Assembly: GCF_004762035.2 (NCBI RefSeq)
Contig: NZ_SIJK02000017.1
Coordinates: 1 to 50,058, forward strand
Direction: 5' to 3'
Source: Candidatus Chloroploca mongolica
Lineage (GTDB): Bacteria > Chloroflexota > Chloroflexia > Chloroflexales > Chloroflexaceae
DNA: 50,058 nucleotides
Position numbers and translations under genes: made by a program. The notes beneath the pieces are model-generated. The model worked only from the letters and a program-made list of their open reading frames with translations, was not told where the DNA came from and made no database searches. Shown here piece after piece: positions 1 to 50,058 of this stretch (within the stretch, counting starts at the first letter, position 1; each line of letters opens with the position of its first letter).

Positions 1-1340
1 GTGCAGGTATTCTGGCGAGCGGTGCCCCCCGCGCTGTCACGGTAGGCGATGCCGCTCTCCTGGTTCTGCTGGCAGGTGTTGGCCTCCAGCGTTGGCTGGG
101 CCTGCTCAGTGACGCTGATGCCGTGCTTGGTATTGCCCGTGCAGGTATTCTGGCGAGCGGTGCCCCCCGCGCTGCCACCGTAGCCGATGCCGCTTTGCTG
201 GTTCTGCTGGCAGGTGTTGGCCTCCAGCGTCGGCTGGGCCTGATCACCGACGTAGATGCCGTATGTTGCATTGCCGCGCACCTCGCACTGCCTGACCAAC
301 CCACCAGTTTGCCCACCCAAAGCGAGCCCGCTGCCGCCACGATGGCTGGTCGCATCAAAGACCCCACCCGTAAAACAACAACGCTGGATGTCGATCACCC
401 CCCCGCTCACCTGAACCACCGATGCCCAGGCTGTGCCCACGTGCACAAAGCTCAGGTCAGCGACGACGAACGGGCCGTCACCGGTCAAATGGGCTACGTA
501 TGCCTCGGCGGCGCAGAGCAGTCGAGTCTGATCTTGACCCTCACCGGTCAAGGTAAGCGGTTTGTGCACGACCAGCGGCTGGGCCAGCCGATACGTGCCT
601 GCCGCCACATGCAGCACCCCCCCCGCCGGTGCGGCAGCAACCGCCTCGACCAGGCGCACGCCCGCCTCGTCCTCGCTGGCCCCCGGCGTGACGACAAGGG
701 TCACACCGGGTTGGGGCGCACTGGCGGCAGCCCACTGTGCTATCACCGGTACGTCGACCGTGGCATTCGCCGTCACCAGTTTGAGGGACGTCCAGAGCAC
801 CCCCCCCGCCAGCGGGCGGGCCTCAACAGACACCCGCGTGGGCGCTGCGCCAAACTGGCGCTGCGCGATGTGCAGGTAATCACTCTCGACCACAATGTGC
901 CCGGGGCCACCCTGGATCGTGAGGTAGGCGACCACGGGCTGATCGGGCGCGAGGGTTCCAAAGTCCAGACTCGCTGGGTGAACCTGGAGTTGATCCGGGG
1001 TGGATGCTGTCGTCGTCGTTGCCGGCGGACTGGGGGAAGCAGGCAACCCCTCGATGACGGTGGCGACCGCCAGCAAGATGGGAGCCTCGGGCAAGCCACG
1101 CAGCAGCAGGGTCTCAACGGTAATCTGGCGCAGGGTTGGTTGATGTTGGAGGGCATTGAGCAACCGGCCCCATCGCTGCAACTCGGCCAGGGCGGCCGGA
1201 TCGTTCTCGAGTTCGACCCCCATCAGGAGCATCTGGAGCTCGGCGTCGTTGAGGGCGGCCCCCCGCGCCATCAGGCGGGCCAGGCTACCCAGCAAGGGAC
1301 AGAGTTGGGTCAGGGTGGTGCTTGACAGGCTTGACGGCAT
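1..1340 (-). CDS. Right-handed parallel beta-helix repeat protein, partial (3' end outside window)
   Basis: The reading frame starts at the ATG whose first base is 1340 and stays open to the window edge, giving about 446 residues. Three parts are visible. Residues 1-100 are an alpha-helical leucine/alanine-rich domain of unknown type. Residues about 120-210 form an Ig-like beta-sandwich (HPASLDFGTLAPDQPVV and following). From about 225 onward comes a pectate-lyase-like beta-helix, with motifs such as GVLHVAAGTYRL and GIYVGDQAQPTLEANTC. The last visible part repeats a 46-residue block (two helix rungs; 138 bp at DNA level), nearly identical between copies. No signal peptide is seen, so the protein is probably cytoplasmic. 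Such helices bind carbohydrates or act as scaffolds; the function here is unknown. A candidate promoter lies at 1391-1399. The ribosome binding site is weak (AAGGA, rather far upstream). Confidence 0.8.
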   Translation of the reverse strand, partial: MPSSLSSTTLTQLCPLLGSLARLMARGAALNDAELQMLLMGVELENDPAALAELQRWGRLLNALQHQPTLRQITVETLLLRGLPEAPILLAVATVIEGLPASPSPPATTTTASTPDQLQVHPASLDFGTLAPDQPVVAYLTIQGGPGHIVVESDYLHIAQRQFGAAPTRVSVEARPLAGGVLWTSLKLVTANATVDVPVIAQWAAASAPQPGVTLVVTPGASEDEAGVRLVEAVAAAPAGGVLHVAAGTYRLAQPLVVHKPLTLTGEGQDQTRLLCAAEAYVAHLTGDGPFVVADLSFVHVGTAWASVVQVSGGVIDIQRCCFTGGVFDATSHRGGSGLALGGQTGGLVRQCEVRGNATYGIYVGDQAQPTLEANTCQQNQQSGIGYGGSAGGTARQNTCTGNTKHGISVTEQAQPTLEANTCQQNQESGIAYRDSAGGTARQNTC

Positions 1341-1390
1341 AGGTGGGTCTTGATCCTTCACACGATAAGCCGAATAATGCTTCCACGTAC

Positions 1391-1399
1391 AGTATAACA
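1391..1399 (-). promoter_or_regulatory. Extended -10 promoter candidate for the beta-helix gene
   Basis: On the minus strand the sequence reads TGTTATACT, an extended -10 element (TG-N-TATACT), about 50 bases upstream of the beta-helix gene start. No good -35 box lies at the usual distance. This is pattern recognition only. Confidence 0.4.
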
Positions 1400-1537
1400 G
1401 GTCATCCGAACCAACATAACCAACGGTTGTTCTTTCATGTGCAAGTTGACCACGACTCTCAGCTCTGCTTTCATGCAGGTATGCTTGACGATCATCCCCA
1501 ACGCCCACGACCAAGGCCAAGGATGAATATGGCACAT

Positions 1538-1570
1538 AAAAAAGGGCCAGCGCCGCCTGGCGCTGGCCCT
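1538..1570 (-). terminator. Rho-independent terminator
   Basis: A perfect GC-rich stem (GGGCCAGCGCC paired with GGCGCTGGCCC, loop about 4 bases) is followed on the minus strand by TTTTTT. It lies about 30 bases beyond the stop of the 154-aa minus-strand gene and closes the PRTRC gene run before the beta-helix gene. Confidence 0.85.
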
Positions 1571-1601
1571 GTGTGATGCACTGAAATGCGTTGGATCGCC
1601 G

Positions 1602-2066
1602 CTACTTCGGCGCCTCCAGCGCAAGCAGGCTCACCGCAGCTTTGAGCGCCGGCGATGCGCTGAGCAGCCGGGCGGCGGCGGCGATGCGTGCGGGAGGGAG
1701 GGCGAGGCGGGGCTCGGTCTGGTCGTTGGGTTGGCTCGCCAGGAGCGCCTGGAGGTCAGCGTGGGCTTGTGCGGCGAGCGCCTGGCAGAGCGCGGTGCGC
1801 ACGGCGGCGCGTTGCAATGGCAGAAGCTCGGGCAGCGCTGGTGGCGGTGTGATTTCCAGGCGCACCGGTGCTGCCGGCGTTGGCGGCGTGGTGGTCTTCG
1901 CTGCTGTCCGCTGACTGCGTTTGTTGCTGCGTGCGGTGGTGGTCGGCGGGGCCTCACGCGCTGGTGGCGCGGTGGCCGGGGTCGGTGGGGCGATGGTTTC
2001 GCCCAGGTCGAATGGCATGAACGATGGGGTCTGGATGTCGTCAGTGGGTGGTGGTGTCTGGGTCAT
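1602..2066 (-). CDS. Hypothetical protein, last gene of the PRTRC run
   Basis: 154 aa starting MTQTPPPTDDIQ. I chose this ATG because GGAGGAT sits 8 bases upstream; a start 15 bases earlier would put that site inside the gene. The first ~80 residues are Pro/Thr/Ala-rich and probably disordered. Residues about 85-154 form an alanine/leucine-rich helical region with many QALAAQ-type heptads. I do not recognise a family. It follows the PRTRC ThiF gene on the same strand but is separated from it by an octamer-repeat element, and it is followed by a strong terminator. It could be an accessory PRTRC or plasmid protein. Confidence 0.65.
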   Translation of the reverse strand: MTQTPPPTDDIQTPSFMPFDLGETIAPPTPATAPPAREAPPTTTARSNKRSQRTAAKTTTPPTPAAPVRLEITPPPALPELLPLQRAAVRTALCQALAAQAHADLQALLASQPNDQTEPRLALPPARIAAAARLLSASPALKAAVSLLALEAPK

Positions 2067-2118
2067 ATGGGTATCCTCCATTGATTGGCCGATTCATTGG
2101 TACGGTGGTTTTTTTGAC

Positions 2119-2230
2119 GCAAAGGTGCAAAGGTGCAAAGGTGCAAAGGTGCAAAGGTGCGTTTGGAGAGCCATCACCCCTTCGCGCCTCAGCGAAGCTC
2201 ACGCGAAGGCGCGAAGGCGCGAAGGGGTCG
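2119..2230. repeat. Octamer array (GCAAAGGT) with following CGCGAAGG hairpin-like segment
   Basis: After TTTTTGAC come five direct copies of GCAAAGGT (2119-2158). At 2189-2230 there is a second part with CTTCGCGCCTC and GAAGGCGCGAAGGCGCGAAG. The same layout (TTTTGAC, octamers, then CGCCTTCGCGTGAGCTTC) recurs near 5909 and 37501; the 4179-4295 copy has the octamers only. The array begins about 50 bases 5' of the minus-strand gene at 2066. Confidence 0.85.
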
Positions 2231-2303
2231 CGTACCGACGTGAAAACTGGTGCGCCGGTGCGTCAACACGGGTCAATCTGATGGGCACGGTCGTGGGGCG
2301 AGT

Positions 2304-3383
2304 TTATGGGTGTCCTCGCGTTCGGTGATGGCCGGGTTCATCGGTCTGGGTGATGTCTGCGATGGTGAGCCCGCTGGCGTCGGCGAGGGTCGCGGCGGTG
2401 ATCGGGATCGAGCACATCGTCAGGTTGGCTAGGTCGAGCGCGGTTTCGAAGGTGGTGATGCGTCGGGCGCTGATGAGTTGGTGGAGATACTGGGCGGCGA
2501 TGGCGGCCATGGTCTGGTTGATCATCAGGCTTTGCAGGCCGTCGCGCATGTCAGCTGCACAGTCGCCCTGGGGCTGGTTGCGCAGTCGGCTGGCTGTTGT
2601 CACCTCGCCCTGGTGGTGCGCATTGCGTGGGGGACGATCAGGCGGTGTGTTGGGCAGATGATTGGTTGGCGTCACCTCGCCCCGGTGGTGCTGGTTGCGT
2701 GAGGGACGATCAGGCGGTGTGTTGGGCAGACGATTAGTTGGCGTCACCCCGCCTCGGTGGTGCGCGTCGCCTGCCCGTTGATCCGCCGGTTCGTCGTGGA
2801 GCAGGTGCGGATAGCACAGGGTTGGCGCGGGGAGGGCGGTGCAGATCCCGCCGAGGGCCAGGGCGCCGCGCAGTTGGCGCTGCTCGGTGGTGGTGCCCAG
2901 CAGGACTTTGCCCCAGGCGTGTTCGTTGCCGCTGTCGAGCCAGAGTTGCCAGCGTGAGTGGGCCAGGGCTTCGTGAAGCGCACGTCGTCCGCTGGCGGTG
3001 TCGACGGCCCCGACGAGGATGCCGATGGTCTGGGCGGGCGGGGCCAGTTCGCGCAGCAACGCGGCGGTCGCCATCTCCGGCACGGCGATGATGTCCAGGC
3101 CGAGCGCGGCGTTGAGGCGATCCGCCAGGGTCTGGGCTTTGTGGCGGCCCCGTTCGGCGGGGGCGAAGAGTTGGCGCCCGATGTTCGGTGCCTCGACGCG
3201 GTCGCCGTCGATGAAGATGAGGTGCAGCGGTGGGTCGCCACGCTCACGCAGGTGGGAGGCCATGCGGGCGAGCGCGACGGCGAGATGGGAGCCGGTGCCA
3301 CCACAGCCGACCAGACCGATCTGGATGGGCTGGTTGGGCGGCAGGAGGTAGGGAATGGGCGCGTCGATGGTCAGGGTGTCCAT
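2304..3383 (-). CDS. PRTRC system ThiF family protein (E1-like)
   Basis: 359 aa. It shows the E1/ThiF adenylation core: the nucleotide loop GLVGCGGTGSHL (residues 23-34), the acidic strand IFIDGDRVEAPNIGRQ (about 56-71) and a later GAVDTASGRRAL segment. This matches the ThiF protein of the PRTRC cassette, predicted to activate a ubiquitin-like protein (here the gene at 6055-6444) by C-terminal adenylation. The gene follows PRTRC protein B with a 12-base gap, as is usual. AAGGA lies 7 bases before the ATG. Odd feature: residues 207-274 are a 24-residue peptide repeated almost three times, inserted between the CYPHLL segment and the C-terminal helical segment (MRDGLQSLMINQ). This makes the protein longer than the usual PRTRC ThiF (about 270 aa by memory of the family). 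Confidence 0.88.
   Translation of the reverse strand: MDTLTIDAPIPYLLPPNQPIQIGLVGCGGTGSHLAVALARMASHLRERGDPPLHLIFIDGDRVEAPNIGRQLFAPAERGRHKAQTLADRLNAALGLDIIAVPEMATAALLRELAPPAQTIGILVGAVDTASGRRALHEALAHSRWQLWLDSGNEHAWGKVLLGTTTEQRQLRGALALGGICTALPAPTLCYPHLLHDEPADQRAGDAHHRGGVTPTNRLPNTPPDRPSRNQHHRGEVTPTNHLPNTPPDRPPRNAHHQGEVTTASRLRNQPQGDCAADMRDGLQSLMINQTMAAIAAQYLHQLISARRITTFETALDLANLTMCSIPITAATLADASGLTIADITQTDEPGHHRTRGHP
2562..2765 (-). repeat. 72-bp tandem repeat inside the ThiF gene
   Basis: About 2.8 in-frame copies of a 72-bp unit encode AHHRGGVTPTNRLPNTPPD-type peptides of 24 residues. Copies one and two are nearly identical; the third has decayed. The in-frame length keeps the ThiF reading frame open. 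Confidence 0.9.
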
Positions 3384-3395
3384 GGCGTGATCCTT

Positions 3396-4139
3396 TCATG
3401 GCATCCCACGCCCACGCCAGGCTTCGCCGGCGAGCAGCCAGGCAAGATCGTGTCCAGCCGGGACGAGATCATCGAGCGGGTAGGGTGTTGCGGCGCTGAG
3501 CGTGCGGTAGCGTGTCATGACGTTGCGTGGTTTGCTCCGGCTGCGCTGCTGGGCCAGGTGATGGTTGAAGCACGAGCCTTCCAGGTAGCGGTCGAGGACG
3601 TGCAGCATGGTCGCGGGCGCCGCGACCGCCCGTGGCTCCGTGCTGCCCCAGCAGATCGCGCCAGACGCGTAGGTGTTGGGGAACGGCGCGTGGTAGAGCG
3701 GTGTTTGCCGCTGCGGCCAGTCGAGCGTTGTCAGGGCGAAGATGCGGTAATCCTGACCGCAACCAGCCCAGATGAGCGGAGGCGTCTGGATGGTGTGGGG
3801 GCGCGTACGTCCGGCGATGCGCAGGGCCGCCGGGCGTGGCGGGACGGCGAGCACGTAGAAGCGCTGGCCGTTCACGGTGCCGGTGCCCAGGGTGTTCGGC
3901 GGAAGCAACCCCGAGCTCGTCGGGAGCTTGCCCAGGGCGGCGGCGAGATCCTCGGCGCTGATCGGGTACGAGACCCAGCCTCGTCCCTGGCGGCGCGTCA
4001 GGTAGATGGCGTCGGCAAAGATGCCGATCTGGATGGTGGGGGTGCGGTCGATGACCAGCGTCTGGCGGAGCGGGCGCGGCGTGCGGCGGAGCCAGGGGCG
4101 GCGGCAAAGTTCGTCCGGTGGTTGTTCAGGCAGATCCAT
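3396..4139 (-). CDS. PRTRC system protein B (E2-like, prokaryotic E2 family D)
   Basis: 247 aa. The core resembles PRTRC protein B. It has YLTRRQGRGWVSYPIS near residue 46, the segment RFYVLAVPPRP, and APFPNTYASGAICWG (about 151-164). In the last of these, C163 sits where E2 ubiquitin-conjugating folds carry the active-site cysteine. It would accept the ubiquitin-like protein from the neighbouring ThiF protein. The ThiF gene starts 12 bases downstream, so they are surely one operon. AAGGAG is placed 8 bases before the ATG. The family is known from a conserved plasmid/ICE cassette; its biochemical target is not known. Confidence 0.85.
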   Translation of the reverse strand: MDLPEQPPDELCRRPWLRRTPRPLRQTLVIDRTPTIQIGIFADAIYLTRRQGRGWVSYPISAEDLAAALGKLPTSSGLLPPNTLGTGTVNGQRFYVLAVPPRPAALRIAGRTRPHTIQTPPLIWAGCGQDYRIFALTTLDWPQRQTPLYHAPFPNTYASGAICWGSTEPRAVAAPATMLHVLDRYLEGSCFNHHLAQQRSRSKPRNVMTRYRTLSAATPYPLDDLVPAGHDLAWLLAGEAWRGRGMP

Positions 4140-4178
4140 GAAGGGGTCTCCTTGCTCTGCATAGGCTGGTTGTTTGAC

Positions 4179-4295
4179 GCAAAGGCGCGAAGGCGCAAAG
4201 GTGCCTTTTGGTGCGTGGGGATAATCCCGTAGGCAGAGATGACGGTTTTTTTAACGCAGAGGCGCAAAGGCGCAGAGGCGCAAAGGTACAAAGGT
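4179..4295. repeat. Two octamer arrays of the GCAAAGGC family
   Basis: TTTGAC is followed by three octamers (GCAAAGGC, GCGAAGGC, GCAAAGGT) at 4179-4203. A second run of five octamers (GCAGAGGC/GCAAAGGC type, last unit ACAAAGGT) lies at 4256-4295 after TTTTTTTAAC. The first begins about 40 bases 5' of the PRTRC B start. Confidence 0.8.
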
Positions 4296-4385
4296 ATGTT
4301 GCTGAGGTCAGGTCGGCGCATGCGCTTGGGGGGTGCCAGCGGGCAGGGATGTGCGGCAGTTGATCATGCCAAACGGTGTTGATCG

Positions 4386-4487
4386 CCCCCGAATCGGGGG
4401 TAATCATGCAAGATCAAGGTGAGGGCGTTGAGGGCATTGGGACGCCATCGGCTGATCAACGTTGATCTTGCAGCCTTGCAAGATCAA
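4386..4487. promoter_or_regulatory. Cluster of perfect palindromes, candidate operator or partition site
   Basis: In the gene-free gap between the protein F-position gene and PRTRC B there are two palindromes. CCCCCGA-A-TCGGGGG lies at 4386-4400. The decamer GCAAGATCAA occurs at 4408-4417, then inverted as TTGATCTTGC at 4462-4471, and again at 4478-4487. The last two form a perfect 10-bp inverted repeat with a 6-base spacer. Neither is followed by a T-run, so a terminator is unlikely. A binding site for a ParB-like or other cassette regulator is my inference. Confidence 0.5.
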
Positions 4488-4499
4488 TGAGCGGCGATG

Positions 4500-4635
4500 G
4501 AAACGATGACAGCAGCTTGTCGTCGCCGTGAACGGTGCGGCTTCTGGGCAGCGAAGGTCACCTGCGTGGCCTGTGATCCAGCCGGCGCAGGCCGACTTCG
4601 CACGTTGTTGCCGAGACGTTATGAGTTTTAAGAAT
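4500..4635. repeat. Diverged copy of the 202-bp dispersed repeat
   Basis: The segment matches the tandem repeat at 38752-39155, sharing GTCGCCGTGAACGG, then GCGAAGGTCACC, CGTGGCCTG, GATCCAGCCGGCG and CCGAGACGTT blocks in the same order. It is shorter and more diverged. Apart from this, the octamer arrays and the palindromes, I see no gene in 4140-4671. Confidence 0.7.
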
Positions 4636-4671
4636 TCCATCAGGGAGTGCCGATGGACGATTGAATATTCA

Positions 4672-5631
4672 TTACGCCGACGGTGTGCCGGGATGCGGGG
4701 CGATCGACTGGGCCGCCTGTTGCACGGCCGTGATCACGGCACGGAGGACGGCTGGCTCAGCGGTGACGATGCGGTTCAGCAGGTGGTAGTGCTCGAACCA
4801 GCCGCGTGCTGCGGTCTGATCGGCAGCGATGGCGATCAGATCGTCGCTCCACCAGTCGAGGCCGCTGCCATTCATGTCGGCCAGTTCGTCCCAACTCAGA
4901 TCGGCGAACCAGTTGTCGGTGCGGCTGAAGACGAAGCGGACGACCTGGCCGAGATCGATGGCGGTTCCGTCGGGAAGCGGGAATGGCTGCGTGCTCAATG
5001 CCGTGCAGAGGGCCTCCATGTCCGTGGTTGGCTCCAGGTGCGGCAGGTTCGCGAGGGCTGCGCTATGCGCTGGGCTGAGTGCCACCTGGTCGCCCCAGGC
5101 GGCGATGACGTCGTCCATGTCGCCCAGCGTTGCACTCCAGGCGGTGCGGTCGGCCATGGACCAGAGCACGGCGACGAGCAGGTTCCGGCCTTCGCCAAAC
5201 AGCTCGTCCTGCTCGGTCGGGAGCCCGTAGACCTCCGGCCAGACCTCGTCGAGGCCCCAACCGTGAAATTCCTCCAGATAGCTGCGCGCGTCGTCGTCGC
5301 TCAGCGCTGGGTGAAGCACGCGGCGAGGATCGTCCGGGTCGATCGTCAGGACGTGGCTGTGGTCAAGCCAGATCTGCGGCTGGACGAGGGAGAAGAAGGC
5401 CTGGATGACGCCCAACAGGTAGGGTGGCGTGGTCGGCAGGTCGGCGACATGGGCGGCATAGAACGCGGGAAAGCGATGGCGGATCAGTGCGGCGGCCTCG
5501 CGTCCGTAGTGGATCGCAGCGAGGTGTTCGCTCGCGGCGAGGCGCGTGATCGCCTCGGTGGCCGAGCGCCTCACCACCCGACGACGTCGCTTGACGCGGG
5601 GATGGGGCGCACGTTGTGGAGTCGGTCGCAT
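4672..5631 (-). CDS. PRTRC cassette protein in the protein F position
   Basis: 319 aa with an Arg-rich start (MRPTPQRAPHPRVKRRRR) and a mixed, acidic, Trp-rich body (EEFHGWGLDEVW, DNWFADLSWDEL, NGSGLDWWSDDL). No catalytic motif is recognised. PRTRC cassettes usually run ParB, E, C, F, A, B, ThiF. This gene sits between C and B with about the expected length, so protein F is the best guess, by position more than by sequence. GGGAGA precedes the ATG. The gene overlaps the end of the upstream 89-aa gene by about 60 bases. Protein A (JAB-like) would be expected next, but a repeat-filled gap lies there instead. Confidence 0.6.
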   Translation of the reverse strand: MRPTPQRAPHPRVKRRRRVVRRSATEAITRLAASEHLAAIHYGREAAALIRHRFPAFYAAHVADLPTTPPYLLGVIQAFFSLVQPQIWLDHSHVLTIDPDDPRRVLHPALSDDDARSYLEEFHGWGLDEVWPEVYGLPTEQDELFGEGRNLLVAVLWSMADRTAWSATLGDMDDVIAAWGDQVALSPAHSAALANLPHLEPTTDMEALCTALSTQPFPLPDGTAIDLGQVVRFVFSRTDNWFADLSWDELADMNGSGLDWWSDDLIAIAADQTAARGWFEHYHLLNRIVTAEPAVLRAVITAVQQAAQSIAPHPGTPSA

Positions 5632-5840
5632 AGGGTTCTCCCAGGCAGGTGCTGGCGATAGGCAATGGCCGCGCAGGCGTCGAGAGCCTCTTGGATGGCA
5701 GGCTCCAGCGCGTGCGCGAAGGTCAGCGTGCCGTTGATGAGTGGGCGAAGGGTCGTGAGCGGCTTGGCGGCGTCAATGGGCTGCGCCGGGATCGTTTCGA
5801 GCAGGGCGATGAGCGCGGCGTTTGATGATCGCGGATGCAT
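5571..5840 (-). CDS. Small hypothetical protein in PRTRC operon
   Basis: 89 aa starting MHPRSSNAALIALLETIPAQ. The start is set by GGAGG five bases upstream; an open frame further upstream runs through the octamer repeat and is not coding. It is mainly helical, with a short TLRPLINGTLTFAHAL segment that resembles no family I know. It overlaps the next gene by about 60 bases in another frame, suggesting translational coupling. Confidence 0.6.
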   Translation of the reverse strand: MHPRSSNAALIALLETIPAQPIDAAKPLTTLRPLINGTLTFAHALEPAIQEALDACAAIAYRQHLPGRTLCDRLHNVRPIPASSDVVGW

Positions 5841-5908
5841 GCGGGCCTCCGAATGCATGAAGACCGGAATCAGGACAACTCCCTTGCCAAGAAGGTGGTT
5901 GTTTTGAC

Positions 5909-5985
5909 GCAACGGCGCAACGGCGCAACGGCGCAACATTGTTCGTGTCGGTGAGCGAACCCTGCGCGCCTTCGCGTGAGCTTCT
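5909..5985. repeat. Octamer array (GCAACGGC) plus CGCCTTCGCGTGAGCTTC tail
   Basis: Four copies of GCAACGGC-type octamers after TTTTGAC (5909-5940), then GCGCGCCTTCGCGTGAGCTTC-like sequence at about 5965-5985. Same family as the elements at 2119 and 37501; here the octamer carries AACGG instead of AAAGG. Confidence 0.8.
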
Positions 5986-6054
5986 TTGCCACAGATTGGG
6001 ATCAGGGTCGCTGCCCAGATCCCAGTCCGTGGCACTGTTCTTTCTATGCGGGTG

Positions 6055-6444
6055 TTACCCCTTCGTCCCGGCCTGCTTGATGAAGTCGACCGTGGCGAGG
6101 GTGCGGCCGTCGTGCTGGGTCGTGCCGGTGCGGATCGTGGCCCCGGCGAGGGTGGCGAAGCCCTGGCGGATCAGGTGCTGGCGGATGGTCTCGTGGTCAA
6201 TCTCGGCGGCCACGAGGAAGCGCTGGCCGTCGACGATCACCAGCTTCTCATGCGGGTCGAGGTCGGTGGCGACTGGAGCGGGTTCGGTCGTCAGCCCCGC
6301 CTCGTCGTCGGGGTTGGCCGCGCTGACGGGCGTTCCGGCAGCGGCATCCGGCTCCAACAGCGCGTCGGCCTGCGTGCGGGCGGTCAAGGTCGTCGGGGTC
6401 GCGTCGTCGAGCAGGCCGTCAAACATGGTCGTGGGCGTAGTCAT
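6055..6444 (-). CDS. PRTRC system protein C (ubiquitin-like modifier)
   Basis: 129 aa. The C-terminal ~65 residues match the small PRTRC protein C: EKLVIVDGQRFLV, EIDHETIRQHLIRQG, GATIRTGTTQ, then a terminal TVDFIKQAGTKG ending in glycine. The exposed Gly tail is what the E1-like ThiF protein would adenylate and the E2-like protein B would receive. The first ~65 residues are an extra Ala/Thr/Asp-rich, probably disordered extension; protein C is usually about 70 aa. AAAGGA precedes the ATG. The start overlaps the stop of the upstream 99-aa gene by 4 bases (ATGA). Confidence 0.75.
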   Translation of the reverse strand: MTTPTTMFDGLLDDATPTTLTARTQADALLEPDAAAGTPVSAANPDDEAGLTTEPAPVATDLDPHEKLVIVDGQRFLVAAEIDHETIRQHLIRQGFATLAGATIRTGTTQHDGRTLATVDFIKQAGTKG

Positions 6445-6740
6445 GGTCTTTTTCCTTTCTGCGTGAGCTTCGGTGTGGCGGTCGTGGTACGGCGGCGCTG
6501 GTCGGCAGCCGTATCTGCGCGGTCGCGCAGAGACTGCCGCAGCGCGGTGCGATACCCCTGGATCAGGGCGCGCAGGTAGGCGCGGCCGTAGATCTCCAGG
6601 GCAGCGGGGGCGTCGAGGCCGGGCATGGTCATGCCGATGAAGGCATCGCTCTCGTCGGCTAGGCGCCGCCCGGCCTCAACGCCCATCTCCCAACCCCAGG
6701 CATGGATCGCTTCGGGGGTTGGCGGTGGGATGGTGGACAT
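6441..6740 (-). CDS. Small hypothetical protein, 99 aa
   Basis: Starts MSTIPPPTPEAIHAWGWE with AAGGAG five bases upstream. The middle (GVEAGRRLADESDAF, EIYGRAYLRALIQGYRTALRQ) is amphipathic helical and the tail is Arg/Lys-rich (QRRRTTTATPKLTQKGKRP). No family recognised. Its stop overlaps the start of the ubiquitin-like gene, so the two are translationally coupled. Confidence 0.6.
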   Translation of the reverse strand: MSTIPPPTPEAIHAWGWEMGVEAGRRLADESDAFIGMTMPGLDAPAALEIYGRAYLRALIQGYRTALRQSLRDRADTAADQRRRTTTATPKLTQKGKRP

Positions 6741-6799
6741 CTGGTCTCCTTTCTTCCTTCCTTGGTTGGCCGCACCTGCGGCGGCCAGTCGCGTGGTGG

Positions 6800-6868
6800 T
6801 GGCACGTGGCCGTCACCAGTTCATAAGGACAGTGCTGGCACGTGGCCGTCACCAGTTCATAAGGACAG
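6800..6868. repeat. 33-bp direct repeat, two copies
   Basis: Two identical copies of TGGCACGTGGCCGTCACC followed by AGTTCATAAGGACAG, at 6800-6832 and 6836-6868 (36-base period). They lie in the gap 5' of the 99-aa gene and just past the stop of the DUF6884-like gene. Could be paired regulator sites. Confidence 0.8.
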
Positions 6869-6890
6869 CGGTTTGCCCAGCGGCGTCGCC

Positions 6891-7460
6891 TCAGCGGGCT
6901 TCCGTCATCAGCCAGCGCTTGAGGGCGGTGAGTTGCCGACCGATCTCGGCCCCTTCGGGCGCGGTGGTCAGGGACGGCAGGCCGACGAGGGTGCGGGGGT
7001 CGCCGAGCGCCTCGCGGTAACGCTTGCCCGCACTGAGGTAGCTATCGGCATACGAGCACCGTGCGCACACCTGCGTGAGCGTGGTGCGCACCTGATCACG
7101 CAACGCACGGGCGCGTGAGGTGGTCATGCTCCGGTCATACGTGGGGATCGGCTGGATGGCTGGGATGAGGCCGAATTCAGCCGAAAGGACGTACACATCA
7201 AGGTGGAGCGCCCCCTCCGGGTGGTCGCTGAGCCAACGCCGCACGACGCGGACCGATGGCCCGTGATAGCGCTCGAGCGCGGGAAGCAGGCGCACATCGG
7301 GTCGTTGGGTCGCCGTGCAGGCGATGATCAGCAGCCGGCGCGGGAGCGCAACGGCGAGCGCGGTGCGGTGTGTGCTGCACGCCGCACCTGCCCCGTCCGT
7401 CCCGCTTGGGGCGGTCGGTTCGGCGCTGGACGGCGCCGTGGGCTGAGCAGAGGCATCCAT
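6891..7460 (-). CDS. DUF6884-like protein
   Basis: 189 aa starting MDASAQPT, chosen because AAAGGA stands 6 bases before it. The first ~45 residues are low-complexity. From about residue 45 the pattern LLIIACTATQ, LPALERYHGPSVRVVRRWL, VYVLSAEFGLIPA and IPTYDRSM fits the DUF6884/YaaA-like fold (Cys near a first strand, a YxG segment, then LSAxxGL and a PxYD motif). The family's reaction is not established to my knowledge. Two genes upstream is a transglycosylase-like protein, which makes a nucleic-acid base-modification role worth considering (inference). The 5' leader contains a long hairpin at 7490-7543. Confidence 0.6.
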   Translation of the reverse strand: MDASAQPTAPSSAEPTAPSGTDGAGAACSTHRTALAVALPRRLLIIACTATQRPDVRLLPALERYHGPSVRVVRRWLSDHPEGALHLDVYVLSAEFGLIPAIQPIPTYDRSMTTSRARALRDQVRTTLTQVCARCSYADSYLSAGKRYREALGDPRTLVGLPSLTTAPEGAEIGRQLTALKRWLMTEAR

Positions 7461-7489
7461 CGTCATTCCTTTGTTGATCAAACACGGTG

Positions 7490-7543
7490 GGCAACAAGGG
7501 GAAGGCAGTCTGGGTTGGTCGGTTCTGCCTGCCCTTTGTTGCC
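7490..7543 (-). promoter_or_regulatory. Long hairpin in the leader of the DUF6884-like gene
   Basis: GGCAACAAGGGGAAGGCAG (7490-7508) pairs with CTGCCTGCCCTTTGTTGCC (7525-7543) in 17 of 19 positions across a 16-base loop. It lies about 30 bases upstream of the gene start, without a T-run on the minus strand. An attenuator or RNA-processing structure is possible. Confidence 0.5.
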
Positions 7544-7556
7544 GGGCCAGGCGCGT

Positions 7557-7814
7557 TCAGGCGGGTGTGGGGTCGGCGGGGTTGGCAGGGTCGGCCGCGT
7601 CGGGCGTGGACGGCGGGGTCACGATGGCCGCACGAAGGCGCTGCACCATCGCGTCCCACTGGCAGGCGTACTGGCGAAGGGCCGCGCGCTGGATCATCGC
7701 CAGGTGCAGCGCGGTCTCTGCTGAGACACCGGTGGTCGCAATGATCTCGGCCATGAGGGCCTGCAGGTCGTCGCCACTCGGCGCGGGCGTGGGCGTGGTC
7801 GGTCGCGTGCTCAT
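7557..7814 (-). CDS. Small hypothetical protein, 85 aa
   Basis: Starts MSTRPTTPTPAPSGDD with AAGGAG 8 bases upstream. One predicted helical core (DDLQALMAEIIATTGVSAET, then HLAMIQRAALRQYACQWDAM) is flanked by Pro/Ala/Thr-rich tails. No family recognised. It lies just downstream of a terminator, so it is probably the first gene of the leftward PRTRC run. Confidence 0.55.
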   Translation of the reverse strand: MSTRPTTPTPAPSGDDLQALMAEIIATTGVSAETALHLAMIQRAALRQYACQWDAMVQRLRAAIVTPPSTPDAADPANPADPTPA

Positions 7815-7844
7815 AGGTCGTCTCCTTGTGGTTTTAGGCAACAC

Positions 7845-7875
7845 AAAAGACCGTGTGCGCGGCGTCAGCACACGG
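7845..7875 (-). terminator. Rho-independent terminator after the TGT-like gene
   Basis: Perfect 8-bp stem CCGTGTGC/GCACACGG with a 9-base loop. On the minus strand it is followed by TCTTTTGTGTT. It lies about 65 bases past the stop of the 337-aa gene and ahead of the 85-aa gene, separating the two units. Confidence 0.7.
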
Positions 7876-7939
7876 CCCTGCGCCACAGGGGCGCACGCCA
7901 TCAGGTCGAGTTAGGGGGTGGGTGACAAGACGCCTCCTT

Positions 7940-8953
7940 TCAGTGCTGGTCTGCAGACAGTGCCGCAACCGGAAACTCGGGCTGCTCCCAGTGCCCATCG
8001 GTGAGATTTGGCAGCGTGGTGATCGTGCGATCAGCGTGCAGCAGCGCCTCGTCAATGGGCTTCCAGGGCAGGCCGACCTGGGCGCGGTAGCGGATGAGGT
8101 GGTAGGCAAGGCGGGCTGATCTGGATCGCCTGAGGGCGGCAATCGAGATCCCGTATTCCGCCGTGTAGGCCGTGCCAATGCCGCGCGCAAAGCCAATCAT
8201 GGCCATCCTCGCCGGGCCAGAGCTATCGAAGCTCAGCACCAGCGGTGAGCGGCAGACCCACGAAGGCTTGCCGATCCCGAGCAGGTGGATGCGGCGTTGA
8301 AACGGGTCGAGCTCAGCGGCGGCTTCAAGATCGATAATCAACTGCGCGTACCACGCAGTTGCGGCACGCGCATAACGAGCGGGCACGAGGCCGCCAATCG
8401 CGCAGGCGGGCCGATCAACGAAGCCATCGGGCGCGTCGTGGAACCCCCACGCGGCGCGTTGGCATACCTGGGCACGTTCCTCGTCGTCGAAGCAGTCCTC
8501 GCGGTCGCGCACGAGGTCGCCGATGATCGCGGCAGCCCCAGGGCCGGGGTAATGGGTGACGGGCACGATCGGTGGATCGGGGCCGTGCCCCATCGTTTGG
8601 AGCAAGGCCGTGAGCCGCACGTCGTCGCGCTCACTGGCAAGCGGATTCCCCATCGTGTCGTAGCTGAGCGCCCAATCAAGGCAGGCGGGGGCAGGCACTG
8701 ATGGGCTGATAGGGGGCGACCTCCACCAGTTCGCGACGCGGTGGGCATAGTACGGCAGCGACAGGCGCGCCGTGTTCCCAGGAGGAAACGCGCCGGAGTC
8801 GAGGACGACATGTACCCCCGGCGTGCGGGCGAGCAGGCGTTCGGTTGACGAGCCAGCCGGCACGAGGTAGTGCCGTTGGCCGACATGCAGGGCGATCGCG
8901 AGATCGTAGGGGCGGGCACGAGCGCCCAGGGCGAAGTAAAACTGCGGTGGCAT
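7940..8953 (-). CDS. tRNA-guanine transglycosylase-like protein (DpdA-like)
   Basis: 337 aa with a strong AGGAGG site before MPPQFYFALGAR. Motifs in TGT order: HVVLDSGAF (about residue 48-56; TGT has DSGGF), PACLDWALSYDTMG (about 88-101), CAIGGLVPARYA (about 182; TGT has IGGL), RIHLLGIGKP (about 222) and VLSFDSSGPARMAM (about 240; TGT has FDxxxPTR). The canonical nucleophile position before FD is not an Asp here, and FDSS is more like the DpdA branch. DpdA inserts 7-deazaguanines into DNA, while TGT acts on tRNA. The cysteine zinc site of bacterial TGT is not visible. The fold assignment is fairly good; substrate is unknown. The gene is an independent unit, closed by a terminator. Confidence 0.6.
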   Translation of the reverse strand: MPPQFYFALGARARPYDLAIALHVGQRHYLVPAGSSTERLLARTPGVHVVLDSGAFPPGNTARLSLPYYAHRVANWWRSPPISPSVPAPACLDWALSYDTMGNPLASERDDVRLTALLQTMGHGPDPPIVPVTHYPGPGAAAIIGDLVRDREDCFDDEERAQVCQRAAWGFHDAPDGFVDRPACAIGGLVPARYARAATAWYAQLIIDLEAAAELDPFQRRIHLLGIGKPSWVCRSPLVLSFDSSGPARMAMIGFARGIGTAYTAEYGISIAALRRSRSARLAYHLIRYRAQVGLPWKPIDEALLHADRTITTLPNLTDGHWEQPEFPVAALSADQH

Positions 8954-8997
8954 CTCTTCCTCCTGAGGCTACACAAAATCACGCAGCGCGGCGCAGG

Positions 8998-9600
8998 GAA
9001 AGCTGAAAAGAGAAAGCGGAAAGCGGAAAGGCTCAACGATAGCAGTGACCGCACGGCTTTTTCAGTTTTCGACGTTCAGCGTTCAGCGTTCCCTGGGGCT
9101 GCTGAACCGGGCGACGAGAAGCGCGGGCGGCGGGCGCAAACGCGGCTGCGTGCAAACAACGCGGCGGTTGGCCGCCACGAGCAGGTGGTGGGCGCCAGCG
9201 GCGCATGAGGGGCCGGGGAGGAAAGCAGAAAGCAAAAAGATGAAAGCGGAAAGGGGCAGCGAACCCAATGATCGCTGGGCCGTTTTCAGCTTTCAGCGTT
9301 CCGATTTCCGCGTTCCCCGGCAGGCGGGGAGCCTCTCAGACAGTGGATTGAGGGGCTGCTGGAGGCGTCGCTTGGTGGAGTCACCCTAGCATCAGCGGCA
9401 TCGCGCTGCATCAGCAGTGATGACCGATCAGGTGTATGCGACCGGTTTACAAGCGGCCATGCGCTATGCTACAATCAAGCGCGCAGCGGCGTGTGAAACG
9501 GAAAACGAAAAGCGTCAAACGCAGGCAACGATGATGTGAAGGCGGTGCATATGCGATGAACCGCCGTTCTCCGTTTTGCGGTCTCCGTTTTACGTTCTGA
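8998..9600. repeat. Three imperfect inverted-repeat elements (AAAGCGGAAAG / CTTTCAGCGTTCC family)
   Basis: Three elements in tandem at about 8998-9092, 9221-9318 and 9494-9600. Each begins with a purine-rich arm (GAAAGCTGAAAAG, GAAAGCAGAAAGC, GAAACGGAAAACG). Each ends with a pyrimidine-rich arm (CAGTTTTCGACGTTCAGCG, TTTTCAGCTTTCAGCGTTCC, CTCCGTTTTACGTTC). A related pair of arms flanks the four-helix-bundle gene near 36 kb. I see no gene in 8954-9589. Confidence 0.65.
9446..9475 (+). promoter_or_regulatory. Sigma-70-like promoter candidate facing rightward
   Basis: TTTACA (9446-9451), an 18-base spacer, and TACAAT (9470-9475). It would transcribe the third inverted-repeat element and run antisense into the zinc-ribbon membrane gene. 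No gene on the plus strand follows, so the product, if any, would be non-coding. Confidence 0.35.
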
Positions 9601-10129
9601 ACAGCCGCCCAAACTGCTCGGGCACCACCGCCTCGGCCGACCCAGCGACAAAGGCGACGTGGCAGCGGTGGCAGTACCAGGACTGCTGCCAGCGGGCGAC
9701 CTGACGCTGCCAGCGCTCGTTGGCGGCACGGCGACGCTGCTCGTCTCGTTGGATGCAGCGCCCGGTGAGGCCAACGGCGATCAGCGCATCGACGCTGGCA
9801 ACGCCCGCGAAGAGGTGCTCGGCATAGGCGGGGCCCGCCAGCGCCGCCAGGGTCTGGCCCTGCAGGTTGACGATGAGCAGCGTGACGAGGCAACTCGCTG
9901 GGACACTGAAGAACAGCAAGCCAACAAGCACGACGATGATCCACCACCCGCCGCCAGGCTCGCGGGGCGGGGCGAGCAACTGCGCAAGGTGGGTTCGCGC
10001 AACGCCCGCTGCGGGCACAAGGTCAGCCGTGAGGACGCGGACATCGCGGGTGCCCCCAGTGACGATCGCAGCGACGCGCTGGGTCGCCTGGGGTGAACGG
10101 CAACACGGACAGATGGGCTGGCGAGACAT
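9590..10129 (-). CDS. Zinc-ribbon membrane protein
   Basis: 179 aa starting MSRQPICPCCRSPQ with GAGG before the ATG. An N-terminal CPCC knuckle (residues 7-10) and a C-terminal CHRC knuckle (about 153-156) could form one split zinc ribbon. Between them is a strongly hydrophobic segment (WWIIVVLVGLLFF and onward, about 62-90), then a weaker hydrophobic stretch (about 105-120) and an Arg/Gln-rich helix. Family unknown. A promoter-like region with an inverted repeat lies just upstream, so it is probably transcribed alone. Confidence 0.65.
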   Translation of the reverse strand: MSRQPICPCCRSPQATQRVAAIVTGGTRDVRVLTADLVPAAGVARTHLAQLLAPPREPGGGWWIIVVLVGLLFFSVPASCLVTLLIVNLQGQTLAALAGPAYAEHLFAGVASVDALIAVGLTGRCIQRDEQRRRAANERWQRQVARWQQSWYCHRCHVAFVAGSAEAVVPEQFGRLFRT

Positions 10130-10170
10130 ACGGTACCTCGTTCTGTTCTGATAGGCGGAAAAGCTACCGC

Positions 10171-10203
10171 TATCGTGTAGAACAATTGTACGATATGTGT
10201 CAA
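10171..10203 (-). promoter_or_regulatory. Promoter/operator candidate for the zinc-ribbon gene
   Basis: On the minus strand there is a perfect TTGACA (10198-10203) and a TACAAT (10185-10190), but their spacing is not a standard pair. An imperfect palindrome, TATCGTGTA to TACGATA, covers 10171-10195 and may be an operator. No firm -10 can be assigned. Confidence 0.35.
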
Positions 10204-10241
10204 GATCCCAATCAACGCTTCCCTGCGCGACGATCATTACC

Positions 10242-11603
10242 TCAACCCTGAGCAATCCGTAGTAGCCGACCCTGTGCTTCAAGCTGGCTCCAAATCGCCT
10301 GATGCGCCCGCCAACCCTCCCAGGCGGCATCGACGCTGCCGATGGGACGGGCACCGCAATCGTGGCGATGCTCGGCGAGGACGTCGCCCACGCCGTCCCG
10401 ACCAACAATCACACACCCGATCTGGTGGCGCGAGAGCATCACGCACCAGCGACCGGGCTCGAGGCCGAATGCATCGATCTGGCGCTGGCCGCTCAGGGTA
10501 TGCTTGACGACCATCAGCGGGCGCTCCTGGCCCTGCCATAGCTCTGGGGTCTCGACGACGCAGGCATCGGTCGGCACATTGTATAAGCGGAGCGAGCGGC
10601 GCACGGCCGCGCCAGAGGCCACATGCGCATCGATGGCACCGATATCGCCAGCTGACAGCTGGCGAACCCCTTCCCAGCGTGGTTGTCGCGCCAACAGGCG
10701 CGCTGCGATCGCTGCCATCGTCTCGGCAAGCTCGTCATCTACGTGCTCGAGCCCGAACTCGGCCGGTGGCAAAAGAACGCCAACCAGGGTCGCACCGTCA
10801 GCCAGCATATCAAGCGCCCGGTCGATGGTATCTCCTTGCGTTGCTGCATCCAGCTGCAGGCGTCGTTCTGCGGGTGCTGCTGCCGAGCTGAAGGGGAGCT
10901 GCCGGTAGAATGCCGGCTGCACGAGGTTGACGGTGTCCTGAGGCAAGCGGCGTGACGCCGGGAGACGCACCACGTCAAGCTGGGGAAAGCGCCGTAGCAG
11001 CTCGCGGGGTGCTGGCCAGTGGATTCGGTAGCGCGCCGTCTCAAAACGTTCGGTGTCGACGGTGATCAGCGGTGGCAACTGGCCCGGATCACCCACGAGC
11101 AGCGCGCTTGGCGCCAGCTCAAAGAGCGGGGCCAGGGTTGCGAAGGTAAGTTGGTAGGCCTCATCGCAGATGAGCAGATCAAAGCTTTGCGTGATTTTCG
11201 TCACCGCAAACAGGAGCTTGTCTGCAGTAGCGATCGTCACACCTGCTACGCCGGGAAGCGCCGTCGCGTCGTTGCACACCAGGATCCGCTGCGTTTGCAG
11301 CAGATCATCGGGTAGTTGGCGGTGTGCAGACATCAGCGCGGTGATCGGCATCGGGTCAAAGTTGACAACAAGCCGCCGCATCAGGTCGTAGGTCTGCTCG
11401 GCGCGCGGGGCCACCACCGCGACCCGCAGGCCCAGATGGTGCACGGCCACGGCAATCACCGATTCGACCAGGTAGGTCTTGCCGGCGCCGGGGGGCGAGG
11501 CGACGATCACGAGCGGCTCGCGCTCCTCGAGTGTCCGCCGTAGCACCTCGCGCTGCGCCGCGTCGCTGCGCCGCCGGGCGTCGAGATATGGTTGAGCGTT
11601 CAT
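10242..11603 (-). CDS. SF1 (Upf1/DNA2-like) helicase
   Basis: 453 aa. Motif I is IVASPPGAGKT (residues 33-43). Motif II is LLICDEAYQ (about 143-151). Motif III is LLVGDPGQLPPL (about 168-179). Motif V is VVETPELWQGQERPLMVV and motif VI is around MLSRHQIGCVIVG. The GDPGQLPP and WQGQE patterns place it in the Upf1-like SF1B branch rather than UvrD. It is short for this branch and lacks an evident 1B barrel. Its ATG overlaps the stop of the upstream gene by 4 bases, making it the third gene of a nuclease-unknown-helicase operon. It likely translocates on DNA for the nuclease encoded first (inference). Confidence 0.85.
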   Translation of the reverse strand: MNAQPYLDARRRSDAAQREVLRRTLEEREPLVIVASPPGAGKTYLVESVIAVAVHHLGLRVAVVAPRAEQTYDLMRRLVVNFDPMPITALMSAHRQLPDDLLQTQRILVCNDATALPGVAGVTIATADKLLFAVTKITQSFDLLICDEAYQLTFATLAPLFELAPSALLVGDPGQLPPLITVDTERFETARYRIHWPAPRELLRRFPQLDVVRLPASRRLPQDTVNLVQPAFYRQLPFSSAAAPAERRLQLDAATQGDTIDRALDMLADGATLVGVLLPPAEFGLEHVDDELAETMAAIAARLLARQPRWEGVRQLSAGDIGAIDAHVASGAAVRRSLRLYNVPTDACVVETPELWQGQERPLMVVKHTLSGQRQIDAFGLEPGRWCVMLSRHQIGCVIVGRDGVGDVLAEHRHDCGARPIGSVDAAWEGWRAHQAIWSQLEAQGRLLRIAQG

Positions 11604-13000
11604 CGGCGAAGCCTCCGTGCAATGGTAGCGAGATCATCATCGGCAGGTTGTGGTCGGGCAGGTGGCAGCGTATCGCCCATCACGCGTGTGTCGGCCGAGG
11701 CGGCCATGCGCTCGTACACCTGGCGTTTCTGGTACCGGAGATCCGCCGGCTCAGGCTCCATCCAGTCGGTGCGCTGGCCAGGAGCCGGCAGCTGGGGATT
11801 GCGCACCCCAGTGGTGATTACCAAGGTAAGCTGGACTGACTGACCTGCATTGAGCTCGCGTACCTCGGTGATCCGCCCGACCACCCGGGCTCCCCGCAGC
11901 TGCAGCTGCGTGCCGGCTCGGACTCTCAGCACCTGCTGGCAGGTCTCGAGGGTGAGGGTGCAGGGTTGGAAGCCTCGCCGCGGCTGATCACGATTGATGA
12001 TCGTCGCATCCAGCACCCGGCCAGCGCTCAACGCTGTGGCGCGAACAATCGGATCGTCGGCCACGTCGGCATACGCGGCGAGCTCCTGGGCATAGGTCAG
12101 CTCGTCAAGACGCTGGGCCAGGCTGCGCGGCCGCGCCGGGCTGCCGTAGTTGCGGTCGATCTGCCAAGCGACCCGTTTGAACGACTCAGCAGATAGCTTG
12201 GTGAGCTCCGGACCCTGTGTCAGCCCCAGAGTCCAGAAAGCTCGGCGTGCCTGCACCAGCAAGTTCCACTCGCGCAGTAGCTCTGCACGAATGATTGCCT
12301 CTGCCTCAACTCGGGCGGCTGGCTCACGCAGACGGCCGCTGGCGACACGTGCGCGCAGTTGCTCGACCCGATCATCGGCAGCCCGGGCCAGCATCGCGGC
12401 CGCAGGCGCAAGAGCTGCCTGCGCTGCCGCATCCACAACCGCCGTCCCAGCGGGCGGATCGATCCAGGCGAGCAAGGCGCCCAGGTGCAGATCTTCGCTC
12501 GGCGATTGGCCGGTAGCGACGTGCCCGGCGAGCAGGCTGCCCGCGACCGCAACGATCTGCTGCCCGGCAAAGGTGGTCTCCTCGGCCAGCAGCCGACACT
12601 GCGCCCCCATGCGCTGCAGCTCAGGCCCGACACTGCGGTTCGTGCGATAGCGGTGCCCCAGCAATTCGATGACTTCGAGTGCCGCCGTATGCGCCAGCCA
12701 GACCCGTGGCATCTCCCCGGCGGTCACGCAGTCGCTCAGGTAGCGGTCGAGCGCAGCCGCGAACGGCTCCAGAAAGCCGGCATCACGGTCGAGCGGGTTC
12801 CAGGTCAGCACGATTTCCGGCTTATCGTCGGGGCCGCCATAGGCCAGCGCGTAGACGACCTGTTCGGCTACCATGCGAATCGGTGCGATCGCGAAGGCCG
12901 GGATCGGATCGGCCATCAGGGCCGAGCTGCGCCTGGTCGGTATCGCCCGCCCGGCCTGGTAAGCCAGCAGGCGGGCGGCGAGGTCGAAGATGGTGCTCAT
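11600..13000 (-). CDS. Unknown protein between nuclease and SF1 helicase
   Basis: 466 aa, no family recognised. Residues 1-330 are mostly helical, with motifs such as VWLAHTAALEVIELLGHRYR and a long coiled-coil-like segment around 210-260. Residues about 340-405 are beta-rich (TLETCQQVLRVRAG, LQLRGARVVGRITEVREL, QSVQLTLVITTG) and could be a small barrel. The tail is Pro-rich. Both ends overlap neighbours by 4 bases, so it is made together with the nuclease and helicase. It may supply the barrel/accessory part missing from the short helicase, or act as a DNA-binding adaptor (inference). Confidence 0.65.
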   Translation of the reverse strand: MSTIFDLAARLLAYQAGRAIPTRRSSALMADPIPAFAIAPIRMVAEQVVYALAYGGPDDKPEIVLTWNPLDRDAGFLEPFAAALDRYLSDCVTAGEMPRVWLAHTAALEVIELLGHRYRTNRSVGPELQRMGAQCRLLAEETTFAGQQIVAVAGSLLAGHVATGQSPSEDLHLGALLAWIDPPAGTAVVDAAAQAALAPAAAMLARAADDRVEQLRARVASGRLREPAARVEAEAIIRAELLREWNLLVQARRAFWTLGLTQGPELTKLSAESFKRVAWQIDRNYGSPARPRSLAQRLDELTYAQELAAYADVADDPIVRATALSAGRVLDATIINRDQPRRGFQPCTLTLETCQQVLRVRAGTQLQLRGARVVGRITEVRELNAGQSVQLTLVITTGVRNPQLPAPGQRTDWMEPEPADLRYQKRQVYERMAASADTRVMGDTLPPARPQPADDDLATIARRLRR

Positions 13001-14076
13001 GCGGCCCTCCCCTGGACAACGGTTGACCAGTCGAAGAGTGCGGCCGCTTCACGGAGCGCCGGCCCCAGCCAGGCTTCGCGCTCGTCGGTCGCCGGAGCGC
13101 CGTGCAGCAACGCAAGGGCACGCGGGAGATCGATGGTCTCACCGAGCGTCTGGGCAGCACGGTCACCCAGGATGGTAGGCTGGGCAGCGGCGTGCTGCCG
13201 ACAGATCTGGGCGAGCAAACAGCCAGCGACGCAGGACTCCTGGTAGGTCGTTGCGAGCCGGGGTGCTACCAACGCTAGGGCTTCAGCGTCAGCGATTGCG
13301 GTCGCACCTAGGGCCTGCAGGCGGGTGCGCACCTGAGCCATCGTGTCTAGCACGCGGCGCATTTCAAACAGCTCGGCCGACAGTTGTTCGGCGAAGGCCG
13401 GATGCGGTCGCATGCCGAACGGTGACGCGAAGATGAATATCGCCGCTTCCGGAAGCCGATCGGCAATCCCGAGCGGGATCAACTCCTGCGCAAGGGCGAG
13501 CAGCTGGATCGCAGCCTGACGTCGTGCGCCGTCACGGTCACCCTGGGCCACGACGCCGTCGCGAACAATGAACGACTTGATTTCCACCGGCAGATAGACG
13601 TGTCGCTGGCGATCCAGGGCCAGGACGTCGGGGGCGATGAAGATGGCGCTTGCCAAGTTGCCGACAAGCGTAAGCTGTAGCTGCGGCTGGATCAGCAGAT
13701 CTGGCACGATCCTGTCGGCAGCCAGATCCATGAGGATGCGATCCGTGCGCCAGGCACGCTCTTCCATCGCCGCTGTACTCGATCCACGAACCTCCTCGGA
13801 CAGATCGCGCACGGTCAGGTCATCGGCCGCGACGCCAAGCAGCGGGGCAAGCGTCCCCCGGAGCACGGCCGCGCCATCTTGGTAGAGATTTTTCTCGAAC
13901 TGGGCACCGCGTCGGCGCGCTGAAACCCGCTCACCGTACTCGCCGGGATAGGCGGTACCCGCCAAGGCAAGGTAGACATCTTGCTCTCGCACACGTGTCA
14001 GCATCATTGCTGCCTGGAGCTCACAGGTTGGGTTATGTGCGACGCGGATGAGACCACGCGCTCCAGAAAGACTCAT
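12997..14076 (-). CDS. Cas4/AddB-like PD-(D/E)XK nuclease with probable Fe-S cluster
   Basis: 359 aa starting MSLSGARGLIRVAHNP; GGAGGT lies 5 bases upstream, ruling out the longer open frame. The RecB-type core is visible: IFIAPDVLALD (D150), then VYLPVEIKSF (E165, K167) and a following RRQAAIQLLALAQEL helix in the QxxxY motif position. Cysteines at 18, 292, 296 and 302 (one early, then CVAGC and a third) copy the Cas4/AddB arrangement that holds a 4Fe-4S cluster. Spacing is slightly wider than the usual CxxC. It leads a three-gene operon with an unknown protein and an SF1 helicase, divergent from the sigma/HTH/ImmA-UvrD operon. Probable DNA exonuclease. Confidence 0.72.
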   Translation of the reverse strand: MSLSGARGLIRVAHNPTCELQAAMMLTRVREQDVYLALAGTAYPGEYGERVSARRRGAQFEKNLYQDGAAVLRGTLAPLLGVAADDLTVRDLSEEVRGSSTAAMEERAWRTDRILMDLAADRIVPDLLIQPQLQLTLVGNLASAIFIAPDVLALDRQRHVYLPVEIKSFIVRDGVVAQGDRDGARRQAAIQLLALAQELIPLGIADRLPEAAIFIFASPFGMRPHPAFAEQLSAELFEMRRVLDTMAQVRTRLQALGATAIADAEALALVAPRLATTYQESCVAGCLLAQICRQHAAAQPTILGDRAAQTLGETIDLPRALALLHGAPATDEREAWLGPALREAAALFDWSTVVQGRAA

Positions 14077-14229
14077 GAACGACCTCCGATATCCAAGCCT
14101 TATGCACGCTTCGCAGGTACTGATGGGCCCGTTGTTCACCGATAAGGGAACGTTCGTCGCTCAATTTCATAGAACATTGATCCTCGAAGGTATCTTCAAG
14201 ACTCACTCCGCAAGTTGGTTACACTGCCG

Positions 14230-14238
14230 TGGTATAGT
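14230..14238 (+). promoter_or_regulatory. Extended -10 promoter candidate for the sigma factor operon
   Basis: TGGTATAGT (TG-N-TATAGT) sits about 66 bases upstream of the sigma gene ATG inside the 227-bp divergent spacer. No convincing -35 is present, as for many extended -10 promoters. Confidence 0.45.
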
Positions 14239-14303
14239 TGAAATGGCATTCATCATGCCAGAGTTGTTGACTGCGAATTGACGATGAGATGAGAGGTTCA
14301 TTG

Positions 14304-14957
14304 ATGAAGCTCCAGCATTCATGGTATGACGTAGTTGTCGCGTGTCAGGAGCGCGTTCAGCGCATCCGTGCCAGCTTGACCAGTGGTGGCACGCTCACGC
14401 TTGAGCTTCAGGCGGATCGGGAGGCCGTCATCCTGGCGATACGCAACTGGGTTCTTGGCCGGGCGAAGCACTTCCCTGAGCTTGATGAAGACGGAGTCAG
14501 CGAGGTATTGCTCAAGACCATCCAACAACTCGATCGCGATCTGCGCAGCCCCGGCTTTGGTAGTATGGAAAGCATGTTTGGCTCATATGTGAAGACTACT
14601 GTTCATCGGATTCTTTTTGAAATTCTTGGAAAAAACAAAGAACAGCGCGTCTTATCTGCACGTGAGCGCCTGGATGCGCAGGTCGGCAAGGGCGGCCTGG
14701 CCCGCCACGAGGTGATCGAAGATGTCACACCTGAGCGCCTTGCTGACGAGTACCGCGAAGAGCAGCTTCATGCGCGGCTGCACGCGGCGATTGCCCAATT
14801 GCCGCCGCACGATCGCGAAGTCATCAACCTGCGGTTGCAGGGCGTTCCGAGCATCGAGATTGCACGGCGTATGAACCTGTCGCCCGTCAACATTACCCGG
14901 ATCTACAATCGTGTCGTCGAGCGGCTGCGCCAGATCTTGACCGTTGAGGAGCATTGA
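14304..14957 (+). CDS. RNA polymerase sigma-70 family factor
   Basis: 217 aa. The ATG at 14304 (MKLQHSWYDVV) is preceded by GAGAGG; another ATG 15 bases upstream is possible. Region 2-like helices span about 30-115 (FPELDEDGVSEVLLKTIQQL, MESMFGSYVKTTVHRILFE). A clear region 4 helix-turn-helix is at about 155-210 (LPPHDREVINLRLQGVPSIE, then IARRMNLSPVNITRIYNRVV). The gene is first in a rightward operon with an HTH protein and an ImmA/UvrD fusion and faces the nuclease-helicase operon. It could direct expression of one or both (inference). Confidence 0.82.
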   Translation: MKLQHSWYDVVVACQERVQRIRASLTSGGTLTLELQADREAVILAIRNWVLGRAKHFPELDEDGVSEVLLKTIQQLDRDLRSPGFGSMESMFGSYVKTTVHRILFEILGKNKEQRVLSARERLDAQVGKGGLARHEVIEDVTPERLADEYREEQLHARLHAAIAQLPPHDREVINLRLQGVPSIEIARRMNLSPVNITRIYNRVVERLRQILTVEEH

Positions 14958-14959
14958 GC

Positions 14960-15568
14960 ATGGAAGAGCGATCGTATTTTATTGAAGCGGCGCTGCGCTA
15001 CGAGGCATTGATCGAAGCTGGCCAGATGCTTGGTCTTGATGCCTTCGTGATCCAGGAACCAGAGGCGACCCGTGCGGAGTTGCGGGCCTTCCTGGAGTTC
15101 AATCTGACCCATGGTGAGTTGGATGAACCAGCCGTGTTGACCGTTGATCAGGCGGCGCGTGCCGACCACGTGATTGCCCTGGTGCGCGGCGCTTGGCAGC
15201 ACGAGCTCAGTGGTACGCCCGTTCAGAACCTGACGCAATTGCGTCAGGCGCGTCAGCTGACCGTCGGACGGCTGGCCCGCCAACTTACCCTACCGGTGGA
15301 TCTGCTGGCACGCCTAGAACGGGGGAAAGTATTGGTAGCGAGTGTGCCCAACCGGCTGGTCGAGCAACTCGCCCAGATGCTGCACGCATCGACCAGCGCG
15401 ATCCAGGCGGCGCTGCTTGCGCCGCCGCCGACCACCGCCACAAGCCGCCTCAGTGCGGTTGATGGCATTGTCGAAGGCGAGGAACCGTTGGTCAGCTTTG
15501 CGCGAGCCTTCGCCGCGAGTGAGCCGACGGACGAAGAGCAGGCCGCCTGGGCTGCTGATCTGCCATGA
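14960..15568 (+). CDS. HTH protein (XRE-like), putative substrate/partner of the ImmA-UvrD fusion
   Basis: 202 aa starting MEERSYFIEAALRYEAL. The ATG follows the sigma stop by 2 bases, with GAGGAG just inside the sigma gene. Residues about 93-140 form an XRE-like helix-turn-helix (LTQLRQARQLTVGRLARQLT, LPVDLLARLERGKV). The N-terminal part is acidic and helical; the tail (EGEEPLVSFARAFAASEPTD) is acidic. In many phage and element systems an ImmA/IrrE protease cleaves a repressor of this kind encoded next to it. Here the next gene carries the protease domain and overlaps by 4 bases. It could instead be an anti-sigma or antitoxin-like protein. Confidence 0.65.
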   Translation: MEERSYFIEAALRYEALIEAGQMLGLDAFVIQEPEATRAELRAFLEFNLTHGELDEPAVLTVDQAARADHVIALVRGAWQHELSGTPVQNLTQLRQARQLTVGRLARQLTLPVDLLARLERGKVLVASVPNRLVEQLAQMLHASTSAIQAALLAPPPTTATSRLSAVDGIVEGEEPLVSFARAFAASEPTDEEQAAWAADLP

Positions 15569-18500
15569 GCGTGCGCTGGCAACAAATTCGTGCCGCTGCC
15601 CACACTGCCCGGCAGCAGTATCAGACCCACCACCAGGGTTCCGTCGTGCAACCGCTGGATCTCGCTGACCTGGCCGAATGCCTCTGGGGTCTTACAGTTG
15701 TGCGCACCGGAACGCTCGCCGAAGGCATTCAAGGCAAGGTCGAACCGGAACTCCAGGTCATCCGCGTGCGGCGCGAGCTTACGTCGGAACGGCAGCGCTT
15801 CGTCATCGCCCACGAGCTGGGCCACGTAGCCCTCGAAGGCCTGACCGCCGGTCCGTTCCTCGATACCGAGGCGACGATCGACGAGCGCTCGGCGGGTGAA
15901 AGCGCCGATGATACGGTGGTACGCACCTACAATACGCGTGAGCGGCACGAGCAGGAGGCCAACCTCTTTGCTTTGGAGTTGCTGGTACCGGCTGATGAAC
16001 TCTGGCGGGCGATCCAACAGCCGGGTTGGTCTGTCGAAACCCTCGCTGTATACTTCGGTGTCTCGCTGGACGCGATCCGAACCCAGATCGTCAATGTGAG
16101 TTGTCTTGAGCCACTCGCCCCACCGAATCTGACCAGTGACAGCGTAACGACCACGCTCACCCCTGATCCAGAGCAACAGGAAGCGGTAGATGCGCCTCTG
16201 CCACTGCTGCTTGCCGCTGGGCCAGGCACTGGCAAGACGCGGAGCATTGTCGCGAAGTATCTGGCCCTGGTACACCAAGGCGTCGATCCGGCAAGTATTC
16301 TGGCTCTGACCTTCTCGAATAAAGCTGCCGACGAGATGCGCGGGCGGATCGTCGCGGCGCTGCGCCAGGAATTCCCTGACCTCGCCGGGCGCGTTGCGAT
16401 CAGTACGTTCCACGCCTGGGGTCTGAATGTCCTGCGCACCTATGGCGCACGGCTGGGCTTGCCAATCAATGTCCGCCTGCTCGACACCGGTGACCTGTTT
16501 CTTTTGTTGACACGCCACCTGGCCGATCTGCACCTCGACCATTTCAAGGACATCCGTGACCCCTCTCGCCATCTGTTAGCGATCATCAAGGCGATCAGCC
16601 GGATCAAGGATGAGTTACGCACCCCTGAAGAGTATGCGCAACTTGCCGAAGCAGAAGCGCAGCATCTGGTTGTCCAGGCCGAGCAGAACCATGCGGGAAC
16701 CACGAAGAAAGCGGCGGAAGCTCGGCAAAGAGCAACTCGCCAAGCAGCCGCGCTCCGTGAGTTGGCGCACGTCTACCCCCGGTACGAGGCGGTCTTACGG
16801 CAGGCAGGTGCTCTCGATTATGGCGACCTGATTGTGCAGACAGTCGCTGCGCTACACGATCCGATTGTGGCTTCCGATCTACGCAAGCGCTACCAGTATC
16901 TGCTCATTGATGAGTTCCAGGATATTAACTACGCCTCAGGCGAACTGGTGCGCTTGCTCGATGGTGGTCGTGGACGGGTGTGGGCGGTTGGCGACGCATG
17001 GCAGAGTATCTACCGTTTCCGTGGTGCCTCGGCGGCCAACCTGGACGAGTTCACCACGCACTATCCAAGCGCCCATCTCTATCACCTTACCCACAACTAT
17101 CGCTCACTCCAGTCGATTCTTGACGCCAGTGCAGCGGTGATGGCCGGAGATACGCGATCGCCCCATCGTCCCAGGCTCGTAGCCCAGCGCGGTAGCGGGC
17201 ATGGCATACACGTTTGTGAATGGGTTGGACAGAGCACCCATGACGAGTATGCGGCGATCGCCCACGACATCTTGCAGCGGGTCGCCGCTCGGGTGTCCTC
17301 GGATCTCCCGTGTGTCCCGCATGGCCGCACTCACGGGAGCACCAAACCATATCGCCAACGACCGCAGCCCCGATGCCGTGCCATGCGAAAGATCCGTCAC
17401 TGGCGCTTTCGCGACCACGCCGTACTCTGTCGGAAACACGCCCATGCGATGCAGATCGCCACAATCCTCGAGGCGCATGGCATCCCGGTTGATAGTGTGC
17501 GCGACATTTATGAGACGCCTGAAATCAAGGACGTGCTGGCAATCTGTGCCCAGGTACGTGCGCTCAACAGCGCCGGTCTCCTCCGCGCCCTAACCATACC
17601 CGAATATCGGCTCGATCCTCGAGATCTCAATACCTTAGTGAACGAGGCACGTTGGTCGAAACAGGCGCTGCCGCGTGCGGCTCGCGACGCAGCGATCATC
17701 GCCCGGCTGAGCCCTCAGGCGCAGCAAGCGCTCACCCGGCTGCAGGCCATCATCGAGGCGCTGGCGGCTGAGGGTGATGCTTGGCAGGTCTTGGCGAGCT
17801 ACCTCTTTCAGCACAGCCAGCAGATGCGCGAGTGCCTGACCCGTGCCGGTCGCGGTGAGGGCGCGGCCAAGCGTGAACTGGCCAATCTTGGCCGGTTGCT
17901 GGCGACCGCCCAAAAATTTGTGCGCCAGGCCGAGCCTGGCCAACGGCACGCTGCCGACTTCATTGAGTATATCCGCACGCTGCGCGCCGCCGGTGCAAGC
18001 TCCAGCCAGCCTCTTGGCGGACAACCCGACGTGGTGCGGGTCATGACGGTGCATGCGGCCAAGGGGCTTGAGTTCCCGATCGTCTACGTGCCGCAGCTCC
18101 AGGAGGGCCAGTTCCCAGCGCGGGGCGGCCAGCGCGGCCTGCCGCAGCCGTCCGGCCTCATCCGCGGCCCAGTCGAGAGCGAACTGCAGGAGGAGCGCTA
18201 CCTACTCTATGTCGCGATGACCCGCGCTCGCGACCGCCTTGTTCTGACTCGCTCGACTGCTGGCCGGCGCACATCCAATGGCGAGCCAAAGGTGGCCGAG
18301 CGCTCCTCGTTGCTCGCCGGAGACGGCGCGCAGGCGAACACACCATGGGCCACACGCACCCTGCCAACAGCCCATGGCTGTCCGGTGCCAGCGCCAGAGA
18401 TGCGCTTGATGGACACACCACCACCACCGATGCCTTTGCCAGCATCGAGCATCAACCTTGATGGCTGTCGGCGCCGCTTTCTTTACCAGTACGTCTACCA

Positions 18501-19125
18501 ACTCTACGACGACCAGTCACCCTTCCTGCGTATGCACCAGGCCATTCGTGCGAGTGTGAAGCAACTGGTCGTGCAGGCACGTGACGGAACCCTGATGACT
18601 GATGAGCAGAGCATCCGCACGCTTGTCCATGGTCAGTTGCAGCGCTACGAACTTGACAACGTGCTCTACGCGGCTGACTACGCTGCCGAGGCCTGGCGGC
18701 ACGTGCGTGGCGTCTGGGACGATCTGTGTGCAGCCCGCCTGGTGCCGGAGCGAGTCGATCGTCGGGTTGTCGTGCACCGGCCAGCCGGGGCGATTGAGGT
18801 GCGGATTGATCGCGAGGAGACCCATGACGGATGCACCCGCTGGGTCTGGACGCGCTCAGGGCAGCCCGGCGAGGATGATCATCTGTCGGAGCGGGTGATG
18901 CTCTATGCCCTAGCCCACCAGGAGATCCACGGTACTCCCGGTGAGATTGCGATCACCTACACCGCAACCGGCGACCTGCGGCTAGCGACACCAAAAGACA
19001 AGGTGCTCGCCAACCACAGTGCCAAGATCGATAACCTGCTGGAGGAGATGCGAGCACGGCGCTGGGAGCCTTCTTTTGGGCCGCACTGCGCTACGTGCCC
19101 GTTCAATTTGATCTGCCCGGTGTGA
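15565..19125 (+). CDS. ImmA/IrrE protease - UvrD helicase - degenerate RecB-like nuclease fusion
   Basis: 1186 aa, three modules. (1) Residues 1-190: ImmA/IrrE metalloprotease with the zinc motif HELGH (83-87) and the downstream EANLFALELL (about 131-140) carrying the third ligand. (2) About 205-900: UvrD/Rep SF1A helicase. Motif I is AAGPGTGKT (217-225), Ia is ALTFSNKAADEM, II is LLIDEFQDI, III is VGDAWQSIYRFRGA, IV is LTHNYRS, V is VMTVHAAKGLEFPIVYVP and VI is LYVAMTRARDRLVL. (3) About 955-1186: RecB/AddB-type nuclease fold. It has a lone Cys (INLDGCRRRFLYQYVYQL) and a terminal HCATCPFNLICPV, which together could hold an Fe-S cluster. At the expected catalytic D-x-K the sequence is RWVWTRSG, so nuclease activity is probably lost. 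The gene overlaps the HTH gene by 4 bases. Confidence 0.88.
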   Translation: MSVRWQQIRAAAHTARQQYQTHHQGSVVQPLDLADLAECLWGLTVVRTGTLAEGIQGKVEPELQVIRVRRELTSERQRFVIAHELGHVALEGLTAGPFLDTEATIDERSAGESADDTVVRTYNTRERHEQEANLFALELLVPADELWRAIQQPGWSVETLAVYFGVSLDAIRTQIVNVSCLEPLAPPNLTSDSVTTTLTPDPEQQEAVDAPLPLLLAAGPGTGKTRSIVAKYLALVHQGVDPASILALTFSNKAADEMRGRIVAALRQEFPDLAGRVAISTFHAWGLNVLRTYGARLGLPINVRLLDTGDLFLLLTRHLADLHLDHFKDIRDPSRHLLAIIKAISRIKDELRTPEEYAQLAEAEAQHLVVQAEQNHAGTTKKAAEARQRATRQAAALRELAHVYPRYEAVLRQAGALDYGDLIVQTVAALHDPIVASDLRKRYQYLLIDEFQDINYASGELVRLLDGGRGRVWAVGDAWQSIYRFRGASAANLDEFTTHYPSAHLYHLTHNYRSLQSILDASAAVMAGDTRSPHRPRLVAQRGSGHGIHVCEWVGQSTHDEYAAIAHDILQRVAARVSSDLPCVPHGRTHGSTKPYRQRPQPRCRAMRKIRHWRFRDHAVLCRKHAHAMQIATILEAHGIPVDSVRDIYETPEIKDVLAICAQVRALNSAGLLRALTIPEYRLDPRDLNTLVNEARWSKQALPRAARDAAIIARLSPQAQQALTRLQAIIEALAAEGDAWQVLASYLFQHSQQMRECLTRAGRGEGAAKRELANLGRLLATAQKFVRQAEPGQRHAADFIEYIRTLRAAGASSSQPLGGQPDVVRVMTVHAAKGLEFPIVYVPQLQEGQFPARGGQRGLPQPSGLIRGPVESELQEERYLLYVAMTRARDRLVLTRSTAGRRTSNGEPKVAERSSLLAGDGAQANTPWATRTLPTAHGCPVPAPEMRLMDTPPPPMPLPASSINLDGCRRRFLYQYVYQLYDDQSPFLRMHQAIRASVKQLVVQARDGTLMTDEQSIRTLVHGQLQRYELDNVLYAADYAAEAWRHVRGVWDDLCAARLVPERVDRRVVVHRPAGAIEVRIDREETHDGCTRWVWTRSGQPGEDDHLSERVMLYALAHQEIHGTPGEIAITYTATGDLRLATPKDKVLANHSAKIDNLLEEMRARRWEPSFGPHCATCPFNLICPV

Positions 19126-19189
19126 AAGAGTGATCCGTATGGTGTCTTATCCGAAGAGGAGCAGGTGTAATGCAGAAGGCGTTCACACA

Positions 19190-19219
19190 TTGCCGGAATA
19201 CACGAGATGCTGATATAAT
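19190..19219 (+). promoter_or_regulatory. Promoter for the type I restriction operon
   Basis: TTGCCG (19190-19195), an 18-base spacer and a consensus TATAAT (19214-19219) preceded by TGA, giving an extended -10. It lies about 170 bases upstream of the hsdM start and is the only strong promoter pattern in the 262-bp gap after the ImmA-UvrD gene. Confidence 0.6.
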
Positions 19220-19387
19220 GGTTGACGCCTGCATAATCTTTTGCAGCATCTCCGACAGCTATGCATACGTGAACTGTAATCGTTCTGGTACAAGCTCTTG
19301 GATTGATATACGACCTGAACATTGATTTCGGCGGGTCAGGTGCAGCGACAGATTCTAGAGTTGCCCTGCGTAGTTGAGGTAATCTGT

Positions 19388-21064
19388 ATGCCACCCGGAC
19401 GTAAACGGACAACCAATCAGAGTGCGGCGATCACCAATGGCCCGATCATGGCGTCCACGGGTGAAGAGACCAATGGTCGGCACGATCTGTCGCTCCTGGA
19501 AAACCGCCTTTGGGAGGCTGCCGATCAACTGCGCGCCAACTCGAAGTTGAAGTCGTCGGAGTATTCCATCCCAGTGTTGGGCCTGATCTTTCTGCGGTAC
19601 GCCGACTACCGCTTCACCCATATCGAGCAAGAGCTGAAGGTGAAGCAAGGCGCATCGTCACGCCGTACCATCGGCAAGGCCGACTACCAGGCGCGTGGTG
19701 TCATGTACGTGCCCGAGGAGGCGCGTTTCGCAAGGCTGTTAACGCTGCCCGAGGGCGCCGATATCGCCAAGGTGATCAGCGAGGCGATGAAGGCGATCGA
19801 GGCCGACAACCCGGCCCTGAAGGATGTGCTGCCCAAGGAGTATCGCCGACTCGGCAACGACGTGCTGGTTCCGTTGTTGAAGACCCTCAACGCGATCCCG
19901 ATGGATGCCGAGGGTGACACCTTTGGCCGGATCTACGAGTACTTTCTGGGTGAGTTTGCCCGCAGCGAGGGCCAGAAGGGTGGTGAGTTCTATACACCTA
20001 CCGCGCTGGTCAAACTGATCGTTGAGGTGATCGAGCCGTTCCACGGCCGGATCTTCGACCCGGCCTGCGGATCCGGCGGCATGTTCGTGCAGAGCGCCCG
20101 CTTTGTCGAGAACCACAAACGTAACCCGAATGCCGAGATCAGTATCTACGGCCAGGAGAAAGTTGGTGAAACTGCCCGGCTCTGCCGCATGAATCTGGCT
20201 GTCCATGGTCTCGGTGGCGAGATCCGCGATGGCAATAGCTACTACGAAGATCTCCATCGCAGTGTTGGGCAGTTCGACTTTGTTATGGCCAATCCGCCAT
20301 TCAACGTCAACGGCGTCGACAAGTCGCGCCTCAAGGACGACCCACGCTTTCCCTTTGGTATGCCGACGCCGGATAACGCCAACTATCTCTGGATCCAGCA
20401 CTTCTATAGTGCCCTGACGCCAACTGGACGCACTGGATTTGTCATGTCCAGCTCGGCCGCCGATGCACGCGGCTCCGAGCAAGAGATCCGCCGTAAGCTG
20501 ATTGAGGCCCAGGCAGTTGATGTGATGATCGCAATTGGGCCGAACTTCTTCTACACGGTGACTCTGCCCTGTATGCTCTGGTTTTTCGACCGCAACAAGG
20601 CGCGGACGGCGCGCAAGGATACGGTGCTGTTCATCGATGCGCGCCAGATCTACCGCCAGATCGACCGTGCCCACCGCGACTTTACGCCGACCCAGGTTGA
20701 GTTTCTTGCCAACATCGCGCGGCTCTACCGTGACGAGCAGCCCGAGCAGGTTTCCGGCAGCGAGAACCTGCTGGCCCAGCACTTTCCTGACGGTGCCTAC
20801 CAGGATATCGCCGGGCTCTGCAAGGTGGCGACGCTCGATGAGATCAAGGCCCAGGGCTGGAGCCTCAATCCGGGGCGCTATGTCGGCGTCGCCGCCCGCG
20901 CCGCCGACAACTTTGACTTTGCTGTGCAGCTCGAGGAGCTGAACGAAGAACTGGAGCAACTGAATGCCGAAGCGCGTCTCCTGGAAGAGCGCATCGCCGA
21001 GCATGTAGAACAGTTGTTGGTACCAGCGACAGTGGGGCAAGCGAAAGTGCCGCGTAGGGACTGA
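19388..21064 (+). CDS. hsdM: Type I restriction-modification methyltransferase subunit M
   Basis: 558 aa starting [12 protein letters not shown], with GAGGT 7 bases upstream. Residues about 35-190 are the HsdM N-terminal helical domain ([30 protein letters not shown]). The SAM-binding motif [10 protein letters not shown] is at about 223-232 and the catalytic motif [10 protein letters not shown] at about 299-308, typical of adenine-N6 methylation. [16 protein letters not shown] precedes motif I, as in the family. The last residues ([14 protein letters not shown]) differ from the tail encoded by the remnant at 21733-21913, which looks like the original end. It partners with HsdS at 21910. Confidence 0.95.
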
Positions 21065-21081
21065 GGAGGAAGGAGACAGGG

Positions 21082-21369
21082 ATGAATCTCGATCAACTGC
21101 GCTCTAGGCGCGCCGAAATCCTGACACTGGCCGAGCAGCATGGCGCACATAATGTACGCGTCTTCGGCTCAGTCGTGCGAGGTGAGTCAGGAAGTGAGAG
21201 CGATATTGATCTGCTGATCGATATGGACGAGCAACGCAGCCTCCTTGACCTGGTGGCGCTCTGGCAGGATCTCCAGGACATGCTCGGTCGACGCGTTGAT
21301 GTGGTCACTGAACGTAGTCTCCACTGGTATATTCGTGACCGGGTGTTGCGTGAAGCGAGGCCGTTATGA
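21082..21369 (+). CDS. mntA: MntA-like nucleotidyltransferase antitoxin
   Basis: 95 aa. The minimal nucleotidyltransferase motif is complete: VFGSVVRGESGSESDIDLLI (GS, then DxD) at about 29-48 and a third acidic strand RVDVVTE near residue 73. In characterised MntA-HepT pairs this enzyme AMPylates a tyrosine next to the HEPN toxin's active site and so neutralises it. AGGAGG/AAGGAGA precedes the ATG. The stop overlaps the HEPN gene start by 4 bases. The pair sits between hsdM and hsdS. Confidence 0.9.
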   Translation: MNLDQLRSRRAEILTLAEQHGAHNVRVFGSVVRGESGSESDIDLLIDMDEQRSLLDLVALWQDLQDMLGRRVDVVTERSLHWYIRDRVLREARPL

Positions 21370-21707
21370 AAGATGACGGTCTGTACCTTACCCATATGCT
21401 CGAATGTATCACGCAGATCGAAGAATACACGCGGAATGGCAAAGAAGCCTTTATGGCTTCACGGATGACCCAGGACGCGGTTGTTCGTAATTTTGAGATT
21501 ATTGGCGAGGCGACGAAACGGGTATCTCCGTCGCTGAAAGATGCACACCCTCATGTACCGTGGCGGCGTATCGCCGGGTTGCGTGATGTGCTGATTCATG
21601 ATTATATTCGTGTCGAGCTTGAACAGGTCTGGGCGCTTGTTATCGGCCCAATGCGCGACTTGAAACGTGATCTTACGACGATTCGTGCGATTCTGGAAGG
21701 AGCGTAA
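21366..21707 (+). CDS. hepT: HepT-like HEPN ribonuclease toxin
   Basis: 113 aa, DUF86 family. The HEPN active-site motif RDVLIHDY (R-X4-H-X-Y) is intact at about residues 76-83. The tyrosine is the position AMPylated by MntA in known systems. Upstream is the typical MTQDAVVRNFEIIGEATKRV segment. HepT cuts RNA when released from its partner. It overlaps mntA by 4 bases. Confidence 0.9.
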   Translation: MKDDGLYLTHMLECITQIEEYTRNGKEAFMASRMTQDAVVRNFEIIGEATKRVSPSLKDAHPHVPWRRIAGLRDVLIHDYIRVELEQVWALVIGPMRDLKRDLTTIRAILEGA

Positions 21708-21732
21708 CAGGGTATACGTCACCCGAGCTACG

Positions 21733-21913
21733 CTGAACCTTGATGGCTGGCTATGCTGTCGGCGGCACCGCCCGCGCCGCCGGGAAGTTCAACTTCACCG
21801 TGCGACTTGCAGAGCTAAATGAGGATCTGGAGCAACTGAATGCCGAAGCGCATCTCTTGGAAGAGCGCATCGCTGAGCATGTGGAACGGTTGTTGGAGCA
21901 GGTGACAAAATGA
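21733..21913 (+). pseudogene. Remnant of an hsdM 3' end
   Basis: This segment repeats the end of hsdM (about 20870-21020). It encodes GTARAAGKFNFTVRLAELNE and [20 protein letters not shown] in the hsdM-like frame, then EQVTK and a TGA that overlaps the hsdS ATG as ATGA. By eye about four fifths of the bases match the tail of the present hsdM. The upstream part is missing and there is no start. It marks the insertion point of the mntA-hepT pair, or the tail of a related M gene brought in with it. Confidence 0.8.
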
Positions 21914-23199
21914 GCACGAATGGCGACCTTTGGAAAACTGTTCCGATCAAAACCCTGTATCGCGGGTTATATGACGGCCCACATGCCACACCCAAGCTTT
22001 CAGATGAAGGCCCCATCTTCTTGGGCATCCCTAACGTTCGTGAAGATGGCGGTCTTGACCTAGCCAAAGTTCGCCACATCGCTGAAGAAGACTTTCCTAA
22101 GTGGACGAAACGGATATTACCGCAGCCTGGGGATATTGTATTTAGCTATGAAGCAACGCTTCATCGTTACGCCATAATCCCAGAGGGCTTCAGGGGCTGT
22201 CTAGGCCGCAGAATGGCATTAATACGTCCAAATCCGGGCGAGGTTGAGAGTCGTTATCTCTTCTACTACTTCCTGTCGGACAGGTGGCATTCAACGGTTG
22301 CTCGGCATATACTTATTGGTGCTACAGTTGATCGCATTCCCCTAACGCACTTCCCTCAGTTCGAGGTAACGATCCCTCCACCTCCCATCCAGCGCAAGAT
22401 CGCTGCCATCCTCAGTGCCTACGACGACCTCATCGAGAACAACCAGCGCCGCATCGCCATCCTGGAAGAAATGGCGCACAATCTCTACCGCGAGTGGTTC
22501 GTCGAGCTGCGCTTTCCGGGGCACGAGCATGTGCGCGTGGTGGATGGCGTGCCGGAGGGGTGGGAGGTGACAACGTTAGGGGGCATTAGTGATCATGTTG
22601 GCGGAGTCATACAAACTGGCCCATTCGGATCACAGTTGCACCAATCAGATTATAAGAGTGAAGGTGTTCCGGTCGTAATGCCCAAAAATTTGGTTGATGG
22701 AAGAATTTCAGCAGATGGAATTGCACGAGTTGGAGTGGAGGATGCTGCTCGGCTCTCTCGCCATCGTCTTCGCCCAGGAGATATTGTCTATGGGCGACGC
22801 GGCGATATTGGTCGTCGAGCATTAGTGACATATCGCGAGGAAGGCTGGCTGTGTGGAACAGGAAGCCTTTTGTTGCGCCTCGGGCAAACTGTTATCGATC
22901 CAGTGCTGTTGTACTTGTACCTAGGAAAGTCAGAAGTAGCCACTTGGATCTCCAATAAGGCCATCGGCGCTACTATGCCAAATCTTAATACTGGTATATT
23001 GAAAAGCATCGTCACTGTTATCCCACCTCGTGAACTCCAGTTTCAAGCAACGATGCTCCTTAACCCTATTTTCGAGCTTATTCAGACACTGAACACCAAA
23101 AACATCAACCTCCGTCGCACCCGTGACTTGCTACTGCCAAGACTGATCAACGGCGAACTGGATGTTGCTGAGTTGGCGATCGCGGGGGTGGTCGAGTAA
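21910..23199 (+). CDS. hsdS: Type I restriction specificity subunit S
   Basis: 429 aa. Two target-recognition domains (about 1-155 and 215-370) are separated by the conserved coiled-coil spacer PPPIQRKIAAILSAYDDLIE followed by NNQRRIAILEEMAHNLYREW. A second partial conserved segment, RRTRDLLLPRLINGELDV, closes the protein. The recognition domains, mainly the second (about 22560-23100), are clearly AT-richer than the spacer, as expected for domains swapped between alleles. The start overlaps the hsdM-like remnant stop. Confidence 0.93.
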   Translation: MSTNGDLWKTVPIKTLYRGLYDGPHATPKLSDEGPIFLGIPNVREDGGLDLAKVRHIAEEDFPKWTKRILPQPGDIVFSYEATLHRYAIIPEGFRGCLGRRMALIRPNPGEVESRYLFYYFLSDRWHSTVARHILIGATVDRIPLTHFPQFEVTIPPPPIQRKIAAILSAYDDLIENNQRRIAILEEMAHNLYREWFVELRFPGHEHVRVVDGVPEGWEVTTLGGISDHVGGVIQTGPFGSQLHQSDYKSEGVPVVMPKNLVDGRISADGIARVGVEDAARLSRHRLRPGDIVYGRRGDIGRRALVTYREEGWLCGTGSLLLRLGQTVIDPVLLYLYLGKSEVATWISNKAIGATMPNLNTGILKSIVTVIPPRELQFQATMLLNPIFELIQTLNTKNINLRRTRDLLLPRLINGELDVAELAIAGVVE

Positions 23200-23268
23200 A
23201 CCACGCGGATTTCACACCGCGTATATTCCAGCGAAACGGGCTGATGCCATTGAGAGGGACACAGAGAT

Positions 23269-24375
23269 ATGACTACGCACTACGATACCGAGAGCACTTC
23301 TCGCGACAGCGCGCGTGTCGACGATATTGTCATCACTAAACCGGACGAAGTCGAGCAGGGACGTACTCGCCGCATCATGCGGCCTCTGCTTATCGACAAT
23401 GCGCGCAACAAAGCTGCCTCAGTGAAGCTAACCTTGATGCACCAGCGTCGCCACTCGGCAAAAGATCCATGGGAGGACGCCGACTCGTTCAATCTTGCTA
23501 CACTCAGGGCCGGCCAAGAAGTTCGTCTCGAGCTGAGCGCAGGTCAGACGTACCGCCTGTACCAGGCGCTGTCTGACCTCTATGCGCTCTCTCAGGATGG
23601 CGTACCCCAGGGACAGCGACGCTTCATTGCGGTTGATGGAGAGTCAGGCGTCGTCGTCAACCTTCAGACACCGGAACTCGTCGAGTACCTGCTTGCCAAC
23701 GACAACCCCGAGTTCTGGGAAGCGCTCAATCAGCTCAAGCCCGATGTGCTTACTGCTGTGGCACTCAAACAACAACATGAGCGGCGTTCAGCTGCGCTTG
23801 CAGAATTCAAGGCTCAGCTCGCCGCCGAGGAGTGGTCAGAGGGCAATTGGCAATCCTTTTTCGAGGCAAACACCTGGATTTTTGGCCATGGCCTGGCCTA
23901 CCAGTTCCTTCATTCCGTAACCAAGCAACCAGCCTATGGCGGCGTTACGGTGGCCGGTTCGGGCGGGCAGCGCGGCGATTTCCTCCTAGCCACAGCAGCC
24001 ACCATTCGCTTCATCGTGCTGGTCGATATTAAGAAGCCACAGAGCGAACTACTCACGACACGACTCTACCGGAATAAGGTATGGGGACCCAGTTCAGAAC
24101 TCTCCGGGGGTGCCGCGCAACTCCAATCGAACTGCCGCACCTGGGTGATAGAGGGTTCGCGCCAGGACGAGAACCGTGACCTCCTGCATGGCGAGGATAT
24201 CTACACCTATGAGCCCAAGGGGATCCTGGTGATCGGGAACACACGCCAGCTTGACGACACTAACAAGCGAGCATCATTCGAACTGTTCCGACGCAATCTG
24301 CACAACCCGGAGATAATCACCTACGATGAGTTGCTGGCTCGCGCCGAATACCTGGTCGTTCATCAGGAGCAATAA
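23269..24375 (+). CDS. sduA: Shedu-family antiphage nuclease (DUF4263)
   Basis: 368 aa. The C-terminal half matches the Shedu nuclease domain: WSEGNWQSFFEANTWIFGHG (about 186-205), then RGDFLLATAATIRFIVLVDI with KKP (about 237-259), giving the PD-(D/E)xK-type D and D-x-K pair. WVIEG and KGILVIGNTRQL follow, as in the family. The N-terminal ~170 residues vary in Shedu proteins and probably sense the trigger. Shedu is normally a single-gene defence. Here it is placed inside the type I restriction operon, 69 bases after hsdS and 140 before hsdR. Confidence 0.85.
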   Translation: MTTHYDTESTSRDSARVDDIVITKPDEVEQGRTRRIMRPLLIDNARNKAASVKLTLMHQRRHSAKDPWEDADSFNLATLRAGQEVRLELSAGQTYRLYQALSDLYALSQDGVPQGQRRFIAVDGESGVVVNLQTPELVEYLLANDNPEFWEALNQLKPDVLTAVALKQQHERRSAALAEFKAQLAAEEWSEGNWQSFFEANTWIFGHGLAYQFLHSVTKQPAYGGVTVAGSGGQRGDFLLATAATIRFIVLVDIKKPQSELLTTRLYRNKVWGPSSELSGGAAQLQSNCRTWVIEGSRQDENRDLLHGEDIYTYEPKGILVIGNTRQLDDTNKRASFELFRRNLHNPEIITYDELLARAEYLVVHQEQ

Positions 24376-24515
24376 TCGAAACAACGCGAGTTTCCCCAGC
24401 GCAATGACTGCCTCAGCTCGCGCCGTTTGCCCGGCACCATATCTTACCCGCGATCCGCATTGCTCGCCACCTGCGAATCGGACGATCAACTTGAGCCTAT
24501 CACCGGGGGCTGACG

Positions 24516-27500
24516 ATGCCACACCACAACCTTGACAGCGAAGACGCACTTGAACGTGAGACAATGGCGCTATTTCAGGCTCTTGGCTGGAAGACAACCT
24601 TCGCGCTGCACGAATGGGATACCGGCGCCAGTACGCTCGGTCGCGAGACGATGGCCGATGTCATCCTGGCGGGCCGACTGCGCCCGGCGCTGGAGCGCCT
24701 TAACCCCGATCTGCCGGACGAGGCCCTCACCCTGGCCATCGACGAACTGTTCCGCGACCGCAGCGCACTCAGTGCCGCCGCCGCGAACCGGGAGATCTAC
24801 CGGCTGCTGAAGGACGGCGTGCTGGTCACGTTGCAGAGCGACGAGGGCGAAGAGCGCATCGAGCGGGTGCGCGGGATCGATTGGCAGCAGGCCGACCAGA
24901 ACGATTTCTTGCTCGTCTCACAGTTTTGGGTGAGTGGGGAGTATGGCAAGAAACGCGCCGACCTGGTCGGCTTTGTTAATGGCCTGCCACTGGTCTTGCT
25001 CGAGCTCAAGGCCCATCACAAGCATGTGCAGGCTGCCTACGACAACAATCTGCGCGACTACAAGACGACTATTCCGCAGCTATTCTGGCCGAATGCGCTG
25101 ATCATCCTCTCCAACGGTGTCGAGAGTCGCGTCGGCAGTATGACCGCCGAATGGAATCACTTTAGCGAGTGGAAGCGCATCAATAGTGAAGGCGAAAAGG
25201 GCGTCGTCAGCCTCGACACGACCGTGCGGGCTACCTGTGCGCCTGAGCGGTTGCTCGACCTGGTTGAGAACTTCACGCTCTTCGAAGAGACCCGCGGCGG
25301 CCTGGTCAAACTGATCGCCCGGAACCACCAGTACCTCGGCGTCAATAATGCCATTGCGGCAGTGCGCGATCTCGGGGCCAACCAGGGCCGGCTCGGCGTC
25401 TTCTGGCATACCCAGGGGAGCGGCAAGAGCTACTCGATGGTCTTCTTCGCGCAAAAGATCCTGCGCGCCCTCCCGGGCAACTGGACTTTTCTGGTGGTAA
25501 CCGACCGGCTCGACCTGGATGAGCAGATCTACAAGAACTTCGCTCGCGTGGGGGCGGTAACTGAGCCAGAGGAGTCCGTTCGCGCTGGCGATGGTGTGCA
25601 TCTACGGCAGTTATTGCGCGAGGATCACCGCTACCTCTTCACCCTCATCCAGAAATTCCGTACCGAAGGCGGCGAGCCCTACCCCCAACTCTCCGAACGT
25701 AGCGACATCATCGTGATGACCGACGAAGCCCACCGCAGCCAGTACGACATCTTCGCCCAGAATATGCGCCAGGCACTGCCACGCGCAGCATTTATCGGCT
25801 TCACCGGCACCCCACTGATCGTCGGCGAGGAAAAGACGCGTGAGGTATTTGGCGACTATGTCAGCATCTACAACTTCCGCCAGTCGGTCGAGGATCGTGC
25901 GACCGTGCCGCTGTACTACGAAAACCGCATCCCTGAGGTGCAGATTGTCAATGAGCACCTGAATGAGGATATGGGCGATCTTCTTGACGCCGCGATGCTT
26001 GACGAGGCGCAAGAACAGCGGCTCGAGCAGGAGTTCCGGCACGAGTACCAGGTGATTACCCGCGACGAGCGTCTGGAAACGGTCGCCCGCGATATTGTTG
26101 CCCACTTCATGGGGCGTGGCTATCGCGGCAAGGCTATGGTTGTCGCCATCGATAAGTTGACCGCAGTGCGTATGTACGACAAGGTGTACAAGTACTGGCA
26201 GAGCTCCATCGCCGACCTTCAGAGCCGTCTGAGTGAGGCGATCAGCGACGAGAGCGACGAGCTTGAGAAGGCCATCGCCTTTATGCAGACCACCGACATG
26301 GCGGTGGTTATCTCGCCGTCGCAGAACGAAATCGACATCTTCGCCAAACGAGGCATGGAAATCGCATCTCACCGCAAGCGCATCGTCAACGAAGACCTCG
26401 ACACAAAATTCAAAGACCCGAACGACTCGTTCCGGATCGTTTTCGTCTGCGCGATGTGGATGACCGGCTTCGACGTGCCGTCCTGCTCGACGATCTACCT
26501 CGACAAGCCGATGCGGAACCACACCCTGATGCAGACCATTGCCCGCGCCAATCGCGTCTTCAAGGACAAGCAGAACGGCCTGATCGTCGACTACATTGGC
26601 GTCTTCCGCTCACTCCAGCAGGCACTGGTCATCTATGGCTCCGGCTCAGGCGGCGGCATTGCACCAGGCGACATGCCAGTACGTGACAAAGCAGCGCAAC
26701 GTGCCGAATTGCGCCAGGTTCTTGACGAAGCGACCGCCTTCTGCGCCGCGCGAGGGGTAGACCTGAACATCATCGCTGCTGCCGATAACGCCTTCCAGCG
26801 GATTGCCTTGGTCAGCGATGCCGTCGAAGCAATCATCGTCAACGACGACCAGAAACAGCAGTTCCTGAATCACGCCAACACGGTCGATCGGCTCTTTCGT
26901 GCGATCCTGCCCGATCAGAGCGCCGCCGAGTTTCAGCCAACCCACGCTGCGCTCACCGTCATCGCTCACCGCATCCGCGCTCTGGCAGCGCCAGCAGACA
27001 TTGAGAATGTCATGGATCAGGTTGGCGAGTTGCTCGATGACTCAGTCCTACCGAAAGTGCAATACACCATTCGTGACCAGCCCTACCGCCGTCTGGGCGA
27101 AGACGTAGCACAAGCAGACTCGGCGCAGCCGATCGATCTCAGCGCTATCGACTTCGGCGCGCTACGTCAGAAGTTTGAGACCGGTCGCAAGCGAACCGAG
27201 GCCGAGCAACTGCGCAGCACAATCAGCCGTAAGCTGACGCGTATGGTGCGGCTCAACAAGACGCGTATGAACTACCTTGAGCAATTCCAGCGCCTGGTGA
27301 ATGAATACAATGCCGGTGCCGCGAACGTCGAGGGCTTCTTTGCAGAACTGGTCACCTTTGCGGCGAATCTGAATGCTGAAGAGCAGCGTGCGATCGCCGA
27401 GCAGCTTGAGGAGGAAGAGCTTGCCCTGTTCGATCTGCTGACGAGGCCCGAGGTAACGCCCACAAAGGCCGAGGCTGACCAGATCAAGCAAGTCGCGCGC

Positions 27501-27719
27501 GACCTGTTAACCACCCTGAAGCGCGAGAAACTGGTGCTCGACTGGCGCAAGAAACAGCAGGCCCGCGCCGCCGTCCGGGTCACAATCGAAGATATGTTAG
27601 ATCAGTTGCCGGATCTCTATAGCAAGGAGCTGTACGAGCAAAAGTGCCAGGTGGTCTACCAACATGTCTACGAGTCGTACCTCGGCCAGGGAAAGAGCAT
27701 CTACTCGCGTGCGGCCTGA
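24516..27719 (+). CDS. hsdR: Type I restriction endonuclease subunit R
   Basis: 1067 aa. The N-terminal PD-(D/E)xK nuclease shows RADLVGFVNGLPLVLLELKA (about 149-168). The SF2 translocase motor follows: motif I TQGSGKSYSMVFF (about 301), DEAH box MTDEAHRSQYD (about 400), FIGFTGTPL, then TGFDVPSCSTIYLDKPM and MQTIARANRV. A C-terminal helical region (about 860-1030) binds the M/S core. GGGGG precedes the ATG by 7 bases. All three subunits look intact, so the system is probably active. Confidence 0.95.
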   Translation: MPHHNLDSEDALERETMALFQALGWKTTFALHEWDTGASTLGRETMADVILAGRLRPALERLNPDLPDEALTLAIDELFRDRSALSAAAANREIYRLLKDGVLVTLQSDEGEERIERVRGIDWQQADQNDFLLVSQFWVSGEYGKKRADLVGFVNGLPLVLLELKAHHKHVQAAYDNNLRDYKTTIPQLFWPNALIILSNGVESRVGSMTAEWNHFSEWKRINSEGEKGVVSLDTTVRATCAPERLLDLVENFTLFEETRGGLVKLIARNHQYLGVNNAIAAVRDLGANQGRLGVFWHTQGSGKSYSMVFFAQKILRALPGNWTFLVVTDRLDLDEQIYKNFARVGAVTEPEESVRAGDGVHLRQLLREDHRYLFTLIQKFRTEGGEPYPQLSERSDIIVMTDEAHRSQYDIFAQNMRQALPRAAFIGFTGTPLIVGEEKTREVFGDYVSIYNFRQSVEDRATVPLYYENRIPEVQIVNEHLNEDMGDLLDAAMLDEAQEQRLEQEFRHEYQVITRDERLETVARDIVAHFMGRGYRGKAMVVAIDKLTAVRMYDKVYKYWQSSIADLQSRLSEAISDESDELEKAIAFMQTTDMAVVISPSQNEIDIFAKRGMEIASHRKRIVNEDLDTKFKDPNDSFRIVFVCAMWMTGFDVPSCSTIYLDKPMRNHTLMQTIARANRVFKDKQNGLIVDYIGVFRSLQQALVIYGSGSGGGIAPGDMPVRDKAAQRAELRQVLDEATAFCAARGVDLNIIAAADNAFQRIALVSDAVEAIIVNDDQKQQFLNHANTVDRLFRAILPDQSAAEFQPTHAALTVIAHRIRALAAPADIENVMDQVGELLDDSVLPKVQYTIRDQPYRRLGEDVAQADSAQPIDLSAIDFGALRQKFETGRKRTEAEQLRSTISRKLTRMVRLNKTRMNYLEQFQRLVNEYNAGAANVEGFFAELVTFAANLNAEEQRAIAEQLEEEELALFDLLTRPEVTPTKAEADQIKQVARDLLTTLKREKLVLDWRKKQQARAAVRVTIEDMLDQLPDLYSKELYEQKCQVVYQHVYESYLGQGKSIYSRAA

Positions 27720-27880
27720 CAAACACGATAGCCGTTTCACCAGATGCGAGGTGTCGTTGGCAAAGACACGAGCCGACGAAGACGCACCAGAGAAACTGTA
27801 AAGCGGCACTGAAATCACGTAGCACTCACTGTCTTATCTGAAATCGAGACGTCGCAGAAGAAGGAGTGAGGGTCGGAACA

Positions 27881-29767
27881 ATGTCCATACCTGAAATCAG
27901 TCTAACTTTGGACAGCATCGAGCAACTGGCATGGGAAGATATAATTAGTGACAGTATTGCGCGTGAATGTAGTGATTATAGCTCGCAGTTTTTCGAGCAT
28001 GCCAAAGGGCTAGAAGCAGCTGGAAACCTTGAGGTAAGTGGCTTCTTCGTGCTCTTGGGAGCCATTACATCATTCCATCTCAAACTTGATGATAGTGACC
28101 AGCCATTTCATCCGTTCTTTGTGATACCCACAGGGCGCACTGCGTCAGTCGATGATCTTAACGATACCCACTTAGCTGTACTCGACCTGCTCGTAGATGA
28201 CATCGCCGATCCTGAATTGCAGGCTCGTGTTAGTGATCTTCTGTGGATATGTCGTCGTGATTATCGCCGAGCTGAGCTAGCAGTGAACGCCTATCTTGCT
28301 GCAGCTGCTGTGCTAGAAGATCCACTCCACTGGCCAGCATGTATGCACAGGATCGAACGAGCGCTACAGATCGGCTCTTTGTTGGGCCGCAACCAGGCTC
28401 CACGGCTTCGGATCCTAGAGACCATTGAAGAAATATTGGGGCGTTACAACGGAGAAGATCCGCTATTCCTATCAGCGCGCTTAATGGAGCTCTTGCTAGA
28501 GCAGCGGCACGGCGACCCTAATCGCTATGCCGCATTAGCAGAAAAGGCAGCCCAGAAAGCAGAGCAGGAACGCCATTGGCATCGCGCGCGTAACTACTGG
28601 CAGATCGCTGCTCAGTGGCATCGGCGTCGGAACGATGAGTCTCAAGCCCGCAATGCCCAGATCAATGCGGCTGAGACTCATGCGCTTGAGGCTGATGAAG
28701 TATTGCATCGCGATCCGCCTGATCACGGCCTTGCTGCAATCCACCTGCAAGGGACAATCACCGCTTTGCGCCGCATTGGAGGCATGGGTGAGCGAGTGGA
28801 CGAGATCCACCGAGCCATGCTCGGACACCAGCAGGTATCTGTTGCCTCGATGCAAGCATCCGAGCAATCGATTGATTTATCTGATGCAATCGAACAGGCG
28901 CGAGGTCGAGTCAGGGGCAAATCAGCGTTCGAAGCACTTGTCGCCCTGGTGAAGATGGGCGGTGCGCCAAACGTTGACAAGCTGCGGGCGGAAGTTCAGC
29001 ATCAAATAGATGCGCATCCTCTGCTGTATATCTTCCCGGCCCGAATGTTAAATGCAGCCGGAAAGACAATCGGGCAACGGGGCGCCAGGTCTCCAAATGA
29101 TGATGAAAACCTCGAAGAGCTTTTGCGGGCTGAAATGCTTCGGCATGCCGTACTTCATCGGGAGATCTTTGTGGCTGCTGGTATCGAACCAGATCGGCAG
29201 CAGATCTGGCAGGAGCATCCTCTTCGGCCGCACGATTTCTTCGAGCTGGCGAGCTACAGCTCCTTTGTTCCACCTGGGCGCGAATGGATCTATGCGCGCG
29301 GTTTATATGCCGGTCTCCAGGGAGACTTTCTTGTTGCGACTCACCTGTTGTTTCCTCAGTTTGAGCACTCGATTCGCTGGATCCTGCACGAACGTGGCGT
29401 TGTTGTCTCAAGATTGAATGATCAGGGGATTCAGGATGAGTTGGATCTAAACCGGCTGCTCTACCTTCCCGAAATGGCATCCATCTTCGGCGAGGATGTT
29501 GTCTTCGATCTCAAAGGGTTGCTCGTTGAACGCTTTGGTGCCAACTTAAGGAACACTGCGGCCCATGGGCTCATCGAACATAGCGGCTTTTACTCAGCCC
29601 AGTCAATCTATTTCTGGTGGCTTGTACTGCGCCTGATGTTAATCCCCATCATTGCCAGACAACAGGCGGAAGCATCGAATGCTGCCCCTTCAGCGTCATC
29701 TGCGGCTGCTCCGCCATCACAGAATGGCTCTGGTGAGACCAACTCGCATCCTGAAGGCACTCGATAA
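27881..29767 (+). CDS. DUF4209-family protein (HEPN-like motif), putative defence protein
   Basis: 628 aa from MSIPEISLTLDSIEQ, with GAGGG 8 bases upstream. The N-terminal ~250 residues are helical (solenoid-like). The C-terminal ~200 residues match DUF4209: PPGREWIYARGLYAGLQGDF, THLLFPQFEHSIRWILHERG and NLRNTAAHGLIEHSGF. The last contains R-X4-H, the HEPN ribonuclease signature. Proteins of this kind are common in bacterial defence islands; the mechanism is not established to my knowledge. The final ~35 residues are Ser/Ala/Gln-rich. Same strand as hsdR with a 161-base gap; followed after 18 bases by the GmrSD-like gene. Confidence 0.7.
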   Translation: MSIPEISLTLDSIEQLAWEDIISDSIARECSDYSSQFFEHAKGLEAAGNLEVSGFFVLLGAITSFHLKLDDSDQPFHPFFVIPTGRTASVDDLNDTHLAVLDLLVDDIADPELQARVSDLLWICRRDYRRAELAVNAYLAAAAVLEDPLHWPACMHRIERALQIGSLLGRNQAPRLRILETIEEILGRYNGEDPLFLSARLMELLLEQRHGDPNRYAALAEKAAQKAEQERHWHRARNYWQIAAQWHRRRNDESQARNAQINAAETHALEADEVLHRDPPDHGLAAIHLQGTITALRRIGGMGERVDEIHRAMLGHQQVSVASMQASEQSIDLSDAIEQARGRVRGKSAFEALVALVKMGGAPNVDKLRAEVQHQIDAHPLLYIFPARMLNAAGKTIGQRGARSPNDDENLEELLRAEMLRHAVLHREIFVAAGIEPDRQQIWQEHPLRPHDFFELASYSSFVPPGREWIYARGLYAGLQGDFLVATHLLFPQFEHSIRWILHERGVVVSRLNDQGIQDELDLNRLLYLPEMASIFGEDVVFDLKGLLVERFGANLRNTAAHGLIEHSGFYSAQSIYFWWLVLRLMLIPIIARQQAEASNAAPSASSAAAPPSQNGSGETNSHPEGTR

Positions 29768-29785
29768 AGGAAAGCGTGTATACTG

Positions 29786-31705
29786 ATGAACCCTCACAAA
29801 GTCACCATCCAGCAACTCTTCACCATGCAGTGCCGCCACCTGATCCCCATCTTCCAGCGCCAGTATGTGTGGGATGCGCGCGACCAGTGGGAGCCTTTGT
29901 GGGATGACATTACCCAGAAGGCACGGGAGGTGCTCAACATCACGCCAGGCGGGCGCCAGCTGCGGAAGCATTTTATGGGAGCGGTTGTGCTGCGGGCAAT
30001 CGCGCCTAATGGTCTTGAGTATCAGGCCTACGAGGTCATCGACGGACAACAGCGCCTCACCACGCTGCAGGTTCTCATGATCGCACTCCGTGATTACAGC
30101 AAGCAGAAAAACTTGGGCCGCAGTCTGACGCTCCTAAATGGCATGACCGCAAATCCGCCACTCTCCGGGTCGGAGTATGAGCAGCTGAAGGTGCTCCCCA
30201 CAACACGCGATCGGGCCGACTTCGTGGACGTCTTCGAGTGCCAGTCGCCCGAGGAGTTGCTGCGCCGGCGCCCGCCGATCCGCCGCAAATATGCTCGCCG
30301 CGATGATCCGCAGCCGAAGCTGATTGCCGCTTACCACTTTTTCTATGACGTGATCCGGCAGTTCGCCGAGACTGCTGACGATGAACTGGATGACAGTGCG
30401 ACCATCGTGGCAGACGCCGAGACCATAGCTCGCCGGGTCGAGTCACTGGTCCGTGCGATCACTCAGCAGCTCGAGCTTGTGCGGATCGATCTCGATCACG
30501 ACGACGATCCCCAGGTCATTTTTGAAACGCTCAACGCGCGGGGAGTCAAGCTCTGGCCGGGCGACTTGGTGCGGAACTACGTATTCCTCGAGGCTACGCG
30601 ACGCCACGGTTCGCAGGCAAAGGTCAAAGATCTCTACGACACCTATTGGCGGCACTATGATGAGACTGCCACGGCGGCATTCTGGAAAGAGCATGTGCGC
30701 CAGGGCCGCCTGGTCAATCCCCGCTTCGAGTTGTTCCTCTTTCACTTTTTGACCAGCAAGCTGAAGCGTCCCGAGGATGATATCCAGTTGCAACATCTCT
30801 ACCGCTCGTTCTGCGAGTGGTGGGATACGAGCGAGGGCGCGCAACCGCGCGATGTCGAGCAGGCGTTGCAGGAGATCCAGGTCTATAGCGCCTTCTACCA
30901 CCGCCTGTTTGAGCAGCGCGACGATGATCGGCTGGCAACCTTCGGGCGGCGGCTGCGCATTATGGACGTCAGCACGATCTACCCGCTCGTGCTCTTCCTC
31001 TTTGTAGAACGCGAGCAAGAGACCACCGCCGAGATAGACGGCCTCCTGACCGACCTGGAGTCCTACCTCGTCCGCCGCCTGATCTGTGGTCTGACCACAA
31101 AGAGTTACAACCGCATTTTCGTCAAATTGCTTACCGATCTCCGAAAAGCCGGCCCCATCTCACGCGGTGTGGTTCAACAGCATCTCTTAAACATGACAGG
31201 GCCGACCGCGGAGTGGCCCAGCGATGATCTGCTGCGCGAACGCTGGCTGACTAGCCCGGTCTATCAGAATCTCCGTCAATCGCGGATTGTGATGATCCTT
31301 GAGGCGTTGGAGTGGCAGCAGTACGGGCCGAAGCAGGAGCATCAGCGCCCACCTTCCACCACGCCCTACACCATTGAGCATATTCTGCCGCAGAGCCCGA
31401 GTGAGGATGACTGGCCGTTGCCGCTTCCGGCAGACGCTGACGAAGAGACCCGCCTGGCGATCGTTATGACCCGCGAGGCGCTGAAGCATACCATCGGCAA
31501 TCTGACTCTGGTGACCTCGCCGATGAACTCCGGGCTTGGCAATCGTCCCTTTTTGCAGAAGCGTCAGGCCTTCGATACCCAGAGTACCCTGATGCTGAGC
31601 AAGTACTTCATCAAGCACGGGATTGACACCTGGGGCGAGGCGCAAATCCGTGAGCGCGGCGAGCGGCTCCTGACTGAGGCGATCACGATCTGGCCACGGC
31701 CATAG
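29786..31705 (+). CDS. GmrSD-like DUF262/DUF1524 protein
   Basis: 639 aa. The N-terminal DUF262 domain has LIPIFQRQYVWDARDQW (about 17-33) and VIDGQQRLTTLQVLM (about 88-102), plus FETLNARGVKLWPGDLVRNY near 249. The C-terminal DUF1524 HNH-type domain has YTIEHILPQSPSEDDW (about 529-544), then HTIGNLTLVTSPMNSGLGNR. This is the single-chain form of the GmrS-GmrD type IV restriction enzymes, which use nucleotides and cut modified phage DNA. Whether this protein targets modified or plain DNA is unknown. It is followed after 8 bases by a PLD-helicase gene, so the two are probably co-translated. Confidence 0.85.
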   Translation: MNPHKVTIQQLFTMQCRHLIPIFQRQYVWDARDQWEPLWDDITQKAREVLNITPGGRQLRKHFMGAVVLRAIAPNGLEYQAYEVIDGQQRLTTLQVLMIALRDYSKQKNLGRSLTLLNGMTANPPLSGSEYEQLKVLPTTRDRADFVDVFECQSPEELLRRRPPIRRKYARRDDPQPKLIAAYHFFYDVIRQFAETADDELDDSATIVADAETIARRVESLVRAITQQLELVRIDLDHDDDPQVIFETLNARGVKLWPGDLVRNYVFLEATRRHGSQAKVKDLYDTYWRHYDETATAAFWKEHVRQGRLVNPRFELFLFHFLTSKLKRPEDDIQLQHLYRSFCEWWDTSEGAQPRDVEQALQEIQVYSAFYHRLFEQRDDDRLATFGRRLRIMDVSTIYPLVLFLFVEREQETTAEIDGLLTDLESYLVRRLICGLTTKSYNRIFVKLLTDLRKAGPISRGVVQQHLLNMTGPTAEWPSDDLLRERWLTSPVYQNLRQSRIVMILEALEWQQYGPKQEHQRPPSTTPYTIEHILPQSPSEDDWPLPLPADADEETRLAIVMTREALKHTIGNLTLVTSPMNSGLGNRPFLQKRQAFDTQSTLMLSKYFIKHGIDTWGEAQIRERGERLLTEAITIWPRP

Positions 31706-31713
31706 GTGTCCCA

Positions 31714-34700
31714 ATGAGTGATCCTTCACCTGAACCGGAGAACCCTGGAGGTCAGCTTTCGCTCTTCAGCACTGATCAGGTCGCGGAGCAAGCACCGGTA
31801 CCCGAGGTGCCTGCTCCGCGCCGTTCGCGCCGGCGCACTGCTGACCCCGCGTGGCCGCCCCACGAGCGCTTCCCCTATAACAATCCGCGCACTGGTCAGA
31901 CCGTGGGATCGTGCGTTTTGGAAGAGCTTCGTACCTCACGCCGCCCGTTGATCATTACTGGTTACACATCGCTGTCATTCGTGATCAATCTTCTTGCCCA
32001 TTATCGTAGTCAATCAGGCGCAATGCACGTGCGCTTACTCCTAGGCCATGAGCCGCTTGTCCAGGGGCGATCAACCTACCGTGTACCGGGCCGACAGTCC
32101 TTTGCGCGGGAACTGGAAGACTACTGGCTTGCCCAAGGGGTCTCAGTCTATCAGAGCTTGGCGATTCTAGCAGCAATCGATTTTCTCCAAACTGATTCAA
32201 TCGAGGTTCGCATCTCCGGCAATCTCGAGCGACCAGTTCATGCCAAGATCTATCAGGCCGACCACGCAATCACACTGGGATCGAGTAACCTGAGCAACAA
32301 CGGCATGTACACGCAGTTCGAAGCCAACGAACGCCACGAGGTCTTCGACGGGGAACGTTTCACTGAGGCTTGCACGCTTGCCGAACAAATCTGGGCAACT
32401 GGTCGCGATTACCGAGAACAACTCATTGCGCTCCTAAAACGACTCCTACGTGCCGTTAGCTGGCAGGAGTCGCTGGCACGCGCTTGTGCCGAAGTGCTGG
32501 ATGGGCTCTGGGCGCGCCGCTACACGCTGGTGGATCCGCTCGTGAACGCGCCGCAGCTCTGGCCTGCCCAGGAACAGGGGGTGGTTCAGGCCATCTGGTT
32601 GGTCGATCAGGTTGGCAGTGTGCTGGTGGCTGATGCGACCGGTTCCGGCAAGACCCGCCTCGGCGCCGAGATTCTGCGTGCGATGACGAACCGGCTCTGG
32701 GAACGTGGACGGGTTCGCAACCATATCCCCGTTATTGTCGCGCCACCACGGGTGCTGACCGATTGGGAACGCGATACCACATCGATAAACCTGCCAAGCG
32801 AGCGCTATCCTCACTCATTGCTGAGCCGCACGCCAGGCGAACAGCGCCAGACGCGCCAAGACGTGCTTCAGCGCGCGCAGGTGCTGGCGATCGATGAGGC
32901 GCATAACTTTCTCAACACGACCTCCAACCGATCGCGTGCGCTCCTCCGCTGTGCGCCTGAGCACACTCTGCTGTTGACGGCAACGCCGCTGAACCGTGAA
33001 CTCTCCGATCTCCTGACGATCATCAACCTCCTGGGGCCGGACAACTTTGATGATCACATCATCGAACTGGTACTTCAGGCCGCACAGGTACGCCCATCAA
33101 GGGGAGGGAAACCCAAGACCACGGCGGCGTTGCCAATGAGTCCGGACGACATCGTGCTCTTGCAGCGCGCCATTCGGCAGTTTATGCTGCGGCGTACCAA
33201 GCGGCAGTTTAACGCGCTGATTGATCACGAGCCAGAGGCGTATCGGAATAGGTTGGGTAATCCGTGCCGCTATCCAAAGACTCGGGCGCAGTATTATCCA
33301 ACCAACGAAACCGACCAGGATCAACGCCTGATTCAAGCAGTACGCAATGCCCTCGCGCAGTTGAACGGGATGGCGTTTGTGCATAAAGTATTGCGTGTGC
33401 CTGACTCGCCACGCTGGCGTAATCATGCAGAACCGGATCTCGTTTGGCTTAACGGGATGCTGCAAGGTGCCAAAGCGCTGGCAGGCTATCACGTACTGGC
33501 TGCCTTGCGCTCGTCCCGGCTGGCTGCCCTGGAACACCTCTTTGGTACCCGCGCAGCTTGGATCGAACACTATGGAGAGCCGGTACCACTGAAACATGCC
33601 GCAGAAACCGGCAACCTGTTTGAGCGGGTTCGGCAGCTTGGCGGGACATTACCGATTAACCAACTCGCCATCACGGATCTGCCTGCCATGCTTACCGATC
33701 CGGAAATTCATCGTAACGCTTGTGAACGTGATGCCGAAATCTACGATATCATTGGTAAAATTATCCGCAAGATCTCTGATCAGCGAGAAACGAGTAAAGC
33801 TCGTCTCATTGCCAATTTGATTGAACACCACCATCTGCTCATTGCGTTCGATGCCCGACCTATTACCTTGCATGGGATCGCACGGCGGCTGGCACATGAG
33901 CGCATTCAGATCAGGATAGCCACCTCTGAACGGCCTCAAGATTGCCAGAAGGTTATGCAAGAATTCAAACTTGGTTCACAGGCTTCACAGATTGTCGCGC
34001 TATGCACCGACGCGATGTCCGAGAGTATCAACCTTCAGGCGGCATCTGCAATAGTCCATCTCGATCTCCCTACCGTGGTGCGTCGTCTCGAACAACGCGA
34101 TGGGCGCCTCAATCGTATGGACAGTGATCACCGTGAAGTGGAATCCTGGCTTCCGCAAGACAGCCCGGCATTTGCGCCAACGAGCGGCGAGGAGTTGATC
34201 TATCGGCGCTACCGCATGGTCGAAACCCTGCTCGGCGGCAATGTTGTGCTGCCAGATGATGTAACCCTTGCTGATCTCGGCGAGGAGGATAGCGAAGCCG
34301 ACGATACGTCACCATCCATCCCGATTACTCCAGAGAACCTTGTTCGTGATCGCGATCAGCGCGAACACATCTTGGATGCGATCCCAGATGCGTTCTCGCC
34401 AGTACGTTCGCTCGTCATCGGCAACCAGGCGCTAGTTGCTGCTGCTACCTACGAGCACTATCGTCGTGGGCAAGCACGCGTTGTCTCGTCGGTGGCGGCG
34501 GTACGGGCAGAAAAGGCGTGGGTCTTTCTTTGCCTCGCTGGATCAGATACTGGGGCACCGCGCTTCGTACTGATGAGCTCGGACGCTGCAGTGCCACAGA
34601 CGGGCCTAGAGGAGATATGCGAACAGCTACGCTCGTGGCTCGGGCCACATACGCCCCAACGCTCATTCGACCACGCGGCTGCTGAGCAACTGAAGGCTTA

Positions 34701-35208
34701 CCTGGAGCAATTGAATACGCACGATGAGTTGCTTCTGCCGCGGAAGAAGCAGCGTGCGCTTGCCGAGATGCGCGTAATTCTGCCGAAATATCGCCCCAAG
34801 CCTCAGCGACGCCGCAGCAAGGCTGACGAGACATCCGAACTCGACGATGCATTGACAGGCCGCACTGAGGTGGTTGATACGCTCCTTGATCTGCTGAACA
34901 ACCGAGGCGAACGGCACGCCAGCGATGGGCGGCGGATCACGCCGGATCTGGGCATCCTTGCCGACCGCTGGCTTTACCTTATTCGGCCTGCCTGGGCAGA
35001 AGTCGCCCGATCTAGCCGCCGTAAGATCATCCTCTTGCGCGACCTGCGGGAGTATCTCGAGAAACACCCGCCAGAGACCACCGAACTGGATCAACTTCTG
35101 TACGAAGAGGGATTATGGGTCAAGCCACTCGATGAACGGGTCGTTGCCGCGATCGTCGGCGTGCCCGACAAAACCTTGGAACTTTCTCATAATGCTTTCG
35201 GTACATAG
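31714..35208 (+). CDS. PLD-nuclease / SNF2-type helicase fusion
   Basis: 1164 aa. Residues about 60-260 are a phospholipase D-type nuclease domain with one HKD motif: VHAKIYQADHAITLGSSNLS (about 174-193). The helicase part follows: motif I VADATGSGKTRLG (about 305), DEAH-type AIDEAHNFLNT (about 393), LLLTATPLNRELSDL, and later VALCTDAMSESINLQAA with the arginine-finger segment LEQRDGRLNRMDSDH. A basic region (RKKQRALAEMR, PKPQRRRSKADE, about 1009-1036) lies near the C-terminus. A single HKD suggests dimer formation, as in BfiI-like nucleases. Adjacent to the GmrSD-like gene, it is a plausible restriction translocase-nuclease. Confidence 0.8.
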   Translation: MSDPSPEPENPGGQLSLFSTDQVAEQAPVPEVPAPRRSRRRTADPAWPPHERFPYNNPRTGQTVGSCVLEELRTSRRPLIITGYTSLSFVINLLAHYRSQSGAMHVRLLLGHEPLVQGRSTYRVPGRQSFARELEDYWLAQGVSVYQSLAILAAIDFLQTDSIEVRISGNLERPVHAKIYQADHAITLGSSNLSNNGMYTQFEANERHEVFDGERFTEACTLAEQIWATGRDYREQLIALLKRLLRAVSWQESLARACAEVLDGLWARRYTLVDPLVNAPQLWPAQEQGVVQAIWLVDQVGSVLVADATGSGKTRLGAEILRAMTNRLWERGRVRNHIPVIVAPPRVLTDWERDTTSINLPSERYPHSLLSRTPGEQRQTRQDVLQRAQVLAIDEAHNFLNTTSNRSRALLRCAPEHTLLLTATPLNRELSDLLTIINLLGPDNFDDHIIELVLQAAQVRPSRGGKPKTTAALPMSPDDIVLLQRAIRQFMLRRTKRQFNALIDHEPEAYRNRLGNPCRYPKTRAQYYPTNETDQDQRLIQAVRNALAQLNGMAFVHKVLRVPDSPRWRNHAEPDLVWLNGMLQGAKALAGYHVLAALRSSRLAALEHLFGTRAAWIEHYGEPVPLKHAAETGNLFERVRQLGGTLPINQLAITDLPAMLTDPEIHRNACERDAEIYDIIGKIIRKISDQRETSKARLIANLIEHHHLLIAFDARPITLHGIARRLAHERIQIRIATSERPQDCQKVMQEFKLGSQASQIVALCTDAMSESINLQAASAIVHLDLPTVVRRLEQRDGRLNRMDSDHREVESWLPQDSPAFAPTSGEELIYRRYRMVETLLGGNVVLPDDVTLADLGEEDSEADDTSPSIPITPENLVRDRDQREHILDAIPDAFSPVRSLVIGNQALVAAATYEHYRRGQARVVSSVAAVRAEKAWVFLCLAGSDTGAPRFVLMSSDAAVPQTGLEEICEQLRSWLGPHTPQRSFDHAAAEQLKAYLEQLNTHDELLLPRKKQRALAEMRVILPKYRPKPQRRRSKADETSELDDALTGRTEVVDTLLDLLNNRGERHASDGRRITPDLGILADRWLYLIRPAWAEVARSSRRKIILLRDLREYLEKHPPETTELDQLLYEEGLWVKPLDERVVAAIVGVPDKTLELSHNAFGT

Positions 35209-35223
35209 GTGCGGTTCTCAACA

Positions 35224-35256
35224 TAGACTCGCATAAACTTTCCTTATACGAGTCTA
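35224..35256. repeat. 13-bp inverted repeat after the PLD-helicase gene
   Basis: TAGACTCGCATAA and TTATACGAGTCTA form a 13-bp stem with one mismatch and a 7-base loop. No T-run follows, so it is a weak terminator at best. Its place just ahead of the broken integrase also allows a recombination or binding site. Confidence 0.6.
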
Positions 35257-35322
35257 TTCACCCTCCCCATCATCGTGTATACTACTGACACATGTTCTAG
35301 TCGTAACCGCGTGGAGAGGGGT

Positions 35323-36093
35323 ATGGACAAGGCGCCCGGCATCGATGATCGCCCGTCTGACCATGAGGCAGTGGCCTCGCATCAGGTCGCACCGTGCGAC
35401 CATACGGATCGCCCGTCTGACCATGAGGCGGTGGCCTCGCATCAGGTCGCACCGTGCGACCATAGGGATCACCCGTCTGACCATGAGGCGCCGCACACGG
35501 CGCTCGTGCCCAGTCCGGCAATGCCCAGCGCACTCAGCCAGGCCGCGGCCGCTGCTGACCGCGCTGCATCGTCGGCGCTGTTCGCCGAGTACCGCCAGCA
35601 ACTCGCGGCCCGCACACGCACTGCTCACGATCAGGATCTCGCTCGTTGTGCGCTCTACCTCGCTGATGTCGGCGTGAGCGTTGGGGGATTGGCCGTCGAA
35701 CCAGCGGCCTGGGCCGGGTTCACCTGGGGCCTGGTCGAGGGCTTCAAGCGCTGGATGCTGCGCGAGGGCTTTGCGCTGGCGACGCTCAATCGTACTCTAG
35801 CGACAATTAAATCCTACACGCGCCTCGCCGCGCAGGCCGGGGCGCTCGCGGCTGAGCAGGCGACGCTGATTGCGGCGGTGAAGGGCTACGGGCGCAAGCA
35901 GGGGCGCAATCTCGACGCCGAGCGGGCCAAGATCCGGCGCAGCACGAAGAAAGCCCAGGCGGTCAGGCTCTCGCTTGCCCACGCCCGGGCGCTCAAGGAA
36001 CAGCCCACCACCACGCCGCAGGGTCGCCGCGATGCGCTGCTGATGTGCCTGCTGCTCGATCACGGCCAGGGAAAACTGAAAGCGGAAAGATGA
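35323..36093 (+). pseudogene. Truncated tyrosine recombinase/integrase
   Basis: The frame starts at ATG 35323 (MDKAPGIDDRPS), with a GGAGAGGGG site. About 80 residues of repeat-derived sequence come first. Then there is a typical SAM-like core-binding domain (TRTAHDQDLARCALYLADVG, AWAGFTWGLVEGFKRWMLRE, GFALATLNRTLATIKSYTRL, about 105-175) and the start of the catalytic domain (GRRDALLMCLLLDHG). The frame then enters a purine-rich repeat arm at about 36069 and stops. No catalytic Arg/His/Tyr set follows. About 430 bases later, RRYVERAKIANERVTLQT with a stop (36520-36576) might be a leftover of the 3' end; that part is uncertain. Confidence 0.75.
35347..35490. repeat. 60-bp tandem repeat, about 2.4 copies
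   Basis: Units begin with GATCGCCCGTCTGACCATGA at 35347 and 35407, and with a one-base variant at 35467. Each full unit carries the palindrome GTCGCAC-C-GTGCGAC. The repeats lie in frame in the integrase 5' end and encode DRPSDHEAVASHQVAPCDH. They may be protein-binding arms or just slippage products. Confidence 0.85.
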
Positions 36094-36520
36094 AAGATGA
36101 AAAGGAGGACCAATGCAACAGTGGGATGTCGATGTGCAGCGCCGAACGCTTGTGTATGCAAACAAGATCCTTGATGTGGTGGATAGATTGCCCAATGCAC
36201 GATCGGCCTCCATTCTTGCGAATCAGTTGGGGCGCTCAGCGACGTCAGTGATGGCGAATCACGCCGAAAGCACGCGGGCACGAAGTGTTGCCGAGAAGAT
36301 CGCGAAGCAGGGCCTCTGTCTGCAAGAGTTGCAAGAGTCTCACGCCTGGCTTGCGCTGCTCAAGCTGCGCACGTATTGTGATGTTGAAAGCTGTGACGAA
36401 CTCCTGAAAGAAACCGATGAACTGATCGGTCTCTTCGTCGCCAGCATCAAGCGCTTCACAAATCAGTGATCGCTCTGGCTTTCATCTTTCATCTTTTATC
36501 TTTCATCTTTCCCTCGCGTC
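36069..36520. mobile_element. Four-helix-bundle element with inverted purine/pyrimidine arms
   Basis: Left arm: GGGAAAACTGAAAGCGGAAA followed by GATGAAAGATGAAAAGG. Right arm, read in reverse: AGGGAAAGATGAAAGATAAAA then GATGAAAG. The arms bracket a single gene and interrupt the integrase frame. I see no clear target duplication. The arms resemble the elements at 8998-9600. Confidence 0.55.
36113..36469 (+). CDS. Four-helix-bundle protein (S23 / 23S rRNA intervening-sequence family)
   Basis: 118 aa with AAGGAGG before the ATG. The pattern MQQWDVDVQRRTLVYANKIL, LGRSATSVMANHAESTRARS, FIAKIA-like EKIAKQGLCLQELQESHAWL and LLKETDELIGLFVASIKRF matches the S23-type four-helix-bundle family. Such genes occur inside 23S rRNA intervening sequences and as scattered single genes; the Avd protein of diversity-generating retroelements is a relative. 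No reverse transcriptase is present here. It is the only gene in an inverted-arm element. Role unknown; probably RNA-binding. Confidence 0.85.
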   Translation: MQQWDVDVQRRTLVYANKILDVVDRLPNARSASILANQLGRSATSVMANHAESTRARSVAEKIAKQGLCLQELQESHAWLALLKLRTYCDVESCDELLKETDELIGLFVASIKRFTNQ

Positions 36521-36674
36521 GCTATGTTGAGCGGGCGAAGATTGCGAATGAGCGGGTGACGTTGCAGACGTAATCTGCGGTTGAGTGGTGGTGGGCAGCG
36601 CCATCACCACGGTGCGCCGACTGGCCGCGAAATATGGCGTGGACGGGTAACGTCCGGCGCGTTGGGAGGAGTTG

Positions 36675-37448
36675 ATGGGCACGACGCTGGTTGCGACGAC
36701 CGAAGCGACCTTTGCCCGGCAGATCCTCCGAGCCGATTGTCCGGTGCTCGTCTGCTTTGGCGTGCGCACCTGTCCTGCCCGTCGCGCTTTGCTGCCAATC
36801 CTGACGCGCATCGCGGTCGCGTTCCAGGGACAGCTCCGGGTCGCAACGGTGGTGCTTGACGATGCCCCGTTGCTCGCCGAGCAGTATGGCATCGTGGCCT
36901 CCCCAACGCTGGGGGTGTTCCACCACGGTGAGCGCCAGGGTCAGGTCGTCGGGTTCATCCCGGAGGGGTTGGTTCAGGTGCTTGCCGACGAGGTATGCCA
37001 CGGTGCGGTGAGCGGCGACACGCGCTGGAGCCCGTGTGAGGAGCGGTTTGAAACGGCGGTGATCATCCCGTTGCTCGCCCAGTGGGGGTTCACCGTCGAG
37101 CGCCAGGTGCCGTGTGCGCTGCCGAGCCACCCCACCGCGCAGCGGGGCCGGATCGATCTGCTCGTGTACGACCACCCCTCGCGTCCGCCCGTGACCCTGA
37201 TCGAGAGCAAACGGCAGATCAGGCATGCTCAGGATCTCCAGCAGGCCGTCAGGCAGGCCGCAACCTATGCGCACAGCCTGGCCCTCGCGTCGTTTGTCAT
37301 CGCCGCGCCACGCGGGCTGTGGATCTATCGGTATGGCGACGCCGGCGCGGTCTGCGAGCGCCACGTCACCAGTCTCGCGTTGCACCAGACGCCAGAGCTG
37401 CCGCGCCACCTGCTCCTTCAGCTGCGGGCTGGGGGCGCGGCATCATAA
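36675..37448 (+). CDS. Thioredoxin-fold / PD-(D/E)XK nuclease fusion
   Basis: 257 aa from MGTTLVATTEATFARQ, with GGAGG about 5 bases upstream. Residues 1-110 follow the thioredoxin pattern: PVLVCFGVRTCPARRALLPI (one Cys remains where CxxC is expected), VATVVLDDAPLLAEQYGIVA, SPTLGVFHHGERQGQVVGF. Residues about 120-250 look like the N-terminal nuclease of type I R subunits: RFETAVIIPLLAQWGFTVER, GRIDLLVYDHP, VTLIESKRQIRHAQDL, FVIAAPRGLWIYRYG. The D and E-x-K residues are in place. With only one Cys the thioredoxin part is unlikely to be a redox enzyme and may be a binding platform. I do not know this fusion as a named family. Confidence 0.72.
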   Translation: MGTTLVATTEATFARQILRADCPVLVCFGVRTCPARRALLPILTRIAVAFQGQLRVATVVLDDAPLLAEQYGIVASPTLGVFHHGERQGQVVGFIPEGLVQVLADEVCHGAVSGDTRWSPCEERFETAVIIPLLAQWGFTVERQVPCALPSHPTAQRGRIDLLVYDHPSRPPVTLIESKRQIRHAQDLQQAVRQAATYAHSLALASFVIAAPRGLWIYRYGDAGAVCERHVTSLALHQTPELPRHLLLQLRAGGAAS

Positions 37449-37500
37449 CGGGCACGCATAGCTCGGCGCACGACCGTGCAACGAAGGCGGTTCTTTTGAC

Positions 37501-37625
37501 GCAAAGGCGCAAAGGCGCAAAGGCGTAAAGGCGTAAAGGCGCAAAGGCGTAAAGGCGTAAAGGCGTAAAGGCGTAAAGGTTTTCGCGGAGGTGCGCGAAC
37601 GCTTCGCGCCTTCGCGTGAGCTTCT
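37501..37625. repeat. Octamer array (GCAAAGGC/GTAAAGGC, ten units) plus CGCCTTCGCGTGAGCTTC tail
   Basis: Ten 8-base units run from 37501 to 37580 directly after TTTTGAC, followed by CGCGCCTTCGCGTGAGCTTC ending near 37623. It is the longest array of this family in the window and lies in the 356-bp gap before the pRiA4b-type gene. Apart from it I see nothing in that gap. Confidence 0.9.
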
Positions 37626-37804
37626 GTGCACGGTAGGGTGGCTCGGCGACGAGGCCAGTTCGCTGGAACGATGGAGGGAGTTGTGGGGCCTGGGAGCACG
37701 GCGGACTGCTGGAACACTGCCCTCGCTGCGGCGGTCGGCGTGGGCATGAGGTATCATGGGTGGCAACAGCATAATCTGCGTGTTCCCAAACGACAGGAGC
37801 AATG

Positions 37805-38479
37805 ATGACGACCACCGATGGACGCTCGAAACTGCAGCGTGGCGGGCGCGAGTTGCTGATCCCGACCCAGGCGCTGGTGCTCCGCTTTCGCCTTGAGCTT
37901 CAACGATCAGAGCCGCTGATCTGGCGTGACATTGAGGTGCCCGGCGACGCTACCTTCTGGGATCTGCACGTGGCGATTCAGGATGCGATGGGCTGGCTCG
38001 ACTATCATTTGCACCGTTTCACCATCCCCCATCCACGCACCAAGCAGGAACGGGTTTTTGGCATTCATAACCTGAGCCAGGATTGCGACGACCCGCCGAG
38101 TTGGGCGTCTCAGGTTGCGTCGATGTTCACCCTCCGCAACGACACGGCCCGGTATGAGTACGACTTCGGCGACAACTGGCAGCACACCGTCCGGCTGGTC
38201 GACGTGCTCCGCCGTGATTTCACCGCCAGGTATCCGCGCTGCGTTGGGGGCGAGCGAGCCTGTCCACCCGAGGATTGTGCAGAAATGTATCGCTTTGCAG
38301 AGATTCTCCGTGACCTCGCCGATGACACGCTGGACGACGATCTCCGCGCCTGGTTGCCGCAGGGGTATGACCCGGCCCGCTTCGACCCCGCCGCGGTGCG
38401 TTTCAGCGACCCGGCCCGGCGGCTGGCCTACAGTTGGTATGGCAATGCTGACGCAGGGGATGACCCGTTTGGGGGGTAG
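37805..38479 (+). CDS. Plasmid pRiA4b ORF-3 family protein
   Basis: 224 aa; of two adjacent ATGs the second has the better spacing to AGGAG. The family pattern is clear: VLRFRLELQRSEPLIWRDIE, FWDLHVAIQDAMGWLDYHLH, HRFTI, YEYDFGDNWQHTVRLVDVL and YPRCVGGERACPPEDC. The family is common on plasmids and near transposons; its function is not established. It is preceded by an octamer array and followed by the 202-bp repeats. Confidence 0.9.
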   Translation: MTTTDGRSKLQRGGRELLIPTQALVLRFRLELQRSEPLIWRDIEVPGDATFWDLHVAIQDAMGWLDYHLHRFTIPHPRTKQERVFGIHNLSQDCDDPPSWASQVASMFTLRNDTARYEYDFGDNWQHTVRLVDVLRRDFTARYPRCVGGERACPPEDCAEMYRFAEILRDLADDTLDDDLRAWLPQGYDPARFDPAAVRFSDPARRLAYSWYGNADAGDDPFGG

Positions 38480-38751
38480 AGTTGTTCAACGGCGGGATGT
38501 CATCGATGCGGTGATCGCGGCGTTGTGCATCGAGCGGCTGCGTCGTGCAACGGCGCAGGAGCGCCTGCACATGGACGATCGCGCCCCACGCTGCGCTGCG
38601 TCTCCCCGCCATCTATTCATGATGCGTAGCCAGCTAGCGCCATCCGTAGCAATGAATGTAGGTGAGCACACAGCGACACCTCTTTTCCACGTTCACAAGT
38701 GGCGCACCGTGACACGGCATCGTATGATGCCATTGCTCCGTTCCACGACGA

Positions 38752-39155
38752 GGGCGATGGCAGCTGCTGCCGTCGCCGTGAACGGCTCGGCTCGTGGTTT
38801 GCGAAGGCCACCTTCGTGGCCTGATCCAGCCGGCGAAGGCCGGCTTCGCATGCCAGAGCCGAGGCGTTCACGCCGACGCGGTATGGGCGGATGAGAGCGA
38901 TCCGTGAACCTGACGGCACGCACCAACGGAAGCTGGCCCTCATGCACCCCGTCGGGCGATGGCAGCTGCTGCCGTCGCCGTGAACGGCTCGGCTCGTGGT
39001 TTGCGAAGGCCACCTTCGTGGCCTGATCCAGCCGGCGAAGGCCGGCTTCGCATGCCAGAGCCGAGGCGTTCACGCCGACGCGGTATGGGCGGATGAGAGC
39101 GATCCGTGAACCTGACGGCAAGCACTAACGGAACATGCCATCGCCCTCATGTACC
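38752..39155. repeat. 202-bp tandem duplication of a dispersed repeat
   Basis: Copies at 38752-38953 and 38954-39155 are nearly identical over the first ~180 bases. Each holds nested inverted repeats, for example GCGAAGGCCACC/CGTGGCCT and GCCGGCGAAGGCCGGC. A third, diverged copy is at 4500-4635. No gene is seen in 38480-39269; short frames there are repeat-derived. Confidence 0.9.
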
Positions 39156-39188
39156 TCTGAGACCTTGCTGCGCTTTGCTGGTACCACA

Positions 39189-39197
39189 TGGTACAAT
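39189..39197 (+). promoter_or_regulatory. Extended -10 promoter candidate for the PLD-SNF2-methylase operon
   Basis: TGGTACAAT (TG-N-TACAAT) lies about 75 bases upstream of the PLD gene, just after the 202-bp repeats. TGGTAC occurs twice in the surrounding 20 bases and may be a regulator site. The -35 is not at standard spacing. Confidence 0.45.
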
Positions 39198-39269
39198 AGG
39201 CGTAGTCAGCCTTGGATGAGTTCCCCTCGGTTCATAGGTGTACGATGACCTAAGTTGAAGCAGTTGTGT

Positions 39270-40088
39270 ATGGAGTGCTCAGCGAGCGATACTTTTGCCC
39301 ATATCTCTATTCGTCATTATTGTGAGCGCGATTTTCATGCCCGATTTCGCGCCGATCTGAGTTGTGCCCTCCAGCATGTTGTTGTCTTGTCACCTTTTCT
39401 ATCGCCCCATCGGGCTGCTTCTTATTATCCGGTGTTGCAGGTGGTACGACAACGCGAGGTTATGGTGGAGGTTTATGCTCGTCCAAAGCATGAGCAGCCG
39501 GATCTGTTGCTTGGGCATTACGATAGGGTGAAGCACCGTCTGGTTGAGCTTGGGGTTGCGTTTCACGAGCGGCCTGGGATGCACGAGAAGGTGGGTGTGG
39601 TTGATGGTCATATTCTCTGGCACGGCAGCCTGAATATTCTCTCGCACAACGAGTCTCGTGAGTCGATGCTGCGTTTTGAATCAGCGGAACTTGTCGCTGA
39701 TGTGCTCGCCAATCTCGAGTTGCAGCCGGGTGCGTTGGCTTCGCCTGAAGCGACCGTACGTGCTATCGCTGCGCAACCGTCTGTGTCGATGCCAGAGTGT
39801 CCAGTCTGTCGGGGCGCGATGCAGCCCTACCCGGATATCAGCCTGTGGATTTGTCAGCAGAGCCCTGCATGCGCAGGCTCACTCCCGATGGAGGCTCTGG
39901 CACCCGTGCCTGCCTCCACGCAGGCCGAGCAACTACCGATTGCGTGCCCGGTCTGTGGTGAGCCGCTCCAGCTGCGCCGGGTGCCATCTATCCGTATTGC
40001 GTGCGGATCGCCAGCCTGTGCATTTGCGTTGGATTCGCGCATTTCTGCCGGAATTCTTCGTATCTTACGCCGCACTGCGACACTATGA
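39270..40088 (+). CDS. PLD-family nuclease with two zinc ribbons
   Basis: 272 aa from MECSASDTFAHISIRHY; a TTG 15 bases earlier is an alternative start and neither has a strong ribosome site. The PLD domain (about 15-155) has the HKD motif HEKVGVVDGHILWHGSLNIL (about 106-125) with H, K and the GSxN end. Two C-terminal zinc ribbons follow: CPVC...CQQSPAC (about 178-208) and CPVC...CGSPAC (about 230-262), like those on topoisomerase tails. The gene overlaps the SNF2 helicase start by 4 bases. DISARM systems include a PLD protein (DrmC), but DrmC as I know it lacks these ribbons, so the name is not applied. Confidence 0.75.
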   Translation: MECSASDTFAHISIRHYCERDFHARFRADLSCALQHVVVLSPFLSPHRAASYYPVLQVVRQREVMVEVYARPKHEQPDLLLGHYDRVKHRLVELGVAFHERPGMHEKVGVVDGHILWHGSLNILSHNESRESMLRFESAELVADVLANLELQPGALASPEATVRAIAAQPSVSMPECPVCRGAMQPYPDISLWICQQSPACAGSLPMEALAPVPASTQAEQLPIACPVCGEPLQLRRVPSIRIACGSPACAFALDSRISAGILRILRRTATL

Positions 40089-43000
40089 CGACACTACCAT
40101 TCGACATCGGGAGCAAAGTACGCTGCCGCAATCAAGTCTGGGAGATTATCAAGATCTCCCATAACCAGGATGGTACCTGGACGGTGCGCATGTTCCCCGA
40201 TAACGGCGGGCGCCCGCAGCCGTTCCTCTATCCCCTGACCGCGATCGAGCCAATCGCGACGGCGACCGATCATCTCTTCGCGAGCCGGATTGATCACATT
40301 GACCACTACCGTCTGTTGACCAACGCAACGCGCCTTTCACTGGTCTATGAGTACGATAAGTTGCTCAGTATCAGCAACTCCAAGATTGTCCCTGAACCAT
40401 ATCAGTTGCTGGCGGTAAAACAGGTGATGGAGTCGCTGCGCCAGCGCTTCCTGATCGCCGATGATGTTGGTCTGGGCAAGACGATCGAGGCTGGTCTGAT
40501 TATGCAGGAGCTTGCCGCCCGTAAGCGCGGTGACCGGGTACTGATTGTGGTACCGGCGGCGCTGCAGGATCAGTGGCAGAAGGAGATGCAGCGCCACTTC
40601 TTTCGTTCTTTCACCATCTATAATCGCCATACGATGCTGGCGGTCAGGCAATTGGTTGATGAGAACCTGAACCCCTGGCTGGCCCGCAACACGATCATCA
40701 CCTCCATTGACTGGATCAAGCCGGAGTATGAGGGCTCCGGTGGTGCCCGCCGCAATGTCAACCCCTCCTTCGACCAGTTGATGCAGGTTGAGCGACGCTG
40801 GGATCTGGTGATCATTGATGAGTCGCATTATGTGTCGACCGACTCGAATCGTGCTGAGTTTGCCCGTGCTATTCAGGCGCGCTGCGATAGTCTGCTCCTG
40901 GTGACGGCGACCCCTCATTCGGGGAAACCGGAGCACTTCTTCAATCTGCTCAATCTCATCGATCCATTTATGTTTGCCCAGGTCGAAGATCTTGACCGGC
41001 CTGATGCCCGTGAGCGGGTGGATAAGATCATGATCCGGCGCGGCAAAGAAACCATTTTCGAGCGGAATGAGCAAGGTGACCTGGTGAAGAAGTTCCGTGA
41101 GCGTGAGCCACACCCGATTGAGATTGAGTTCAGTCCGGCTGAGCGGGCGCTCTATGAAGCGGTCACCGATTATACGAGTGAGGGCTGGGTGACGCTGAGC
41201 CGCAAACGCGCTATCACGGCCTCTGAGCGCAATATCGGTCGTTTCCTGCTGACCTTGGTCCAGCAGCGCATGGTTTCGAGCATCTTCGCACTCCGTGAAA
41301 CCCTGGCGCGACGCATCGAGAGTGTCATTGAGGAGCGCACGACCGCCCGGCTCGCCGCCGATCGTACGCAGATCCAGCAGTTGCTCAAGGAGTACAGCAG
41401 CGGCGGTTTTATGGAGGACGACGACCGCGAGATGATCGAGCGCTACCTGGAGACCCGCCGGATGCAGGTGGTCTATGCTGACCGTACCACTGAGGTGAAG
41501 CGCTTGCGCGGGCTGATGCAGCAGGCCGACGCGCTGATCGCGTCCGGCCAGGATAGCAAGCTGCAATGGCTCACCAGCTTCCTGCAGCAACTCCTTGCCC
41601 ACGATCCGACCGAGAAGGTGATCGTCTTTACTCAGTATCGCGATACACTTGACTATCTGAAGCGTCACCTGACGGGGCTCTGGTTCCTCGGGCCGCAGCG
41701 TATGGTTGAGATCCACGGCGGCATGGTGCTCGGCACGAACGACGCGGAGGTTGGCTCGAAGCTGTATGCCGAGCGGCGGTTCAACGACCCCGACACGCGG
41801 CTGCTGTTGGCGACTGATGCGGCCTCTGAGGGTCTCAACCTGCAGCGGCATTGCCACATCATGGTCAACTATGAGTTGCCCTGGAATCCGAACCGGCTGG
41901 AGCAGCGGATCGGCCGTATCCATCGCTATGGGCAGCGGCGTACCGTGCAGGTCTATAACCTGATGGTCAAGGACTCGAAAGAGGCCGAGATCTTCAAGAC
42001 GCTCCAGGAGCGGATCGAGACGATCCGGCGCCAGCTCGGCACTATGGCCGAGGTGCTGGGCGTGCTCGACCGTGTGCCGCTCGATGAACTGATCCTCCGC
42101 GTGCTCGATCGCTCGATCGACAAAGCCCAGGCGGTGGCGATCACCGAGCACGAGCTGCAACGTTTGGATGAGCTTGTGCAGAGTCTGCGCCAGACCCACT
42201 TCCTCTCTGGGGTGCGCCAGTTTGCCCAGGCTGAAATCGACAGTGCTGAGCATGCGATGGCAACGGCGCGTGAGGCCATCCCTCAGTACACCGACGTGCA
42301 GGCTTTTGTCGAGACCTTCCTGCGGGTCTACGGTGATGCCGGCAGCGGTGAAAAGGATGGTCGCAAGTTGCACGCTACGGCGCATAAAGGCGTCTATCGG
42401 CTGCGGGTGCCGTCGGTGATCCAGGACGATAAGGTGCCCAAACAGCTTGAACGACTGACCTTTCAGCGCGAGATCGCCAATCGCGACTGGGTCAGCCACG
42501 AAGCACCGGATCTCCTGGCCTTCGGCCACCCGCTGCTCGAGCGAATGGTTCATTACTGCCGCGTGACCCGTGCGGCAGATCTGGGCGGCAAGCTCAGCTA
42601 CATTGTGGCCGACTATGCGGGATTGCCCGGGATCGTCTTCAATTTTCTCCTGCGCTTCGAGGATCAGAAGGGCCGCGTTATTCGCGAAGAATTGGAGCCG
42701 GTGTTTGTCGATCGCGATGCCATCGTGCAGCCTCTCCTGGGGCGCCAGCTCTATCTGGCCCCAACGATGCCCCAGGCGCAACTCAGTGAGCATACCCTGG
42801 AGGCGCTTCGCAGTCGCTTCGCTGAGCTATGCACAACGGCTGAGAATTATATTCGTAGTCAATATCAGATCTATTATACACGGGTCGAGCAGGCACGACA
42901 GCTTGAAATCCAGGTGCTGCTAGAGGATCTTGAGCGCTTTGATCGAGGGGTACGGGAGTTGCTCCAGGGGCGACTCCATCAGTTGCAGGGTGGGCTGCAA

Positions 43001-43180
43001 GCGGCGCTGTTCGAAGAGATGTATGATGCACCCACACGCGGCCAACGCACACGCGTTGAAAATGAACTGCGGAGTCATACACACCGTATGGAGGAGCGAC
43101 GGCGGGAGATCGAACGGATGCAACTTGGGGCCTTCCCGGCTCCAGAATTGCTCAATATGGTTATTGTGACCCCGACCTGA
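40085..43180 (+). CDS. RapA/DrmD-like SNF2 helicase
   Basis: 1031 aa from MTTLPFDIGSKVRCRNQVWE; the start overlaps the PLD stop as ATGA. An N-terminal SH3-like barrel precedes the motor: motif I LIADDVGLGKTIEAGLIMQE (about 122-141), DESH box LVIIDESHYVSTDSN (about 241), LLLVTATPHSGKPEHFFNLL, then ATDAASEGLNLQRHCHIMVN and EQRIGRIHRYGQRRTVQVYN (about 604). A long helical C-terminus follows. It belongs to the SNF2/RapA branch that includes DrmD of class 1 DISARM. The downstream methylase and upstream PLD gene fit that, but drmA and drmB are not in the window, so another restriction-type system is possible. Confidence 0.82.
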   Translation: MTTLPFDIGSKVRCRNQVWEIIKISHNQDGTWTVRMFPDNGGRPQPFLYPLTAIEPIATATDHLFASRIDHIDHYRLLTNATRLSLVYEYDKLLSISNSKIVPEPYQLLAVKQVMESLRQRFLIADDVGLGKTIEAGLIMQELAARKRGDRVLIVVPAALQDQWQKEMQRHFFRSFTIYNRHTMLAVRQLVDENLNPWLARNTIITSIDWIKPEYEGSGGARRNVNPSFDQLMQVERRWDLVIIDESHYVSTDSNRAEFARAIQARCDSLLLVTATPHSGKPEHFFNLLNLIDPFMFAQVEDLDRPDARERVDKIMIRRGKETIFERNEQGDLVKKFREREPHPIEIEFSPAERALYEAVTDYTSEGWVTLSRKRAITASERNIGRFLLTLVQQRMVSSIFALRETLARRIESVIEERTTARLAADRTQIQQLLKEYSSGGFMEDDDREMIERYLETRRMQVVYADRTTEVKRLRGLMQQADALIASGQDSKLQWLTSFLQQLLAHDPTEKVIVFTQYRDTLDYLKRHLTGLWFLGPQRMVEIHGGMVLGTNDAEVGSKLYAERRFNDPDTRLLLATDAASEGLNLQRHCHIMVNYELPWNPNRLEQRIGRIHRYGQRRTVQVYNLMVKDSKEAEIFKTLQERIETIRRQLGTMAEVLGVLDRVPLDELILRVLDRSIDKAQAVAITEHELQRLDELVQSLRQTHFLSGVRQFAQAEIDSAEHAMATAREAIPQYTDVQAFVETFLRVYGDAGSGEKDGRKLHATAHKGVYRLRVPSVIQDDKVPKQLERLTFQREIANRDWVSHEAPDLLAFGHPLLERMVHYCRVTRAADLGGKLSYIVADYAGLPGIVFNFLLRFEDQKGRVIREELEPVFVDRDAIVQPLLGRQLYLAPTMPQAQLSEHTLEALRSRFAELCTTAENYIRSQYQIYYTRVEQARQLEIQVLLEDLERFDRGVRELLQGRLHQLQGGLQAALFEEMYDAPTRGQRTRVENELRSHTHRMEERRREIERMQLGAFPAPELLNMVIVTPT

Positions 43181-43231
43181 AACACGTCCGGCGACTGATG
43201 AACACCGGTATGTACCGACGACCACGCCCGG

Positions 43232-43430
43232 CGGCCGATGGTTTTCCCGTCCATAATCCGCTATGTGCCCGATGCCGTCGGGCGCAAGCCCTCGGCTAGG
43301 GAATGCGAAGCCCACCTTCGTGGGCTGGAGCGGCCGATGGTTTTCCCGTCCATAATCCGCTATGCGCCCGATGCCGTCGGGCTCAAGCCCTCGGCTAGGG
43401 AATGCGAAGCCCACCTTCGTGGGCTGGAGC
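43232..43430. repeat. Two tandem ~99-bp REP-like units
   Basis: Copies at 43232-43330 and 43331-43429 differ by only a few bases. Each has two hairpins: GCCGTCGGGCT/AGCCCTCGGC and AGCCCAC-CTTC-GTGGGCT. Related units are at 49180-49255 and 50010-50058, around the IS200-type gene. They fill the gap between helicase and methylase. Confidence 0.88.
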
Positions 43431-43482
43431 AAAATGATGTTCGCAACGACGCCGCTGGCGTTTGCATTAGATGGAGTGACCG

Positions 43483-46400
43483 ATGACGACACGCGCACAC
43501 CAACTGCTTGAACGTCGCCGCCAAGCGCAGGAGTCGTATGGCTATGCTCCGTCAAGCCGCTGGTATACCTTTCTGAGCAATGCGATCACCTATCTGGAAC
43601 TGGCCGAGACTGCGCCTGCTGGGATTGACCAGTTTCGCAATGCTTGGTTCGCGATCTACAATGTCTTTATGATGAGCCACCAGGCTGGTGAGCCTGAGAA
43701 CCTGACCCTCTCGAACTGGATTGGCGCGATGAAGGTTAATCCGCTCATCCAGCAGGCTGCCCTGAACTTTCCAACCAAACTGCTTGAGGCCGTTAACCAG
43801 GCTGAGCAGGATCTGTTTTGGGATGCTGAGAAGAAGAAGTGGCGCGTCGAGGGCCGCATTGCGGTCGAAAACTGGCTGAAGAAGCGCAACCAGAATCAAG
43901 ATCTTTCCGGCGAGAATGCCTGTTCCTCTGCCTTGCTGATCGGCCGCGATCTGCGCAATGCAGTCAGCCACCCCACATTGAATCCGAACAAAGCGAAGGT
44001 GAAGAACGCACTTAACCTCGCAGGCACGGCATTCTTGCATCTGGCCGAGGTGGCAATCAAGACCACGATTGATCAACCACAGCCCGGCACGACCGGCCGC
44101 GCTACGGCCTACCGCTTCTTTCTCTACCCCTACCTGCGCAACTCTGATGGTTTGCTCTCCGACTATTATCTGGAGCGGCTGCTGCCTGACCAAGAGCTTG
44201 GTGCGTTCTCCGAAGACGAATCTAAAGATCGGCTCAAGCTGGTGCAGAAAGAGCTGCAACTACGTCGGGCGACCCTGGTTCCTGCCACGGATGTGGCGGT
44301 GACGATCACGCACTGGTGCCAGGCGGTGCTGTTCCCCACCCTGGGCATGCAGCCCCAGCCAGGCCCGCGCATTATTGCTGAGCAAGCCGTCTTTGAGCCG
44401 ACCTTTGCGCTGGCCCAGGCAGGTGGGTCGATTCAGCCGGAGTATCAGGGTAAAGCCGCCGGCCAGGAGCTGGACGCCCTAATCTGGGTGCTGCCCTGGA
44501 GAGAGAGCCTGGACAGCAAAGCTGATGTCGCGGGTCTGGAAGGCCTCTCGGCGATGGAGGTGGCCCAGCAGACGCTGGTGCAGGCTGATGTCGCCTGGGG
44601 TGTGGTGACCAACGGCAAGCTCCTGCGCCTGCTCCATAAGGCCAGCGCCCACAGGCCGCGCAGTTTCCTGGAAGTTGATCTGGAGACAATCGCCGCCCAG
44701 TGGACGCAGCCCCAGGCCCGGTTGGCCTTCCGCTATCTGCTTGGCCTCTTTTCGCAGGCATCATTCGTTGAGCGCGACGCCCAGGATCGCACCCGGCTGG
44801 ATCGTGTGCTGGCCGAGAGTGCGCGTCACGGCAAAGAGATTGGCGACGAGCTCAAGCAGAACGTCTTCAAGGCGCTGGAAGAGTTGGGCGACGGCTTCCT
44901 CTACCTGATGCGGCAGAATCCGGAGGTAGTGCGCCAGTGGCAGCAGCACCAGGAGAACACCGTGCCGATCGCGCAGTACCTCGACTCTGATGAACTGCTG
45001 CGCACGATCTATGAAGAGTCGTTGACGCTGCTCTATCGGTTGCTCTTCCTGTTCTATGCCGAGAGCAGGGATCTGCTGCCGATGCACGACGATCTCTACC
45101 GCGACACGTATAGCTTGGAGGCGCTGCGCGACGATATCATTTCGACGCATGATGACCCCGATCCGCGACGTTTCTTCAGCCAGGGTGCGACCGATCTTGA
45201 CATCCGCCTGCGTGAATTGTTCGGCCTGATCGATGCGGGTTTCGGTAACCTGATTCCTGCGTACAATGGCGGCCTGTTCGACCCTGAGCAGCATCCTTTC
45301 CTGGAGACGTTTGCTGTTGGTGACTACTACCTGGCGCGGGCGATCGACCTGCTGAGCCGCACCCGGCCCCAGAGCGGACAGGGGCGCGGCGAGGGGCGCA
45401 AGAAAGTGACCTACCGCGACCTGGATGTGCGCCACCTGGGCGAGATCTACGAGGGCCTGCTTGAATACTCGGCGCATATCGCCCGCGAAGAGCAGGTGAT
45501 CTTCGAGCGCAAGAAGAATAGCCAGAAGTATGAGGAGTATGTTGCCGCATCTGAGTTGAGCAGTGCTGAACGCACGCAGTTGGCAGAGTACCGCCAGGCG
45601 CGTGTGGCGAACCCCGAGTTTCCCAGCCGACCACGCGGGAGCAGCGTCACCGGGGTGAAGGAGCCCGGACAATACTTCCTGGTTTTTGGTGGCAAAGACT
45701 CGAAGCGCAAATCCTCCGGCTCCTACTACACGCCCGATTACATCGTCCAGTACATCGTCGAGAACACGCTTGGCCCGCTGGTGCGCGGCGAGAACCGCGA
45801 GGGCGAAAAGAAGCCACTGACTGCCGACGAGATCCTGGAGTTGAAGGTACTCGACCCGGCGATGGGCTCGGGTCACTTCCTGGTGGCGGCCACCGAATAC
45901 CTGGCGCGAGCCTACGGCCAGGCGCTGATCCGCGAGGGGCGTGACAGCGACGGCGCAATGAGCGACGCCGAGTTCATCCGCTACAAGCGTATGGTCGCCG
46001 AGCGCTGCATCTACGGCGTAGACCTCAACCCCATGGCCGTCGAGCTGGCCAAGCTCTCGCTCTGGCTCTTCACGATGGATCCGCAACGCCCGCTCTCATT
46101 CCTCGACCACCACCTCAAGTGTGGCAACGCACTGATTGGCGCGTGGATCAAGGATCTGGGCACGCTACCGGGCGCAAAGCAGCAACCTGGACAACTCAAT
46201 CTCTTCGAGGCTCGTTTCTTAGCCCAGATTCCCACGATCGTCGGTAAGGTGTTCGACATTGCCCACCGTGAAACCAATGACCGAGAAGATATTGCTGGCA
46301 AGAAGGCCGCTGATTTTGCGATTGAAGAACTCAAGCGGCCCTTCCGCAATATCGCCGACGCCTGGGTGGCGACCTATTTTGGTGAGCAGGTGCGGGATTA

Positions 46401-47706
46401 TGATGCTTGGTTGGTTAAGCCAGAAGAATCACAGGGCAACCGCTCGGCGAGTGCTACGCAACAGCGGTTTTTTCATTGGGAATTGGAATTTCCGGAGGTG
46501 TGGTTTAGCAGAACTGGGCCTGATGAGCAAACTAGAGGAGTTGGTTTTGATATTGTAATTGGCAATCCACCATATGTAAGCTTTGGGCTGGGAGGGACAG
46601 GAAGCTTGGGCGAGCAGGAAAAAGACTTTTACTTTGCAATGCATTCAAATAGTGCTGAGTACAAGATTAGCTATTACGCGCTGTTTATGGATTTAGGCAT
46701 GCGTCTTGCCAATCGAGGTGGGAGAATTAGCTATATCGTACCGGACAGCTTTTTGACGGGGACGTATTTCTCTAAGATTCGTTCGTCCATTTTGAAATTA
46801 TCTGAAATTGAAAGGTTTGTTCTCTTTCGGAAGAACTTTTGGGAAGGGGGCGAGGTTGGTCTTCCAACGATCTTCATTGTTCAAAGAAAAAGTGACAGTA
46901 GTTTACAAATGGTTAAGGTGGCCTCGATTGAAGACCCGGAACAACTTTCGAGGCTACAAGACTACTCCTTCTATGAGTCAAACATTTATCAACAATTCCC
47001 TCGAAACCGCTTTCACCTGTTCTTTAAGCCAGAACACAAATTGATTATCGAGAATATGATGGATCGGTCTACCACCACTATTGGAGATCTCGTGATATTA
47101 CATCATGGAATTCGCTCCAAATTAGGTAGAGATGGAATTATTGGAAAAGAGGGTAAAGGTGGTTACTGGCGAAAAGCCTTGACCGGTAGTGATCAAGTGA
47201 CTCCTTTCAAAGTTGATTATCGAGGGGATTATATCAATACTAATCCAGCAAACCTCTTTTCTGGCGGGTATGAAGCAACGCTTATTGAAAGACCGAAACT
47301 CTTGATTCGCCGCACCGGCGACAACCTTATTTGTGCTGTGGATTCGCAGGGATATTACCACACTAATGCACTAATTTATAGCGAGTCAAAAACAGAATTA
47401 GAATTGGATGACTTGGAATGGCTGTGTGCATTCTTGAACTCCGATACAGTACGATTTTACTATCAGGTAATGACAATGAAGAAAGGACGTGTGCTGCCAC
47501 AAGTCGAAATTGATTTTGTTCATACCATTCCATTACCTTCGAACTCAGGGGAAGTGAGGTCGGGATTAGTGCGAATCGTGAGAGATCTTCAAGTGGGTGT
47601 AGGGGAACGCTCAAGTCTTCTTGCAGAATTAAACCGCCTCGTAGCAAAATCTTACGGGTTAGCATCTGCAGATCAAGAAGTAGTTTCTGATTTTCTAAGC
47701 GAGTAA
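43483..47706 (+). CDS. Large adenine-specific DNA methylase (DrmMI/Eco57I-like) with HEPN-like N-terminus
   Basis: 1407 aa; GGAGTGA precedes the ATG by 6 bases. Residues 1-200 are helical and contain GRDLRNAVSHPTLN (about 152-165), an R-X4-H HEPN-like signature. A domain at about 270-440 (AVFEPTFALAQAGGSIQPEY, TNGKLLRLLHK) resembles the restriction-type N-terminal part of Eco57I-like enzymes. Then come GSYYTPDYIVQYIVENTLGP, SAM motif LDPAMGSGHFLVAATEYLAR (about 789-808), YGVDLNPMAVELAKLSLWLF, and catalytic FDIVIGNPPYVSFG (about 1021-1034). The C-terminal ~300 residues are a target-recognition region, encoded by clearly AT-richer DNA from about 46430. It probably marks self DNA for the helicase/PLD pair upstream. 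Confidence 0.85.
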   Translation: MTTRAHQLLERRRQAQESYGYAPSSRWYTFLSNAITYLELAETAPAGIDQFRNAWFAIYNVFMMSHQAGEPENLTLSNWIGAMKVNPLIQQAALNFPTKLLEAVNQAEQDLFWDAEKKKWRVEGRIAVENWLKKRNQNQDLSGENACSSALLIGRDLRNAVSHPTLNPNKAKVKNALNLAGTAFLHLAEVAIKTTIDQPQPGTTGRATAYRFFLYPYLRNSDGLLSDYYLERLLPDQELGAFSEDESKDRLKLVQKELQLRRATLVPATDVAVTITHWCQAVLFPTLGMQPQPGPRIIAEQAVFEPTFALAQAGGSIQPEYQGKAAGQELDALIWVLPWRESLDSKADVAGLEGLSAMEVAQQTLVQADVAWGVVTNGKLLRLLHKASAHRPRSFLEVDLETIAAQWTQPQARLAFRYLLGLFSQASFVERDAQDRTRLDRVLAESARHGKEIGDELKQNVFKALEELGDGFLYLMRQNPEVVRQWQQHQENTVPIAQYLDSDELLRTIYEESLTLLYRLLFLFYAESRDLLPMHDDLYRDTYSLEALRDDIISTHDDPDPRRFFSQGATDLDIRLRELFGLIDAGFGNLIPAYNGGLFDPEQHPFLETFAVGDYYLARAIDLLSRTRPQSGQGRGEGRKKVTYRDLDVRHLGEIYEGLLEYSAHIAREEQVIFERKKNSQKYEEYVAASELSSAERTQLAEYRQARVANPEFPSRPRGSSVTGVKEPGQYFLVFGGKDSKRKSSGSYYTPDYIVQYIVENTLGPLVRGENREGEKKPLTADEILELKVLDPAMGSGHFLVAATEYLARAYGQALIREGRDSDGAMSDAEFIRYKRMVAERCIYGVDLNPMAVELAKLSLWLFTMDPQRPLSFLDHHLKCGNALIGAWIKDLGTLPGAKQQPGQLNLFEARFLAQIPTIVGKVFDIAHRETNDREDIAGKKAADFAIEELKRPFRNIADAWVATYFGEQVRDYDAWLVKPEESQGNRSASATQQRFFHWELEFPEVWFSRTGPDEQTRGVGFDIVIGNPPYVSFGLGGTGSLGEQEKDFYFAMHSNSAEYKISYYALFMDLGMRLANRGGRISYIVPDSFLTGTYFSKIRSSILKLSEIERFVLFRKNFWEGGEVGLPTIFIVQRKSDSSLQMVKVASIEDPEQLSRLQDYSFYESNIYQQFPRNRFHLFFKPEHKLIIENMMDRSTTTIGDLVILHHGIRSKLGRDGIIGKEGKGGYWRKALTGSDQVTPFKVDYRGDYINTNPANLFSGGYEATLIERPKLLIRRTGDNLICAVDSQGYYHTNALIYSESKTELELDDLEWLCAFLNSDTVRFYYQVMTMKKGRVLPQVEIDFVHTIPLPSNSGEVRSGLVRIVRDLQVGVGERSSLLAELNRLVAKSYGLASADQEVVSDFLSE

Positions 47707-47727
47707 ACTTCGCGGAGAGTAAAATCA

Positions 47728-47835
47728 ATGCACCCCATCGCCAGCATCAAACGCCTCAACACCAACGAGCGCAACTATATCAAGACGGCCTTCCTGGTGA
47801 TCGATGCAAAGGGCCGCGGCAACGATGAACAGTAA
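47728..47835 (+). CDS. Short ORF, 35 aa, possible truncated gene start
   Basis: Encodes MHPIASIKRLNTNERNYIKT followed by AFLVIDAKGRGNDEQ and stop, with GGAGAG upstream. It starts 21 bases after the methylase stop and ends inside the next gene. It reads like the first residues of a larger protein cut short; the parent is not recognised. Confidence 0.4.
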   Translation: MHPIASIKRLNTNERNYIKTAFLVIDAKGRGNDEQ

Positions 47836-48355
47836 CCCCAATCATGACCATCCTGAGTGGGGCATCAAGCTCAACCTGACGCAACAGCCTGCGCGCACGA
47901 CGGCGGCTCCGGCCTGGCTGAAAGGGTGGCAGCGCGAGGACTGGTGCAGACGGGGTGTGGTCGTCTGGAGCAAAGAGCAGCAGGAAGTCACCCACTGGCA
48001 GGGGCGGCAGGCGCTGCGGGTACTGAAAGAACTGCGCAGCGACGATGCATGGCAACAGAACGGGATAACGATCGGCAATCCAGCGACACGTTTGCAGCTT
48101 CCCGTTGAGGATAAGCGCCGGCGCGGCAGCAAGCAAGAGCCACGACCAGCGGAGCCCCCAGCACAGCCAGAACATGTCCTCATTAACACGATCAAGCTGA
48201 CAGGCGCACAAACACAGCACCTCTTTGCGGTGCTCAATGCGGCTGAGGAAGATCTCCACCGCATGGCTGACGCTGAGGAGCGGGCCGAACGCGAAGCCTT
48301 GGGCAAGATCGTCGCGCTGATTCTGGCCGAGCATCCTTACGAAGGGAAGAAATGA
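47825..48355 (+). CDS. Hypothetical protein, 176 aa
   Basis: Starts MNSNPNHDHPEWGIKLNLTQ and overlaps the 35-aa ORF by 11 bases, so it may be coupled to it. Residues about 30-75 are mixed (APAWLKGWQREDWCRRGVVV, HWQGRQALRVLKELRSDDAW). A Lys/Arg/Pro-rich linker follows, then a helical C-terminus (NTIKLTGAQTQHLFAVLNAA, EEDLHRMADAEERAEREALG). No family recognised. Last gene of the PLD-helicase-methylase run; it ends 3 bases before the convergent NYN gene. Confidence 0.6.
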   Translation: MNSNPNHDHPEWGIKLNLTQQPARTTAAPAWLKGWQREDWCRRGVVVWSKEQQEVTHWQGRQALRVLKELRSDDAWQQNGITIGNPATRLQLPVEDKRRRGSKQEPRPAEPPAQPEHVLINTIKLTGAQTQHLFAVLNAAEEDLHRMADAEERAEREALGKIVALILAEHPYEGKK

Positions 48356-48358
48356 TCA

Positions 48359-48970
48359 TTAGCGCCATGAGGTTGGGCGTCGCAGGATATAGCCATCGGG
48401 CTTCACAACTTCGTCGGAAAACTGGCTACCGGCAAGCGCGGCCCGACCAATACGCAAGTAGGCACTGGCAACTCGCGTTAACTCGGCAGAGTTTCGGCTG
48501 GGAGGAAAAGCCACAACAACACGTTTGGTTGGAAAGAGCCGCAGTACCGCCTCGATAGGGCCACAGAGATCGCTGTCAGCTGAGATCAGCAGAGCGGTGT
48601 CAAAATAGTCCTGAAAAGCGTCGCTCAGCAACTCGACGGCGATATTTACATCGGTCATCTTCTCACTGGGGACTCTGTCGGTATAGCCACAGCTTCGACA
48701 TTTACGCTGGTTGAGTTGGTACTTCCCATAGAAGATCTGCAGATCACTGAGCGTACTCAGAGCCTCCAAGTAGATAGCTTGACGCCGCTGCTTATCGGGC
48801 GGGTTGGCAATGCGAGCGGTGAAATACTTTGCGTACACGAGTTTTTGGGATGGTCGCACAAGTCGCGTGCTCAGTTGAACCAGATTGAGCCAGAGGTAGC
48901 GCCGGAAGCCACTCTCGCGTAGCCCAAAGTACAGGTTGAATCCGTCGATGTAGGTGATGACGCGCTCCAT
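48359..48970 (-). CDS. NYN-domain (PIN-like) ribonuclease
   Basis: 203 aa. NYN/LabA-like motifs: VITYIDGFNLYFGLRESGF (about 4-22) with the first acidic residue, SEKMTDVNIAVELLSDAF (about 101-118) and TALLISADSDLCGPIEAVL (about 125-143) with the DSD acidic pair. A CRSC knuckle (about 90-93) may bind zinc with other residues. Such proteins are predicted metal-dependent RNases. The gene faces leftward; directly upstream and divergent is a candidate small RNA gene. The start is the ATG at 48970; the ribosome site is weak. Confidence 0.85.
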   Translation of the reverse strand: MERVITYIDGFNLYFGLRESGFRRYLWLNLVQLSTRLVRPSQKLVYAKYFTARIANPPDKQRRQAIYLEALSTLSDLQIFYGKYQLNQRKCRSCGYTDRVPSEKMTDVNIAVELLSDAFQDYFDTALLISADSDLCGPIEAVLRLFPTKRVVVAFPPSRNSAELTRVASAYLRIGRAALAGSQFSDEVVKPDGYILRRPTSWR

Positions 48971-48987
48971 CTAATCCGCTTTCGGCT

Positions 48988-49016
48988 TTGACAGGGTGGG
49001 GGATGCGTTATATACT
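48988..49016 (+). promoter_or_regulatory. Consensus sigma-70 promoter of a candidate small RNA
   Basis: TTGACA (48988-48993), a 17-base spacer and TATACT (49011-49016). It is the best-spaced promoter in the window. It points away from the NYN gene into a short hairpin region with no reading frame. Confidence 0.75.
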
Positions 49017-49022
49017 GAGTGG

Positions 49023-49088
49023 GCAACAGCGCCAGTGTGAGTAGCACTGGCCTGACGCCCCCTCGTAACTGAGGGGGCGTTTCTTGTA
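49023..49088 (+). ncRNA. Candidate ~65-nt small RNA
   Basis: Transcription from the promoter at 48988-49016 would start near 49023. It would cross a perfect 7-bp hairpin (GCCAGTG/CACTGGC, 49031-49051) and end at a strong terminator (49055-49086). The predicted RNA is about 65 bases with two stem-loops and no coding potential. I do not recognise a known family. Divergent from a NYN ribonuclease gene. Confidence 0.6.
49055..49086 (+). terminator. Rho-independent terminator
   Basis: Perfect 10-bp stem ACGCCCCCTC/GAGGGGGCGT with loop GTAACT, followed by TTCTTGT. It ends the candidate small RNA. Confidence 0.75.
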
Positions 49089-49142
49089 TCAGATTGTCGA
49101 TAGTATAACACAAATGTTTGTACACCAACGAGCGCAACGGTA

Positions 49143-49455
49143 TCGGCGGCCCAGCGCCTGATGGTGTTCCAGTAAATAATCCGCTATCCGCCCGATGCCG
49201 TGGGGCTAAAGCCCTCGGCTAGGGGAAGCGAAGCCCGCCTTCGCGGGCTAGACCGGATTAATTTCTGGAAGACCATAAGGCGCGGGCAACGCTTGCGAAG
49301 CCCGGCGGCCCAGCGCCTGAAGGCGCGGGCAACGGAAGCGAAGCCCGCCTGCGCGGGCTGATCTAGCCCGGCGGCCCAGCGCCTGAAGGCGCGGGCAACG
49401 CTTGCGAAGCCCGCCTACGCGGGCTGATCTAGCCCGCGTAGGCGGGCTTCGCAAT
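49143..49455. repeat. Cluster of REP-like hairpin repeats
   Basis: Contains a unit of the 43232 family (about 49175-49255, with AGCCCTCGGCTAGGGGAAGC and a GCCCGCCTTCGCGGGC hairpin). It also contains two 66-bp direct repeats starting CCCGGCGGCCCAGCGCCTGA at 49301 and 49367, each ending in GCCCGC-CTnC-GCGGGC hairpins. The last hairpin is doubled in inverted form at 49413-49450. No gene is seen in 49089-49570. Confidence 0.85.
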
Positions 49456-49570
49456 GAGGAGCCGAGCGCTTGAGCGCGACGGCGACCCTGGCATCAACCC
49501 CTCGGCAATTGAATGGCAGATCTGATTGGCGCACCCGGTGTACGAGTGAAACTCTGGAAATAGTGACACC

Positions 49571-50005
49571 ATGGCTCCCTATACACAACTCTATGTGCAT
49601 CTGGTATGGGCAACCTGGGATCGGCTTCCCTTGATTGCTCCCGAGGTTGAACCGAGGCTTTATGCGGCACTCGCCGAGAAGTGTCGTGCGTTGGGGTGCC
49701 AACCTCTGGGTATCGGTGGTATTGCTGACCATGTTCATGTGCTGGCAGGCTTTCCCGCAACGATCACTATTGCAAAACTTGTTGGCGAGCTGAAGGGTGC
49801 AAGCTCACACCTGATGACCCACGAGCTAGCGCCGGGTGCATTTTTCAAGTGGCAGGGCGCATATGGAGCATTCACAGTAAGCGAGCACATGGTTTCTACG
49901 GTCGTCGCATACATACGCAACCAGAAGGAGCATCACCGGGATGCTACGACACTCGTTGCATTCGAGATGTTGGGTGCTGAAACGCGTACCAATGCCGAAC
50001 AGTAG
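49571..50005 (+). CDS. IS200-like / REP-associated Y1 transposase
   Basis: 144 aa, full length for the TnpA fold. Motifs: YTQLYVHLVWATWDRLPLI (about 4-22), the HUH motif DHVHVLAGF (about 53-61) and the C-terminal helix STVVAYIRNQKEHHRD (about 112-127) with the catalytic tyrosine. Flanked on both sides by REP-like hairpins (to 49500 and from 50006), which these single-strand transposases recognise. It may be an IS200 copy or a domesticated REP-associated transposase. Confidence 0.88.
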   Translation: MAPYTQLYVHLVWATWDRLPLIAPEVEPRLYAALAEKCRALGCQPLGIGGIADHVHVLAGFPATITIAKLVGELKGASSHLMTHELAPGAFFKWQGAYGAFTVSEHMVSTVVAYIRNQKEHHRDATTLVAFEMLGAETRTNAEQ

Positions 50006-50058
50006 TTCACTCCGTCGGGCTGAAGCCCTCGGCTCTGATTGCCAAGCCCGCCTACGCG
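50006..50058. repeat. REP-like hairpin unit, cut by the window edge
   Basis: CGTCGGGCTGAAGCCCTCGG followed by AAGCCCGCCTACGCG, the same family as the units at 43232 and 49175, directly after the transposase stop. Confidence 0.75.

Follow-up and report, generated by a model that had tools for sequence, protein, structure and literature searches.

Which of the six tightly packed genes at one locus of Candidatus Chloroploca mongolica act together, and on what? The window (the whole stretch of 50,058 nucleotides analyzed here) holds them as two divergent operons, which a sequence-only reading had proposed to form one regulated DNA-processing or antiphage machine.

Two gene modules in the window

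We found all six open reading frames where that reading had placed them, with the 4-base overlap it had described at each of the four within-operon junctions. The minus strand encodes HEL (10242-11603, 453 amino acids), a DNA2/Upf1-like SF1B helicase core; MID (11600-13000, 466 amino acids), whose fold is predicted from AF2 models; and NUC (12997-14076), an Fe-S RecB/Cas4-type PD-(D/E)XK nuclease with a reading frame open to 14139 (380 amino acids). The likely start of NUC is 14076, as sequence similarity with the related locus L007 sets in at base 64 of this frame. On the plus strand, SIG (14304-14957) encodes a sigma-70-family factor, HTH (14954-15568, TTG start) an XRE-type HTH protein, and FUS (15565-19125, 1186 amino acids) a fusion of ImmA/IrrE, UvrD SF1A, and RecB-like nuclease parts. 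The SIG frame is open from 14289, and its start is probably at 14304, where DNA similarity to genomes G375 and G370 sets in. Pfam places HEL in AAA_30/AAA_11 (SF1), SIG in sigma-70 region 4, HTH in HTH_31, and FUS in Peptidase_M78 (ImmA/IrrE) plus UvrD plus PDDEXK_1.

Positions 9999-19162 are common with genome G222 at 98%, the 9999 side being the end of the G222 contig. The right boundary of the six-gene block falls at about 19158-19166 and is the same in G222, G370, and G375; the neighboring genes are those of a type I restriction-modification system (19322-27719, plus strand). In comparisons with L007 (all six genes) and L006 (five genes, NUC left out), dN/dS is 0.10-0.28, which indicates that the gene set exceeds chance. 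The six genes are two modules, NUC-MID-HEL (module 1) and SIG-HTH-FUS (module 2).

The modules are joined in one lineage

Relatives of MID were compared in the genome_contigs sample, which comprises the best 80 of 82, with genes called as crude open reading frames. The order of the trio is kept in these 80 loci (MID in 80, HEL in 79, NUC in 75), and the five NUC misses and one HEL miss all lie at contig ends. SIG and HTH adjoin the trio at three of the 80 loci, all Chloroflexaceae, and the 77 loci without SIG and HTH matches rule out a six-gene system as a general unit. The operons lie apart in most genomes, the outcome that the sequence-only reading had itself named as refuting its proposal. 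SIG-HTH-FUS stands without NUC and MID at 6 other Chloroflexota loci, and module 2 adjoins the trio solely in four Chloroflexaceae genomes. These four represent one lineage, and the association thus counts as about one event. HTH was matched in 56 of 400 Chloroflexota genomes, 10 with E < 1e-29 being counted as close; ten loci were fetched, and the four weaker ones (L118-L121) have HTH alone, without SIG or FUS.

Could the six proteins nevertheless form one machine, in which SIG and HTH regulate and the trio and FUS make up an AddAB-like complex of two motors, one nuclease being live and the other structural? All four MID-bearing genomes among the 400 Chloroflexota also have a close HTH, full-length FUS (85-100% identity) was found in those four among 41 genomes of the family, and the six genes share one common block with a flank beyond FUS that differs between genomes; genome G260, of the same genus, has neither module. 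A second motor facing the trio also resembles the arrangement in Streptomyces, where the trio faces SbcCD. However, apart from the distribution given above, one of the four joint cases has a broken NUC, and no convincing regulatory motif common to both operons emerged from the intergenic region when 9 upstream regions were crudely compared by their 9-mers and inverted repeats and promoters were searched for. We consider a single machine unlikely. What stands of the original proposal is an unnamed Fe-S nuclease/SF1 helicase in a defense island beside a dead-nuclease motor; the unity of the six genes does not.

FUS carries an ImmA HELGH motif at 83 and the UvrD motifs GPGTGKT at 219 and DEFQD at 449. 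Its nuclease had been called dead, and indeed none of the 10 FUS sequences, that of the window among them, has an intact D-x-K motif, while all 10 keep the four nuclease-domain cysteines. The ImmA domain probably has HTH as its partner or its substrate. Two candidates were rejected. A UvrD gene at L048 clustered with FUS, but its translation, inspected by eye, has no ImmA part before the helicase. The Upf1-like gene at four of the 6 separate SIG-HTH-FUS loci (L112, L114-L116) encodes a full-length helicase whose Walker A lies no earlier than residue 219, and it was not accepted as a HEL orthologue.

NUC, MID, and HEL resemble a divided DNA2

An alignment of 29 NUC rows shows D171 and C303/C307/C313 to be invariant, E186-x-K188 to be present in 27 rows, and Q208 in at least 90%; the N-terminal Cys is found in rows with an untruncated start and the motif-I Glu in most rows only. 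These RecB/Cas4 motifs and four cysteines bear out the earlier assignment of a Cas4/AddB-like nuclease, and NUC has the RecB-family nuclease motifs and the domain-spanning four-Cys Fe-S pattern that characterize DNA2/Bad-type enzymes. It had no match in Pfam (E ≤ 1), PADLOC, or PHROG, and nothing near cut-off in NCBIfam. Judged by its residues, NUC is not live everywhere: E-x-K is gone in L021 and L048, and in Ca. Viridilinea (L006) about 500 bp of NUC are missing, the catalytic core among them. MID, HEL, and FUS are under purifying selection in L006 despite the broken NUC, and the gap may reflect decay, an assembly error, or a dispensable nuclease.

HEL had been described as Upf1-like, which is right and can be narrowed to DNA2-like. 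The best PDB match of the HEL profile is DNA2 (E 8e-14; profile positions 13-388 align to DNA2 632-1013, the whole core), followed by SMUBP-2 and UPF1, and HEL thereby has the SF1B Upf1-like helicase core of DNA2/Bad-type enzymes. It consists of domains 1A and 2A only, with Walker A at residue 39. Just 5-42 residues precede Walker A in 25 HEL rows, some with estimated starts, and HEL is therefore without an N-terminal stalk and barrel.

The stalk and 1B barrel, for which HEL has no room, are predicted in MID by AF2 and fold matches. The predicted layout is an N-terminal DEDD/RNase H-like fold, a helical stretch, and, at the C terminus, a beta-barrel resembling the 1B domain of SF1B helicases, drawn from a weak whole-MID model (pLDDT 65.7). 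Sen1, SETX, and IGHMBP2 account for 7 of the top 9 structure matches of the barrel (residues 328-417), and the comparison with Sen1 (Z 10.9, rmsd 2.1, 84 aligned) has a small lead over unrelated barrels (Z 9.2). The top 3 Foldseek matches are again Sen1/SETX, with none at E 0.001 or better. The N-terminal half weakly resembles DEDD exonucleases (Z 8.8, Foldseek E only 0.048), and its motif columns are without the DxE acids. Comparison of MID with four Upf1-like proteins by hhalign, a sequence check on the 1B barrel, gave no match. MID likewise had no sequence match among solved structures and no family match in Pfam (E ≤ 1), PADLOC, PHROG, or NCBIfam, and the MID of L048, used as query, was unmatched among 50,697 phage records. 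NUC, MID, and HEL are separate open reading frames, not one polypeptide, in the window and in the relatives' loci. What looks like a fusion of MID and HEL in L031 is artefactual: a run of N stands there next to letters that we take to be adapter.

In the view that we favor, and regard as probable, NUC-MID-HEL is a helicase-nuclease of the DNA2/Bad type whose domains are distributed over three subunits, with the genes following the domain order. The Fe-S nuclease would come first, followed by MID, which would comprise a degenerate domain of exonuclease type, a stalk, and the 1B barrel, and finally by the RecA-like helicase core. Gene order, motifs, distribution, and neighborhoods are direct observations here, and MID's two domains are predicted by fold. 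The closest folds of the barrel, Sen1 and SETX, are RNA helicases, and MID-HEL could accordingly be read as an RNA-directed Upf1/Sen1-like machine plus nuclease. However, the best profile match of HEL is DNA2, NUC belongs to a type of DNA nuclease, and the neighbors of the trio are DNA-acting systems, and we hold an RNA-directed machine to be very improbable.

Core and accessory copies of the trio

MID was found in 115 of 121 Streptomyces genomes, a sample centered on G418, whose genus label rests on G418 being the genome of locus L016. In Streptomyces, NUC-MID-HEL is a core set that probably serves repair. This brings in a substantial, if lesser, possibility, namely that the trio serves housekeeping repair, the Streptomyces core copy resecting double-strand breaks or telomeric ends, and that the proximity of other copies to defense genes reflects only accessory islands and chromosome ends. 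In keeping with it, 10 open reading frames flanking one core copy gave no PADLOC match, and some second copies lie near ends (6.8 and 21 kb from those of chromosome contigs, another about 13 kb from that of a linear plasmid). On the other hand, 6 of the 121 genomes have no MID match, and MID is rare elsewhere: it occurs in 11 of 246 Actinomycetota, 7 of which are already in the Streptomyces sample, and in a single one of 349 Pseudomonadota, which is the seed. Actinobacterial plasmids carry a MID-HEL pair without NUC (hhalign probability 97%).

Many different kinds of defense system adjoin accessory copies, which also speaks against a purely housekeeping role. An extra gene, FAM17, is present at 25 accessory trio loci; in the window, L005-L007, and 14 core loci the search for it gave nothing better than E 1.1. 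A divergent SbcCD (Mre11-Rad50-like) operon is found at 11 of the 25 (SbcD only in L134). The SbcCD-linked MIDs fall in one tree group (67/93), and the linkage may thus have arisen once. A defense gene, often Wadjet, lies within about 4.5 kb at 14 of the 20 FAM17 loci looked at; these 14 are spread over about 8 groups in the MID tree, and the neighbors for scanning were chosen by hand. Among the others, L014 and L132, where a single protein was submitted to PADLOC, gave no defense match, and Pfam alone, used for L010 (a CHAT protein), L011 (a glycosyltransferase), L042 (two proteins outside any family), and L130 (one UvrD-like gene, another with no family assignment), revealed no clear defense gene. 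Five loci outside the 20 (L008, L012, L033, L136, L142) entered the Jet/Sbc comparison only. Wadjet JetABCD and SbcCD are neighbors of accessory copies, and the Chloroflexaceae loci L005-L007 have no Jet or Sbc match.

A proposed role at DNA ends

We infer that the split DNA2/Bad-type trio processes DNA ends in a manner tied to defense. Complex formation, polarity, end processing, and regulation are proposed as follows. With MID, the SF1B motor would be complete and NUC would be kept beside it, the motor would travel 5'-3' on single-stranded DNA from an end, and NUC would cut the strand, such that broken DNA is resected or destroyed. The accessory module, carrying FAM17 and often a divergent SbcCD, would act beside DNA-cutting defense systems. 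In the Chloroflexaceae island, the independent SIG-HTH-FUS module may fill the partner slot, with the ImmA protease of FUS probably cleaving or disarming HTH and thereby releasing SIG-driven expression.

We tentatively extend this to a more doubtful proposal, that SbcCD and the split DNA2-like trio are a bacterial counterpart of the Mre11-Rad50 and Dna2 resection pair in the form of a mobile immune module. SbcCD would open or trim ends made by Wadjet or restriction enzymes, a FAM17-tuned NUC-MID-HEL would destroy the cut invader, and a damage-sensing ImmA-UvrD motor would replace SbcCD in Chloroflexaceae. The trio is a candidate answer to the question of what becomes of invader DNA after cutting by Wadjet or a restriction enzyme. 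If correct, the assignment would provide a bacterial setting for the sharing of work between Mre11-Rad50-like and DNA2-like enzymes at DNA ends, and a three-polypeptide DNA2-type motor in which each domain, the 1B barrel included, can be tested separately. NUC and MID have no model in four protein-family libraries, yet MID is near-universal in the sampled Streptomyces.

Comparison with known systems

We compared the two modules to described helicase-nucleases and defense systems. Our literature search found no paper on this gene set, in line with the earlier statement that it matches no named system. The parallel then drawn to AddAB/RecBCD holds in part: as in AddAB, RecBCD, and AdnAB, FUS joins a UvrD-like motor to an Fe-S RecB-like domain, but it is without the catalytic pair, carries ImmA, and scores below the cut-offs for AddA (146.7 of 707.65 bits, TIGR02785) and RecB (140.2 of 696.05 bits, TIGR00609). 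These enzymes fit less well than DNA2, because HEL belongs to SF1B and DNA2-like fusions have their parts in the same order as NUC-MID-HEL. The UvrD part of FUS matches GajB of Gabija, and no GajA is among the matches listed for the six proteins (for FUS, the best 25 of 63). HEL matches the Mokosh MkoC/MkoA profiles just over short helicase stretches, not at full length. TM0106-family RecB-like nucleases (TIGR03491) have PDDEXK, RNase_H_2, and AAA_11/12 in this order in one chain, and HEL matches a TM0106 protein by profile. NUC and MID gave no sequence match to that protein, none of the three matched TIGR03491 at E ≤ 1, and a search for the RNase_H_2 family in the trio's own genome was negative.

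The closest likeness is to DNA2 and Bad. Eukaryotic DNA2, the nearest solved relative of HEL, shares an N-terminal stalk and barrel with Upf1-family helicases and has the trio's order of nuclease, stalk and barrel, and helicase (PMC4716839). It differs in being a single chain with an OB domain N-terminal to the nuclease, and the available part of its description has no exonuclease-like domain between nuclease and helicase (PMC4716839). Bad is a bacterial DNA2-like helicase-nuclease of Geobacillus with a second class in Mycobacteria/Rhodococcus (PMC7430649). Judged by the available part of its description, Bad is one monomeric chain where we find three genes, and like the trio it places an Fe-S RecB-family nuclease with four cysteines ahead of an SF1B helicase and contains an unexplained central domain (PMC7430649).

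The two operons are separable modules

All six open reading frames proposed by the sequence-only reading were found in the window: on the minus strand a helicase (HEL, 10242-11603), a 466-residue protein (MID, 11600-13000) and a nuclease (NUC, 12997-14139), and on the plus strand a sigma factor (SIG, 14289-14957), an HTH protein (HTH, 14954-15568) and an ImmA-UvrD-nuclease fusion (FUS, 15565-19125). The four-base overlaps it described are likewise present at HEL/MID, MID/NUC, SIG/HTH and HTH/FUS. NUC probably starts at 14076 instead of 14139, and SIG probably at 14304. dN/dS values of 0.10-0.28 indicate purifying selection on all six genes against the Chloroflexaceae locus L007, and on five genes against L006 (Ca. 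Viridilinea). In Chloroflexaceae, the six genes sit in one block, with positions 9999-19162 common to the window and genome G222 (98% identity, DNA comparison). The right edge near 19160 is common to G222, G370 and G375, and past it the window sequence is discontinued in all three. On the left side, the match to G222 ends at a contig end and that to G370 near one, while similarity to G375 extends in stretches back to about 7078.

The six genes had been taken for one DNA-processing or antiphage machine, a proposal that comparison across genomes did not support. We scanned genome contigs for MID, took the best 80 of 82 relatives as loci and built profiles from these. MID was matched in 80/80 loci, HEL in 79 of them and NUC in 75; genes that were missed fall where a contig ends. 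All three lie on the same strand and keep the order NUC-MID-HEL. SIG and HTH were detected in 3 of the 80 (L005-L007), each from Chloroflexaceae. A survey of 400 Chloroflexota genomes found MID in 4 and HTH matches in 56 at E 0.001; the ten matches at E <1e-29 comprise the four MID genomes, five genomes of one genus from another family, and G150. SIG, HTH and FUS are grouped together in six other strong-HTH loci, in which NUC and MID were not found, and four weaker loci also fetched contain HTH alone. Neither MID nor HTH was found in G260, which belongs to the same genus as the window. The two modules are thus separable. Their distribution and the shared Chloroflexaceae block together indicate that the pairing is real, but confined to one lineage.

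NUC and HEL retain nuclease and helicase motifs

NUC and MID have no match in Pfam, PADLOC or PHROGs, and none near the cut-off in NCBIfam. In a 29-row NUC alignment, Asp-171, Cys-303, Cys-307 and Cys-313 are invariant, E186-x-K188 is present in 27 rows (missing from L021 and L048), Gln-208 in 90% or more, a motif-I Glu in most, and the N-terminal Cys in rows without truncation. These columns show the RecB/Cas4 pattern, with motif names as in common use and in PMC7430649. In L006, NUC (9421-10004) has an internal deletion of about 500 bp that has removed the catalytic core and motifs; MID, HEL, SIG, HTH and FUS remain open, and MID and HEL are still constrained by dN/dS, which counts against reading NUC-MID-HEL as a three-subunit helicase-nuclease.

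HEL, previously called Upf1-like, is indeed an SF1B helicase, and profile comparison with solved structures ranks DNA2 first (E 8e-14). According to excerpts of PMC4716839, DNA2 has an N-terminal stalk and beta-barrel in common with Upf1, IGHMBP2 and Senataxin. Just 5-42 residues precede Walker A across 25 HEL rows (some starts estimated), and HEL, unlike DNA2, therefore has no room for these elements.

MID is predicted to contain a helicase-type barrel

Structure models suggest that MID supplies the stalk/barrel part missing from HEL, all MID domain assignments being predictions. The whole-protein AF2 model is moderate (pLDDT 65.7). For the C-terminal barrel (residues 328-417), Foldseek ranks Sen1 and Senataxin top at E 3.5e-3 to 7.8e-3, with no match at 0.001 or better, and Sen1, SETX and IGHMBP2 fill 7 of the top 9 VIA-align rows. 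The best of these reaches Z 10.9 (rmsd 2.1, 84 aligned); unrelated barrels score up to 9.2, and the lead is therefore modest. Profile comparison of MID with four Upf1-like proteins gave no match. The N-terminal 327 residues, modelled separately (pLDDT 73.7), resemble DEDD exonucleases (3'hExo, rmsd 3.5, 154 aligned), with a Z of 8.8 that is close to the value reachable by models without a true match, and a Foldseek E of only 0.048. The D-x-E acids are absent from the first strand of this domain in 32/32 rows viewed, and no catalysis is therefore expected.

SIG-HTH-FUS is a probably regulated UvrD module

FUS in the window retains HExxH, Walker A and DEFQD. Its nuclease part had been considered dead, and D-x-K is intact in 0/10 sequences (L117 retains the Lys) while four Cys are present in all ten. 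XRE-type repressors are cleaved by ImmA/IrrE proteases, and by this analogy HTH is a likely target of the FUS ImmA domain. No convincing shared motif links the NUC-MID-HEL trio with SIG. SIG-HTH-FUS is a separate, probably regulated UvrD module that lies beside the trio in one lineage. In L117 (G150), the genes directly upstream of it (1795-8047) resemble a type I CRISPR-Cas set (by eye, translations). Of the five loci from the single genus in another family, four (L112, L114, L115, L116) carry a full-length Upf1-like helicase gene divergent from it; in L112 a small ORF, DUF4258-like by eye, separates the two.

Distribution and neighbors of the trio

MID is present in 115/121 Streptomyces genomes (seed included), with more than one copy in 10/121 (not counting G434, in which MID is split in two), in 11/246 Actinomycetota (seed included; 7 already in the Streptomyces sample) and in 1/349 Pseudomonadota, the seed itself. 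Plasmid records contain it in 3 of 72,556 cases, one of them chromosome-sized, and phage records in 0/50,697. Second copies lie 6.8-21 kb from chromosome-contig or linear-plasmid ends in G473, G517 and L141: the two G473 copies (G473:C1:21468-22946 and 10654192-10655670) lie near opposite ends at matching distances, and G517:C1:6766-8241 is near a contig end.

Outside the Streptomyces core site, FAM17, a protein of ~260-280 residues whose scanned members match nothing convincingly in PADLOC, Pfam or PHROGs, precedes the trio in 25 loci. Eleven of these have a divergent operon with SbcC/SbcD relatives (L134, SbcD only; L140, both genes in pieces), and their MIDs form one tree group (support 67/93) with long internal branches. 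Neighbors were viewed in 20 of the 25 loci, with hand-picked proteins scanned; 14, from about 8 MID tree groups, have a defense gene within about 4.5 kb. These are Wadjet type I (L058, L133, L140, L141) and type II (L134, L135), type III RM (L048, L139), type IV (L131), a type IIG/I-like restriction helicase (L137), CRISPR I-E (L047), Hma (L009), an MkoC-like protein (L021) and a pPIWI-RE-type DinG (L138). The single neighbor scanned in each of L014 and L132 had no PADLOC match, and L010, L011, L042 and L130 showed no clear defense gene (Pfam). As a control, 0/10 ORFs flanking one core copy matched PADLOC. A defense function of the trio is suggested by association.

Beyond the six genes, the window holds a type I RM operon and, at 29786-47706, a dense defense island in which a GmrSD-like type IV gene and an SNF2 helicase come before a BrxHII/DrmD-like helicase and a DrmMI-like gene. 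A nucleotidyltransferase-like and HEPN-like gene pair (21082-21707; by eye) lies between hsdM and hsdS of the RM operon.

Comparison with known helicase-nucleases

The split into separate genes is old: actinobacterial plasmids of four genera (Rhodococcus, Xylanimonas, Euzebya, Mycolicibacterium) carry a shorter MID relative adjoining a HEL relative, with no adjoining NUC. A VWA-like gene stands in front in 3/4, followed by a small protein and the MID and HEL relatives (L144 3505-8140, L145 1994-7134, L148 2022-7128). An AAA ATPase lies upstream of this operon in L145 and L148, and a cytosine methyltransferase gene precedes the pair in Euzebya (L146).

A TM0106-family protein has the domain order of NUC-MID-HEL in one chain (PDDEXK, RNase_H_2, AAA_11/12). 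Downstream of a Rhizobium helicase-nuclease of this family (L149 1329-6524) come genes for multiubiquitin, ThiF-family and DUF6527 proteins. Bad, the known bacterial DNA2-like enzyme, also contains a central domain, with no assigned fold in PMC7430649. One open literature library yielded no published description of the trio gene set, which is apparently undescribed. We conclude that NUC-MID-HEL is real, widespread and probably a three-subunit variant of the DNA2/Bad kind.
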